Source of the DNA: Isoetes taiwanensis
Lineage: Eukaryota > Streptophyta > Lycopodiopsida > Isoetales > Isoetaceae
Direction: 5' to 3'
Length of the DNA stretch: 64,000 nt
Assembly: GCA_021234155.1 (NCBI GenBank)
Contig: JAJEKV010000002.1
Coordinates: 25,724,617 to 25,788,616, forward strand
Of the stretch, positions 1 to 64,000 are shown piece by piece (positions within the stretch are counted from its first letter, which is position 1; the number at the start of each line of letters is the position of its first letter). Both the position numbers and the translations under genes were made by a program. The notes under the pieces were generated by a model. It ran no database searches and had not been told where the DNA came from. It saw only the letters and a list, made by a program, of their open reading frames with translations.

Positions 1-1826
1 AATCCAATGCTTTATAAAAAGAAGTTGCAGGATTTTCTGTTTATACAAAGTTTTCCACACATATTTACCGCTAAAGCATAACCTTGAAGAAGCAAATTTT
101 TACATCCAAGCCCTCCTTTATTCTTCTTCTGAGTAACATAATTCCAGTTGACCATATGATTTTTACCCCAAATAAAGTTTCTTACTATTCTCTCAATCAT
201 TTGGTAAATGCATTTAGGAGCCGTAAGAAAATGAGGAGAAATAAATGTGAGAACTAGAGAGAACAGAGTTAGCAATAATTGTTCTACCAGCCAAAGAGAG
301 ACAGCTCCCATAGTTATTGAGCTTCCTTCTTATTTTAGAAACAATAGGGGACCACAAATTTTTGACTGAAGCATCCAAAGATAAGGGCATACCAAGAAGA
401 GTAGTAGAATGACTAAAGTCGAAGCATTTGATACCAAGGATGTCAAGTCTATTAGACTCCCCTAAGATGACACATTTATGCTGATTTAGGTAGATGCCAG
501 AAGCTACACTAAATCCTTTAATGGTGTTCAAGAAGAATTCAATGTTATTAATGTCATTCTTCAGAAAGCTAAATGAATCATCTGCATATTGCATTAAGGA
601 TAATTGGTTCACATTATCAGGTAGCCATAGACCTTCAATATTTCCTGCTTGCTGATGGTATTGAATTACCCTTGTTAGCATTTCAGCAACAATAATAAAA
701 AGATAAGGTGCCAGAGGACAACCCTGCCTGACACCTTTGTTCAAAGGGAAGAATTTGATTGGAGAACCATTTATTAGAGTAGAAGACTGAGATCTTATGT
801 TAAGACCCATAATGAGATCAATCAATTTGGCAGGAAATCCAATTTTCTGGAGGGATAGGATGAGGAAGTCCCATCTAACAAAGTATCAAAGGCTTTAGAA
901 AGTCTAGCTTCAATAAAACACAGTTTTGGTTTGAAAGCTTAGCCCAATGCATGCCCTCCATTGCTTTGCAATATAGTTATCAAGAATAAACCTTGTTGGA
1001 TAAAAAGGCGATTGTTTGAGACTAATATTTTATGAAGGAAACATTTGATTACATTTGGCTATGATCTTTGCACGTGAGCTTGTAAGTTGTATTAGTCAAT
1101 GAAATAGGCCTCCAGTCACTAAAAGTCTCGGGATTGTCAATTTTAGGAATAAGGGAGATAAAACCAGAGGATAAAGCGAGGTGCAAAATGATTGGATGAC
1201 CGAAACCATTAATCATGTGAATCAAATCTTGCTTAATAAGATCCCAAAATTTAATATAAAATTCTGGTGGAAGGCCATCCGGGGCGGGACTTTTACCCTT
1301 AGCCAAAGCTAAACAAGATTAGTTTGATCTCCTCTCTTCAAGGCAATCTTGAAATTTGATCACTTAAAGGGTTGACAATATTATTATGTAAAGAGTTAAG
1401 AATATCCAAGAAACCCTTTGCCTCAAAGATTATCCCAATTGATATCTTGTTGATTAGAGAAAATAGAAGAATATTTTGAGTATAAAAACTCGAAATACCC
1501 TTAGGATCATTAATAATCATGCCATTGTCATCTCGGATGGATGAGAGTGCTTTTTATAATCCTATTCCCCGCAATTCTAAAAAGAACTTGGAATTGCAAT
1601 TATCCATATGATTGTGAAATTTGATCTTGCTTTTCATGGCAGCCCCTTTGGCTTCAAATTCTTCAATATTCTTAATGTCATGCTCCAGATCTTCCTCAAT
1701 ATGATGCAGAGAAAGATTTAAAGGGTCAGTCTGCAGTTTAGATCTGACTTCTTTCATGGCAATCAGAAGATTGTTTTTTGTGTTTCTCTTCTGATCTTGC
1801 GAGATTTGCACCAACCTTTGATCCAT
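1..1826 (-). pseudogene. LINE A reverse transcriptase, broken ORF2 3' half
   Basis: Reading leftwards, the RT domain begins with a GKSPAPDGLPPEFY motif (near 1295), then SLIPKIDNPETFSDWRPISL (near 1150), RQGCPLAPYLF (near 740-710) and the catalytic MQYADDSFSFL (near 595-570). A thumb-like stretch with an AGRTIIANSVL motif follows, then a FIWG motif near 170. These motifs fall in several frames separated by stops, so the domain is not translatable as it stands. The RNase-like and zf-RVT end is outside the window. It belongs to the same family as copy C at 15.7-18.6 kb. Confidence 0.85.
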
Positions 1827-1844
1827 GTTTTAGCAGCCTTAATG

Positions 1845-2636
1845 TTAGAATAAAAGGATTTCATAGAGATTTTCCCGGACTCTCGGCAGATTGCTATAAA
1901 ACTCTCTAAAATCAGTACAGAATTTATCATTGCTCAGAATGGAGCAATTTAACTTGAATGGAATGTTCCCTTGTCTCAAAATGTTCAGAGAATGTTTTGT
2001 TTGGAAGAACTGAGGCTGGTGGTCAGATATAGAGGTACTCTCATCACTGAAAACAACACTATTGTCCCAAAAAGGTAACTCAGAATTTTTAATATAAAAT
2101 CTGTCTAAGGCACAATAGACTCTGGAATGGCCATCTTGTTTATTTGACCATGTAAATTTAGCAGTGGAAGAAGGGATATAACTGAAAAGATGAGAGTCTA
2201 ACAGAGATTCCCAATTTTCTTTTTCTTTGACAGTCATGCTAAAGTTATTGTTTGACTTGAATTCAGCAGAGGGCGTGTTATTGAAATCACCAGCTAGGAT
2301 CCAGGTAACTGAATTGTGATCTTGTAGCCAGGTATTAATCTGAGGCCAAATTAATTCTCTATCTCTTGAATTGGTCGAGGCATAGATATTCACAACCCCA
2401 AAGAAAGAATTTGAGATATTAAAGATCACTGCTTGCCATCTATTACAAGGACTATTATAAAGAGTGGAATATTTGAGATTTCTCCAAATTATGCAAAGAC
2501 CCCCAGAAGTGTTAGAGGCCTCAATCCAGATAGAAGACAGACCTGGAGCAATCCAATCAGCTAGATTTGAACACTCAAAGTTGGGGAGTCTCAACTCTTG
2601 AAGCATAATAATATCTGCCCTATATTCTCTAATCAC
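1845..2636 (-). pseudogene. LINE A EEP endonuclease domain
   Basis: An open frame of about 263 codons encodes the endonuclease/exonuclease/phosphatase fold of L1 ORF2, which nicks target DNA to prime reverse transcription. Visible signatures are MLQELRLP near the start (the metal-binding Glu of the family), WILAGDFNNTP in the middle, a degenerate ALDRFYI motif and SDHQPQ near the end. The frame ends before the RT, so it is separated from the downstream domain by frameshifts. Its first strand-conserved residues lie just upstream in broken sequence. Confidence 0.85.
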
Positions 2637-2751
2637 ATGAAATGGCCCTCCTTCTCTTAAGGGGACCTTTGATTCCTCTTAAATTCCAAGATAGAATCTT
2701 CATTGGAATAACCAAGATAATATGAAGATGATCAATCTAGGATTTGAAAAT

Positions 2752-5257
2752 CTATTTGGATTTGTTCCTGGTATTACTTGCAGGGGTACCTAGATTATTA
2801 AGAATTCTATTTGAATGCTTAATTTTAGCTTTATTTTTAACCTTCCCTTTTTTAGATTTAGGATTGGCAGATAGAGTAGAGGATGAGGAAATTAACAAGT
2901 AAGAGTCATCTTCCCATGAATCATTATTAGCAATATTTAAAGCACTATTGTTGAGTTCATTTTCTTTATCAGAAATATCAATATCAGAGTTTACCTGGTC
3001 AGATACATGAGAGCAACTCCAGAATTTAGATCCACAGCAAGGACTTTGGTTTGAACTTGTGTCAACATTAACAAATGATGATGCTGAAATTAAACTATTA
3101 TCAATGGGGTTTAGAACTTGCCTGGATATTGCCACATCATCAATTTTGTTGTCAACAGATAATTCCTGAGCTTTGTGAATTGATTCCTTATCTTGAAAGT
3201 CATTTTCCTTATTTGCCTTATTTGCCTGCCCTATATTCATCTCAACTGTACCAGTCAAGTTCTCTATTCTATTGAACTGCCTGTTCTTATCACAATTTCC
3301 AGAATCCTGAATTGAGTTTTTACTGCCATCTGTCTCATCTTGAGGGACTGAGGTTTCTTTAGGAAAATCTTGACCACCAACTTCCACATGCAACTCTGCT
3401 AGCTGTGAGCTACTTGATTGGAGATATAACTAGAGAAAGAAGGGTTTTCATGGTGAGAAGGATTGACAGAGTGAAGGTGAGAGTCAGATAGGTCAATGAG
3501 TGGTTGAGAAGGTGGGGGAGGTGGGGGATCAAAAGTGATAGGATGAATGGGAATTGGCACAGTAGAGGGTAGATTTACAACTGTGGATGGATCCACCATA
3601 CTGTCTGCAACATTGTCATTTAGATGAGCTAGGATACCAAAGTTATTCGAACATTGGATTTTGCTTGAGGTTTCTGCTTTTCCAAAATTAACATTATCAG
3701 AAATATTGCTTTCAATAATTAATGACTCTTCTTTATCCCTTGAAGTCTGTGGATTGCAACCGAGAGTTGAGTGACAAATTTGTTTGGGATTATCCTGGAT
3801 CTTAATCCCAACATGTCTCACTGTTGCAACCTTTTTGGAGTCCAACAAAATACCTTGAAGGGTTTGATGCAGATCAATTTGTTTTTTCTGAGATGAGTGC
3901 TGAAGTGGAGCTTTACCCTTAGGATCAAATTTATTTTGTGCTCTGCTGATCACCTCAGATTTCTTAAGTGACATCCCATTGTCCAATTGTTTACTGCTGT
4001 CATTGCTGAAGAAGTGAACACCCTTATTTAGAACTTTGATTGTTGAGGGTGCAAGCTTGAAAGAAGATGAAAATTTCTTGTGCACAAAGTTAGCATCTGC
4101 ATCTTCTTTTTCTGACAGTTGTTTCTGCTTGAATTCCCTTTTTTTGAGAATTCTTTTTTTGCTACCATTGACTCTTGTATATGGGATCCAGTCTTGAAGC
4201 TTGAAATTGTTGTAGTTAACATCCTTTACTTGATCCTGCTGAGGGTGAAAAGCCACATCTCCTAAATGATACTGATTTGTGTGAGCCACTGCATTCTGCT
4301 TTTGCCATTGCTTTGAAGGATGACTGAAGTTATTAGTGTTTTCCTTGTCTCTATTTAGATCCCCCTGTAATTCTCCTTGAACCTGACTTCCAGAATCTTT
4401 GAATTCCTTAATACTGCATTTTGAGTGAATGAAGTGCCTGGTTTTGCAATTCTGGCAGAAATTTGGCAATCCTACCCATCTTAGGTTTAAGGTCATAGGT
4501 TTGCCAAAGAAATCAATGAGGGGGATGGATGTAGGAATTGGCTTAGAGATATCAAGCTGGATATAGCATTTAGGAGGCTTATATGGAGCAAATTCAGAGG
4601 AAATGAAGGTTCCAAAGGTGTTAAAGATTTTAGAAAAACAATCTTCATTCCAATAAATAGGGGAGAGATTATTCATGCTTACAGATGCAATGAAGAATTT
4701 CCCAAATTCACTAGTAGGAAGAGAGGGATCCCATTTAATAAATGAGATCCGAAAGTGTTGAAGGTCGAGTGCCCCAGTTTAAGCATGAAATTTGCAGTTC
4801 TGCTATTGCCACATTCCACAAGCAAGTAAGGATAGTTAAGCCAGTAAATAGAGTTTATAACTATACCATTATTTAATCTTAGCAAATGATCCCAGAGTTG
4901 TTGAATATTGACTCCAACTTTATCAATCAAAATGACAACAGCAGTGGAGGACAATGACTCAATTTTTGAAGCAATAGAGGAGTTATTCAAATGAATACCT
5001 TTGAAGAGTTGGAGGTCCGGTCGGGACAGGTATTGAAGGTTGTAAAATTCTTGCATTAGCTCATGATTGGAAAGAACTTGCTGCACTGGTCTTGGATCCC
5101 CATAGGGAAGGGGCACCCCATTTGCATCAAGGATCGGTGAGAAGCCATCAAATGCTGGATCTTTAGACAGATTATCCCAGTGGGGAACATCTCTGGAAAT
5201 GTGATGCATCTCTTTTGATAGAAAATTTAGGTCAGCAAAGTCTCCAAATTTAATCAC
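2752..5257 (-). pseudogene. LINE A ORF1, DUF4283-like with zinc knuckle, frameshifted
   Basis: This is the gag-like nucleic-acid-binding ORF1 of a plant L1. Three open stretches in different frames (5257-4679, 4676-3399, 3393-2752) read as one protein with one shift near 4,730 and another near 3,408. The middle part carries a plant L1 ORF1 block (PPKCYIQLDI, FFGKPMTLNLRWVGLP) and a zinc knuckle CQNCKTRHFIHSKC whose spacing differs slightly from the usual CX2CX4HX4C. The C-terminal half is Ser/Asn/Lys rich with a proline run near 3,510. It is non-functional as it stands. Confidence 0.75.
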
Positions 5258-5894
5258 CTTTGAGGGATCAGAATGAAAAGAGCTTAACTGTTTTTAGCGA
5301 GTCGCCTCTTTGGTCGGGAGCAAGATGCATAAACTTATGTAGAAGAATGAGGGAGTTGGCATTTAGGTTTTTTGAAATATTTGAATTTTTTGAAATTTCG
5401 GAAAAGTTGGCCATCAGGGAAAAAAAAGGGGGAAAAACAGGGTTCCAAGAAGAATAGAATAGGATCGACAAAGGGAGCAATTAAAGAAGACAAAGAAGAA
5501 AAAAGAAAGGCAATTGAAGGAAGCAAGATGAAAGAAAGGAAAACCAAATTAAAGCCAGAGAGAACAAAACCAGAGCCATTACTCTTGAGGTCAATCTGAG
5601 AACATCTTTACCATAATTTTGTTATCCACCCATTCACAAAAGACATGAAAGATAGCTGTTGGAGAAGAGTTATGCTTCCCTGTGAATTCAAGAACCCAAG
5701 ATTCAATGATTTCACTCTCGAATTCTTCTGAGCTAGGAGTGAAGGTGTATTCAACTTGAAAAAGGTGATCCGGGAATAGTTGATCGAGAATAAGATATTT
5801 CCACAGCTCAGAGAAGGGGCCTCGAAGAAAACCACAAGTAATTCTCTGCTCCTGTTTCAGAATTACAAAAAATTTACCATCCATATGAAGCTCC

Positions 5895-6520
5895 GATTAT
5901 GGGAAACACAGTAATGGGTATTTTTTGTGTGTGTTCTATGATCACATAGGTTGTTTGAGGTGTCATTATCACTATCACTATCAGAGTCACTAGAATATGC
6001 ATTATTTTAAGTAGGCCCTTGCTCAAATGGATCAAATTCTGATGAATTCTTGTGCTAGCCAATGCTAAAGTCTTGTTCATTGAAAACAACACTTAATCAC
6101 TGTCTGTCTTGTGGTAAGAACATACAATTTGTATCCTTAGCTAATTCAAGTGTGATCCAGCTGGAAAAGCCAAAAACATCGGTTTTCTCGACTTGAACCC
6201 TTAAAACATATTCTCTTCAAGATGAATTATCCCACATGCCTGAAGCAAATGAGGTGGCAAACAAATGAAAAATTACTGACCATAGTCATCAAAGCTAGTA
6301 AATGCTTAGCAATTGTCAGGCTCTTAACAATTGTCAAGCCAACAAAGCCAACCAATAATCTAACTTCATAAGCAGTGTAACCCAATATTATAATTACTAA
6401 ACTTGCAACATACTATAGAAGGTATTCAATGACACATACAAAACTTGCAACATCTACACGTGGTTATCAATCATGTAGTATGATTCCTTGTATTTTGTTT
6501 AAAAGCTCATGCGTCAAGAA
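5895..6520. other. AT-rich non-coding stretch
   Basis: I see no gene here. Short AT-rich open frames show no recognisable protein features. It forms the flank between LINE A and the SINE at 6.5-6.7 kb. Confidence 0.5.
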
Positions 6521-6524
6521 ATAT

Positions 6525-6700
6525 AGGATAAATAAATATAGATAGATATTATTTTAACGTCAATGGGAACCATATAATGGGCTACAAGACGGGTCTAAGT
6601 GCAAATCTGGACAGTCTCGAACTCGAGACCTATATGTTCTAAGACTACTGTATTATCTCTAGACCAAAGGGTAAGTCTTAGTCATTGTCGTGCTTTTGCC
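6525..6700 (-). mobile_element. tRNA-derived SINE (minus strand)
   Basis: On the minus strand an A-box-like TGGTCTAGAGAT (6667-6656) is followed about 30 nt later by a B-box-like GAGTTCGAGACTG (about 6625-6612). This is the internal RNA polymerase III promoter arrangement of tRNA-derived SINEs. The 3' part ends with a TTGACGTTAAAA-type motif followed by repeats of TATCTA. The same tail motif recurs at about 34170-34205 on the plus strand. There is no intact cloverleaf, so it is not a tRNA gene. Confidence 0.5.
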
Positions 6701-6932
6701 CATGACAGAAGTATTAGAACTATTCTTAGACAAACTTTGCATGATCTATGAACATATTCAGTTATTATAGCATTACTTATGTCTTTGGTCCATACGGTTT
6801 TGTCATCTTCAATTGAATTTTCGTGGCATAAGAATATTCTATGGCATATATGGAAAATTAATCAATTGCAGGATCATTTTTTTTTTTACCTTTGTCGTTT
6901 TGGGGAGGGCTATTAAGGATATTATTATGTAT

Positions 6933-6940
6933 TATATAAA
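6933..6940 (+). promoter_or_regulatory. Possible TATA box of the nsLTP-like gene
   Basis: TATATAAA lies about 200 bp upstream of the ATG at 7136, within an AT-rich region. Position and sequence fit a plant TATA box with a leader of about 170 nt, but AT-rich plant DNA offers many such matches. Confidence 0.3.
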
Positions 6941-7135
6941 TTTTATTGGATCAAAAACTACTTGCACTTTGTACATGAAACTTTTATGATAACAAAGTTG
7001 GTAAACAATTTTCGTTTTTAATTGCATGAGAATAGTATTTTGTTGCATAGAAAGAGTGCCACCTACTTGGCCTTACTTATTATTCATCTTCATCTTTCCA
7101 TGCTCTTCCTCCTTCATATTTGTTCCAAGTACGAG

Positions 7136-7423
7136 ATGAAGGGCCTTCTTATTATACTTCTTTTTGCGTGCATAAATTCTCTTATTGTAGCATCTTTGGC
7201 ACCAGCATCATCACCAACATCGGATTGTAATGGAAACAAAATAGTACAAGCGGTAGATCCTTGTTTTGGACATACTGGTGACACTACATGTTGTCCCTCT
7301 CTTCTACCATTAATGGATTGCTTTTGCTCCATTTTCATTTCTCCTTCTTTGGATGAGACGACTAGTCTATATGTTTACGATTATTTGCAAGATGTATGCA
7401 AAACAGATATATATTGTTTATAA
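7136..7423 (+). CDS. Small secreted 8-cysteine protein (nsLTP-like)
   Basis: The product is 95 residues with no intron. I chose the ATG at 7136 because it begins a clean signal peptide (MKGLLIILLFACINSLIVAS, then LA). The mature part has the pattern C-x11-C-x8-CC-x8-CxC-x23-C-x5-C, i.e. eight cysteines in the 8CM order of non-specific lipid transfer proteins and the prolamin superfamily, which fold as a four-helix bundle with four disulfides around a lipid-binding cavity. It is likely extracellular. A 36-codon upstream ORF starting at ATG 7026 ends with a TGA at 7137-7139 that overlaps this ATG (ATGA), which could reduce translation. The subtype is not clear. The frame is intact, unlike everything around it. 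nsLTP-like is inferred from cysteine spacing alone. Confidence 0.72.
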   Translation: MKGLLIILLFACINSLIVASLAPASSPTSDCNGNKIVQAVDPCFGHTGDTTCCPSLLPLMDCFCSIFISPSLDETTSLYVYDYLQDVCKTDIYCL

Positions 7424-8075
7424 GCTCAAGTTCATGATAAGTATCAAGGATAATTTAAGATATAAACTGACACATCATATAGATGTTAAGAAACAAAGAG
7501 AAATATATTCTAATAAAGTGTAAGCATGAGCTTTGAGGCTAGAAAATGCTTTGTCTTTTACCAAGCTACTTGAAAAATTAGTATGTTCACCTATCTTTCT
7601 CAACAAAAAATTGTGTTTGCACGTAGTTTGGAATTATAGTTAACATTAATGATTTCATTAAGTCACATCACTTTGCACAAATTTCACTTGAACTAAAATA
7701 TGTGTGACTTCTATACATATGCATGTTCGCTTTAAATTATCGTACATAGATTGATTAAGTGGGGGAGGCATAAATCATGTAGCAAAAGATTTGTAATGTG
7801 ATGACAATGTGTGTGAAGGAATCTCATGAGTCTTGTACATTCAATGTTTTCGGAAAATGTAACTTGATGATAGTGTGAAGAAAAGCCCCTCCTTTATTGA
7901 TTCACTTCATTAAGTTGATTCAATTCTCACTCTTAACTTAACTGATCTACTAAAGGCTTTGCAAAAAATATCTCTCAAATCAATGCTTTTAGTTGTCAGA
8001 ACTAGGCTTTGCAGGAATTTTTGTGTTGGGATTGCAGTTCTTGTTTGCTCTTAAGTTGAAAAAATAGTTGTTCTA
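7424..8075. other. Non-coding AT-rich spacer
   Basis: No gene was seen. The first part is presumably the 3' UTR and terminator region of the 8-cysteine gene; the rest is AT-rich flank of the Myb/SANT relic. Confidence 0.4.
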
Positions 8076-8959
8076 TTGCCTTTTGTAATGATGATGCATC
8101 TTACAGGCCCATTGCCTCATGAAATCAAAGATCTTCTTCCTTTTAGCTGCGTCTCTTTATTCTGCCTCCATCTTTTCTATTGTGGCCTTGTTAAATCTAT
8201 ATTTTCATCTACCCATGAAATAGGCGAAATACTTCATGGGTTTGATGGTTACGATGCATACGGCTACATGTCCCAAGATGGATACCCACCATTTCCTTAT
8301 ACACAGAGCCTTGAGGACTCTTTTTCTGAAGAAATACCTTCGTCCCAATCTAGTATGTTACCACCACCACTATTTCATTTTCCAATACGGTCTCCTACAC
8401 TTCCACAAAGGCCAATTGCAAGAAGATCACCCATTCCACCCGTTCTTGCACCTCCTGCTCATTCTTGTCCACCTATTCTAGAAAACATTGAAAATGCTCA
8501 ATCCTTAAACTCCACTGAAGATGTACCCGAGCCAAGCCAAAAAAAGAGAACCCGACGTAAAACCAAAGATACTGGTAAAACACCTGCTGGAGATGTGAAG
8601 CGAGGTAGAAGCACAAATTGGAAAGATAATTGGGTCGTAGGTCTAATTCATCTTCGTGGAGAGATGCACAATGAGTTCCTCGCCAAAGCGGGAAAGCAGG
8701 GCATTGACATATGGCAAAAGTTGTACTTACAACTTGTGTCGTGGAGAAGAAGAACACACCTTATGAGAAGGACAATGAAAAAGAGAATAGATAGATAGAG
8801 CCCAAGGGTGCAGCTTCTGAGGTGGCCCTTGCGATAAAAAGAATGACTGACATAAGCCAGAAAGCTCGAGATGACAACTTGGCTCTTAAAAAGGAAAAAT
8901 TAGACATGTTGAAGGGAAATTTTCAAAGCCTGCAAGGGCTTTTTGAAAAAATTAACTAG
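8076..8959 (+). pseudogene. Myb/SANT-like (trihelix) DNA-binding protein, broken
   Basis: The N-terminal part is Pro/Ser rich and contains a basic patch (KKRTRRKTKDTGK). The DNA-binding block follows (NWKDNWVVGLIHLRGEMH, then KAGKQGIDIWQKLYLQL), typical of plant Myb/SANT-like or trihelix proteins. After about 8,735 the frame shifts and a TAG interrupts the continuation, which then reads clearly as family C-terminus (EPKGAASEVALAIKRM, ISQKARDDNLALKKEKLDML) to a TAG at about 8,957. One frameshift plus one stop make it a pseudogene unless an unseen intron rescues it. LINE B inserted just downstream, in what would be its 3' region. Confidence 0.7.
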
Positions 8960-9011
8960 TGTTGTAGTTGTCTTTGCAAGAACATATTTTTGTCCTTCTT
9001 TGGTTTCAATA

Positions 9012-9028
9012 TAACCATTGTCAAGTAT
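9012..9028. repeat. Target-site duplication of LINE B, left copy
   Basis: The 17-base sequence TAACCATTGTCAAGTAT occurs here directly before the T-run and again at 15335-15351. A long duplication beside a poly(A) tail is the signature of target-primed reverse transcription by an L1. Confidence 0.9.
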
Positions 9029-9172
9029 TTTTTTTTTTTTTTGAGAGATAAAAAATAGACTTTATTTACTTTAAGGGAACGATACACAGCCACATGGCAG
9101 GGGTGCACCCATCTGCAAATCTGAGATGAGGATAGCTACATGGCTCCATCTTGAACTACTCTCTTGGACGTC

Positions 9173-10180
9173 CTAGTGTAGACTTAGGTAGGTGCCCCAT
9201 ATTTCAACCTTTACTTCTTCTTCGCTCTCAAACACTAGCCTGAATTTTTTTAGCCTTTCAAGTATCGTATGTAGAAGCTGATTTGGTGATATGACCTCTT
9301 GATTCTCCTTGAAGACTAAGGCATTTCTTCTTTTCCATATTGACCAGATTGTCCAGGCTCTAGCTATATGGAAGGCCACCTTCTTCATGGTGCACCAATC
9401 TAGGGGAAGGATACCCAACAACAGTTCCTTGGTACCTAATGGGTATTCAAAGCTGTCCAGGCTCCATGCCCATACTACTTGCAGCTTCTCACATTCCACC
9501 AGACAATGTTCAATGGATTCCTGTTCAGCCTCGCAAATGGGGCATAGTGGGCTGACTTTATTGTCCCATTTGGAGACTAGTTGATTGACCCTTGGAACCC
9601 TGTGTAACACTTGCCAAAGGAAAGCGTTTATCCGTGGGGGCAGATATTTCGGCCACGCATCTCTCCAAATGTTTTTAAGGTTTTCCTCTGTGATCACTAG
9701 TTCCCATTTGTTAGATATTGGAAGTACACCCTTAGTCCTCAAGCTTCTGTAACTTGATTTCACAAACTTGTTAGGCTGAATCGCGGGGTGCAGAACCCAT
9801 GGATTTTGGTCTCCTGTAGTTATAGTGTTTGGGAGTACTGTAGCCACACTTTCCCATATTGTTTTGTCTGCGTCCTTTAAGGCAAAACTAACCTGAAATT
9901 CTGCCCAACTGACTAACTGCTCTCCCTTGTACCACTGGGCACAGGAATCAATTCCACAATTTTTCCACCTCTTTACGATCCTTGCATCAGCCACCATACC
10001 TAAGGGGCCTTGTTTGTTGTGCAGTACCACTGGTACCCACCATGGAGGAGAAGTCTGTGCTTCGAACTTGTTGATGTCAAGTGTAAAAAGTTTTTTTATG
10101 ACTTGCCAAGCCGAAATTAGACCCTTCAGGAATGGAGATGCTTCTCTACATGGCTTAAGATCATAAAAAAGAGTGACCAT
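9173..10180 (-). pseudogene. LINE B ORF2 C-terminus with zf-RVT domain
   Basis: An open frame of 335 codons covers the end of L1 ORF2. It contains LPPRINAFLWQVLHRVPRVN and then a CPIC...EHCLVEC zinc-binding motif, the zf-RVT domain at the C-terminus of plant LINE reverse transcriptases. It is preceded by connection sequence with repeated Trp residues. A frameshift at about 10,150 separates it from the RT domain. It presumably helps nucleic-acid binding during reverse transcription. Confidence 0.88.
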
Positions 10181-11642
10181 GGAAGTGAGACTTTAACGGA
10201 GGGCTTACTATGCTTATATGAAGCTAATAGGGCCTGGTTGATGCAGTGCATACCTGGAGACTTCACCCTTTTCTGTAGGCTCGTCCATATGAATTTGGCT
10301 ATTAATACTTTGCTCTGTAATGATATGTCGACCATTCCTATTCCTCCTTCTGTCTTATCTCTCTTGCACTTCCACCAAACGATTTTGACCACTGCCCCTT
10401 CTTCGTTCCCTCCCCAGACAAAGTTGCGGATTAACCCTTCTAATTCTTGTGCCTTCTCCTTTGGGGCTAGTAAAATTGATGACGTATAGACATGAGTATT
10501 ACTTAACACGTGTTTTGCCACAGTGATCCGTCCTTCAAGTGAAAGCTTTGCCACCTTCCACCAATTTAAGTGTTTCTTCGTCCCATATTTGTGCATTAGC
10601 GATATTAATGCCCACTGGAATACCTAACAGGTTGGAATGCTCACCCTCTGGGATTATTTTCCATGGTAGGATTGTCAAGCATGCAGGATGCGGGTCTTCC
10701 AAAGGCCACTGTACTGCGCATTTTTTCCAATTTATGAGACAACCTGAGGCTATTGAGAAGGAGGCTAGTAATTTACCTGCACATGACAGGTTATCTTCCT
10801 CTGCCTCTATGAATAGAAATGTGTCGTCTGCGTATTGGTTACATATTTGTTGAGAGCCATCCAACATTTGTAGTCCCTGAATCATACCATCTGCAGAGGC
10901 TTGCATGAATATTTGTAAAAGTGCTTCTGCTGCAATGTTGAAGAGGAATGGGGCTAGGGGGCACCCTTGCCTGATGCCCCTCTTTATGTCAAATATTGGA
11001 GAGGGTTCACCTTGGAATAAGACTGAAGCTCGAGCAGATCGCAGAAGTTTCATGACCCCTTCTGTAAAAATATTTCCACAACCCAGCTTGAGCATCATTT
11101 TATGCAGAAAACTCCATCTGATACTGTCATAAGCTTTGGTAAATTCTAGCTTTAGATAGGCCACCTTTTATCTTGTTTTTCTAGCCCAATGTAAACCTTC
11201 AAATGCTGCTGCGACATTGCTCAGGATACTCCTACCTGGTAGAAAGCCAGATTGGGCTTGTGAGATGCCTTCAGCTAGAATTGGCTTGATCTTCTCTGCC
11301 ATAGCCTTAGCTATGATTTTATAGAAAGCGGATAAAAGTATGATGGGTCTCCAATCATTGATTGTGCTTGGTTCCTTACTCTTGGGAACTAAGGAGATAC
11401 ATCTTGTGTTCAATCTTGGGTTTGGATTTTCAGCTTGCCATAAAGTCTGTATATGTAGAGAAGATATCATTCTTGACCCATTCCCAATTGCTTTGATAGA
11501 ATTCTATGGAAATTCCATCCATACCCGGACATTTATCTTTACCCAGTAGAAAGGTGGCCTTTTGAAGGTCCTCTATAGAGAGGGGAAGACTTAGTATGTC
11601 TTGCTGACTAGAGTCTATTATAGGTGAGACTTTTGAGACCAC
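10126..11642 (-). pseudogene. LINE B reverse transcriptase domain, frameshifted
   Basis: RT motifs appear in order leftwards: GKDKCPGMDGISIEFYQSNW (near 11,550), a SLVPKSKEPSTINDWRPI block (near 11,370), QAQSGFLPGRSI (near 11,250), LEFTKAYDSIRW (near 11,140), RQGCPLAPFLF (near 10,960) and the catalytic NQYADDTFLFIEA (near 10,830). They are spread over three frames (11642-11430, 11470-11168, 11164-10535), followed by thumb sequence to 10126 with a RNFVWGG motif. The catalytic YADD is preserved although the frame is not. Confidence 0.9.
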
Positions 11643-12900
11643 CAGCTCTTCGAAGGTCTCTTGAAATGGTAAATTGTGTTCTCCAAAGAAAGCTTTGAAA
11701 TGGTTATATAAATACCTTTTGAGATCTCCTGGAGAATTGTGAATTGAGCCATCGTTATGAGTGATGGATGATAATGTGGAGGATCTCTTCTTTTCTTTAG
11801 CTGTCTTAAAGATGCTTCCTTTAGCCAGGTCAATCCTGCATTACATTTATTTTCAGCTATCTTGACCTCTTCTATTGTCTTTATCTGTTCTAATATCCTT
11901 TTCTCCTCCGTCCCATCATTGGGACCCAATGCTCTAAGAGAGAGGAGTTGGCCATAAAGGATATCCAATTCTTCCCTTTCTTTTTGCACTTTAGCTCTAC
12001 CCCAGCTTTTGGCGTAATTTTTTATATTTGAAAGAGCTGTTATCATGGTTTCCATACCAGAACCCGTACTAAAAGCGGTTTGCCATATGCTTTTGCAAGA
12101 CTCCACAAAATCTGGGTCTTTCAAATATCTGGTATTTAATTTGAATACTATTTTAGAAGTGCTAAACTGACATTTCTTAGTAGATATCACCTGTGGATTA
12201 TGATCGGAGATAGCATTCTTTAATTGATTGGACCTTTGAAGGTTTGGGAGGATGGAGAAGGCCACGCCATTCATATAGCATCTATCGTGCCTTGCATACG
12301 TCCTCCCCGTTCCCATCCATCCATTGCACCATGTAAATCCCTTATCTCCGTCCAGCTCCATGAAGCCCATATCCTCTACCAATTTACTCCACTGAACTTT
12401 CTCAAACCCGTGTACTATTTCTGACGACACCCCTTGTCTATCCTCGACTGCCTCCACCATATTAAAATCCCCTGCCATGAGCCAAGCTACCTGACTTCCA
12501 AAGCTTTTCAATCTATGTCTGAGAGTGGCCCATAAAGCACCTCTGCCCCTGGGGTTGTTATGGGCATAAATATTCACCAAACCCCATATTCTACCTTCCT
12601 GTTGCCATATAATTATAGCCCACCTACCAAACCTGTCTACCTGTGAATCACATACTTTTACGTCCTTCTTCCAGGCGATCAGAGTGCCTGCACTAGAGGT
12701 ATCTTTTACTGCAGCGATACCCACATATTATTTACCTATTGTGTTGAACAATTCATGTATCTCCCCCTGTTTACACTTGTGCTCCTATAGGCATATTACG
12801 TCTGGATTTATCTCCTTGATTGCGTTTGATAATCTGTTTTTCTTGTATTCCGAGGATTTTACTCCCTTGATATTCCAGCTAAGGATCTTATCATTCATTG
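11618..12900 (-). pseudogene. LINE B EEP endonuclease domain
   Basis: A 368-codon frame (12724-11618) carries WGLVNIYAHNNPRGRGALW, AWLMAGDFNMVEAVEDRQG, a RHDRCYMN motif (family: RLDRFY) and ISDHNPQVI. The catalytic start of the domain lies upstream at 12,900-12,730 (SWNIKGVKSSEYKKNRL, then NPDVICL*EHK) and is interrupted by a TAG and a TAA. The endonuclease nicks the target strand for integration; this copy cannot make it. Confidence 0.88.
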
Positions 12901-12986
12901 GGAGATGTTTGGAGATCCTTTCTTCCTTTTCATGTTCCCCGTCCCATCTGTTTCTATTACGTTTTCCTTTTTATTTTTTTTCCCTG

Positions 12987-15334
12987 TTACATTGGGAGGA
13001 TCTTCGTCCACCCCATTCTCATCTTCCATTGGGAGGTCTGCCCACAGATTCTGTGTGGTGGGAGGGTATTCTCTATAGAAGCCAACTCTCCACATACTAC
13101 AATATCTCCTCGATGTTCTTTCACCTTTTCTGGCAATGCCTCCTCTGAATTCATTACTTCTTTAATGTACTGAGAGAAGGGATTGTTTACCTCGGAGACA
13201 ATTTGAGTGCTGAGAGACATCTGAGGAGGGGACTTTGGGCGAGGCCCTCTGCTTTTTCGAGCAATATTTCTGGTTCTCCCTTTTTGCCTGGCCCCTCCCA
13301 CTTCCCAAGTTTGACCTTTTGTTTTTGACGAGCCCTCAGCAGTTGTAGAGATGATAGGATCCGACGTAGGTCTCTTGGTTGGAGATGTCGCGTTGCTGGT
13401 GTTTGGGATTTCTACTCCCCAGCTTGGAGCACTTAGGGTAATTGTTACAGGAGCAGTGGGGTGGCTCATCGGGACCCCAGCACTTGTGGGGGGAACTTGG
13501 GGATTATTGTTCTGTGCTTGATGCTGAGAACTCGTTTCTTCTTTAGATCTTGCCTGTGGGTTCTCTTCCAGCCCTTCAATTTTTAGATCTGGAAACATTC
13601 TGTATATTTCCCATTTGTTAGTCAACTTCAAGGGAAATTTGAAAGAGCAATTGCCACTCTTAACTATCACCCCCTTGGGTATGCTCGCCTTTGCTGGAAT
13701 TGCTACACAAATCCTTGGTCCTTTGGCTATGGAATGTGAGATATAAGCGCCTATTGTGTTAGCAATAACCTTTAAAAACTCAGGTATCAGCAGGTCTGGA
13801 GGTAGGTGTTCGATCTCCAACCAGCATGGGATCTTGATTGCTGACATTTGATGGGGGGAGAAGCCAGGAGAATAATATTGGTATAAGATGTATTCCCTCA
13901 TAAAGGTGTCCGCAGCGCGAGACACCATCTTATCTACTGTGTCTTCGCTATGGAATAAGATGAGGAAGAAGTTGCCACCTAGTGCCTTTAGAGATTCATG
14001 CTGAGGCAAACCTAACCTTTTCAAGTGTGTTGACAGCTAGAATTCTAGTTTACGAAAGTCCAGGAATCCTATAACAGATCGTGATACCAAATTCTCCACC
14101 ACTTTTACATGTATACCATGGTCTATCTCTGCTATTGAAAAGTTAGACTCCTCATCTACTTCCATATTTCCAACGCTTTCAGTTCCTTTTTTTTTCAGGC
14201 TGGCCTATATTTAAGTTGCCCAGATCTTGGGCAAAACCTGCTTCTACTGTTTTAAGTGCTGCATCTACTCTCAAACTCCTGGCTGTTTCTATTGGCACAC
14301 TGCTCTTTATCCATTCTGAGAATCTAGGCTTGTTGACTCTTGCTATTGTGTCGTTGTTTTTTCCAAGCCTCCCTTACGTTATTCCTTGTACCGCCACTAG
14401 ATGAGTCTGGGTTTGCACTATTGTTATGCCCTTCTTCAGTCGCGTCTTTTATAGTGATGGAGCCTTGTGGAGATAGTAATTTAGCGCCTGTGCTTTGATG
14501 AAATAGACCCCCTTTTGCCCATCTCCTGGATTACGATGAAGTAAATTCCCTTTTGCGAATATCTCTGTGTTTTGTTTCTCTTCCTGTAAGGCTTCTGGCA
14601 ATATTGTAGATCTGCACTTCATCTCTGCTAATTTATTATTTGATTCCATTGCTTTCTCGTCTGCAACGGTTACAACCTCTTCCATGGTTGAGTCTGATAT
14701 ACTAGATTGAATGGATTTTTTCTGCCCGTTCTCATTCCCTCTTGTTGCTATATCTTTCATGGTTGAGTCTGATATTTATGCATGAGTGAATTGTTTCTGC
14801 CCTTTCACACTAATTCCTGTCTCTGCTCCTAACATTGAGTTTTTCAATTTATGGATAGCCCCAGAAGCACTCACGCATGCAATGGGAGCCTGATCTTCCC
14901 TTCCTTTTATCTTTCCTGCTCCATTTTCGTTTGCCCCTTTTTGGGGTGGGAGGCTGATCTTCCATTCCTTTTATCTGCCCTGCTCCATTTTCGTTTGCCC
15001 CTTTTGGAGAGTGGTCTATGCTATGTAAGACAGAGACTCTTGTAGCTAGGCTAGAACTCTTATGAAGCAGACTAGTGGATTGAAAACTAGTGGATTGATT
15101 TACCTCTTGCAGGGCAGAAGCCCCAAATTTTGGATGGGATTCGTTGGAAGCCCCTTCGACTGGGGATGGGGGAGCCCCAATGACCTGACGGCCGGCTGTT
15201 GTCCAGCCCTGAGCTGCGGAAGAAGCGGGAATCGGAGGCCCTGGGCTCCCGTTGAACTCACCCTGGGTCTAACCCAGGCCTGTTACCGGCTGCCGCGAAC
15301 GCGGCTGCTTTACCTCCGCCTGCGTCCATCGTAG
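12987..15334 (-). pseudogene. LINE B ORF1 (DUF4283-like), frameshifted
   Basis: ORF1 starts at an ATG about 5 bp from the 5' end (MDAGGGKAAAFAAAG), reaches a stop after about 23 codons, and continues one frame over (GEFNGSPGPPIPASS). The DUF4283-like core is at 14024-13500 (GNFFLILFHSEDTVDKMVSR, AIKIPCWLEIEHLPPDLL). A basic tail follows (RQKGRTRNIARKSRGPRPKS). I see no clear zinc knuckle. The 5' part contains internal repeats: ATGGTTGAGTCTGATAT twice (14,683 and 14,759) and a block of about 62 bp twice (about 14,889 and 14,950). Confidence 0.75.
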
Positions 15335-15351
15335 TAACCATTGTCAAGTAT
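15335..15351. repeat. Target-site duplication of LINE B, right copy
   Basis: This is the second copy of TAACCATTGTCAAGTAT (see 9012-9028). Joining the two flanks here restores the sequence downstream of the Myb/SANT relic. Confidence 0.9.
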
Positions 15352-15720
15352 GGTCCTCCTTGAAATGTGAATTGTTACTTGTGTGTCATTCTTTCAATGT
15401 CAATTATATTATTTCAGTAAATCAAGTGTCAAGTATTTGCTTATTATCTAAGTGTTTATCTAAGTGTTTGCAATATGGTCTTTGTCTCTGTGAACGATAA
15501 AAAATCTATTCTATTCTATTCTTATTTGTTTGTCTCTAATGCTTTACGTGTTTACTTGAACCATAGGTATTAGCCATCATCATGAATCCAATTGCACGAC
15601 AAGGCCTTCTCCAAGTTTGCCAAGCACTCCATGTATTCATCCTCCTTAGTTGTTGAAGCCTAGTAATGTGCGCCCATCAACAAGATATATGAACGCATAT
15701 GAGTTGAGGTAAGAACAATT
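15352..15720. other. Flank with an isolated LINE tail
   Basis: No gene was seen. At about 15482-15524 there is a plus-strand GTCTCTGTGAACGATAAAAA sequence followed by CTATT repeats. This is the 3' terminus of the LINE D family without its body (compare 18969-19010, minus strand, and 58397-58434). Confidence 0.55.
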
Positions 15721-17121
15721 TAAAGTTCTGAAGATAAGCAGCTCCTATAATTATTCAACCTCTTTTTAATTCTCTCCAGAATTGGATTCCATAATCCTTT
15801 TAGACTCAGATTGAGAGATAGAGGCATCCAAAGCAAATTAGAGGCTTGCAAGATACTGAGAACAAGAATATCACAGATAGATGTCTGACTGATATCTCCA
15901 ATAATTTCTCTTTGCAAGATTAAGATGAACTCCAGAGGCAGCAGCGAACTGCTTGATTAAATAAAAACGATGTTAATGTTATGAGCATTGGAGCCCAAGA
16001 AGGCAAAGGTATCATCATCATATTCGGATATGGTGAGGTAATCTACATTACTTGGAAGTTTAAGACCAATAATTGTCCCAGTAGATTGAAAATGATCAAC
16101 ACATCTAGTAAACATTTCTGCAACCAGAAGAAATAAATAAGAAGCCAAAGGATAGCCATGTCTCACTCCTTTAGCAAGAGAGAAAAAATTGGTTGGAGAG
16201 CCATTGATAATAGCTGCAGAGTTAGATATAGAGTTAAGTCCATGTATAAGAGATATGAGCTTAGGATGGAAGCCAATTTTATTCAGAGCAATGTCAATGA
16301 AATCCCATTTAACAGTATCAAAAGCTCTTTTAAAATCTAGCTTGAGTAAAACACAACTCTGCTTAGATATTTTATTCCAGTGAGATCCGTCCATGGCAGT
16401 TATATGGTTATCCAAGGTTAATCTTTTAGGCAAGAAAGCAGATTGCTTGTGATTGATATTTTTGTGCAAAAAGGGTTGAACTCTTTGAGCAATGATTTTA
16501 GCACACAGTTTATAGGTAGCATTAGTCAGGGAAATTGGCCTCCATTCAGCAAAGGAACTTGGATTTTCTACTTTAACACTAATGCAATAAATCCAGCAGA
16601 GATAGAGGGGTGCGAATGGTTTGAGTTCCAAAAGCCATGAACAAGACCAATTAAATCTAACTTAATTGTATCCCAAAAGTGGAGATAGAACTCAGGTGGA
16701 AATCCATCAGGGCCAGGAGATTTCCCTTCACTAAAGCTTTTAAGAGTATTGAAAATCTCATTTTCAGTTGGGATACTAGCAAGGGATGCATCCATCACAT
16801 CAGCTGGAGTGGGCAGGATATTATCCAACTGAGAGATGAAACTATCTCTACTTATCACATCATTTGCAGTAAGAACAGGGTTGGTAAAAAGAGAGGCATA
16901 ATTTTCGTAAAAGAATTTTTTGATGTCAGAATTGGAGCTAAGGGTAGTACTCGAGTCAGTCTTAACTTGAGCAATTGAGTTCTTGAGAAGCCTATTCCTT
17001 GCAACCCTGAAAAAAAACTTGGAGCTGCCATAGTCCATTTCACTATTATATTTGATTTTACACTTATTGCTGCACACTTGGCCTCCCTCTCTTCTATGTT
17101 TTTCAGATGACTCTCTAGCAT
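15721..17121 (-). pseudogene. LINE C reverse transcriptase, active-site variant YDDD
   Basis: RT motifs are GKSPGPDGFPPEFYLHFWD (near 16,700), NPSSFAEWRPISLTNATYKL (near 16,540), LKLDFKRAFDTVKWDF (near 16,345) and RHGYPLASYLF (near 16,160). The catalytic box reads SEYDDDTFAFLG (near 16,020), i.e. YDDD where copies A and B have YADD. The family-typical RQGCPL is also changed to RHGYPL. Together with frame breaks this marks a dead copy. The 3' third of the domain is deleted. Confidence 0.82.
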
Positions 17122-17274
17122 TTCCTCCCCAAAGTTATGATTAAAGAGATCAGCCTATAACATTGATCTAATTTTCTTCATGTGGAATAGGAGAATTTCC
17201 TTCTCTTTGATTCTATTGTGATGCCTAATTTTGGTCTAATTTTTATTCCAATCTTTAGCCTTCTTGAGCTTGGA

Positions 17275-18060
17275 CTAAAAAGATTTCATAGCGCCAATAG
17301 GAGAACCAGTCTCAATATTCTCATGAAATTCAATGAAGTCTTTATTGAACTCTTCATTCTGGAGAAGAGAATAGTTAAACTTGAAGGGGATATTTTTATC
17401 TCTAGGAATAGCAAGCAAATGCTTAGTATGGGGGAATTGATATTGATGATTAGAGATAAACGTGCCTTCATCACTAGTTACAAAACAGTTATCCCAAAAC
17501 TCAGAGTTAGGATTGGACACATAATATCTATCTAGAGCACAGTAAACTCGAGCTTGATGCTTCTGCTTGTTTGACCAAGTATAGTTAGAAGTAGAGGAAG
17601 GAATATGGATCAGAGCAGAGTCATTAATCATATTGTCCCATCTGAGCTTTTCAGTAGAGTTCATATTAATTTTATTCCCAATCTTCATATCCCATACAGA
17701 AGTATTATTGAAGTCCCCAGCAAGAATCCAGTCAAAAGAAGGATTCTTTCTAATCCAGGAGCTGATTTCTAGCCAAATGCCTTCCCTTTCCTTAGGGTTT
17801 GTATAAGCATAAACATTAATCACACCAAAGTTGGAATTATTAACTAAGGAAGTTACTACCTGCCACATTCTAGAAATACTATTGCAAAAGGAGAGGTGTC
17901 TTATGTTCTTCCGAATGATAGCCAACCCCCCCTTTGTTCCATCAGCTTCAATCCAGATGGAGGAGACTCTTGGATAAATCCAATCCCCAAGATTAGAGGA
18001 TTCAAACTTAGGTAATTTGAGATCTTGTAGAAGGATTATATCTAAATTGTAATGCTTAAG
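17275..18060 (-). pseudogene. LINE C EEP endonuclease domain
   Basis: An open frame of 216 codons (17925-17275) carries WILAGDFNNTSVWDMKIGN, an ALDRYYV motif and a degenerate FISNHQYQF in place of SDHxP. Upstream of 17,925 the start of the domain continues in another frame with in-frame stops. The mutated last motif and broken frame mean no activity. Confidence 0.78.
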
Positions 18061-18640
18061 CTGAGATATTCCTTTAATACCCCTAAGGTTCCAATTTTTT
18101 TTTTGCTTCTGGTATTATTGGCTGGGAGCCTGGGAAACTAACCACAAAGTTTGGAGTAGTATTATTAGATTTACCAAGACTTTTTTTAGATTTAATAATC
18201 AAAGCATTATCCCCTAAGTGTTCATCATTCCCCAATTCTCTTTGTCACTATCCAATTCTAGATCACTATCAGAGATACCCCTGGTACAAATTCAAACATT
18301 TTATTCACTTTATCTTTAACAAGGCAATTTTTAGAGATATTATAAAGAGGTACTTGCCTGGATGGTTGACAATCATCATCATCGCTGGCTTTGATGCCAA
18401 GGATCTCTGAGCTGAGACTGTTGGGAATCAACTGCTGATCTATCAATTTTTCTCTTTCTGGAGTATCCCACACCACCTCATCAAAAGGTTCTTTGTTCTG
18501 CATAACTTGCATTTGACTATCCTGTTCATCCTCATTTTGGCAAAAATATAATTTGCTTCTATATAGACTTTCTAAAAGCTTAAAAATGACAGAATTGCAG
18601 GAATACCTGGAATCAGTCCTCAAATGCTGGCTCTAGATTC

Positions 18641-18968
18641 TCGTCAATGATATCTATAAGGAACTCATATAGGCAATAGAATCTAAAATGTAAATTTGTT
18701 TAGAACCAAAAAGGTTTTTCCTCAGAGAAAAGAACTAATCGGCACACAAAACGATCAGTTCACATCTTCTACATCGATATGACTTACAGACAGAATAATT
18801 TTAATGCCTCGTGTTTTCCTTGAAACTGCATGGACCATTTGGTGCAATCATGTTAGAAAAGATTCACGTCTTGCTAGAAGAAATAATGCTTTCTAGATAC
18901 AAAAGAAAGAAAGAAAAAAATGCATGAAGAATAGAAGATGAATGAATTTGGGTAGCAATATGTCTTGA
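18641..18968. other. Non-coding spacer
   Basis: No gene was seen. A stretch at about 18711-18745 (TTTTCCTCAGAGAAAAGAAC...) resembles 21312-21345, so short flanking repeats bracket LINE D. Confidence 0.35.
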
Positions 18969-21300
18969 GAATAGAATAGAATAGAATAGTTTTTTTATCG
19001 TCCACTGAGACCAATCGGCCTATGGGACCCAGAAGGAGCGCAGCAAACTTATTACTGTCCGGGTTAAAAAACCCCCGCCCCGAAGGGTTTTCGAGGGAAA
19101 AACCGTGGCAGTAATAAGAATGCTGTCAAACTGTACAAGTATACATCATCGTGAAATAAATGTGTATGTACATGTCAAGTGCGTGCCCGAGGACATAGCT
19201 GATCTCGCATGTCCATGACCTCCTGAAGGTATGATCCTAGCATCCGTACGGATGCCGTGCTCAATGTCACATGTAGCGGCCGGCGGGCCTGACCAACTCA
19301 AAGATAAGCGTTCGGATTTGATCATATGCTGGGCAACTTTGAAGGGTATGAGATTCATCCTCAATGACTCCCATTTGGCAGCATTGACAGAGCCTGTCCT
19401 GACGTGGCTCACCAATCCATCTGCCTATAGCTCAATTCGAAGATGATGTGCCCCTGTGCGAATGGAGGCAATGAGTCTGCGTCTTTTCATGGGCAAGTGG
19501 GTGCGCAGGTAGCATTGTGGGCCTCGTTCCAATGTGGGATTTATGTGGCGCTGGTAGTGTGCTGTCTTGACCTGTTCAAGGGCGCTGGCATCCCAAAGCT
19601 TGCTGATGAAGCAAGCGTCAAGATATTGCCTCAAGCTATGGCGATCTGCCTCTGTTTGCACATGTGTGCACCTATGCTCCTGCACATTCCATCTAGCCAT
19701 CCATTGAGCTCTCTTTTCCCTCCAGCAGGCCTTGAGGCGTTGTGGCCCCATTGCCATGATATAAGCTAGTTTTGGGAGACGAGCATCGTCCATGTTGACC
19801 ACCTTCTGAAAATAGACAATGTGGCGATCAAGGGCCGCCCTCTGAAGAGGCAAGATCCTGCAGTAGAATTTGATATGGGACTGTGGACTTCACCCCTAGT
19901 GCTCGTACCAAGAAGGCTTTCTGCACCTGCTCCAAGTCATTCCAAGTAGCGAGGGATACTACTGGGCCCCATACTTCAACCCCGTATAAAAGGACAGGCT
20001 CCACTAAGACTTTGAACATGTGTGACTGATGGGTCCAATCATACAACTCCGCTCTATGACTATTGTTTTGCATTGCATATAGTGCTTTCCAGCCCGCCGT
20101 AACTCGTAGCCGTATGGATGTGTCCCAGTGCATAGTAGACGGAAACTCCACTCTCAAATATTTGTATGTTTATGCTACTTCCACATTCTGCCCTCGGTAA
20201 CGGAAGGAGGGGATCCTCAGCTGTCGTGAAGATGATATGAAAACCACCTTAGTCTTGGCCAAGTTGACGCCATATATTAAACTTGACAAAATGTGTCTAG
20301 GGCATCGAGATGTCGTTGCATGTCTGCTGGTGTGTAAGCTAGAGGTCCACATCATCACGAGATATATTAACCGCTTGATGATCCGGTAGAGAAGGTGAGC
20401 CCCGTAAGCCCCCATTATCGGCAAACCCAGCTCTCCAATTGATCAATGTAAAGCCCAAATAATGTTGGGGAGAGAGGGCATCCCTGGCGAACCTCGATAC
20501 TACTATCAAATGGTTGGCTTGTCGGCTGCAACCGACCCGAGCATCTTTCATAAAGCCTGTACACTGCATTCTGCAAATCTACCGGAACCCCCAGCTGTCG
20601 CAATCTTGCCCATAGTTTTTCCCGAGGCACAGTGTCAAATGCCTTTGCAAAATCCACGAAGCAACAATATAGATCCTGACGGTTCCTGCTGTCTTCAACC
20701 AGAGCTCGCAATGTGAAGATGTGGTCAATGGTTGAGTGTCGGGTCTCAATCCTCGCCTCGGGTGAGGGCCCAGATCTCTGCCGCCTCGCCCCAATCAACT
20801 GCTGCTCGAGAATCCCAGCAAGCAATTTTGCAAACACCGAACTGACCATGATTGTTCGGTAATTGGCTGGGCAGTGCGGGTCACCTGCCTTATAGATGGG
20901 AACAACTCTGCTATTGGTCCACTGCATCGGGAAGCCTTCCTGTAATGCCTTGTTGAACAAGGCGGTCAGCACTGGTATTATGGACGGCCCTGCCCACTTA
21001 AGCAATTCTGCCTGCATGCCATCCAGGTCCGGGGCTTTCCCATTGGCAAGACGCTGTAAGCCTTGTTCCACGTCTGAATCTGTGATTTCCAGCACTGGGC
21101 CTTCTTGCAGGGGTAATGCTGCATGTGCACCCTGAGGGTCGTATAGCTGTTGCAAGTATTGCCTCCACTGCTCGGGAGTGATGTTCCCTGTGGGCTGTAC
21201 TGGCTTTCTAAGAACCCTTCGCCAGAAGGTCCTGGGGTGACGTTCCAGGAGATAAAACATTTCCCTTTGATGTGCTGCAATGTACCTGGAAGAGAGCTGC
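18969..21300 (-). mobile_element. 5'-truncated LINE of a non-L1 clade (family D)
   Basis: The minus-strand element has a 3' end of ...ACGATAAAAAAA followed by CTATT/AATAG repeats at 18969-18990, instead of a plain poly(A). It contains the RT and the C-terminal region only; the endonuclease and ORF1 are missing, so it is 5' truncated near 21,300. The RT style (FVDFAKAFDTVPREKLWARL, RQGCPLSPTLFGLYIDQLE) differs from the L1 copies and is more like RTE/Jockey/CR1-type LINEs; I do not assign the clade. A second, GC-rich copy (D2) lies at about 25.4-31.1 kb. Confidence 0.8.
19146..21300 (-). pseudogene. LINE D reverse transcriptase and C-terminal region
   Basis: The 21,300-20,415 frame reads from a linker with RHPRTFWRRVLRK and GKAPDLDGMQAELLKWAGP, through SRVVPIYKAGDPHCPANYRT, FVDFAKAFDTVPREKLW and RQGCPLSPTLFGLYIDQLE. 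The YADD region at 20,430-20,330 is broken by shifts, with a YGVNLAKTKVVFISSS continuation near 20,260. The C-terminal part (19853-19425) includes LDRHIVYFQKVVNMDDARLP and MKRRRLIASIRTGAHHLRIE, ending with Cys/His-rich sequence. At least three frame changes make it non-functional. Confidence 0.8.
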
Positions 21301-21506
21301 ATGCCGAAAGGGATTTTCCTTAAAGAAAGAACTAACCTGCTAATAATCCCAAATGTGCAGAGATAGCATCTCGATATTAGTATGAACAACAAAGAAATCA
21401 GGTTCACAAAGAAAGAGTTTGAGGCGTAATAATATAGAAAAGATGTGCAAAGTGAAAATATGGAATCATCAATCTTTAAGAAAATGGCAATCACATGTAA
21501 TTCTTA
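21301..21506. other. Junction sequence between LINE D and the gypsy LTR
   Basis: No gene or recognised repeat was seen; AT-rich. It may contain the deleted part of the left LTR or an unrelated flank. Confidence 0.3.
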
Positions 21507-21685
21507 TGATATTCAAAGGTTGCTTATCTTGGCATATAATTTCTTTTGTTCTTGTTTTGTTCTTTCTGTTCTTATCCCTCTTGCTAAATCCCGCGTGACA
21601 CACTATACTAAGGATTTGTCTGTTTGATCCAAGGGTCCTCACAGAGGACTGTCTTGCAGACAATCTCGAATCCTGACCCTAGACA
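21507..21685 (+). repeat. Left LTR of gypsy element, 5' truncated
   Basis: It matches 38561-38735, starting TGATATTCAAAGGTTGCTTA. Only about 180 bp of an LTR of roughly 600 bp remains. The likely end is the TAGACA at 21680-21685. I see no clear primer-binding site right after it; a GCC-rich stretch (CGCCGCCGCC) follows. Confidence 0.75.
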
Positions 21686-21780
21686 CTATCGCCGCCGCCG
21701 GGTCTTAGTTCTTTTCTTCAGACTTCAAGATATTTGTTTGTGCTTTCACTCAGGACGAGCTTCTCAGCCAAACTACGGCT

Positions 21781-24031
21781 AAATTGGATCGCCATCAATG
21801 CACGGAAGCTGCTCGTGATCTTATGATGGCGACTATGACATTGAAGGAGGATGTTTTCGCTCGTGTGCTCATTTTGCACCTCCTACTCCTCGCGTCTCTT
21901 CAAGGCTGGGGTCACCTCCTGATTGTCGATATTGCTCTCAACCTCAATCACCACTCCATTGCATCAGACTCCTCACTATTTTTAAACGCTGGAGAGTATC
22001 TATATTCATATTCCCCCAGGTCAGACATCGTTGCCTTCGCAACTGCCTTCATCGCAACATGGTATGGGCTACACTCAGATTTCTTGGTCCCAACCATATC
22101 CAAGAATTTATCTTTTCAACCTGCTGTCAATATATACAATATTGGTGATCTCAAGTTGAACGAGGATGGCACCCAGGGTATATTGCCAACTGACACCCTA
22201 ATGTCTGGACCTCCTGGATTTACTATTCCCATGCAAATGCCGTCCTCACACCCCTCTGTTGTGCCTCAAGGACCTGCCTATTCTTATGCACCACTGCTTT
22301 ACACCCAGATCCCCGTGCTTCCGACCGTTCAAGTTCCCTCCACCTCTCACAATCCCAAACTTCTATATCCTATTTTTGGAAATGTGAAAGGGAAACCCAT
22401 TCTCGATTAGAGTGCTCAGGCGCACATGGAAGAATTTGAAGCTCTCCCTATTTTATACGGACACTCTCAGTCCCAAATCAAGTTTTATATTTTCTCTACC
22501 ATGCTACATGGTACACCACATCAATGGCTTATGGCCAATAAATGTTATTGAAAACAAAACTAGCAAGAAGTATCCTAAGAGTCAGACCTTGGTCTGGTTG
22601 TCAATTACTCCGTCAATATGTCCTCCCGTGGTGTTTCCCTCACAGATTTACCCTTCTTATCTCTTGTCATGGTTCTTCAAAACGCGATTCAACCTCATCA
22701 ATCTGTTCCACCATAATGAAATCAAATCTGGTGCCACATTTGTTAGTATCAGGGCCATCTAGCCAATAAATGCAATTCTACGAATGGTCCCCCTCTTTGC
22801 AAGCATTGCAATATATGCAACCATTCTACTGAAGAATGCACGCGCTCTCATCCAACGCCTTTTTGATAGAAAATGGTCGTTCAGGTCCAGAACACGCCTC
22901 ATCAATATCAACAATCTCAGCGATATCAACAACCTCAGCAATCTCAGCACTCAAGAGGACAAAGCTCACATGCTCCTTTTGACCCCGCAAAAGCTCAATG
23001 TTATCATTACTAGGAATGGGGCCACATCACCATGGCGTACCCACAGTTTTCCCAAGTTCAAGTACAACTCTCAAGTACTAACCAGACTGCCTCAGTATGT
23101 CTCACGGCCTATCAAATTTGGGTGGCAAATGGGAAATAAGGCCCACGCCTGACCTTAAGGAAACCTCCTCGTGCTCCTCAACAGCAGCAAAACCAACAAG
23201 CTCCTCCGCCTGCTGTGTTGGACCAACAAGCCCAAGAAGAGATCTATCAAGCTCTCAATCCTCCTGTGCAACAATCCAACTGGGTTGGTCTGGTATCACG
23301 CCAGCACCTTGGAACTCGTAGTTTGACACTCATGCCACAGGACACGCGGTCCGCTTTTGTTGTGGAGGCTGTCCCTCACGAGAAACACAAGACGGTGCAT
23401 TTCGCCCCAGGTCTTGAAAAACTCAAGCCTCATGTTATGCCCAAGGTTCAAAGTATCCTCAAGCTTATGCAAGCAGTTGAAGGGCACATACTTGCCAATG
23501 TTCACGTTACCACACGCGCTCAACAATGTTTAGAGGTGCCATCCATGTCCACACCTACTTCATGTGCTCGACCATATCTAAACAAAGCTGCTAAAGTGAA
23601 GCTCCTCGAGGAAGTTTCAGATTCTATGTCCAGGGAACCGACACCCTATCCTGCAAATCCTTTGGCCCATGTTCCCTTGGAATTACAAGAACAACTTGTC
23701 AAGATCAAAATCTCGTTCAGTCTGCCCACTATTCTGAAGTTACATCCTGCTTTATGGGAACAGTTGCCCTTACCCACCGTTCTTATTGGTGTTGTAGTCA
23801 CTTCCACGCCCTCGGTTCACGCAACTGTTAGGAATCAACAGATTAATCATGTACATGTTGTCAACCTCATCATGGACAAACTCAAGAAATAACTCGGCAT
23901 CACTCAACTGCATCGTGCCCCTTATGATACAAAGCTAGCCAAATGGTCACATCGCGCGACCTCAAGGCGTCACTCCTATTCTCCACATCAGTATTGGTGA
24001 TCTCAAATTTTTGTTGGAATTCCGTGTTTGG
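21781..24031 (+). pseudogene. Gypsy gag and protease-region remains
   Basis: Open stretches at 21784-22410 and 23215-23892 are linked by broken sequence. A clean zinc knuckle CKHCNICNHSTEEC (CX2CX4HX4C) lies at 22798-22839, with a degenerate one just before it (GHLANKC, interrupted by TAG). A Gln-rich segment follows. The capsid part is recognisable from MLHGTPHQWLMANK near 22,500. The tail near 23,960-24,026 (TPILHISIGDLKFLLEF) leads into the protease-like segment that resumes after 35,700. Gag packages the element RNA; this copy is unable to do so. Confidence 0.7.
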
Positions 24032-24641
24032 AAAATAGGAGAATATCCTGGTGACACAAGGCACCCAAAAAGAAAACCTATATGGGTTTTTACCCTAGTT
24101 ATATATGAAAAACTATTTAAAAAAAGCAGTGCGTCTTTGTGGATTGATATCATTAAAAACCTTGTGTGGTTTCCTTGTATGGTTTTTATATAATGTTTGA
24201 TAAGGTGGTTATCTAACATGGTTAATAGTAACAATTAAATATGAAGCTTTATGTGTATGGTTTGTGAATGTGGTATAACATGGCGGTAATAAGACGTGGT
24301 TTAGTATGGTGTTATGTTAACGTGGTTCTTAGAGTGCTAAACTAGCATGGCTAACTGATGTGGTAAATTTATATGGTCCTCAATGCGTTTAGATGTCACA
24401 AGGCATGATTGTTTGATGGCTTGAAGCCTTGCATGTTTAGTAGGTCGAAACCATAATGGTTTTAGTTTTTTGAACCACTAAGGGTATAGGACTATGCTTT
24501 GAAAAATCAGACATTAGTGATATTTGGCCTTAACCGCTTAAAAGAACACACCAACTAGGAAGGGTTTGGGCAAAGAAAACACTACACCCAAGCAAAATGA
24601 TTAAACACTAGTGTTTTATATTGAAGCCATTATGGTGTAGA

Positions 24642-25335
24642 TAACGTCCCGCCCAGGGCGTTACTGGGAAAAAAAATTTGAGGGCCGCTGAAAATGCAGC
24701 CGCGACGCGTGCAAAGCATTTTCATCGCCCTAAAAATTTTTTTCTCCCGAACGCCCGAGGGCCATGACGCATCGCCCTAACGCTCCCGTTCGAGGGTTTG
24801 CTCCGTGGCGGATCGAGGCAGGTGCCGAAACAGAGGAAGCATGTCGATGATCGCTTCAAACCTCTACCCGAGGGCGAGGTGCCTAATAGAAGCATAGCGT
24901 AATAGAAGCATAGCCGAAATAGCATAGAAGCCGAATAGAAGAATAAAGCGCAATAGAGGTGCCTAATAGAAGCAGGTCGGATATTAGAAGCAAAAGGCGT
25001 GACTGGCCGGATTAATCTTGAAAGCTCTTAAAACTCTTCAAACTCTTAAAACAGGCGGTGATGATCCCTTCAAGAATCCATTTTAGGGCGCCGCTGAGGT
25101 AAAATCTGGAGCTTTTCTCGGGCGTGACGGTATCACTCTAGGATGTTATAAGCGTATGGACAAAATCTGAGTTATTCTCAGATACCACAGGATGTTATGA
25201 GAAAAAAAGCAGAGAAACAAAGATAACATATCTGCTTCTGGAGCCATTACATTAGCCGGTAACAAAGATTTTTAATGGACGGGGTCGAGATTGATCTCAA
25301 CCAGAAACCCGGTGAACTAGGGCGCTAAGGTTTCA
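24642..25335. repeat. Hairpin-headed repeat, copy 1
   Basis: It starts with a long hairpin: the arm 24642-24697 is complementary to 24715-24770 (AACG...GCCCAGGGCGTTACTGGG against its inverse). After it comes sequence with GGATGTTAT words and ATTGATCTCAACC near 25,290. The same order occurs at 62884-63225. It is non-coding, a probable non-autonomous element or part of one. Confidence 0.55.
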
Positions 25336-26279
25336 TAGATTAACTTAAAATGTTTTGGAAGGAAGAAAGGAAGGAAGGATCGGTACTTTTATCGTCCCAC
25401 GGAGACCAATCTGGCCTATGGGACCCAATACAAAAACGCAAAGAAGCGGATTATCGCCCGGATTAAAAAACCCCCACCAAGGGTTTTCGAGGGAAAAACC
25501 GCGGGCGTAGAATCAGCGCCACAACCGCATATAATCATATAAAATGCGTAAACATCCCAATATATACAACATGCACCACCCCCGTAGTGCCTAGTCGTGA
25601 CGGACAACGAAGGGGCAAATGTGACCTCGCAGTCCGCACCTCCCCGGATGTATGACCCGTGGCCCTCAGACTTTGCGGTGTTCATCGGCAAATGCAAGGG
25701 AACGCCCGCGGCATTACTAAGGGGAGCGTCCGCCCGGATCCGGTGAACACCGGCAACTCACGGAAAGTGTGAGACTCATCCTCAATGGCACCCGCTTGGC
25801 AAAGACCGGCCGAGCTTTGTCTGGCGGGGGCTCCCCCAATCCACCCGCCCGCCTCGATCTTGAAGATGGTGGGCACTGTCTTGAATGGGAGGCAATGAGT
25901 CTGCGCTTTTTGAGCATTTGGGAACGAGGTAGAGCCGGGCCCCGGGCTAACACGGGTTGATGTGCCCCTTGTAATGGGCCATTTGACTGCTCTAGAGCAA
26001 TGGGGTCCCGAGCTTGCCAAGGAAACAAGCATCTAGGTACTCCGCAGTCGTTACATCACGATGACATTTGCGCCCGGTATGCGATCGTGCTCCCCACTTG
26101 ACGTTCCATCTGGCGAACCAGCGATCTCTTACCCCTCCAACAGGCCCTAAGCGGCTGCGGACTCATGGCCCGCGGTAAGCCGGTCTTGCGGGGCCGAGCA
26201 TCACCCATAGTAACCACTTTCTGAAAATAGACGATGTGTCTATCAAGGCTGCCCGTGAAGCGCAAAGAATCCGGTTCTG

Positions 26280-27664
26280 CGCAGAGAATCCGATAGGGGG
26301 GGACTCAAGGTTTCACCCAAGTGCGTGCCAAAAATGCCTTCACCTGCTCCAAGTCATTCCAGTCGCCAAAGAGACGGCCGCCCCAAACCTCGACCCCGTC
26401 TGCAAGGACCAGCTCGACCCGGTCAGATGTGATGTGGGATGGCCCCAATCATATAGCTACACTTTGGATCGCTTGTTTTGCATGGCATAAAGCGCTTTCC
26501 GGCTGGCATTGTCGCATGGCGGATAGACGCCCTCCAGGAGCGAGGAGGGAACTCCACCCTAGGTACTTGTAGGTGGGCGTGGCGCCCACAAAGGTCCCCG
26601 GATATGTGAGTCAGGGAGGCATGGGGTGGCGTGAAGAGGATATGAGAACCACCGTCTTGGCAGATTGACGCTGCGACGCCTGAAATGGCGACAAAATGTG
26701 TCTAGGGCATCCGTGTGAGACCGCGATAGCTTCGGGGTGTGGGCCAAAGCCAACATCGTCCCAAGATAGATGAGCCGGGCGGATGACCGTGCAAAAGCCG
26801 ATGCCATCCCCCATGCTCGCGAAGCCGGGCTCTAACCGACAATGTAGAGGCCAAAAAGTGTTGGCGAGAGGGGGCAACCCCCTTGACCCCCGAGATACTC
26901 ATCGTGAATGCTTGTCCCGCCGGCGATCCCACAAAAACAACTCTCATACAACCCACGATATGGCATTCTCGCATGTGCAAATGGAGCCCCGGGGCTGACG
27001 CAGCTTCAGCCTCCACGCCTTTTCCCGGGATCAGATCAAAAGCCTTTGGCGAAGTCCACAGCAGCAAGAATACAAGTCCAGTACGATGATTCCTACCGCT
27101 CTTCAATCGATTCCCCAGCCAGAAGATATGGTCAATCGCTGAGTGGCGGGTCGAAGCCTGCCTGCGGTGAGGGGGTTTCGCGACATCCACGCTTGCCTCA
27201 ACCGGGGTCAACTGCCGAGAATGCCGAAATGCTTGGCAAATACCGAATCGACCATGATCGTCCTAACTGGCCTGACAAAGGTGGGTCGCCCGCCCAGAAT
27301 GGGAACAACCGCTTGGGTCCATTGTCGGGAAACCCTCCGCAATGCTCGCTTGAACGGGGTAGTGAGGATCCGCAAGCAAACTGTGGCCCCCGCCCACTGG
27401 GAGTAACTCGGCAAGATATCATCGAGGTCGTGCCTTCCCATTAGCGCTAGCCGCTGCGTGCCCTCCTCAACATCCTGGGCCCACGAGAACCAATGGGGGC
27501 CATCCCCGGGGGGGTATGGGCGACGCGTCCCCCGGGGCGCGGTCATAGAGCTGCTTTGCAAAATAGCGTTCCCCAGCCCGCCCGTGTGATGTCCCCGTAG
27601 GTCGGGCGGGCTTCAAGCACTCGGCCCAAAGGGTTCGAGGATGAGTGTCCGTGGGGCGTAACAT
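26280..27664 (-). pseudogene. LINE D2 reverse transcriptase, heavily frameshifted
   Basis: Short matches to the LINE D protein are spread over all minus frames: RHSAIDHIF and SPKAFDLIPG (near 27,130 and 27,035), a GVKGVAPSRQHFLAS stretch in place of RQGCPLSPTLF (near 26,880), and DARPRKTGLPRAMSPQPL near 26,190. Nucleotide similarity to 19.8-21.2 kb is obvious by eye, but with many indels. The catalytic box is not intact. Confidence 0.65.
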
Positions 27665-27999
27665 CTCCCCGATGCTTAGTGCAAGGTACGGCGCTTTGTG
27701 TCCTTTCCTTTTGGGGCGCTGGTATCACCGTGGTGGCTCGTAACGTACCGACCGTATCAGGACGGAAGTCAGCGCTATGCGTTCTTTGATCCGCGACAAA
27801 CCATCGTTACGCTGAATGTTGCTGACCCTCGAAGGCGGCTGGGGTCTCGCAAAGCACCTGTCCGGCCATCCCGTAATAGCTAAGTCGGCTGGGGTCTGGC
27901 TCACGCTTCAGTGTGGAGGTCTGCGACTACCGGGAGGGCGCCCATGAGCATCTTGGCGTAGTCCCTCTGCTGCCATAAATCGAAGTCTCAACCGGGACG

Positions 28000-28858
28000 G
28001 CGAGGGCTGGCATAGTGGGGGTTGGGCGGCTCGCCAAACCAGTCCAAATAAAGTGGGAGGTGTGATTCAATCGACCTCCTCATCCCGACCGCCCAGCCCA
28101 ACCCGGAACGCATCGATGGAGATGCATATCTTGAAAGAACTACAAGCACATAGTCCACCCACACACTAGACCCTCCCCCATTGTCCCCGGTGCGCATGTG
28201 CACTTTGCGAAATCGCCACCGTGGAAAGGCCATTGCAAATTATCAAGTCAAAATGCCATATAGCAGAGTAAACGCCCGCCAAAGCGAGTGACTCCGGCAC
28301 ATATCCGACCCGGCGGCCTAAGCATGTCAAGGGCGAGCTAGCAGGACATCGTCGTGAGGGGTCAAGTCGCATGGGCTGCTCTACCCCGTCCGTGCATTGA
28401 AATCTCCAAGAAGGACGACCCTACCCAACCGCTTGCCGTCGGCCAGATATGTCATCATATAGATCGACATACGTCCATCCTATCCGCGACGGGGGTGGCG
28501 ATAGAAGGTGCCGCCTCATGCGAGGGAAATAACAAAGTGCGCCGTAAAAAGAGGGTTGCCACCGGTATTATGCACACGAACCCGTAAGTACCCCAGTGTC
28601 CGCATGCGTCTTCGAGGGTAAACCGAATGTGCCAAGGTTGTCCCAGTGCAAAGCCACTCCCCCATGACCCCGTCTGTCCCCGTATGTGTATTGAAGACCG
28701 AAATGTTGGTAACCCCGCAAATCGTGTAGCCTCAGGCTCATGCTCCCATGTCTCCATGAGGAAGATGAGATCCATACCGCCGCCACGGAAGTTCTCCGGG
28801 ACGCCCCCTTCGCCAAGGGAAGCCTCGACACTCCATGAGACCAACCCGAGGCACACAA
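28000..28858 (-). pseudogene. LINE D2 EEP endonuclease remains
   Basis: The frame at 28856-28455 contains MDLIFLMETWEHEPEATRF, in which the conserved Glu of ETW is the metal-binding residue of the EEP family, followed by SIHIRGQTGSWGSGFAL. The rest of the domain continues to about 28,000 in other frames. It matches a LINE ORF2 start and precedes the RT, as expected. Confidence 0.6.
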
Positions 28859-28861
28859 TTC

Positions 28862-30545
28862 CTATTTGTCGGGCCAGGGATGGTACAGCAAACGAGTCGC
28901 TGGGAGGACTGGAAGCAGCAGGCCGAAAGGAGAAGTAGATGGAGCGGAGGGCAAAGATGTGGTCGAGAGGGCGTGGGCCGCGAGGGAGCGGTGAGTAGGA
29001 GCAGGAGAAGGGGGCCGTGGTAGTAGCGTGCGCCCGCTGCAGTACAGGCCGGGCCGCGGGTCGGCAGCTGGAGAAAGGCGGTCGTCACCGGAAAATGTGT
29101 GCATCCCGCCGCCAACCAATCCCCGCGGCACCCCTCCCCCACGCCTCAATCTCGGCATTGCCCTCGCTCGCTGCCTCCGCGTAGTGTGTGAGGTCCGCCC
29201 ACGCATGGGATGTCCCTTCAACATCCGCCCCCGGGCATTATGGCATCACGCACCTGCATCCGCAACCGCGAATATGACAATACGCGGTCACGCCCGGGCG
29301 CTGGAGCCCCATGCCGGGCAAGTCGAGAAATGTGAATCAGCCTCGAATGTCATCCGACGAATGTGTGTGTTCTGGATGTGGTGGGGCGCAGACTCTCCCC
29401 TCGCCCTCGGCATGCCTCTAACTACTGACAGGGCCTCCGGGCCAAGGCTTCCTGAGTCTCAAGCCCGCGGGTCCAAGGTGGGCGGGCCGGGTCCCGTGGC
29501 CGGGGTGGTGGTGGTGGTCGGGATGGCGGGAGGAACTGGGAGTGTGGCCGGGATGGCGGGGAGGGGTTGGAGAGCTGGCAAAGAAGGCGGGGGCGTACGG
29601 CAGTGGAGGCCGTGGCGGATAGCGGCCCGAGCTGCTCTTCCCTGCGGACGCTCCGGGAGGACAGCCTCTGCGTAGCCCGCTTGGCCATCTTGCCAGCCAT
29701 CTCCTGCTTGTGCAGTGACTTCTCTCGGTAGGGAGACCACAGCTCACATCCGTGGAGCCAGCTGCCGCCCTGACTCAGTCTGGCGTGCTCGAGCCAACCT
29801 GGCGTCGAGGCGCGAGCTTACTGATCTTACTGAAGATCCCCGAAAAGCGTAATGTCCCAGCTGTGCGAGAGCGGCTTTTACTCCCGGAGTGCCATGGTGG
29901 TGGCTGCCTCACCTTTCCCCGGTGGCCGAGAGACGGCGTGACCATCGTCTCTGCATTCTTCCTGTGTCATGGTGTCGAGTGATGAACACGAGTCTAAGCC
30001 GAGGAGGAGCACATGTCAGCGACCTCCTGCCTGGCCTGCACCGCTCGAGGGTGTACAGGCCGGGCCATCTTCCACATGCGGCGTCGCGGGTCTCAAGCAC
30101 GTGATACGGTTCTTCTCGACCCACAGTTTGCCTTTTGAGCACATGGGATGGGGACTCCATCTCCACCGCCATGCCGGCCAAGCGGGCATCCTCCAGCCTC
30201 AATACGATGCTTGTTAGCCTCCATTCCCCTTTGACGTGGCTCCAATTCTGCCGAGGCGGAGTTCCTATGTGGTCCGAGCAATTAATCCCTTCCGCCGGGC
30301 TGGCCTGTTGGGGGCCTTAGCCTTAGCCCCAGCCTCCTTCTTCATGGAGGATGACTCTCCCACACCATGATGGCTGATCGGGACCGTTGTCGCGGCGGGC
30401 CCTCGCCTTGGGTTTCCTTCTGTGCCCCCATCTTCCGTGGCCATGACTCCCAAAGTTTGAGGGGTCTCCGGCTGCGGAAAGGGTGCCTAGAATTGAATTT
30501 GGGGACTCAAGAACGCGGGGCAAAGCACCTTTTGGGTTAGTCAAC
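28862..30545 (-). pseudogene. LINE D2 ORF1 zone, Pro/Arg-rich, GC-rich
   Basis: Overlapping open stretches on the minus strand (29224-28862, 29747-29418, 30281-30093, 30544-30323) are rich in Pro, Arg and Gly and look like low-complexity basic ORF1 sequence. Because GC-rich DNA opens all frames by chance, frame assignment is uncertain and no domain is recognised. Confidence 0.4.
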
Positions 30546-30910
30546 GGAAACCCTAAGTGGTGGGCGGGGGGTGGTGTGTGTTTCTAGCGAGCCCAAAGAA
30601 CACCGGGTGGGGTGCCCACCACCTTTGACTTTGACTTTGACCCATCACGCCCTTTGCTTCTCATAGGTCTTTCCAAAGCTTTGTATAACCACGACACCAT
30701 TTAACATGCCAACGCTCTAATCTCCATCGCCACTTTGCTTCTCATAGATTAGAATAGAACTTCACTCACAATTATTGCAGGTCAACTACAGCAGGTGTGG
30801 GGGTTTTGAGGGCTCCAAAGTCTGAGGGGTCTCTGGCTGCCTCAAGGGTGCTTAGAATCCAGTTTGGGGGCTCGGAAAGGCGGGTGGAGCGCCTTTTGGG
30901 GGTTTGGGGG
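30449..30910 (-). repeat. Duplicated segment in LINE D2 5' leader
   Basis: The segments at about 30449-30540 and 30815-30900 share CAAAGT.TGAGGGGTCTC.GGCTGC, AAGGGTGC.TAGAAT and TTTGGGG.CTC in the same order. This looks like two copies of a 5' leader monomer, as seen in promoters of some LINEs. Confidence 0.55.
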
Positions 30911-31060
30911 TTTTGGGTCTAGAGAGAGATTGTAAACCCTAGAGAGAGAAAGCCAGAAAGGGGCAAATCAAGGGGGTCTATGCAAGGGGAGTGAGGGCGC
31001 TAGAGAGCGGGAGCTGGGCGCTGTGGGGGCGCTAGAGAGAGGCCTATGGGGACAAGGAGA

Positions 31061-33870
31061 TGAAATACTAGTAATTTATACATAATCAAAAGGAGTATTC
31101 CACTAGCTTGCAAAACCAAAAAAATAACAAAAACAAATAGAAAAGAACTCAAAGGATTTGAACCTCAGTTACCATTACCATTGTCTCCAAAGTCAATACT
31201 TCAAAAATGCCTTAAATCACATTCTTCTTATCTATGATATCCTATCCTATGAACATTTCTCCCATAAGAAATTGTTGGTACATCAACTGAAGCTCCACAA
31301 CACACGTTAACTAATATATACATTTATTGAAGACCTAAAAAATGTTTAGCAATGTACAATGCTAAACTCAGTTGTACAATGCAAGTATTTGTATAACCAA
31401 CAAAATGCGTTTTAAAAAGAAAGAACTACAAGTTTCAGGCAATACAAAAGACCAATAATTAATTGCATCTCCAAGGATTGTGTTCTTAGAATCCCCAAAA
31501 GGCAGAAGCACAAATAGCAGGGCCACCTAATACACCAATAACTCGAGCTTCTGCACTTTAAATAGCCTTAATATCATTTGGCTCCAAGATCTTATCCTGG
31601 CATTTTGTGACAGCTTCCTTTAGGGCCTAAACAAGCAAACAATCTATTATCAAAACAAAAAGTCTTTTAAGCTTGGTATGGCATTGACAATAACACAAGA
31701 CATTTAATAAAGAGGGGCAACCTCAAGGATGTCAAATATATCTGGTTCTCATTTTTTTGACTGGTCCAGAGTTTCTCATCAAAGCGACTACCATTTTGCA
31801 ATTTTTTACTAAAAACAACCTAGCCAAAACGAAAAAGAATCGTATACAAAAATGTGAGCTTGATCAGAAAATGAAAATCAGAACAAAATTAGAAGAAATG
31901 CTTTGTTTTTTTTTTTCTTTGTCTTACCAGGATTGTGCAGGACATTCACAAGAATAATTTGGCTGGATTTGAAGATAAACCAACCCATATGTTTCTGTTG
32001 TGGCAAGACATCAGATGTGAGAGAACCCCATGGGAAAAATGCCGCAGTCTAGTTAAGTGATAAGATGAGATCCAAAAAAAAAATAATGAGCATGGAGGAT
32101 TACATACATATGATGTTGGATATTGCAAGAGATGTAGGCAAGGATCTCTGATTCAGCTTTCTTCTGCTTTGGTTATCATCTACTTGCTCAATAACAATAC
32201 AATTCAAGGGTGCATATCTGATTCACAAAATACTTCAAGGAATTAGGCAAGATCAAATATCATATACAAACGAGACGAGAAAAATCTGAGTATTATGTTT
32301 TACCTGTTATCTGGAGAAGACTGAGGATGAAACATTAAAAGAAGAAAACCCAGGAGCTAGAACATCAAATCTGATGCCAGTTCCCCACAATCCAAATTCA
32401 ATTTGATGCACAGCCATCAAAGCTTTGGCTCTGATATTGTTGATGCAATGGCCGAAAATCCCAGAAGCCTTATATATATCCTGTTGATCCCAGCGATTAC
32501 CTTGCACAAGAATCCAACTGTAGAAGGCACAGATCGGCTATCCTAAAGCAAAAATCGATTTGCCGGTCTTGCATGGCGGCACCAGATCAAGCCCGCGGTT
32601 TTGGATGAAGAAAGAAACCCTAACTTTGAACAATATTACACATCGTGGCAAAGATTTTGCCATCGGCATATTGGCCATATGATATATTCAAGACAAAAAA
32701 AAACCATCGACTCGTTTCATGCTCCCAAAAGCACCAAATAGTTCATAAAAGTACACTTTTTCCCCAAAGGTTCCAGGCGGCACATGCATACACCCAAAAA
32801 CTCCTTTATAGAAAATACATCAAAGGTGCATTCCTTCCCCATTTTTTATAAAACCAAACTTGATAAGCCTTAGAATAATTTAAATTTCAAGGCGTTTATG
32901 AAATTGGCCCCTTAGCCACTTTTACAAGCCCAAATTCCCCCCCCTAGCCACTATTACAAGCCCAACCTTTTTATGGACTGCTTCCAATATCTACCACATA
33001 TTTAGGTGGGGTTTTACACATGGATATTCACATAAACACTAGCCCATGAATTACAGCACCCAAGCCACTTTTAAGCATCTATCAATATCGTTTCAAAAAT
33101 ACAAAGCTAATATATTCGTGAACTATAGCAACTTAGCCATAAAACTTTTTGCACAAATTTTTCCAAATGCAATAATATCTCATTTTTTAACATGTAGATC
33201 AATAAGCCATATGACCATATTTCATGTCCTATCATCAATGACCATATGACCATATTTCATGTCCTTTCATCCGAATATTCATTTTGAATATTCCAGTCAT
33301 TATCATAATAATCTCGTAAATATTCTTCTCAACAAAAGATACTGTTGCAAAATCTGTTCCGGCATAGCTCTGTTTCAAGCTCTGTTCCTGCATATCCATA
33401 TCTCTATTCTGGCATACCTTGTTTTGAACCATGTTTTTCCACAGAATAGAATAGGCAATTTGCTCTGCGAGGCTTGAGAAAAATTCCGCAGAATACCTCC
33501 TTTGAAAAGGTTGTTCAATCAGGGGATGCTGAAAAAAACTGGTTATGGCTATGGAACTGACGCAAAAATCAGCTTGAAGCCATTTGTAGAGGTCGAATGT
33601 AGTCGGAAGAAGAATGCAGAGCAATTCCTATTGAAAGAATACAAAAGCCCGGCAAAAGGAGGCATCGCCTTCGAGCTTCGCTTATTTATTTTTATAGATT
33701 TGGAGCATTTTTCCTTTCCGTGGCTTCATATCCTTCCAAAATCATCTTCTCCTTCCAAGGATAACTAGGAGATTAGGCTTGAACTCAAACAGGATACTAA
33801 GGAGTTGAAACCCACCTGGAAATCACGTTGTTACATGAAACAAAAAAGAAGCATATACGCAGGAATTGCA
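31061..33870. other. Non-coding part of the 11.7-kb insertion
   Basis: I support no gene here. Short open frames (e.g. 32507-32307 minus, 33624-33235 minus) lack recognisable domains. A tandem doubling of a GACCATATTTCATGTCCT block occurs at about 33212-33270. Confidence 0.4.
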
Positions 33871-33877
33871 AGGAACA

Positions 33878-33981
33878 ACAAACTGGTAACAGCGGAAGAA
33901 TAAAAGATGTAAGAACGTGCTCGGACTGCACAAACTGGTAACATCGGAAGAACAAAAGATGTAAAGAACTTGCTCGGACTA
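33878..33981 (+). repeat. 52-bp tandem duplication
   Basis: ACAAACTGGTAAC...GGAAGAA.AAAAGATGTAA begins at 33878 and again at 33930 with a few differences. The second copy runs into the SINE-like sequence that follows. Confidence 0.7.
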
Positions 33982-34065
33982 CGGTTTAAGGGAGGTCAAA
34001 CCTCCCCTCTCGGCCTCCCTGCCTCGAGGTTTATTTGCCGTAATTTTCTTGAGGGGAGGGTTAAC

Positions 34066-34152
34066 CTCCTCTTCTCCTTCTCCTTCTCCTTCTCCTTCTC
34101 CTTCTCCTTCTCCTTCTCCTTCTCCTTCTCCTTCTCCTTCTCCTTCTCCTTA
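34066..34152 (+). repeat. (TTCTCC)n microsatellite
   Basis: About 14 uninterrupted TTCTCC units. It lies just upstream of a SINE-type 3' tail. Confidence 0.95.
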
Positions 34153-34215
34153 GTCCATAGCCTATTGTAGGGTTGACGTTAAAACGATGTCTATATCTAT
34201 CTATCTAAATAAGTA
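34153..34215 (+). mobile_element. SINE 3' tail related to the 6.5-kb SINE
   Basis: TTGACGTTAAAACGATGTCT followed by ATCTATCTATC matches the 3' end of the minus-strand SINE at 6525-6700 (TTGACGTTAAAATAATATCT). The 5' tRNA-like part is replaced by the TTCTCC repeat. Confidence 0.45.
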
Positions 34216-35639
34216 TTAAGGATGTTAGCAAACACCCCCTAAAGCATTTTAATTGGGTAGATTGTTCTTGGTGTAGAAGATGAGCATTGAATAAATAGAA
34301 TAGAATATAAAAGATGTAGCTAAATATTCTCTCACAACTCAAGGAGGGCTTAGTAGCAAGAATGGCACATTTATGTTGAGAATTTTTATGTCTTGAAGTT
34401 ATGGGATTTTGGTCATAACATCTTCATGATCTCATTGCGGACTTGGATTTACCTGGTATGGCCAAGTATGTACTATTTTTTCTATGGTAAAGATTTTTAC
34501 TTTCGTCAAATTAAATTAGATAATTATTCAATCTAAAATAATAAACCATCTACAAAACCTCTAAGAAGTGACATGCTATATTTTTAACGTCTACAATAAT
34601 AAACAATTGACCAAAAAAAGGGGGGAGGAGGGACCTTTGGGGGGGGGAGGGATGGTTTGACAAAAACAAAAACGAAACCTACGTTATTGGTTTGCATGTT
34701 TACTGTTATCCTTGTATTGGGTCCCATTACACAGCTCGGGTATTGTGGATGATAACGATCAATTCATTCAATGAGAAAATAAAATCATCCCAAAAATAAT
34801 CCCATCTTTCGAAAACCATTACAATATGACATTTTACTTCTTAATACATACTTAGACATGGGATATTAAATTGATATTGAAAAATCAAAAACCATATTAT
34901 AAACCTTTGCTAGTTAATGTAAGAAGTGTGTATGCAAAACTGCCATATAATTCTAAGAAACCGTTGTTCTATGTTGATCTTGCAAAGATGCAAAACAAAT
35001 TACAAAAGACTAAGCAATGACAATTTAAGAATTACAAAAGAAGATTTTGTATTTCCACATGTGCTCATTTGCTTGATACTTGAATAAAGTTTGACATCTT
35101 TCAAAAAACAAAAATTACGAAAAACCATATCTAGTGGATTGGTGCAATTAATTATGCCAATTGTTTTCTATGATCCTTCTGAATAACCAGTATGGATAGC
35201 CACATCTTTTTAGGAGATACCTACGAATAATTACCATGATATTAGCTCGATATTGAAAACCATGCTATAAACCACAACCATTTTATAACATACATTGTGA
35301 TGATATAGCATGAATAACCACCATAGCATTTAAATTGGTATAAGAAACCATAATATGAACTACTTCAACCCCTTTAAGCAATGTGATAATAAAAAACCAA
35401 TATGAACACCCATTGCCATACTTAAAGTGGTGTTAAGAAACCATGCTACAAATCACTGTCAATTTAATAAACCATGCTATGTTAGAAACCAACATGAATG
35501 ACCACTGTTGATGCTAGAAACCATGTAATAAACTAATATTAGTTTTAATACATCATGCTATAACAAAATACCAGTATGAATAACCATGTACTAGCTATGA
35601 AAACTACCATGTTATGTAGTTTTTACTAAGATTGAATTT
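34216..35639. other. AT-rich right flank of the insertion, AACCAT repeats
   Basis: No gene was seen. From about 34,800 it is dense in AACCAT / AAACCATGCTAT-type words, the inverse of the words at 24.1-24.4 kb. Confidence 0.6.
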
Positions 35640-35699
35640 TTTAGCATAAAAGAGCGCATCTATAGTGGTTCTTCAGTGGTTTATTTTAGTGGTTAAACT

Positions 35700-37340
35700 T
35701 TTGGATGCCTTGTGTGATTATGAAATGCTGATTGGTCGATCTTTTCTCCGCCAAGCTAAAAGCATCCATTATTGGACCACTGATCAACTTGTTATTACTG
35801 ATGGATAATTAAATGTCACCAAGGATCTTGAAACTGGAAAACTCATTTCTGTTGAAAATGCTGAACCTTCGCTCTCTGGTAGTGACTCTGATGACCTCTA
35901 AAACACTTATCAAGTCCAAGCTCCGGAAGCAGGTTTGCCATTACCTGCTTATCGTGAATATGTCGATTCTTGAGGATATATGAGTCTAGACATAGACCAT
36001 GCCATTGCTGTCTTGCTTGCGTGCCTTGTAATCGGATTTAGCGTGTTGATATTCTTCCGGATATTGACTCCTCTCACAATACTATTGATGTTGCTGCTGT
36101 TATGATGCAACCTTTGCTTGAACAAAATCAGCCCTTATTTTTTTTCCACTCAGAGTGCTGAACCACCAGTTCCGCTCCAACCTCCTACTTATACTATCAC
36201 AGATACATATGTTATTCCACATATTCATAACTCCAGAAGTTGAAATCATTGACTTAGGAGACAACCAACCTATTCGGTTGGCTGCCAATCTTCCCAAAGC
36301 ATATAAAACCCGTGCACTTAGTCTTTTCAAAAAAATTCAAATATATTTTTGCGTGGAGCTATAAAGATTTACGAGGTATAAAAAGGAGCTGGGGGAACTC
36401 ACCATTCCTACTAAACCTGATGCGCCCCCCATCTAGTAATGACAGTACAGGCTCAACCCCAACTATCGTGACAGTGTCAAAGCCGAAATTGATAAATTCT
36501 TGGCTGCTAGACTTATTTATGAGGTCAAACATTCGGAGCGGATGAGCCCCATTGTTATTGCCCTTAAGCATAATGGGAAAATTCGTATTTGCATGGACTA
36601 CCGAAAACTCAATTTGGCCACTGAATGTGATCATTTTCCGCTACCCTTCATATACCAAGTTCTTGAAGAAGTAGCAGACCATGAAATGTACTCCTTCATG
36701 GATGGCTTTTCTGGCTACAATCAAAATTACGTTCGCTCTGAAAATCAGTTGAAAACAACTTTCATCATGTCGTGGGGTACCTTTGCCTACAAAGTGGCGC
36801 TTTTTGGTTTGTCCAACTCACCTTCCATTTTTCAGCGCATTATGTTTTCTGTTTTTTAGGATTACGTGAAAGATAATGCTTTTCTGCAAGTTTTTCAAGA
36901 TGACTTTTCTACTTACAACACTATGGATGATCATCTCACCAAACTTGAGCTCGTTTTTAAAAAACGTGATGAATTGGGCATCAGTTTGAATCTCGAGAAG
37001 TGTATTTATGCGTCATTTCTGGTGTTCTTCTAGGCCACATCGTCAGCAAAGAGGGCATTACCACGGATCCTGCCAAGATCGGTTGTATTCTCAAGGCTCA
37101 GGCACCTACCAATATTAAGGAGACACACTCCTTTCTTGGGAAAGTCAATTATTATGCTATCTTCATTCCTGGTTTAGCTGCTATTGCTGATCCCATCTAC
37201 AAACTCACGGGTGATGAATCCACTTGAGCTTGGAATCCGAAGGCAGATGAGGCCTTCCAGAATCGAAAGTTTTGCTTACACAAGCCCCTGTTCTTGTTCC
37301 ACCTCAATGGAACAAACTCTTTCACGTCCATGTGGATGTT
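35700..37340 (+). pseudogene. Gypsy protease end, RT and RNase H start
   Basis: After the insertion, protease-like sequence resumes (LDALCDYEMLIGRSFLR). RT follows: LIYEVKHSERMSPIVIALKH, ICMDYRKLN, FMDGFSGYNQ (the family has D-x-x-SGYHQI), then a catalytic box FQDDF at about 36,897 in place of Y-x-DD. TTDPAKIGCILKAQAPTNIK with FLGKVNYY near 37,140 is the Ty3/gypsy connection domain. RNase H begins near 37,250 and is disrupted. Several stops and frame changes are present. Confidence 0.85.
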
Positions 37341-37379
37341 TCAGCCTTTCCTATTGGTGCAGTTTTCGTGAGTTTAACA

Positions 37380-37560
37380 GGTTTCGCTCACGCCAAAAAA
37401 AAAAAAAAAAAAAACTTTTTTTTTTATTTTTATTTTCGCGTAAGCGAGATGAAAATAGTTTCGCGTAAGCGAAATAGCTATTTCGCTTTTTTTTTTCCCT
37501 TTTAAATTTTTGCGTAAGCGAAACCTTTGTTTTGCTTACGCGAAAAAATGCGAATTCATT
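37380..37560. repeat. Palindromic GCGTAAGCGAAA repeat insert
   Basis: GCGTAAGCGA(AA) occurs at about 37438, 37462 and 37512, and its inverse (TTTCGCTCACGC, TTTTGCTTACGC) at about 37383 and 37532, separated by A and T runs. The block interrupts RNase H coding sequence and can fold into hairpins, so it is probably a small foldback insertion. Confidence 0.6.
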
Positions 37561-38138
37561 TGGATATCCTGTTGCATTCTTACTTACCTCTGATTGGCAT
37601 TCCCCCTTTTGGACCAAGGCTTTGGCTGGTCATCTGATTGGATCCCAGCACATATATCTACAGATCTTTGTTGGCATCCATGCTTCGTGCGTAATGTCTG
37701 GCAAGACGGGGAAACATTGGATCATAACGGAAATTGGATCTGTATCCCCAATGAATGCGGTCGGAAAACAACTGCCAATGCGGTTTGGGGACTTAATTTT
37801 TGGAAAGAGCTGCCACTTCCCCACTATTGCAATCCCAATGCTAGTGTCAGTGCTTTTGGCCTCCAGACATATCTGCTGATTGAATGACAGTTTGTTCCAG
37901 CGGAGATTCACCATGCCTTTGAAGATATGGCACAGTTTGGCTTTCTGTTGGACACGTCACCGTCTATTGGATTAAACACTACGGATGCCTTGAAAGACCG
38001 ACAGGATCTCACCCAGAAGTATCACTCTGAGGCTCGACCTCATAGTCATCAGGATGATTTCAATCAAATGACAGGTTTTCCACCTCCTGAAACAGTGCCT
38101 GCTTTTCTCCCCTCCGAGTGTTCTTTGGTGGGGGAGAG
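37561..38138 (+). pseudogene. Unrecognised gypsy 3' coding segment
   Basis: The plus-strand frame 37594-37887, continued at 37927-38138 onwards, encodes a Cys/Trp-rich stretch (GNWICIPNECGRKTT, LNFWKELPLPHYCNP). I see no integrase HHCC or DDE signature, which should follow RNase H in Ty3/gypsy. It may be a captured or extra 3' ORF, or integrase may simply be deleted. It ends just before the polypurine tract. Confidence 0.4.
38129..38138 (+). other. Polypurine tract before the right LTR
   Basis: TGGGGGAGAG-type purine run immediately upstream of TGTCAGTCC, the start of the right LTR. It would prime plus-strand DNA synthesis in an active element. Confidence 0.65.
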
Positions 38139-38741
38139 TGTCAGTCCTGTGCGACCAGGCATTGGACTATTCCTGAGCACAATACAGCCTTCAAACAAGA
38201 GCCCAAAGGCAATGGTTAAAGTCAAGAAGGAGCGTCAGGTAGCAAATCCACGCCCATGCAGAGACCCACGACCACGCAGAAGCCCACGCCCCCATCAAAG
38301 AAGAGGACAAGGCAAGACAAGTAAGCACCTCAGGGGAGTGCGGCCTTAACTTAGCAGGATTCACGGCACTAATGACGGTACTAAAAAGATTCCCTCAAAT
38401 CAAGCATATAATCCAAGAGTTGGTAATCGAGATCACAAAGGCTCTGCCATATGTCTATTTTGGGCCTGAGGCTGTTGTACTATACATATCAGTAGAGCTA
38501 GACCTTAAGTTTTAGATGAGACTTAGTATCATCTTGTTTTAGTTTCCTTGTCTCAACGTCTGATATTCAAAGGTTGCTTATCTTGGCATATAATTTCTTT
38601 TGTTCTTGTTTTGTTCTTTCTGTTCTTATCCCTCTTACTAAATCCGGGTGACGCACTATATTCAGGATTTGCCTGCTTGATCCAAGGGTCCTCACAGAGG
38701 GCTGTCTTGCAGACAATCCCGAACCTAGACCCTAAATAACA
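38139..38741 (+). repeat. Right LTR of the gypsy element
   Basis: It starts TGTCAGTCCTGTGCGACCAG after the polypurine tract and ends near ACCCTAAATAACA. The last 175 bp match 21507-21685. The first two thirds have no counterpart on the left because that LTR is truncated. Confidence 0.72.
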
Positions 38742-40926
38742 ACCATAAATATTGCTAAGGTACCCATAATTTCTTTGAAAGAAATGGACAAATGAGCTTT
38801 GGCGATGCCCTTGAAACAAACCAAAATGTACTTAAGATTTCTTAAAAGTGCACAAGGTTTGACAACCTATCAAATTCAAACAATATGCTCTATCCAAGAA
38901 GAATCATCTCAAAGTAGCATTGTAAGTAGAATTAAGTAAAGCAGAGTTGCATAAAAAGGATTAAAATAGCAATTACAAGGTTGAAGGCCCAAAACTCTAT
39001 GATTAGAAAACAATAGACAGACCTAGATATAGCTGTAAGTGCGACTTTAGAAGACCTATTCTAAACTTCTCTCTCAACATTAAAGCTCAAAGTGCACAAT
39101 AACTATAAATGTACATAACCAATAAGCAAACACGTCAAGCATTTTAAAAATAAATAACACAATTAGACAACCTCAGATGAGGTGGAGCCGCCAAGCAAGG
39201 CGCAAAAATGTTTGATAGACAGGGTAGAAAATATTGCTAAAATCTACATCTCCAAATAATTTGCCACTTTTGCAACAACTATAATATAGTCACAAGTCTA
39301 ATTGTTGTAATGTAGGAAGCAACAAATCAACATGATTCGGGCATCTATTAATTCCTTACTAAGTACATCCAAGTTCATCATAAAATCTTGTTCAATCTCG
39401 GCTCCAAAGGCACCCAACAAAAGCAAATAAGGAGAACACAATTTAGAGTAAGATGCAAAAATCAAATAGGAATGACTTCATGTAACTCTATAAGCATCCT
39501 TGAATAATATGAGGTGCCAACATGAGAAATAACAAAGAAAATGACTTTAAAATAACCGTGAGGTCTTGCCCATCATGATCCATTTGCCAAGTCTAATGCA
39601 ATGTAGTCAAGACTTTCCAAGGCTTTCCAATTGCGGCTAGATACAAAACTAGAGAAAGTGAACGAAGAACACAAAGAAAGGCAACTACACAAGCAAGATG
39701 TTTGAAATCCACTCACACGACAGTCTCAACCACTCCCAATATTCCAAGTGTTCACACATTAAAACATACTCAAAGGCACTCTAATGCAACATCGTGAGGG
39801 CAATTAACAAAATTCAAGAATGCCATATAAAACTATCAAGAGGGAAAACTGGAAAGGAAAGATTCTTATCTGAAAATGGCTAGTCTGCCACCGACATCTC
39901 CACTTTCCTTATGCGTAAAGCAGCGAAATGTAATTGCATGAAGAGTTACATTGCAATAGCATCCAGACATTGCAATAGCATCCCTTTATCTGAAATTCTG
40001 GCAACAAAATGTCTTATACTCTACCGATGCGTTGCTGTTAGAAAGAGGTCAATTGCTTTTCTCAATCTCAGATTTCTCTCAATATTTCCAATCAATTTCA
40101 TGCTGCAGCACTGAAATTATAGCATCTAATTTGCGAAACCTAACATCTATGTGAGCAGCAAGCCTCTGTCCAATATGGGGCATTTGTTTGAACTTGAACT
40201 TGATCTTTAAAACATATGCTATCCTCCAACACATAGGTCTCTCCCAAAGACCTGCTCCAGTATGACTGCAGCAGCCGCAACCTTGGAAACTGAAACTCTA
40301 GGCATGATGGTCAAGTAAAGAAAGAAAGGTAAGAAAATTGGCGAGGAAACTTCATATGGGCAAATAATGCCCAGTACCACTGTAACCACAGCAACCACTC
40401 TGTTCCAGCACTTATAAGGAAGCCCGACAAACTGTATCAGAAAGGACCAATGGGCAAACCTGATAAACAACAAAAGGGCAAACACCCAACTTGGGAAAAA
40501 CTACTGCACATCCGGAAGAATCGACCATGAACTGGCCAGCAAAACCTTGAAATGACCAAGCCTGATGGCAAACAGGTCCTCCACCAATGGCCAACAAGAA
40601 ACTCGAGATCCAAATAGAAAGGCTGTGGATATCTTTGCACCATGCCTCAAATAGAGGCAAAAGGGCTGTGGAAAATAGATGGGATTGAATGGAATTGCAA
40701 TAAAGCTCTTATCAGTGAATACGGTCGCTAACAGTGCTGAGAAATAGGAGAAACTAAAAGGTTCAAGCACTGGAAACAAGGTTGAATCAGCTGTGACCTG
40801 TCGTAATGGATCGGTTGAATCCTGCCGTAATGGAAAGATGGGATGGAAAAGCTGAACTGCAGACCCGAAGGAAAAATAGCCTGCTGTTTTGCAAAATGAT
40901 GAATCAGTGCAAATTTGTTGCCAGTT
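38742..40926. other. AT-rich non-coding region
   Basis: I support no gene, repeat family or RNA here. Minus-strand open frames at 40.2-40.9 kb have no recognisable features. Confidence 0.4.
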
Positions 40927-41048
40927 TATATGGGGGAAGGGTAGTTGGGACCCCTTTCCAGGTGGTCGGTGGGGTCCCGCGACCCGCGATAGCCGGGAAC
41001 TGGACACCGCCCCGGAAAAGGGGACCAACTCCCCTTCCCCCACAATAT
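40927..41048. repeat. Large hairpin (about 33-bp arms)
   Basis: TGGGGGAAGGGTAGTTGG at 40931 onwards is mirrored by CCAACTCCCCTTCCCCCA ending at about 41042. The arms (40927-40959 and 41014-41048) differ at a few bases only, around a GC-rich loop of about 55 bp. It sits about 130 bp upstream of the first exon of the recombinase gene, so it may be a MITE or a promoter/terminus structure. Confidence 0.7.
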
Positions 41049-42042
41049 ATTGACATAGGGGAGACTTTTTTTTCTTCCCCTTTTGCCTTCGTTTTTTTTT
41101 TCCTCTGCTCCTCTCTGCGCCATGATTCCGTCGAGGCGCCAAGGCAGACCTCCACGAGCTCCATCGAGCCAAGCATGAAAGATGAAGGCGCTTGCTCGAC
41201 GGAAGCATTTTGAAGGTAGTTTTACTTTTTTTGTTACTTGCATAGAGATTTTTGTGGTTGTAGGTGTTGTCCTTGCTGATTCTTCTTCAATAGTTGTATC
41301 AGAAGCTAGTATTACCAGAGTTGGAGCAGAAAAGACAAATGTCGAAGTTTTCTTTCGAAGATTCTATAAATTTTCATGATTTTTTTTATTTTTTAAGTGT
41401 TTTTTTCTGGCTTGCAGGTTTAGGGAAGGATGCATTGTTGATTCCGGCGACTAATGCTTCGGCGAAATGCTCTATGGTGTCTTTAGAGACTGGAAGTAAG
41501 ATTTAGGTCGAGATTTGGTATATTTATTTGCATGCACGTGTTTTATTTGTTTTTATTTTTGCAAATGGTTCTGGAAGTTCAAGGTTTCTTGCAAATGAAG
41601 GTTTTACTTCGGAAGAGCTCAGTTTTGGAGGTAATACTTCGTGCATGTTGGTTTAATTTAGTTCTAATGTCTAATATTTAGTTGTGCCAAATCAAGGGTT
41701 GTGGAATTTCCACATCAGACCCACGTATACGCCTGCGCACCCCATACGATGTTTCTACGTATCTATGTACATCTAATACTTTAGTGCATACCATTAAACA
41801 ATGAATGTGATACCATTGCATTTACAAGAGATACACAGTAAGATAACAGGCAATGAAAGTGAAGAGGTCACATATATTACATTGGCAGCTGTGCATATCT
41901 GAAAAACAACAGTCATGAAACGAGCTTCAAGAAGAAGCTTCCACAAAGGGCGTGCATGCCCAAAAGGTCTATACATAAGCAGAAGTGGAAAACAACAGAA
42001 AACATGAGCAAAAGCCTGACTAGAAGAGATGCCACAGCCATC

Positions 42043-43854
42043 TCACGCCTGCATGGTGCGGAAATACATTCTTCCAAAATGCTCCAATGTGTTATTGTGC
42101 TTTATGAGCAGGGCTCGCATCAAGTTCATGTATCCACGGAATACCCTGCGCTGTTTCAGAGACACTTTCAAATCCTCCATGTCCAAACAGTGGAGAGCTT
42201 CCTGAAGGCGTTGAACAGTGTTGCACATGGCGGTTTTACATTCCTTGATGCTCATCATGGTCTCTTTGGATACTAGATCCATGTCTACGTGAACGTGGAA
42301 ACATTCAGACCTGTTATCAGCTGCAACATAAGCATACTTCTCAACTTCCTCATCTGAATCTGTGTCTATGTTTACTAGAGGGCTGAAGATAGCGTCCTTA
42401 TCGCCTTCGTTCATAGCATTACCTACATCTCTAACTTCGCCTACACGAAAAGCAAAGAATTTGTACATGAGTAAAGGAAATAGAACTGTACTTACTGAGC
42501 AGAGAAGGAGCAATCTTAGAAATTGAGGGGAATGTAAGAAGGGCAGCCAGCAAAGGGTGTGTCCGTGGGGTGCTCAGGTGCCTCTTCTCTACATTCCTCA
42601 TCGGCAACATCCTCTTCAACATCCCCAAGCACGGTCTGAGCATCCCAAAATCTTCTCCTCCGCCTCCCAACACGCTCCACTGGCACTATTCCAGGAGGGA
42701 GCCCATAGACCACGCTTCTCACATCACCGTGAGAAGTATGCTTGGGATTCACAACCGCCACGCAGCCTCTACGCGCTGCTCTAAAGTGAAGGCCATGTTC
42801 GATGGGAGAACCCAGGCACCACTCAACACAAACTTTTCAGTCCTAAGCATGCTACACACGGTTTGAATCAGAGATGCAGTCAACTGCCGCTTTCCATGAT
42901 ATAATTGGAAATGCCTAGCTTTCTTGAAGAGGTTTCTATTGTCAAGGGTGACACAATTTTTGATGTCACCAGCCCCATAAAGTGCATATAAATCCTTACC
43001 ACGTTCGATCTGGTCAGCAGTTACAGACTTCATATGATGCCTATGATGCATCTTGCCCATGTCCTTGAGGCAATATCCCAACATCCCCTCATAACAGTGC
43101 AACTGGGTATCCTTCAGCGCTTTACAAAGAATAACAGCACCAGCTGGCTTGTGGGTATCCCAGCCCAGATACTTCTTCAACCGTGCATTCACTGCTATGG
43201 GGCGTGTCAAACCAATTCGAAATACACACTGGACATGAAGGTGATCCAAGTCGGATCCCTTCTCTAAGCTCACCATTCCACTGAGACACTCTGTGTCTAA
43301 GAACTTGCAGACAGAATTGTATACAGCATCCCATACATCCACTCCACCTATGCTGACAGTCACACTAACGTGCAAGGAAGATGGCTGATCTTTCTCTCCA
43401 ATAGATGCTTTTGGAGGCTTCGGACAACTTTCTTCCTTAATAACTTCTTCTTTCCAGGAAATACCTGCTTGCCAGGCCTCCTGTCTTCAAAACCAGGGAC
43501 CTTGCTAGTAAACTGAAAGACGGCAGGCAGCTCTGGCCTATCTCTAACTGAAAGAACGTTATCTTGAACTGGAACAGCATGAGTGTCAGCCAAATTTACA
43601 ACCACGAAATCATGTGTCTCCTCATCCCCATCGCCAGCAGCAATCTCTGGAAGCTCCTCAAAGCTAAACCTGTGCATATTGACATCTTCAGATAATTTGA
43701 AGCTCTCCCATAAACCACGGCATGCTCCACTGTGCTACTCTCAGGACCCCTCCCCTCAGCATCCAGACACCCCTTGGACACACCCCTGGCTAGCTTACGA
43801 AGAAACATCTCCAAAACTAAACAATACCTGCTGGAGAAGACGGAGTTGCCATAG
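42043..43854 (-). CDS. Rep-type HUH endonuclease gene (Replitron-like)
   Basis: A candidate start exon carries MHRFSFEELPEIAAGDGDEE (ATG at 43677) and runs to CAG at 43465. A phase-0 intron 43464-43385 (GTATTT...CAG, 80 nt) joins it to PSSLHVSVTVSIGG. The single exon 43384-42749 holds all three Rep motifs: HVSVTVS (motif 1-like), DHLHVQ (HUH histidines, codons 43243-43241 and 43237-43235) and YCLKD (Tyr codon 43075-43073, Lys three residues later). Such proteins nick single-stranded DNA and form a 5'-phosphotyrosine link. A stop at 42749 and a shift lead to an acidic/basic tail (42761-42516), then a probable last exon 42440-42043 after GTGTAG. No helicase is visible. Geminivirus Rep has an added SF3 helicase and Helitrons a Pif1-type one, so Replitron-type is the best fit. 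The N-terminus upstream of 43,735 is unsettled; open frames reach 44,084. Confidence 0.7.
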
Positions 43855-44159
43855 CTGCAAAACGACTGTGCAGCAAAGAACCCAGAAGGCCAGGCTTTAT
43901 GCAAAGTCGGGCAAAATTCCAGGGCCTTTTTTGGCATCGCATATGCGAGGGAGGCTCCAGGGCAGCGGGAGCAGCATCTGGCCGCCCGGCATGGCCGCCA
44001 TCTCCTCCAGCACATGGGGGCGAGAATCAGTCGCCCGCCATGCTCGGACCAGCGCTGCCACGAATTTGTAACATAAAACCATAGGCAGACGAAAAAAACC
44101 TTCACGAAACCCTAACCCCCATTTCTCTCCCAACCTTTGCCAAAACCTTACTAATAACC

Positions 44160-44325
44160 TTATAGGTTAGCTATTAGTTTATTATTAGGGTTACACGTTT
44201 AGTTATTAGTTTATTAGTAGGTTTTGTTAGTTTACTAGGTTACCAGTTTAGTAGGTAGGGTTTGTTAGTTTAGTAGGTTTAGTAGATTTAGTATGTTTAA
44301 TAGGTTTAGTAGATTGTTAACAGGT
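44160..44325. repeat. Degenerate TTTAGTAGG repeat block
   Basis: Words such as GTTTAGTAGG, TTTATTAGTAGG and TTTAGTAGATTTAGTATG recur about a dozen times between the HUH gene start and exon 5 of the recombinase gene. A single AGGGTTT-like (telomere-type) word is mixed in. Confidence 0.6.
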
Positions 44326-46282
44326 TATCATGCTTTGCAGATGCATCTGGAGTTGTTGATGACCCATCTTTTAGTCTCGGTATCCCATTTGAGGAGTCCT
44401 TGAAGGATGGAAGTCCAGATTTGACATCTGAGCAGCTTGTTGGTAGGAACAGCTTGAGTACAGATGTTGGTGGAAATAATATTGAAATAGGGTCGACTTT
44501 TAGTGTGATAACAGAAGAAATAACAATGGACAGAAGTAATAGTATGGATATAAGTGTGATTGTGACTGATCGACGTCGCGGAAAGAAGCCATTGAAGACT
44601 GGGGGGTTTGTTTCTGGATCTTGAACTTGTTAGCAGGGTGAGTAATGCTTTTGAGAATCCTTTGGAAACAAAGGATGAATGGGTGCGGGGAAGATTTGAT
44701 GCATGAAGGATGCATGTTGGAAAACCAATTGATGTTAAGATTGAAGACTTGGAATTGAATAATCTTGCTGACAATTTAGAGCAGTTTATGCTATGTGTGC
44801 ATCAAATCGATGGCAAGCCATATCTACCAGACTCGTAAGTGTATTTATAGTATTTATTTTCCTTTATTTATTTGTGTATTTTTATTTATTCTAACACATT
44901 TTCTGTTGTGCAAGTTGCAGAATTTATTCCATGGTTTTAACAGAATATTACGCCCGGCTTAGGATGCTAGGGTTATGAGTACGCGTATAGAAGAGAAAGT
45001 GATTGACATCTATAAGGATGTCAAATTTATGAAGGCACGGAATGCTTTGGAAGTTGCAATGGAAGATTCTGTCACAGGTGGCTTCACTCGAAGAGGAAGA
45101 AGTCAGACATATTGAATAGGGAAGACCAGTCGAGGATCCTGCTGCATCCTGTGCATCAGGTTACCACCAACTTGGGGCTCCAGAAGAGGTTCGCCTTTTA
45201 TTGTATGTCACGTTTCTTGATTCGTGGGGGCAAGGAGTTGTGTAAGGTCAGGGACTTTCAGTTTTTTGTTGGGAGGGATTTTGTGAATGAATACTTGGAG
45301 TATTGTGAGACCAGCAGCAAGAATTGGCATGGCGGCATCAACAAGTGCAACCTGAAGGTTTCAGGGAGCCTGTTAGATGTTATGAAGGTGACGTGATAGA
45401 TTGTTGGAGGCAGTTGGAGTTCCATCTTCTGAAGTACGAGGTCAACGATAAGTTTGGTAGTAGATTTGTGTTTTTGCACTCAATTAATCGCCCTAGAAAA
45501 GATACCTGGTATAATACAAATCATGTGTCATGGAAAACCATGGATGAAAGACATGGTTGAAATCTGGGGGATCGATGTTAACTTTACCAACAAGATTTGC
45601 AGGAGTACTGCAATTACACAGATGGCAGTATCAGGTGTGCCCATTGAAGTCGGTATGAGGATCACAAGAGTGCTAAAGCATATCAGCGTTATGATCACAG
45701 TGGAGTTGTCGCAAAAGCTTATGCTATGGACGTGCTGAATAGTGGTAAGACGTATGGCGAGTCTTTTCATAATAATATTAAAAATTTGAATGTTAGATTA
45801 TCTGGGAATTCGGAGAAAGCAGCTCGTTTGTGTTCCTCATTTGTAAATCAGCCTCTGCGTGATATCTCCAACAACTTGAACGTGTCAACTTCTGCGCAGG
45901 CTGTTAGTACAGGTTTTGGTAGTCTCGTGCCAGTTGAAATAGACGATGCGGATATGGTGTTAAAAGAAAAACCTGCTTTGAAGAAATATTTTCATGACCC
46001 TATAGAAAGTGCTGCTGCATCTGAAAGCGTTACAATTTCAGGTAATAAAATCGAGAGCATTGTCACTCATGTTGGAACTTTAGATGAAGCTGGCTCTGTT
46101 ATAAAATCATTATAAGTAAAGTTGTTGAATTTGCTAGTTCGCTTATAATTTTTTTATTTTAATTGTTTCTTATGATTTGCAGGAAGTGATAGATCTTATG
46201 GTTCTGGAATCTGGAAAGTGGTGTTGAATCCACCTTTGATTGTGATGTAGTTAAAACTTTAACTCACTGAAAAACTTCTGGG

Positions 46283-46310
46283 TTGCCCCTAGGGGGCAAA
46301 CCCTTGTTTA
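46283..46310. repeat. Conserved 24-nt hairpin, copy 1
   Basis: GGGTTGCCCCTAGGGGGCAA plus ACCC forms a near-perfect hairpin just after the recombinase gene. Its inverse form with the same flanks (AGGG.TTGCCC...AGGGGCAACCCA) is at about 59266-59292. Confidence 0.65.
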
Positions 46311-46499
46311 TGTGGGCTTTTGGCATATCCTAGATATATCCTAGAATATCCCTAGGATATGCTGGTGACTGCTAAAAACCTGACGTTGGAGGTAAACTGG
46401 CGGTGTGGAAACTGGATAACCGGCACTGCCATAGCTAGATAGCTAGATGCAGTACCTGCCTTCTGAATTTTGGTGTTCCCTGTTAACGGGGAGGGCAGA

Positions 46500-48105
46500 C
46501 GGAAGCTCGGATTTGATGAATATGGCAGCACAACAGGTGTACTTGAACGCATGTCTCATAAACTCGTTGAATATTTTGAGGTAGGACATAGAGATTTGAA
46601 TCATTAACTCTTCTTACTTTAAACAGAGCAAGCAGCTCACCTAAGCTACGTTGTTTTAAATCAGGCAATTCCTGGAGTTCCTAAAATTACAGATGGATAT
46701 AATCCGGCAACATGCATGTTGGAAGTCAATTCAACTTCAGCCGAACAGAAGATGCAAGTAGACTTTGCAGAAATCTACTCAAATTCTGAACTATACCAGT
46801 AAGTGGACCTTTTTTCGTAGGGACAATTGGTGATCTTAGATGAACGTATTGTAACAGCTTGCCTGCGTAATCTCATTCCAGACGCAACAAAGCACTTGCC
46901 AAGGAACTTTCTGTTCTCGCTCGGGGAAAAAATTTTTACATTTTGATACGCAATATTCTCTATCAACCCGGGGCGGTTTAAATGTTTGCCTATGGAAGCA
47001 CTATTGGACATATTGGTGCAGCCCATATTACAACTTGATCGAGTGTTCTTCACCCTAGTAGCTGCATTTATTTTCGGTACAATATTTTGGAGAATAGGAC
47101 GTAAGTGGTAAGTTGGTTTTCACTTTCCGAAATGCATTGAGGTGTCATATCCGATGTAAACTTGTATGTTTTTATAGGCAAAACCAACAAAACCTGGCAA
47201 CAATATTAGGAGCTATGTATGCTTGCTGTAATATTTCTTGGAATATCAAACTCGCCACAAATCCAACCAGTCGTGGACACCGAAAGCACGTTTTCTATCG
47301 AGAACGAGCAGGTGGGATGTATTACGCGTGACTTTGCCTTATGCCATAGCGCTTGGTAAGGGATATAACGCATACCATTAAGTAGAAGAATGTGAGATAC
47401 TTGAATCATTTTCTTAATAATAAGACATGATTTTACTGTGGGTTATCATCGGTCTGGTACATTTTCTTTCGATCATCTTGTATGCTTTCCTTACATATGC
47501 AATGATCAACTTTGAGTGGACGATGAAGAAGTTCTTCCGGTATCTGTACTATATGTTTGTTAGACTCCTCTACTTCACATATTATGGTATGATGGCGGTA
47601 TCCATCACACCAAATCACGAGGTTCTTTGCCGTAATGGCATCTTCTTTCTATTCGTTATTCAATCGTTTGCGGGTTTTTATGACTCCCCCGCGGTGAGTT
47701 GGCGTAAAAACAGATTTCCCATTTGCAACATGATTTTTGGTTTCTAACATTTCCTTCGAATCGCGAGAAAATTTCCGGATGGTGGATTTGGTATTATTGG
47801 ATCTGCCCTGTAGCATGGACAGTATATGGGCTTATTGCCTCTCAATATAGTGACATCAATGTGGAAATGGACAGTGGTGTGACTGTTTCAAAGTACCTAA
47901 AAGACACGTATGGATTCGAACATAATTTCATTGGAATAGTTCTTGTTGTCTTTGCTAGGTTTTCGCGCTTTTCTTTGCACGCATGTTTGCTATTTGCATC
48001 AAGATGCTTAACTTTCAACGAAGATAAGCCGCCATATTCATTGTCCACTAGACAATGGGACATGCATTATAGATGTGAAAATGTAGAAGCTATTCTTTTC
48101 TTCTT
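46500..48105 (+). pseudogene. PDR-type ABCG transporter, 3' half, decayed
   Basis: The order of fragments follows full-size ABCG/PDR transporters after the second nucleotide-binding domain. These are SHKLVEYFE, an intron (GTAGGACATAG...AAATCAG), [20 protein letters not shown] (family: ATWMLEV), [25 protein letters not shown] after CATTCCAG, a transmembrane start CLWKHYWTYW shifting into FFTLVAAFIFGTIFWRIG, ERAGGMYY, AMINFEWTMKKFF, YGMMAVSITPN and WWIWYYWICPVAWTVYGLIA. The Trp-to-Cys change, frame changes and a degenerate segment at 47,640-47,720 mark a pseudogene. The N-terminal half is absent. Active members export terpenoids, lipids or drugs across the plasma membrane. Confidence 0.85.
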
Positions 48106-48174
48106 TGCCATAAAGGCAATGTGTAATAAAATATTATTCAGTTGGTATATGTGAGAATAAGGATTACGGGCGTG

Positions 48175-49400
48175 CAGAGAAAAGGCAACATGAGGAGGCT
48201 ACACATGCGCTGTGGTAAATTGCTCATTCTTTAATCTTTTTGAAAATGATTTTTATTGTATGATCATCTTGGTGGAGTTTGTGGCACGAGCTTAAAGTTG
48301 CCATGCCAACTTAAGCTCCAAAGCCAAATTGTTTCGGATATGCTTACCTTGAATTGACCACAACAAAATATTTTCTGGATTGTTCCAGAAGCACATGGCT
48401 GATGAAAGCCAAAGATGGTAAGCTTTTGTGTTACAAATGAAAGAGAAAACTTGTAAGCAGTCCTTAATCGGTGTTAAGCCAGTGAAAACTTTATGAAAAA
48501 TAGAAACAAGCTTTTTACCCAAGTTTTACAATCTGTATTCTCTATAGGATGCATGTGTAATAACCATACTTGAAAAAGGTTTGTCGAAACAAGTACATTT
48601 TAGCATTTTGTTTAAGAAAACCCAGAATTCAAGGTTATATACTTATTCGAATGTGCTTATATTTGGCCCAATGTTTGACTGTTCAGATTTTCAAATCAGC
48701 ATTGTCTTTTTGGTCGTGTCTTATGTACACTTTTGTTGCAAAAATTGGATACATGAGCCTATAAATAAACCCACGAAATGCGTACACAAAATGCCACTCA
48801 TGTAATCGTTCCATGGCATTTTATGGAAAAGGCATATTTGTTAAGAATTCAAGTACATCCAATGGTATGCTGCAGCCAAAACTGAATGGGAGGAATAGCC
48901 CAAGATTAGTAGTACCTTAGTGTATTATATGGATACTCGAATCCTTTGTTTTTGACTTTGATGTAAATAAAAAACATACTGTCATTACACGTTCTTGTAT
49001 TATGTAATCATATAGATTTCGTGTTTATACATTTTACAGTTCCTATTCGTGGTTATTCGTGGCTATCTGATTCTATACTCACAGCTTTAATGCGGGCTAT
49101 GTGAAAACTGGTATTATAATCCATGCATTATCCATCATAAGTGATTGCTGGTTATAGACCAGCATAAGAAAGTGTATATGCTAGAATATCCCTCTGCACC
49201 ATCTTGCTTAGGATCTTATCATCGTTTATTCCTGTGGCAGGGGTTATTATCTCAACAATTCCTATTGGTATTGTCGCTCTTATGCAGTGAGCTTAAATCA
49301 TTTAACGTTTCTATTATTTATACTATCCATTTCACCCTCTGGCCATGGAGGGCAACCCTCCGTGCGCAGCACCTTGTTACTTCAGTGCTCACTGTATTTT
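48175..49400. other. AT-rich non-coding region
   Basis: I support no gene. It may contain the 3' flank of the ABCG relic. Confidence 0.4.
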
Positions 49401-49404
49401 TACT

Positions 49405-49971
49405 TCAGTGCCTTTTTAGTATTGAAAACCTGAATGTTATACTGGTGAAAACTTGTGTATTAACTTTGAGTAATTTGTATTCTCTCTTTCTCTCTGCATT
49501 CAATTTCTTGTAAATTGCAGAGGAAACTGGATCTTCACACGATATTTCTTGTGTTGCATTGACATCCAACAAATCTGGAACACTGTATTGGAATTCATCA
49601 GGCCGAAAATCCAATGCTAAACGTGTGATTGGCTCCAGGCCGGTATCAGGGAGCGCCATGAAATTCCTGAGAGAGGGAGAATAAGTGAATTGGAGGGAGA
49701 ATTTGCGCGGGCCATGAGATCGAAGTAGTTCTGGGCTCGATCGAATTTGCAACGTATTACCACTCGTGCGAAAATCCAGCCAAAATCCCACACTCATTTT
49801 CCTAACGGTTCGTTGGTGAGGTGGACGTGCGAGTACATGAAGGGCGTCATAAAAATGACGAGCAATTACGCCCACCAGCACCCAAATTAAGCAAAAGCAG
49901 CGGTGCTTTAAGCGGGCTAAAACCCTGCTATAAGCATGCGCCGGACGCATGCTTTTGATACCTATCAGCAT
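49405..49971 (-). CDS. Unrecognised ORF, 188 codons, ATG start
   Basis: The frame is open from ATG 49971. Internal ATGs at 49797 (MSVGFWLDFRTSG) and about 49,659 (MALPDTGLEPITRLALDF) could also start it. I do not recognise a domain. On the opposite strand a good acceptor (TTGTAAATTGCAG, ending about 49520) is followed by an open 55-codon frame ending at 49684, so the coding strand is uncertain. Upstream flank at 49,970-50,110 contains the ATGGTT/AACCAT words found in the 11.7-kb insertion. Confidence 0.3.
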   Translation of the reverse strand: MLIGIKSMRPAHAYSRVLARLKHRCFCLIWVLVGVIARHFYDALHVLARPPHQRTVRKMSVGFWLDFRTSGNTLQIRSSPELLRSHGPRKFSLQFTYSPSLRNFMALPDTGLEPITRLALDFRPDEFQYSVPDLLDVNATQEISCEDPVSSAIYKKLNAERKREYKLLKVNTQVFTSITFRFSILKRH

Positions 49972-50111
49972 GCTTTTACCCTTATAACATGGTTATTAAT
50001 GCTAGTTACTATTAATATAATGGTTTGCTAAAGCTGGCTATAGTTTATGAGACCATTTCAATACTTGTATATGATAGTGGTCTATAAAAACTAGCATCGG
50101 TTTATTAAGAC

Positions 50112-50980
50112 TAGGGATGGTTTGTAAAACCCCTGAATGAATAATGGCGTGATTTGAAGGTTAGTTCAGTTAGTTCAAGGACCATGAATAATAGTAATAT
50201 GTGTTTTTTTTTTTCATCTTATGGTCATATATGAGCATTAGTTATGCCATGGTGGACAAACATTGCCACTTTTTCAAAACCATTGCACCTTATACTGCAA
50301 GCTAATATTGATCCTCGCTTTGACATATCTAATGAGCATTCAAACAACTTTCTATGCTCTTCTCTTTCTTCTTAACATTGATTCTTGCTTTGACATATCT
50401 AATGGGCATCTGAACAACCTTCTATGCTCTTCTTTTTCTTCTTCTTCTTGGATGCCCGATAACAAATAATGTTGGACTTATCGCTCGTCACATATCTTAT
50501 ATAAACCATTTTGTATGTTAAGCCAAGGCAATGATAAACACTACCTCGATTAATTATTGAGAACTAAGACTACAAATTCGAGCGAAATATTAACCATCAT
50601 TCAATTAAATTGGGATTATGTCTATTCCAAAATCGTGCCGTATAATTTTATTGACCATTATATTGAATTAACCACACTTTTGCACTGAGTTCATTTTCGG
50701 GCTAGGAAGATGCATTTTATGTTGAAATGCAAAGGCATTCAAATATTCGATGCAAATGACCCATATTATGACAGAATGTTGGCAATATAAAAAGTAGGAA
50801 ATTGCTTATTAGTTCGTACCATCACGGACGACAACGAAATCTAAACATTGAAATTGTAGTGCTTTACGAATAAATAACAGCAAGTAAGTTGCTACAAAAC
50901 AGAGAATTTCGTGGTTTAAATCGCGCGTGGCGCGATTTTCTTGGCATTAATAACGCATTATAGTGGAACATAAACCTAAA
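50112..50980. other. AT-rich non-coding region
   Basis: No gene was seen. A near-duplication lies at 50300-50440: a CTTTGACATATCTAATG(A/G)GCAT segment with a CTATGCTCTTCT segment, both twice. Confidence 0.5.
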
Positions 50981-50983
50981 AAA

Positions 50984-51060
50984 CTAATCCGATTCATCGT
51001 CGACAGGCGCTGCAGGCGGTGCTGAGATCCTGTCGATCTTTGAGTGAAGGTTCTGTTGTC
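50984..51060 (-). CDS. Possible terminal exon, unknown gene
   Basis: On the minus strand the last codons read RISAPPAAPVDDESD and end in TAG, an acidic tail like a true C-terminus, preceded by CAG acceptor-like sequence. I found no partner exons, so this is weak. Confidence 0.15.
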
Positions 51061-51069
51061 TTTGAGTGA

Positions 51070-51999
51070 AACTTTGAGTGAAAAACACGTATGCTGAAAA
51101 AACATGTATGCCTCTTTCATGAATACTATGAATGCTGAAAAAAATGTACTTAGAATTTGTTAAAAACTGTATTTCAAACAATTTTACAAGTAAAATTTTT
51201 AAGGTGACCAGTTCAACCTATCACCCGGAATCAGGGTATTAGATTAACATTCCGAGTTATTGGGGATGACACCTGTCAGCCTAAAAATAAACGATGGCAA
51301 AAAAAGTCGACCCTATTTCAATATTGTTGTCGAAAAGAAAAACTTGACGAACCAAAAGAATGTAATTTGCACTAATTGTAGTACAGTGGGAATAAACAAC
51401 AACATAGTGGGTGGGGAAGTAGGGGACTAAAGCCACAAGCGTGGAGATGAAGATGCACTGATGAAGAAAAGGGCAAACCAAAGGGGTATGCAAAAGGCAA
51501 GAAAACCTAGCCGTCATGTAACCTAAACTAACTAAATAGCTGGTTTTGACAATTACACTTGTCGGGAAAACCAAATTTAAAAAGTAAATATGCTAATACA
51601 TTATTGATCGTCCCTTTCCTATTTCTAAGTCGAAAACATTCACATAAAACAAAGAGGAAAAAGAGGCTTGACATTATATGTAATAATTAAAATATTATCT
51701 TTTCTTGTCCATTATTTAGCGAATAAACAAACTGCCTAACCTTCACTGCATGAAGTCAAGCTTTATATTGCAATAGAAGATCTAAATAAGATGAATGATA
51801 CTTAAAGTCCTCTTGCTAGCAACAAAATAGTAAATATGCTTCTATTACTATCAGTGCAATGTGTGTCTATACAGGTCCACCTAATCCGGTTATTCACTTG
51901 TTCGCATACTCTAGCCACCAAATCGATATGTACCGAGCATTGCCTTTGCATCAAACGACTAACAAAGCTGGTTTTAGACCTTCATTCAAGAATTTGATT
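51070..51999. other. AT-rich intergenic region upstream of CWC15
   Basis: I recognise no gene. It would include the promoter of CWC15; no strong TATA or initiator can be singled out. Confidence 0.4.
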
Positions 52000-52001
52000 C
52001 C

Positions 52002-52286
52002 ATGAGTCTCTTCTTGATTTTCGACTCAATTTTGAAGGATGCCACAACCGAGTACTTTTTGATTCACGTATCTCCACGAATTTCTTTCCCTGAGTATCAA
52101 TGGTCAGAAGGTGGAGACAGAAGGTGGAGACTGAAGACAATTGTGACAGTTGACAAGGGACATAGTTCCAAGGGCCAATATTACTTCTCCAAATGGCATC
52201 CGGAGAAGATCTCAAGTGTTCAACAAGCATATTTCATGGAATATGCCAATACACCCCTAGCGCAAAAAGATTATACTTTCTCGTAA
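52002..52286 (+). CDS. 94-codon ORF just upstream of CWC15, unknown
   Basis: It runs ATG to TAA, with protein-like composition (DRRWRLKTIVTVDKGHSSK, YYFSKWHPEKISSVQQAY). The stop overlaps a donor-like TC|GTAAGTTG. A CTTTTCTAG acceptor at 52338 would give a 56-nt intron and an in-frame fusion (SRAAMTTAARPTW) to CWC15. Otherwise it is an upstream ORF in the CWC15 leader or an independent fragment. I do not recognise the protein. Confidence 0.3.
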   Translation: MSLFLIFDSILKDATTEYFLIHVSPRISFPEYQWSEGGDRRWRLKTIVTVDKGHSSKGQYYFSKWHPEKISSVQQAYFMEYANTPLAQKDYTFS

Positions 52287-52348
52287 GTTGTGGTTTGCAT
52301 TTATATATTCAAACAGAATTCAAAAAATTCTTTTCTAGCCGAGCAGCT

Positions 52349-55309
52349 ATGACGACGGCAGCCAGGCCAACATGGGCGCCTGCCAAAGGAGGTCAAGAAC
52401 AAGGTGGAGTCCGCATCTTCGGCCCGTCGCAGAAGTATTCTTCTAGAGATTTGGCTGCACACACGACCCTTAAGACCAGGTATTTTCCTCCTGTTTCAAT
52501 TCTTATGTTCCAAAACAAGATCATTGTGTTGTTCCATGGCAATTGCTGTCAAAGAAGCAGAGCCTTTCCCTATGATTTTACTTTGTTTACAGCATATTTA
52601 GCGAAAGTGATTGCATGGACGCAATGTTATTTGCTATAAGACAATGCCGAGTGGGAACCTAACTCATTGCAAATCTCATCAGGACATCAAAGAAGATAGA
52701 AATGATAGTTATGTCCCTTCGTTAATATTTCAACTAGATAAGCTGTCTCGGCAAGCACAAGCTGGTTATTTACATAAAACGTAACTTCTTATCAGTTGAA
52801 GCAAGTCAAGAACATTTGATGTTGAGAATTTTATGGAACAGAGATGGATGGAAGGGTCTTTGTTCCTCATATCCCTTATTATTATAAAGATCAAGCATCA
52901 TAATTCGAGAGTACAGCTGTGTACCAAAAGAAATAAACCTAGGTCATTGAAATAGAGTTCTAAGAAATAAAGTAATGGTGTCTTTATTCCCTGTAATTGT
53001 AATTTATTAAGTCCGTGATTTCTGACTGACTGGTTACACTGTTTCAAGCAAGAAGATGGGTCCAGTTACCTAACAAGAGAGAATTTCCAATGATAGAAAT
53101 GGTAGGAGTAGTTTTTTAGCAACACATTGACGAGTAAAATTAAAACTAACAGGCTTAGAGAGGATAATTCCGTTTTTTAAAAGGCTTCTTTCACTTAAAA
53201 GAACAACGAGCATGGATGAAAAACCCTTCTTCCATGCAGATGAGGGATCTTAAGAGGTAGTAAAAACAACAGTTAAACGGATAGCTAATACTCACGAAAC
53301 CCCGAGTAATCAGTAAACAGGGCCGCTTATGAATAATTTGGCTGCCTGGGACCCAGGCAACTCAATGGTTATGGCATAATGTTGCAACTTTTATTTCAGT
53401 ATTGAAGGGGCCATCTAGTCAAGTCCCCACATTAGGACCTAGTATTGGCTTCTCCTCAACCATCATTTTGAGTCATCTTAAAAGGGGCTTTAGAAATAAT
53501 ATAATTTCCTACATAAGGGCAGAAGTGGTGTTAATTGTAGACACTCGATTACCAACTGTACTATGCTGCCCCAAGATTTGCTAAATAACAGGCTGAAGTC
53601 AGCTGATAGAGAAAGTAGTTACAAAATGTGGGCAAATTGGGAACACATCCATAGCTTAATCAGTTGCGATAAACTGCTCCCCTCTACAAAGATGAAAATA
53701 GTATCGTGGAACAGGTTTAGCATGGCCATTATATGTATTAAGATCAAGGGATGCTACAGCAGCTTTAAGAGGGTTTGTTACTTTGAGTTTGACTACTGCT
53801 TGGATATAAGAACCATAACCTTAACTTGCCTGGATGTGCAAAGCTTCTTTCCTGAGTTTCTCATAACACAGTTTGCTCTTATAAGGACAAATGCTGTATG
53901 GTAAATAATGCAAGCTTTTTCAAGGATAATAATGCAATCTCTTCGAACCCCTCAAGGTTTGTGCAGGAAATTTATGGAAAGGCCATTATATTTAATTTTA
54001 TATAACTCTCAAGTAACGTAACAGATGCAACGAGTTGGGCAAACTACTACATTAGCAAAGTTTGACAAAGTTAAAGCAGGAACTCGTCGTACAAGATAAA
54101 CCTAAATGCCAACATCCTAACTATGCTGAATGAGCATGTGCAGCATGCCTCCAATGACCTGCTGTGTTATTAATTTCCGTTCCTTGGCTGCCACATTATC
54201 ATCTAAGCATTACCTAAAATAATTTTGGGATTATCCCTTGAGCCATGATGATGGTTTCAGTGTAAGTGAGGTCTGTTAAGCACTGCAGTACTATGATATA
54301 GTGTGTAAACACAAGTTGCACAGATGCTAAGGATTGGCAGGGAATGTGCAGAAGCTAATGCTTCCATTCGCTTTCTTATTTGTATGCAGAAAGGATGGCC
54401 AAGGAACTACTGAAGAAATACGCAAAAGGAACCTCAGGGAAGAGCTGGAAGAGCGGGAGCACAAACACTTCTCGAACAAGGACAGGCCATATGGTAATAG
54501 CTCTGTTGTGGCACTTTTGTATTATGTTTTCTGATGGTCCTTTTCTCGTATCAGACGAGAGAGATCGAAGGAAAACCTCTGCATCAAGCGGACTATACTT
54601 AGAGGGTTCTGGTACGCCTTATTAAATACATAACAATGACGTTATTCTAAGTAGAGATTGGCTGGCCAAATAGATATGACATTTTAGTCTGGAAACGTGC
54701 AGCCAGTAGACGAGATATCGATGATAAGCCACCCCCAAAGAACATAGATGCTGACGATTCAGATGTGGATGTAAAAAGTGATCAGTCCAATGACAGGTTA
54801 TTATGGCACTTCATTTCCTATACAAGTTAAATTTCTAATTTAGAATACTACAATCTTTAGTGATGAAGAGGAAGATGATACGGCTGCACTGCTTGCAGAG
54901 CTTGAACGTATTAAAAAGGAAAGAGCCGAAGAAAAGCTGCGCAAGGTACATTGATTGTTCTTGTTGCTTTTCTCGCAAAAATCCAGCATACAAAATGCTA
55001 ACATGTTATCGTTACAGGAACGTCAAAGACAGGAAGATGAGTACAAAACAAAAGAGGCAGACTTAATAAGGGGCAACCCTTTACTAAATCCAACATCTTT
55101 TTCTATAAAACGAAGGTAGGTAGATACAGGAGAACTGATGGCGTGGTATGGTTAACAGCCTAAAAGTTCTTTGGTTTATTCACAGATGGGATGATGATGT
55201 TGTATTCAAGAACCAGGCACGTGGAGAACCTAAAGTTGTCAAACGTTTCATTAATGATACAATCAGAAGCGACTTTCATCGCAAGTTTTTGAACAAATAT
55301 ATGAAGTAA
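52349..55309 (+). CDS. CWC15: Spliceosome-associated protein CWC15 (Cwf15/Cwc15 family)
   Basis: Seven exons: 52349-52479, 54390-54493, 54555-54611, 54688-54796, 54861-54945, 55018-55115 and 55186-55309. All junctions are GT..AG and frames join exactly to 708 nt (235 residues plus stop). The start MTTAARPTWAPAKGG is the family N-terminus, followed by GPSQKYSSRDLAAHTTLK. NLREELEEREHKHF is the charged middle. DADDSDVDVKSD plus an EEEDD acidic stretch lead to the coiled-coil LLAELERIKKERAEEKLRKE, then IRGNPLLNPTSF and the C-terminus WDDDVVFKNQARGE...NDTIRSDFHRKFLNKYMK. Cwc15 is a small, largely unstructured protein bound to the Prp19/NTC-related complex and present in catalytic spliceosomes in the nucleus. 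Intron 1 is 1.9 kb, the others 61-76 nt. No lesion is seen, so it is an intact host gene. Confidence 0.97.
52480..54389 (+). other. Large first intron of CWC15
   Basis: It starts AG|GTATTT and ends TTGTATGCAG. I recognise no embedded gene or transposon. Short open frames around 53.4-53.9 kb have no recognisable features. Confidence 0.8.
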
Positions 55310-56255
55310 CTCTGTATTGTAAATTTTATGCCATATCTTAGCATTCGTTTGATGTCGTTGAAAATATGTTCCCACGACTTGAATTGGTGAGGAATGCTCT
55401 TGCCATTGTTGGAAACATTTGAAAATTCCCATAAGATATACCCAGATGGTCTCGCCCTGGTGATCGTTAGTTGTGAGACACCAAAAACAAATTAATTATT
55501 TTTTTAAAGCTTAATGGCAATTAAAAAGAGGGGTTCAACACAAGAGTTAAATTTGCATGGCAGCCCTTCCATTCTTTTGAAGGGCACTTTCTAAACTTGC
55601 CTTTCTCTTTGAATGGCAGTTTTGAACGTTGCCATTCTGTTGCATGGTAAATCTTGTGACTGTGATTTGCAATGAATTAACAACTTATGCAATCTTGTGA
55701 CTGTGATTTGCAATGAATTAACAACTTATGCACAGAACCCAATAACCAAACCACAACTCAATAACCAAACCACGAATTTGCCTTATCGAATATAATATTC
55801 AATGACTTCATATTTATATTATACAAGGTGTTGCACACGAGAGGTTGCCCTTCGGTGTTATTTGTTTCGTATTGGGTCTTTTTTGTTTAATGTTGAGTCA
55901 TGTGTTTTGCTCTGCAACTGCCAAGTGCTTCTCAAAAACTGCAATTTCTTTCCAAGTGTGAAGCGTACCATAATAAAATGAATGTGCCTGATTGCAAATT
56001 ATTTGGTGGACATCCACAAACATTGATATGAGAGCGTAAAACATGAAATTAATACGACGGTATGGGCACGAATTTAGAGCAAATATCCTCTTACTTGAAA
56101 GCCTCTACCTCCACCTATTGTTTGTATTTCGTGTTATTTCATGAAAATTTACATGTTTTTTTGTTATTTGACACAAACATTTGGTAAAAAATCGAGTAAA
56201 ATATAAGAGATCTGGAGTTTATCTTTGAAACTTACATTCTAAAATTTAACTTCAC
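55310..56255. other. CWC15 3' flank
   Basis: No gene was seen. It includes the 3' UTR and the 41-bp tandem duplication listed next. Confidence 0.5.
55650..55731 (+). repeat. 41-bp tandem duplication
   Basis: AATCTTGTGACTGTGATTTG...AACAACTTATGC occurs twice head to tail with no differences seen (55650-55690, 55691-55731). Confidence 0.9.
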
Positions 56256-56655
56256 AATATACATCCGACCGTCCGTTCGAGATCCGACGGCTCACGTGGG
56301 TTTGGGACGTATCCTACGGCCCAGATGGCCTGGGAGTTTACAAATATGTGTACCATGGTCCTACGGTCCAGATTGATCTGATCCTGACCGTCGGTCCGAG
56401 ATCCGACGGCTCACGTGGCTTGGGGACACATCCTACGGTCCATTTGGGAATTATATGTAATAGATCCTACGGCTCATATTGCTTTTATATGGTGAGATCT
56501 TGATCGTTGATCAAGTCTAAGATCCTAAGGCTCATATTGAATGCTCGTTCCTTAAGGAAAGGCTTTTAAAAGATTTTATGTTATTGGGGGGATTCGAACC
56601 CTGGTCCTCAACCCCCCAAAACCCCCACTCTAACCACTAGACCAAGCATTAATTC
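56256..56655 (-). mobile_element. tRNA-like SINE with CGAGATCCGACGGCTCACGT repeats
   Basis: On the minus strand TGGTCTAGTGGTTAGAGTG (A box, about 56646-56628) and GGTTCGAATCC (B box, about 56600-56590) form a pol III promoter. The flanks do not pair as an acceptor stem, so it is not a tRNA gene. Downstream (56256-56530) the block GAGATCCGACGGCTCACGTG occurs twice (56278, 56398) and ATCCTACGG(C/T)(C/T)CA words occur five times, a degenerate internal tandem array. Confidence 0.5.
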
Positions 56656-56659
56656 TATA

Positions 56660-57165
56660 AATAATTTATGTTTCAAATATACTTAAGGGCAATGTTCTAA
56701 TTAAGATAAAATAGACTATAATATTTTAGGTTGTTTTGAAAGTTTCAAAATGTTCCAGAAAGTTCTAAAATGTTCTAGGAATTTCTAGAATGTAAGGGAA
56801 TCCAGGAGAATTAAAGGGAATATAAGGACATGCTAAAACTGGAACAATGCGCCGTGGGACGCATTAATTTTCTTGTTTACTTATATTCATTCATTCACAA
56901 GCATATTCTTATAAATTATATGTACAACAAAATTAAAAAGCTCATAGCTGTGTCATATTTTCACCAGTAAGAATAAAAGAATAAATCAGGTCTTGACCCT
57001 CCAAAATCCTCCAGTCACCTGAATTGGCATCTTTATTGACGACAGCAAGGGAGCTATACTGCTTTAGAGAATCTCAAAAAACATCAAAACCTTTACATTT
57101 ACAATCTGTCCTTGGGATCAAAATACGCCGACAAAATGCTTAGTGTACGTCTCAACTCAAGTCAA
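56660..57165. other. AT-rich non-coding region
   Basis: I support no gene. It may include the 3' UTR of the putative minus-strand gene at 57.2-57.5 kb. Confidence 0.4.
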
Positions 57166-57174
57166 TACTCCACT

Positions 57175-57460
57175 CCTCTTAAATGGTGGCCTAGAAGTAT
57201 GTACTTGTTTGGCACCTGTTAAATAGAAAGACAATTCTAACATCATATCCTGCAAGTACATATGTATTTGCTTAGTAATAGACTAGCACAATATTACATA
57301 ATGATACATAATAATTCACCCATTACTGTCAACAACACAAGTTATGCAGTAGCTGCCAGCGTGCTGTGCTAGGAAGCCTAGACAAGATAGAACCTTACCC
57401 GTGTGAAACCTTCACAGGGCTGGTCAACTTTGGCCACAGCTTCCATCTTGCAAACATATC
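57175..57460 (-). CDS. Possible last two exons of an unrecognised gene
   Basis: On the minus strand an AG-preceded exon reads MEAVAKVDQPCEGFTR and ends CGG|GTAAGG. A downstream acceptor (TATTTAACAG) opens VPNKYILLGHHLRGVEY and a TGA, in phase 0. The matched phases and consensus splice sites are the evidence. I do not recognise the protein and found no certain upstream exons; a minus frame at 57895-57659 with basic composition is a candidate. Confidence 0.3.
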
Positions 57461-57619
57461 CCAAAACACACTACCTAGACACCATATATATATAATAGTT
57501 AGTTATTTGTTAAGCATGCAAGTAAGGCAGAGTATGCATCAGAATAGAAGATGAGCAAGGTAATCGCAAGCTGTTATCAAAATTGATTGATATTGCAACG
57601 GGAGGTTCCCCAAGGCCTC

Positions 57620-58281
57620 AAACAAGCAGGCTACTTTGTTATCCTTAGCAAACCATAACTAGCTTCTAATCTTTGATGTACGATATCGAGACTTGGTTTT
57701 TCTTGATTGCTTGCTTGCACTGAAATACCCTTGGTGCAACTTCATTCTTTCTGAGAATTTGATATTTGGTCCCCATAACTGCTTCTCAATAATTGCAATA
57801 AAATATGCAGTCTCTTTTTCATTCTTCCCTGTCCTTGGCAAACTAAGATCCACAATTGATATCCTGGATTTTATTTTTTTGGTGGGGGATATCACAACCC
57901 TTCCACGAGCACTTCAAAAGCTACTTACCATCCTACTTATCAGATGCTGCTTCATGTAAAAAATAAATAAATTGTGATTGACATACCTTATGACTGAACA
58001 TCAGTTTGGCCTACAATCCATGGATATATCTTGCAAAAAAGCGTAACGGAGGTTTAATAGGTTTGCACTCACGGACAAATGTGACATTCCGTTAAGCATC
58101 AACCTAATATTGACCTGGAGTATGGGATACCTATGGCAAACAAGCAGGCTACTTTGTTACCCTTGGCAAACCATAGCTTCTAATCTTTGATGTACAACAT
58201 TGAGACTTGGTTTTCCTTAACTGCTTGCACTAAAATACCCTTGGGGCAACTTCATTCTTTCTAAGAATTTCATATTTGGCA
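57620..58281. repeat. Direct duplication of about 150 bp (two copies)
   Basis: CAAACAAGCAGGCTACTTTG starts both copies (57620 and 58139). They continue together to TTCATTCTTTCT.AGAATTT.ATATTTGG, with small differences (to about 57765 and 58280). About 370 bp separate them. Confidence 0.85.
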
Positions 58282-58396
58282 ATGGCGGCATGGGATATTT
58301 CTCTTGGTAACAAGAAAGGAAACACATACTTACTGCAAGCAAGAAAGAGCTCTGCATACGCTGTTTCATTTAATTTGACACCACCTTTATTTATTC

Positions 58397-58434
58397 GGTC
58401 TCCGTGGACGCTAAAAAATCTATTCTATTCTATT
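58397..58434 (+). mobile_element. Isolated LINE D-type 3' tail
   Basis: GGTCTCCGTGGACGCTAAAA followed by CTATT repeats equals the terminus of LINE D and D2, without any body. Confidence 0.6.
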
Positions 58435-58707
58435 TATTCATCCTCTTGCCAAACACGCATTGATGTGCTTCGTAAAATAGATAAATAGTTAAGAATCGAA
58501 ATTATACCCCCACTTAGTAGCACAGAACATAGAAACAAGATCACATTTTTTGCAAGCTGTCCATACCCTGCTCTCCTCTTCTGAGCCACCGATGCCGAAA
58601 GTTCCCCGATTGCATCCAGTTTGCAGGTTTGAATATCTAGCTTAATAATATTGGGTCTCTTTTATATTTTTGTACTGTTTTTCTAAGGTTTTGCTATGAT
58701 TTTTTAT

Positions 58708-59141
58708 AACAACCAACACATAACTACCATCAACCTTAATTAACACAAACTATTACATCCAATACTTTTAAATTAAAACCCCCTTGAACCCCCGTTTGAT
58801 TTGGGTGCATATTCACATGGGGGGTGACCAGGGCAGTGAGAGCCCCTAAAATTGTATAATACATGTACAAAATCAACACCATTTAGTACATTGCCTCAAA
58901 CCTTGTAGTATTTTGCAAGCCTCGTTATATAGTATACTACAAGCATAGCCCACAAACGAGGATCGCTATCAACGTTCTAGATCGAGGAATAATAGGCAAA
59001 TATACCCATCCAATAGCCCTCGATGCCCAGAGTCACCACCCATGTGAATATGCACCCAAACCAAAAGGGGTTTTAATTTAAAAGTGTTGGATGTAATGGT
59101 TTATGTTAATTAGTGTTGTTGGTAGTTATATGTTGGTTGTT
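58708..59141. mobile_element. Foldback element with about 115-125-bp inverted arms
   Basis: The left arm 58708-58830 (AACAACCAACACATAACTAC ... GGTGCATATTCACATGGGGG) is the inverse of 59027-59141 with a modest number of mismatches. The centre is about 195 bp, non-coding. It is a MITE-like non-autonomous DNA element. No clear target duplication was found. Confidence 0.85.
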
Positions 59142-59265
59142 GACGGTGCTACTGCAACAGGAGCGACGGGCAGAATGACTGGCTATGGCTAGTGTAGGCC
59201 AATCATGTACGATATTCTCGAATATTCCAAAATACACCTGGCGTATTCCTCATTCTGACATCAGC

Positions 59266-59292
59266 GAGGGCTTGCCCTTAGGGGCAACCCAA
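59266..59292. repeat. Conserved 24-nt hairpin, copy 2
   Basis: AGGGCTTGCCCTTAGGGGCA plus ACCC, the counterpart of 46283-46310 in inverse orientation. About 60 bp upstream, a GATATTCTCGAATATTCC segment also resembles the flank of copy 1. Confidence 0.6.
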
Positions 59293-59367
59293 AAGGTTAC
59301 AATGGCAATGCATGACGTTGCTTTTGGTCCATCCAATTGGAAAAAATCAATTCATAATTAGCATGTA

Positions 59368-59498
59368 CATAGTGAGGTGCTGATAATAACAAAAACATCA
59401 AGGTCTCAAGTGAGACGCTCCCTATCATCATCATAGTGAGGTGCTGATAATAACAAAAACATCAAGGTCTCAAGTGAGACGCTCCCTATCATCATCAT
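59368..59498. repeat. 64-bp tandem duplication
   Basis: TAGTGAGGTGCTGATAATAA...CTCCCTATCATCATCA is present twice in a row (from 59368 and from 59432), practically identical. The second copy overlaps the end of the hAT fragment. Confidence 0.9.
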
Positions 59499-59760
59499 TT
59501 ATTAAATTCTGTCTTCGAAAACCACGCTCACACTCTATAGAACTTGCTGGAAGAACAAGAGTGACCTGCCACAATTTCATTACTTCATCATAAACATCAA
59601 AGTTAAATTGTTGCTCTCTGCAAGCACCCCATAATGCTCTCATATTTTTACGGCCATGTTGTACATTTAATCTCACAACAAATGAAAATGCATGTCCTTT
59701 GCATTTTTCAGTATCAACAAATGCATACCTCCCTTCTCCAAAGTTCTTGCACAAAGTAGT
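59470..59760 (-). pseudogene. hAT transposase C-terminal dimerisation fragment
   Basis: A minus-strand frame of 94 codons has MKLWQVTLVLPASSIECERG followed by FRRQNLI, the hAT C-terminal dimerisation signature (family: PASSxxxERxFS). Upstream sequence is unlike the usual RNase H core, and the rest of the transposase is missing. It could also come from a hAT-derived zinc-finger protein of the ZNF862 type. Confidence 0.7.
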
Positions 59761-59864
59761 TGCCCACTTTTCAGTTTACTGCTCTATTTCCACACTACCA
59801 ATAACGTAGTCATTCGTAGAGAAGAGGTTTATCTCTAGTTACCATAAAGGTTGACGAGTTTAAA

Positions 59865-60314
59865 TGTAACGTTCCTAACCGACATGCCCTTAACCAACTG
59901 GGCAAAACCGGCTAGACATTTTATGAGTAGTCGCTTCTACCTATTTATGCCAGTGTCTCGGGAATGCCACACCCAGATCTACTCGAGAAGTCTCAATGGG
60001 TCCGTTACAATCTCTCCCACTAGAACTATGCTCGTCCTCGAGCATCACAAACCATAGACCACGCCATTCTATAATATCCAAGATCAAGTCATGACCTACC
60101 TTCCAACGGTATTTAGGGTCATACTTGCCCCCATGGAGGCTCGAACTCGAGCCCTGCTCTTATACCCAATGTAACATTCCTAACCGACATGCCCTTAACA
60201 ACTGGGCAAAACCGTCTAAACGTTTTATGAGTAGTCGCTTCTACCCATTCATGCCAGTGTCTCGGGAATGCGACACCTAGATACTACTCGAGAGGTCTGC
60301 ATGGGTCCGTTACA
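59865..60314 (-). mobile_element. TRIM (miniature LTR retrotransposon), 450 bp
   Basis: Two 145-bp direct repeats, 59865-60009 and 60170-60314, each begin TGTAAC and end GTTACA. The 160-bp interior on the minus strand starts TTGGGTATAAGAGC, like the tRNA-iMet-type primer site TGGTATCAGAGC, and ends with a purine run (AGTGGGAGAGAT) before the other repeat. No coding capacity. The flanking 5-mers (TTAAA / TAAGC) do not match exactly. Confidence 0.85.
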
Positions 60315-60483
60315 TAAGCACAACTTCAAATAGATCGGAATTCAAATGGCGAATCCTTGAGTATACAAAAAAGATGATATTTACAAGAATGAACACTGAT
60401 TTTGCAATCTTGAATGAGCGCACTGGAAGGTCATCTGCAAGCATCGAATCTGCCATTTACGGACCACCGAAAATGATCTTGGG

Positions 60484-60532
60484 GCTGCCCAAAACGCGAG
60501 CTTTCTTGGGGCTGCCCAAAACGCGAGCTTAA
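60484..60532 (+). repeat. 26-bp tandem duplication
   Basis: CTTGGGGCTGCCCAAAACGC + GAGCTT occurs twice in a row. Confidence 0.85.
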
Positions 60533-60710
60533 GGGGTGGTCTGTGGCAGGGGTTAGGGTAGAACGACAATTTTCAGGACCAGTTCGCTGCCATTTACTTT
60601 TAACCTAGCATAAATCCAATATGAATCACGGTTAAGAGGCACTATTTGCCTAACTGGACTGCTAATTTTTAACCCTTTTCTAATTTAACGACAAATCTTA
60701 ACTGCACTAA

Positions 60711-60990
60711 TATGAAGGCCAGTTAACTAATTTTTTCTAAATGGAGTTTAACCCCCAGGTGTGATGAAGGCCAGTTAACTAATTTTTTCTTAACTTAATG
60801 GAGTTTAACACCCTGGTGTGATGAAGGCCAGTTAATTAATTTTTTCTGACTTAATGGAGTTTAACTCCCCGGTGTGATGAAGGCAGCTAACTAATTTTTT
60901 CTAACTTAATGGAGTTTAACCCCCCAGTGTGATGAAGGCCAGCTAACTAATTTTTTCTAACTTAATGGATTTTAACCCCCCGGTGTGAAG
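60711..60990 (+). repeat. Minisatellite, five units of about 56 bp
   Basis: Each unit reads GATGAAGGCCAG(T/C)TAA, CTAATTTTTTCT, TTAATGGAGTTTAAC and CCCCGGTGT with small differences; the array ends with GTGTGAAGGCGCCC. Confidence 0.92.
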
Positions 60991-61129
60991 GCGCCCTTAC
61001 ATTCAAAACTTGCAATGTTTATGCCCTTTGGTTCGATGGATGAAACCTTAGGGCGGAACCTTGAATCTTTTGTTGCGCGTTGGTGTGGAATATTAGAATA
61101 TCCCATGTCAAGGTTTAGAAGGAACCCTA

Positions 61130-61212
61130 AGAGAGAAACCCTAACCCTAACATGTTGCTATTCTTAAAGCGCTGGAACGGAGGAGCGATTATCATCTTGG
61201 CAACTCTTCTCC
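61130..61212 (+). other. Possible leader exon with telo-box and strong donor
   Basis: GAAACCCTAACCCTAACATG is followed after about 60 bp by CCGTTCAG|GTAAGG, a consensus plant donor. AAACCCTAA-type telo-boxes are common in leaders of translation-related and snoRNA-host genes. No downstream coding exon was recognised. Confidence 0.3.
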
Positions 61213-61415
61213 GTTCAGGTAAGGTGTTTTAGGGTTTAACTAGCATGTCGCCTTTCGGTATCTGGAGATGGTGCAGCCTATGCATTTTTTTCCTCGTAAG
61301 GGAGCCGAAATCGGAACCGCAGCCGCGACATGAATTGAGGTCGCCATCCTCTTTCTGTTACTCATAAATCTGTGAACATTCTCCCTTTTTTTTTTTCCTT
61401 TTTAGCCATAGCTTT

Positions 61416-61532
61416 TTAGCCTGTGATGATCCAAGGGATTTATGCGCAGTGGCAAGATCGCTGATTGCTTGCTTTGCAAGAGAACCCTTTCAGTCCTTGC
61501 ATTACAATGACGCTTAAACCTTTATCTGAGGC
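61416..61532 (+). ncRNA. Weak candidate C/D-box snoRNA
   Basis: GTGATGA (C box, 61421-61427) follows GCCT, and CTGA (D box, about 61526) is followed by GGC, giving a short terminal stem. An internal CTGA (about 61461) and ATGACG could be D' and C'. It lies in the presumed intron after the telo-box leader. No rRNA complementarity could be confirmed by eye, so this could be chance. Confidence 0.15.
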
Positions 61533-61539
61533 AATTATT

Positions 61540-62640
61540 CATATACCAGCTTTGCTGCAAAAATCACGCGATCTTAGCAAAAGTTTTATGCTGGCAGAAG
61601 TTTAAATTTTTGCCTGTGCTACTGAAGTCACAATGTATGGTGCAGGCTGTGATGACGAGCATTTAAAAACAAAACTCTAATACAATGCTAGATATTGTTA
61701 GCCCGAGAATGCTAAATAAGTATAGTTTTCTGGCAAAATCTCCGATCAGTTCTGAGTTCAAAATAAGAACTTAATTGAATTTCAGATTGGCAGGTCTTCT
61801 CCATGTTTGAAGGATTAGATATATCCGTGTGGATGTTTCAGCGATGCCTGTTGTGTTTTCTTCCATGTTGCTTAATCCCAGTGCAACGGCTTAATCATAG
61901 TACAGCCCACGAATTTCTTTTCAGAGTTATTAAAAGACGAAGTAATGAGGCAAAATTGGGTTTTTGAAAGATGTCTGTGAGTCTGTTGTGTTGATAAAAA
62001 TGAATGATAATGAACCAGCGTGAAAACATAGCTGAGGTCCTTGTTAGAAAGGAACTGCTTTTTCATTTAAGAGATACGAAAAAATGTTAGGTAATAATCC
62101 TACATGGATCTTATAGGAAATATTTCTGTAAACAAGGTGCTGACGCAGAAACCTGAAAATAGAACATAAGGCATTAAAACCTATGGTTTTTTTGAATGAT
62201 GTTGTAGTCTAGGTTATCCAGAAGTTGGATGTTTGATTGTATAGTGAAGGATTTGACACTCCTATGAAAAGTATTATAAGTGGTCTCAGGTTTGTTAATG
62301 CATGAAAGTTGGTAAAAAGTTCTTGAGAGTCACAAAAGAAATGCATAAGAAGCTTTTGTTAGAAGAAGAAGAAGACGGTATAAAAATGAGGGATACCTTT
62401 TCCACTCTTTTCTTTACCTTTCCTTCTTTTCCATTTGGTTAGGCTGGGTTCACATTCATCATTGTGTAAAATGTCTTGCCTAACTAAGGTCTGATGCACT
62501 CCTGCCTTAACTAACGGCTGCCTTTCCTTTTAAGGGCTGCCTATAGTGTAGATGAACTCCTGCCTAACTCTTAAGACTTTGATGGCTTCTCTCGAATTGT
62601 GCTGAACATCTTGTTAGATGTGTCATTTGGGTGCATATTA
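61540..62640. other. AT-rich non-coding region
   Basis: I support no coding gene. A second GTGATGA word occurs near 61649, again with a CTGA about 100 nt downstream, but without a good stem. Confidence 0.35.
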
Positions 62641-62650
62641 AAGATCAATT

Positions 62651-62862
62651 TGTATGGAGACTTCCATTGCAAGAGTGGAATGAGGTACAAAATGGTCATG
62701 CATGGAGTTTCCCTTCCTAAGCTGGAAAGGCTTGTTGTATGGAGACTTCCATTGCAAGAGTGGAATGAGGTACAAAATGGTCATGCATGGAGTTTCCCTT
62801 CCTAAGCTGGAAAGGCTTGTTCCACTATGATAATGGAAAGGCTTGTTCCACTATGATAATGG
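62651..62862 (+). repeat. Nested tandem duplications (85 bp, then 26 bp)
   Basis: TGTATGGAGACTTCCATTGC...GCTGGAAAGGCT is present twice (62651-62735, 62736-62820). It is followed by TTGTTCCACTATGATAATGG, also doubled. Confidence 0.92.
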
Positions 62863-62883
62863 TTGTTGGCGGCTTGTTCCACT

Positions 62884-63225
62884 AACGCCTTGCCCGAGGG
62901 TGTTATGGAAAAAAAAAATTGAGGGCCATCAAAATGGTGAGGGTTTCTCGAGCTATTTTGATGGTCCGAATTTTTTTTGAAGTAACACTGAGGGCCACGG
63001 CGTTATCGCCCTTAACACATTGCCTCGAAGAGTTTTAGCCCTAATTGTTTTTAACATTAACATCAAAATCTATCTAAATCGTCCATTTGATAACATCTTA
63101 GTACCCTAGGATGTTATGAATAATAGAAATGTGTTATGGTCATAACACCATTGGCTCAGATTGATAAGATTGATCTCAACCGTTAGATCACTATAAACTT
63201 AGAGTGTGTTAAGGTAATTACTCTC
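62884..63225. repeat. Hairpin-headed repeat, copy 2
   Basis: The arm 62884-62935 (AACGCCTTGCCCGAGGGTGT...) is the inverse of about 62955-63003. After it come CCTAGGATGTTATG and TTGATCTCAACCGTTAG, as in the copy at 24642-25335. Confidence 0.6.
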
Positions 63226-64000
63226 ACCATGTTGACTTTCTATAACAATGATGGTAATTACTTTGGTAATTACTCTGACCACGTGGACTGTGTATAGCTT
63301 CATACGTATTTTGATGGTGCCCTTATATTAAACCCAATGTATATTATTGTTACAAGAAATTTATCGCGACGGCCTTGGCCGCCGCGAACAATCCTCTTTT
63401 CTAAATGCATTGCAAGGGAGGCTGTCGCGAACATTTCTCTTTTCTAAATGCACTGCGAAGGAATTTGTGTCGCCTTGGACTTGGGGTGAAAAACATCTCC
63501 ATCTGAATCTGTGTATTTGAAAATGGGATTCAAAATGTGGAATTCACCTTGGAAGTTTCCTATGTATTATAGAAGAACATAAAAGGACATGTTTGCATAA
63601 TAATTGCAAAAATGCCATTTCAATGGTAGGTAGAGTTCTCATTGAAAGCTTTCTTTAGTCACAAACTCCATTAGGGGGGGGTGCCCATATTCCGTGCCTT
63701 TGCCCAGGTTCCGCCATAGTTTTGGTACCAGCTTCCGCTCACAAAAGCCCTGGAACCGTGCACCTAGAAGCCCTGGAATCGTGCCTCTTCATGAAAAATG
63801 AACTGAAAATTCTGGTGCACGCTAGATGGGCAGGAGGTGAACGGTGATGGTCAGATGATAGGCCTACTTTGAAGGCTCACAACTCGAGATGTGGAGACCC
63901 GATTTCTCTGATTTTTGTTTCTCATAACAGATCCGGCCTCGAGCTCTCCAGAACCGTGCTTTTTTTCCTGTTTTGATCAGAAAAACTAAGCCTCTTTTTT
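63226..64000. other. Non-coding end of window
   Basis: No gene was seen. A doubled segment lies at about 63378-63470: (T/C)CGCGAACA, TCTTTTCTAAATGCA and TGC.A.GGA words occur in the same order twice. Confidence 0.45.

Follow-up and report, generated by a model that had tools for sequence, protein, structure and literature searches.

A minus-strand open reading frame at positions 43486-42749 of the window (the whole 64,000-nucleotide stretch of DNA analyzed here) encodes, judging by its sequence, a Replitron-type HUH nuclease and neither a Helitron protein nor a geminivirus Rep. It is very probable that the frame belongs to a copy of a Replitron DNA transposon in the nuclear genome of a land plant, probably a seedless one. 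Replitrons were reportedly described by Craig in PNAS in 2023.

Identification of the HUH nuclease

The frame is uninterrupted for 245 codons and holds a complete HUH endonuclease domain. In a Pfam search it matched PF21859 (Replitron_HUH) with an E value of 1.1e-19 and 71.4 bits (cut-off, 28.5). The matched domain lies at 42986..43366 on the minus strand (protein residues 41-167) and covers profile positions 1-127 of 128. This was the sole Pfam match at E values up to 0.1 in the six frames of 40500-45500 (stops read as X). When the HUH piece alone was searched at E values up to 10, only a sub-threshold match to the PrlF antitoxin was added; in the Pfam search described first, this match had an E value of 0.059 (14 bits versus a cut-off of 32), and we discarded it as due to chance. 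The Replitron-type identity proposed in the earlier note was therefore borne out by a near-full-length match scoring more than twice the cut-off, with Helitron, geminivirus Rep and helicase families unmatched.

Within the frame, the catalytic motifs follow one another as LHVSVTVS, DHLHVQ and YCLKD, so the earlier claim of a motif-1-like strand, an HUH motif and a YxxK motif in one open frame was correct as to both presence and order. The His-Leu-His codons of the HUH motif occupy 43235..43243 (minus strand). The YxxK motif, a presumed catalytic tyrosine followed by Cys-Leu-Lys, occupies 43064..43075 (minus strand), with the tyrosine codon at 43075-43073 and the lysine codon at 43066-43064; the catalytic role is assigned by analogy with the HUH superfamily. 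The natural coding part of the frame probably starts between about 43465 and 43384.

Other resources added little to this assignment. A structure model, the kind of check proposed in the earlier note, was built from the single sequence with no alignment and was too poor for use (pLDDT of 37 and pTM of 0.24), and its secondary structure was given no weight. A PDB sequence search returned two matches only (E values of 1.9 and 2.4). The best PHROGs E values were 0.26 for the HUH piece, 0.22 for the N-terminal piece and 0.016 for the C-terminal piece (function unknown), and the best NCBIfam E value was 0.18; none of these were counted. We also searched a protein collection that includes nr and UniRef entries and in which candidates must share five-residue words with the query. 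None of 196 candidates scored as relatives of the HUH ORF, and none of 325 did when a 496-residue read-through was limited to residues 103-305 and a wider length range was allowed. The five-residue-word requirement may be the cause, and the collection does contain seedless-plant proteins, as a search with a neighboring LINE-like frame showed (see below). Pattern searches yielded 2 matching stretches in the viral_contigs set and 42 in the genome_contigs set, with none confirmed in either, as expected for a plant element.

Frame changes and gene model

Coding-like sequence flanks the HUH frame on both sides in other frames, with changes of frame near 43460-43400, 42830-42760 and 42590-42440. Upstream, MHRFSFEELPEI... 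precedes the HUH frame from 43677 in a different frame; this probable N-terminal coding part (43465..43677, minus strand, within ORF 43734-43360) reads from MHRFSFEELP and matched no significant Pfam family (best, DUF7386 with an E value of 0.11). A possible additional exon (MATPSSPA) lies further upstream at 43852-43828 (minus strand). Downstream, GCVAVVNPK... follows at about 42780-42593, which we consider a probable coding part in another frame (42593..42780, minus strand; no Pfam family). EVRDVGN... then continues until a stop ending at 42043, forming a C-terminal coding part (42043..42440, minus strand) without a known domain.

Two readings of the frame changes are possible: introns, or indels in a decayed or misassembled copy. 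A spliced reading with five exons (43852-43828, 43646-43465, 43384-42834, 42780-42593 and 42440-42043) gives 447 uninterrupted residues, and replacing the first exon with a start at 43677 gives a four-exon reading of 449 residues. At the three breaks counted, many GT-AG pairs are in phase (87 of 287, 56 of 160 and 36 of 168, irrespective of stops), so an open spliced reading is weak evidence.

The individual candidate introns fared differently. The 80-nt phase-0 intron that the earlier note had placed at 43464-43385 was not confirmed. Plant introns do not typically have the composition of this stretch (A, 39%; T, 23%; 3' end rich in purines), and the HUH frame runs through it without a stop. 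Judged by eye over just 27 codons, with no statistical test, base usage by codon position in that frame resembles coding sequence. The second proposed intron, of 55 nt at 42495-42441, is intron-like in composition (45% T); as a gene model it falls short, with a TAA coming first in the preceding coding-like frame. The alternative donor at 42592, which had been rated the weaker, gives the better candidate, a 152-nt phase-1 intron at 42441..42592 (minus strand) that contains the 55-nt stretch, has 34% T and restores the frame. Its 3' half is T-rich and its acceptor ordinary. The frame change at about 42830-42760 was absent from the earlier note; a 53-nt GT-AG stretch at 42833-42781 could explain it. 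On balance, we favor a mixed reading in which at least one frame change is an indel (the copy being decayed or misassembled) and at least the last, of 152 nt, is a true intron.

Comparison with known Replitrons

Replitrons are given in the consulted part of PMC10741241 as elements of 0.9 to 4 kb with direct terminal repeats of 5 to 11 bp and target duplications of 2 to 8 bp. The coding span found here, about 1.8 kb, fits that element size as stated there (PMC10741241). The HUH domain also resembles theirs in fitting the family profile almost end to end, the YxxK tyrosine is present, a helicase match nearby is absent, and the host is probably a seedless plant. The present copy differs in its interrupted reading frame, and our scan for direct terminal repeats with target duplications gave no signal above shuffles. 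For that scan, exact direct repeats of 5 to 11 bp beside duplications of 3 to 8 bp were sought with ends in 41200-42043 and 43700-44700. Among the 37 pairs recovered, the highest summed length was 10; the top score per shuffle, over 200 shuffles, had a median of 11 (95th percentile, 13). An inverted 22-nt match between 41621-41642 and 43797-43818 was dropped (E = 0.08). A tblastn search of the window with four pieces for a second copy returned, beyond the gene itself, only short matches with E values of 0.23 to 0.90, leaving a single copy in the window.

Alternative explanations

HUH and YxxK are short motifs and could turn up in a chance open frame. A Pfam match of the observed strength across almost the entire curated PF21859 profile speaks against this, as does the length of the frame. 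When 41800-44400 was shuffled 500 times by mononucleotide, the longest minus-strand frame free of stops had a median of 90 codons, a 95th percentile of 132 and a maximum of 166, so that the observed 245 codons exceeded every shuffle. The whole window contains 90 stretches of 100 or more codons without a stop; among them, only the HUH frame carried the pattern H-U-H-U, 30 to 90 residues, Y-x-x-K. We consider a chance origin refuted by the profile match and the shuffle test, its remaining probability being negligible.

Alternatively, the frame could be a geminivirus-like (CRESS-DNA) Rep gene that became integrated, or what is left of a Helitron after loss of its helicase. In CRESS-DNA viruses, Rep has a single-tyrosine HUH domain whose three motifs are ordered as here, and geminivirus Rep joins the catalytic domain to an SF3 helicase. 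Helitrons encode a Rep together with a Pif1-type helicase. The superfamily and the motif order (that of Rep being taken from general knowledge) are thus identical to those of our frame, and Helitrons share with it the character of eukaryotic transposons with an HUH nuclease, as the consulted part of PMC13231165 describes them. However, six-frame Pfam scans of 35500-50500, about 6.5 kb on each side, matched no helicase family and no Helitron or Rep family at E values up to 0.1. The flanks of this 15-kb region gave only an ABC2_membrane piece (45500-50500) and reverse-transcriptase and RNase H pieces (35500-40500), the latter presumably of Ty3/gypsy type. Neither the Pif1-type helicase of Helitrons nor the SF3 helicase of viral Rep has a counterpart here, in agreement with the earlier note; likeness to geminivirus Rep with a helicase elsewhere at the locus, which that note had named as counting against its reading, was looked for by Pfam and not found. 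Since the HUH piece matched nothing but PF21859 and the sub-threshold PrlF even at E values up to 10, and the Replitron model was matched across almost its whole length, a Rep or Helitron remnant is exceedingly improbable.

The frame could also be a domesticated, Replitron-derived host gene: intact, spliced, 447 or 449 residues long, present at one locus and serving in single-strand DNA processing. Uninterrupted five-exon and four-exon readings are available, and neither direct terminal repeats nor duplications stand out. Against this, the in-phase GT-AG pairs on which such readings draw are plentiful, one intron that they need is rich in purines, and the surroundings are full of transposon remnants. 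Domestication thus seems very unlikely, and we retain the reading as a transposon copy.

According to the consulted part of PMC10741241, Replitrons have already been reported from liverworts, mosses, lycophytes and ferns, their hosts being green algae and seedless plants other than hornworts. A copy in what is probably a fern is therefore expected on the basis of that account (PMC10741241). The broader possibility that either the host lies beyond the reported range, being a seed plant or hornwort, or the nuclease is domesticated and intron bearing is improbable. A host in either of those two groups would extend the range given in that part of PMC10741241. As it stands, the finding enlarges a young class of transposons by one plant copy and by itself changes little.

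Proposed mechanism

In the HUH superfamily, two histidines hold a metal ion, and a tyrosine cuts a strand, stays on its 5' end and then passes the strand on. By analogy, the encoded protein, a single-tyrosine HUH endonuclease without a helicase, would most likely nick one strand at the element end. The tyrosine at 43075-43073 would remain bound to the 5' phosphate, with the metal ion coordinated by the two histidines, and the strand would be handed to a target by replicative transposition of the copy-out, paste-in kind. Unwinding and synthesis would fall to host enzymes, since an element lacking a helicase of its own would need the host's replication or repair to release or copy the strand. 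Both this chemistry and the transposition route are inferred from the superfamily, and the present copy may be inactive.

Genomic surroundings

By its content, the window is plant nuclear DNA. The surroundings of the Replitron gene hold LINE-type and other reverse-transcriptase remnants, one of which bears indirectly on the host. A LINE-like reverse-transcriptase ORF at 20421-21503 (minus strand) had 254 matches in the protein collection. Among the best 120 of these, with identities of 30 to 55%, 35 name an organism and 85 do not. The named relatives in this set comprise 24 from Adiantum nelumboides, 8 from Riccia sorocarpa, 1 from Marchantia polymorpha, 1 from Klebsormidium nitens and 1 labeled Enterobacter cloacae complex, perhaps a contaminated record. 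Ferns or liverworts thus account for 33 of the 35 named matches listed, and seed plants for none. As an indirect witness of lineage, the LINE probably points to a seedless plant and above all to a fern.

The window also contains repeats. A segment at 19346-20948, which overlaps the LINE-like reverse transcriptase, is 65.6% identical to 25767-27345 over a 1,671-column alignment. The 2-kb bins around the two segments have about 42 to 47% and 46 to 58% G+C, respectively, which suggests a compositional difference between the related copies. A 175-bp dispersed repeat occurs at 21507-21681 and 38561-38734 (92.6% identical). Immediately upstream of the Replitron gene, at 44208-44312, is a minisatellite of 9-bp units like TTAGTAGGT.

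A tRNA scan of the window and an Rfam scan of it at gathering thresholds were both empty. Decayed open frames with frame breaks at 45000-46115 (plus strand) gave no significant Pfam match; in our reading, they resemble the C-terminal region of a Crypton-type tyrosine recombinase. Two ABC2_membrane pieces lie at 47433-47850 (plus strand), with ABC_tran unmatched in 35500-50500. They presumably derive from a plant PDR-like ABC transporter, either as a partial copy or as a gene with very long introns. At 52349-52483 (plus strand), we found the first exon of the spliceosome protein CWC15 (PF04889), whose best match was the Cwf15/Cwc15 chain of entry 8xi2 (E = 9.3e-12), which we take to be a green-alga spliceosome.
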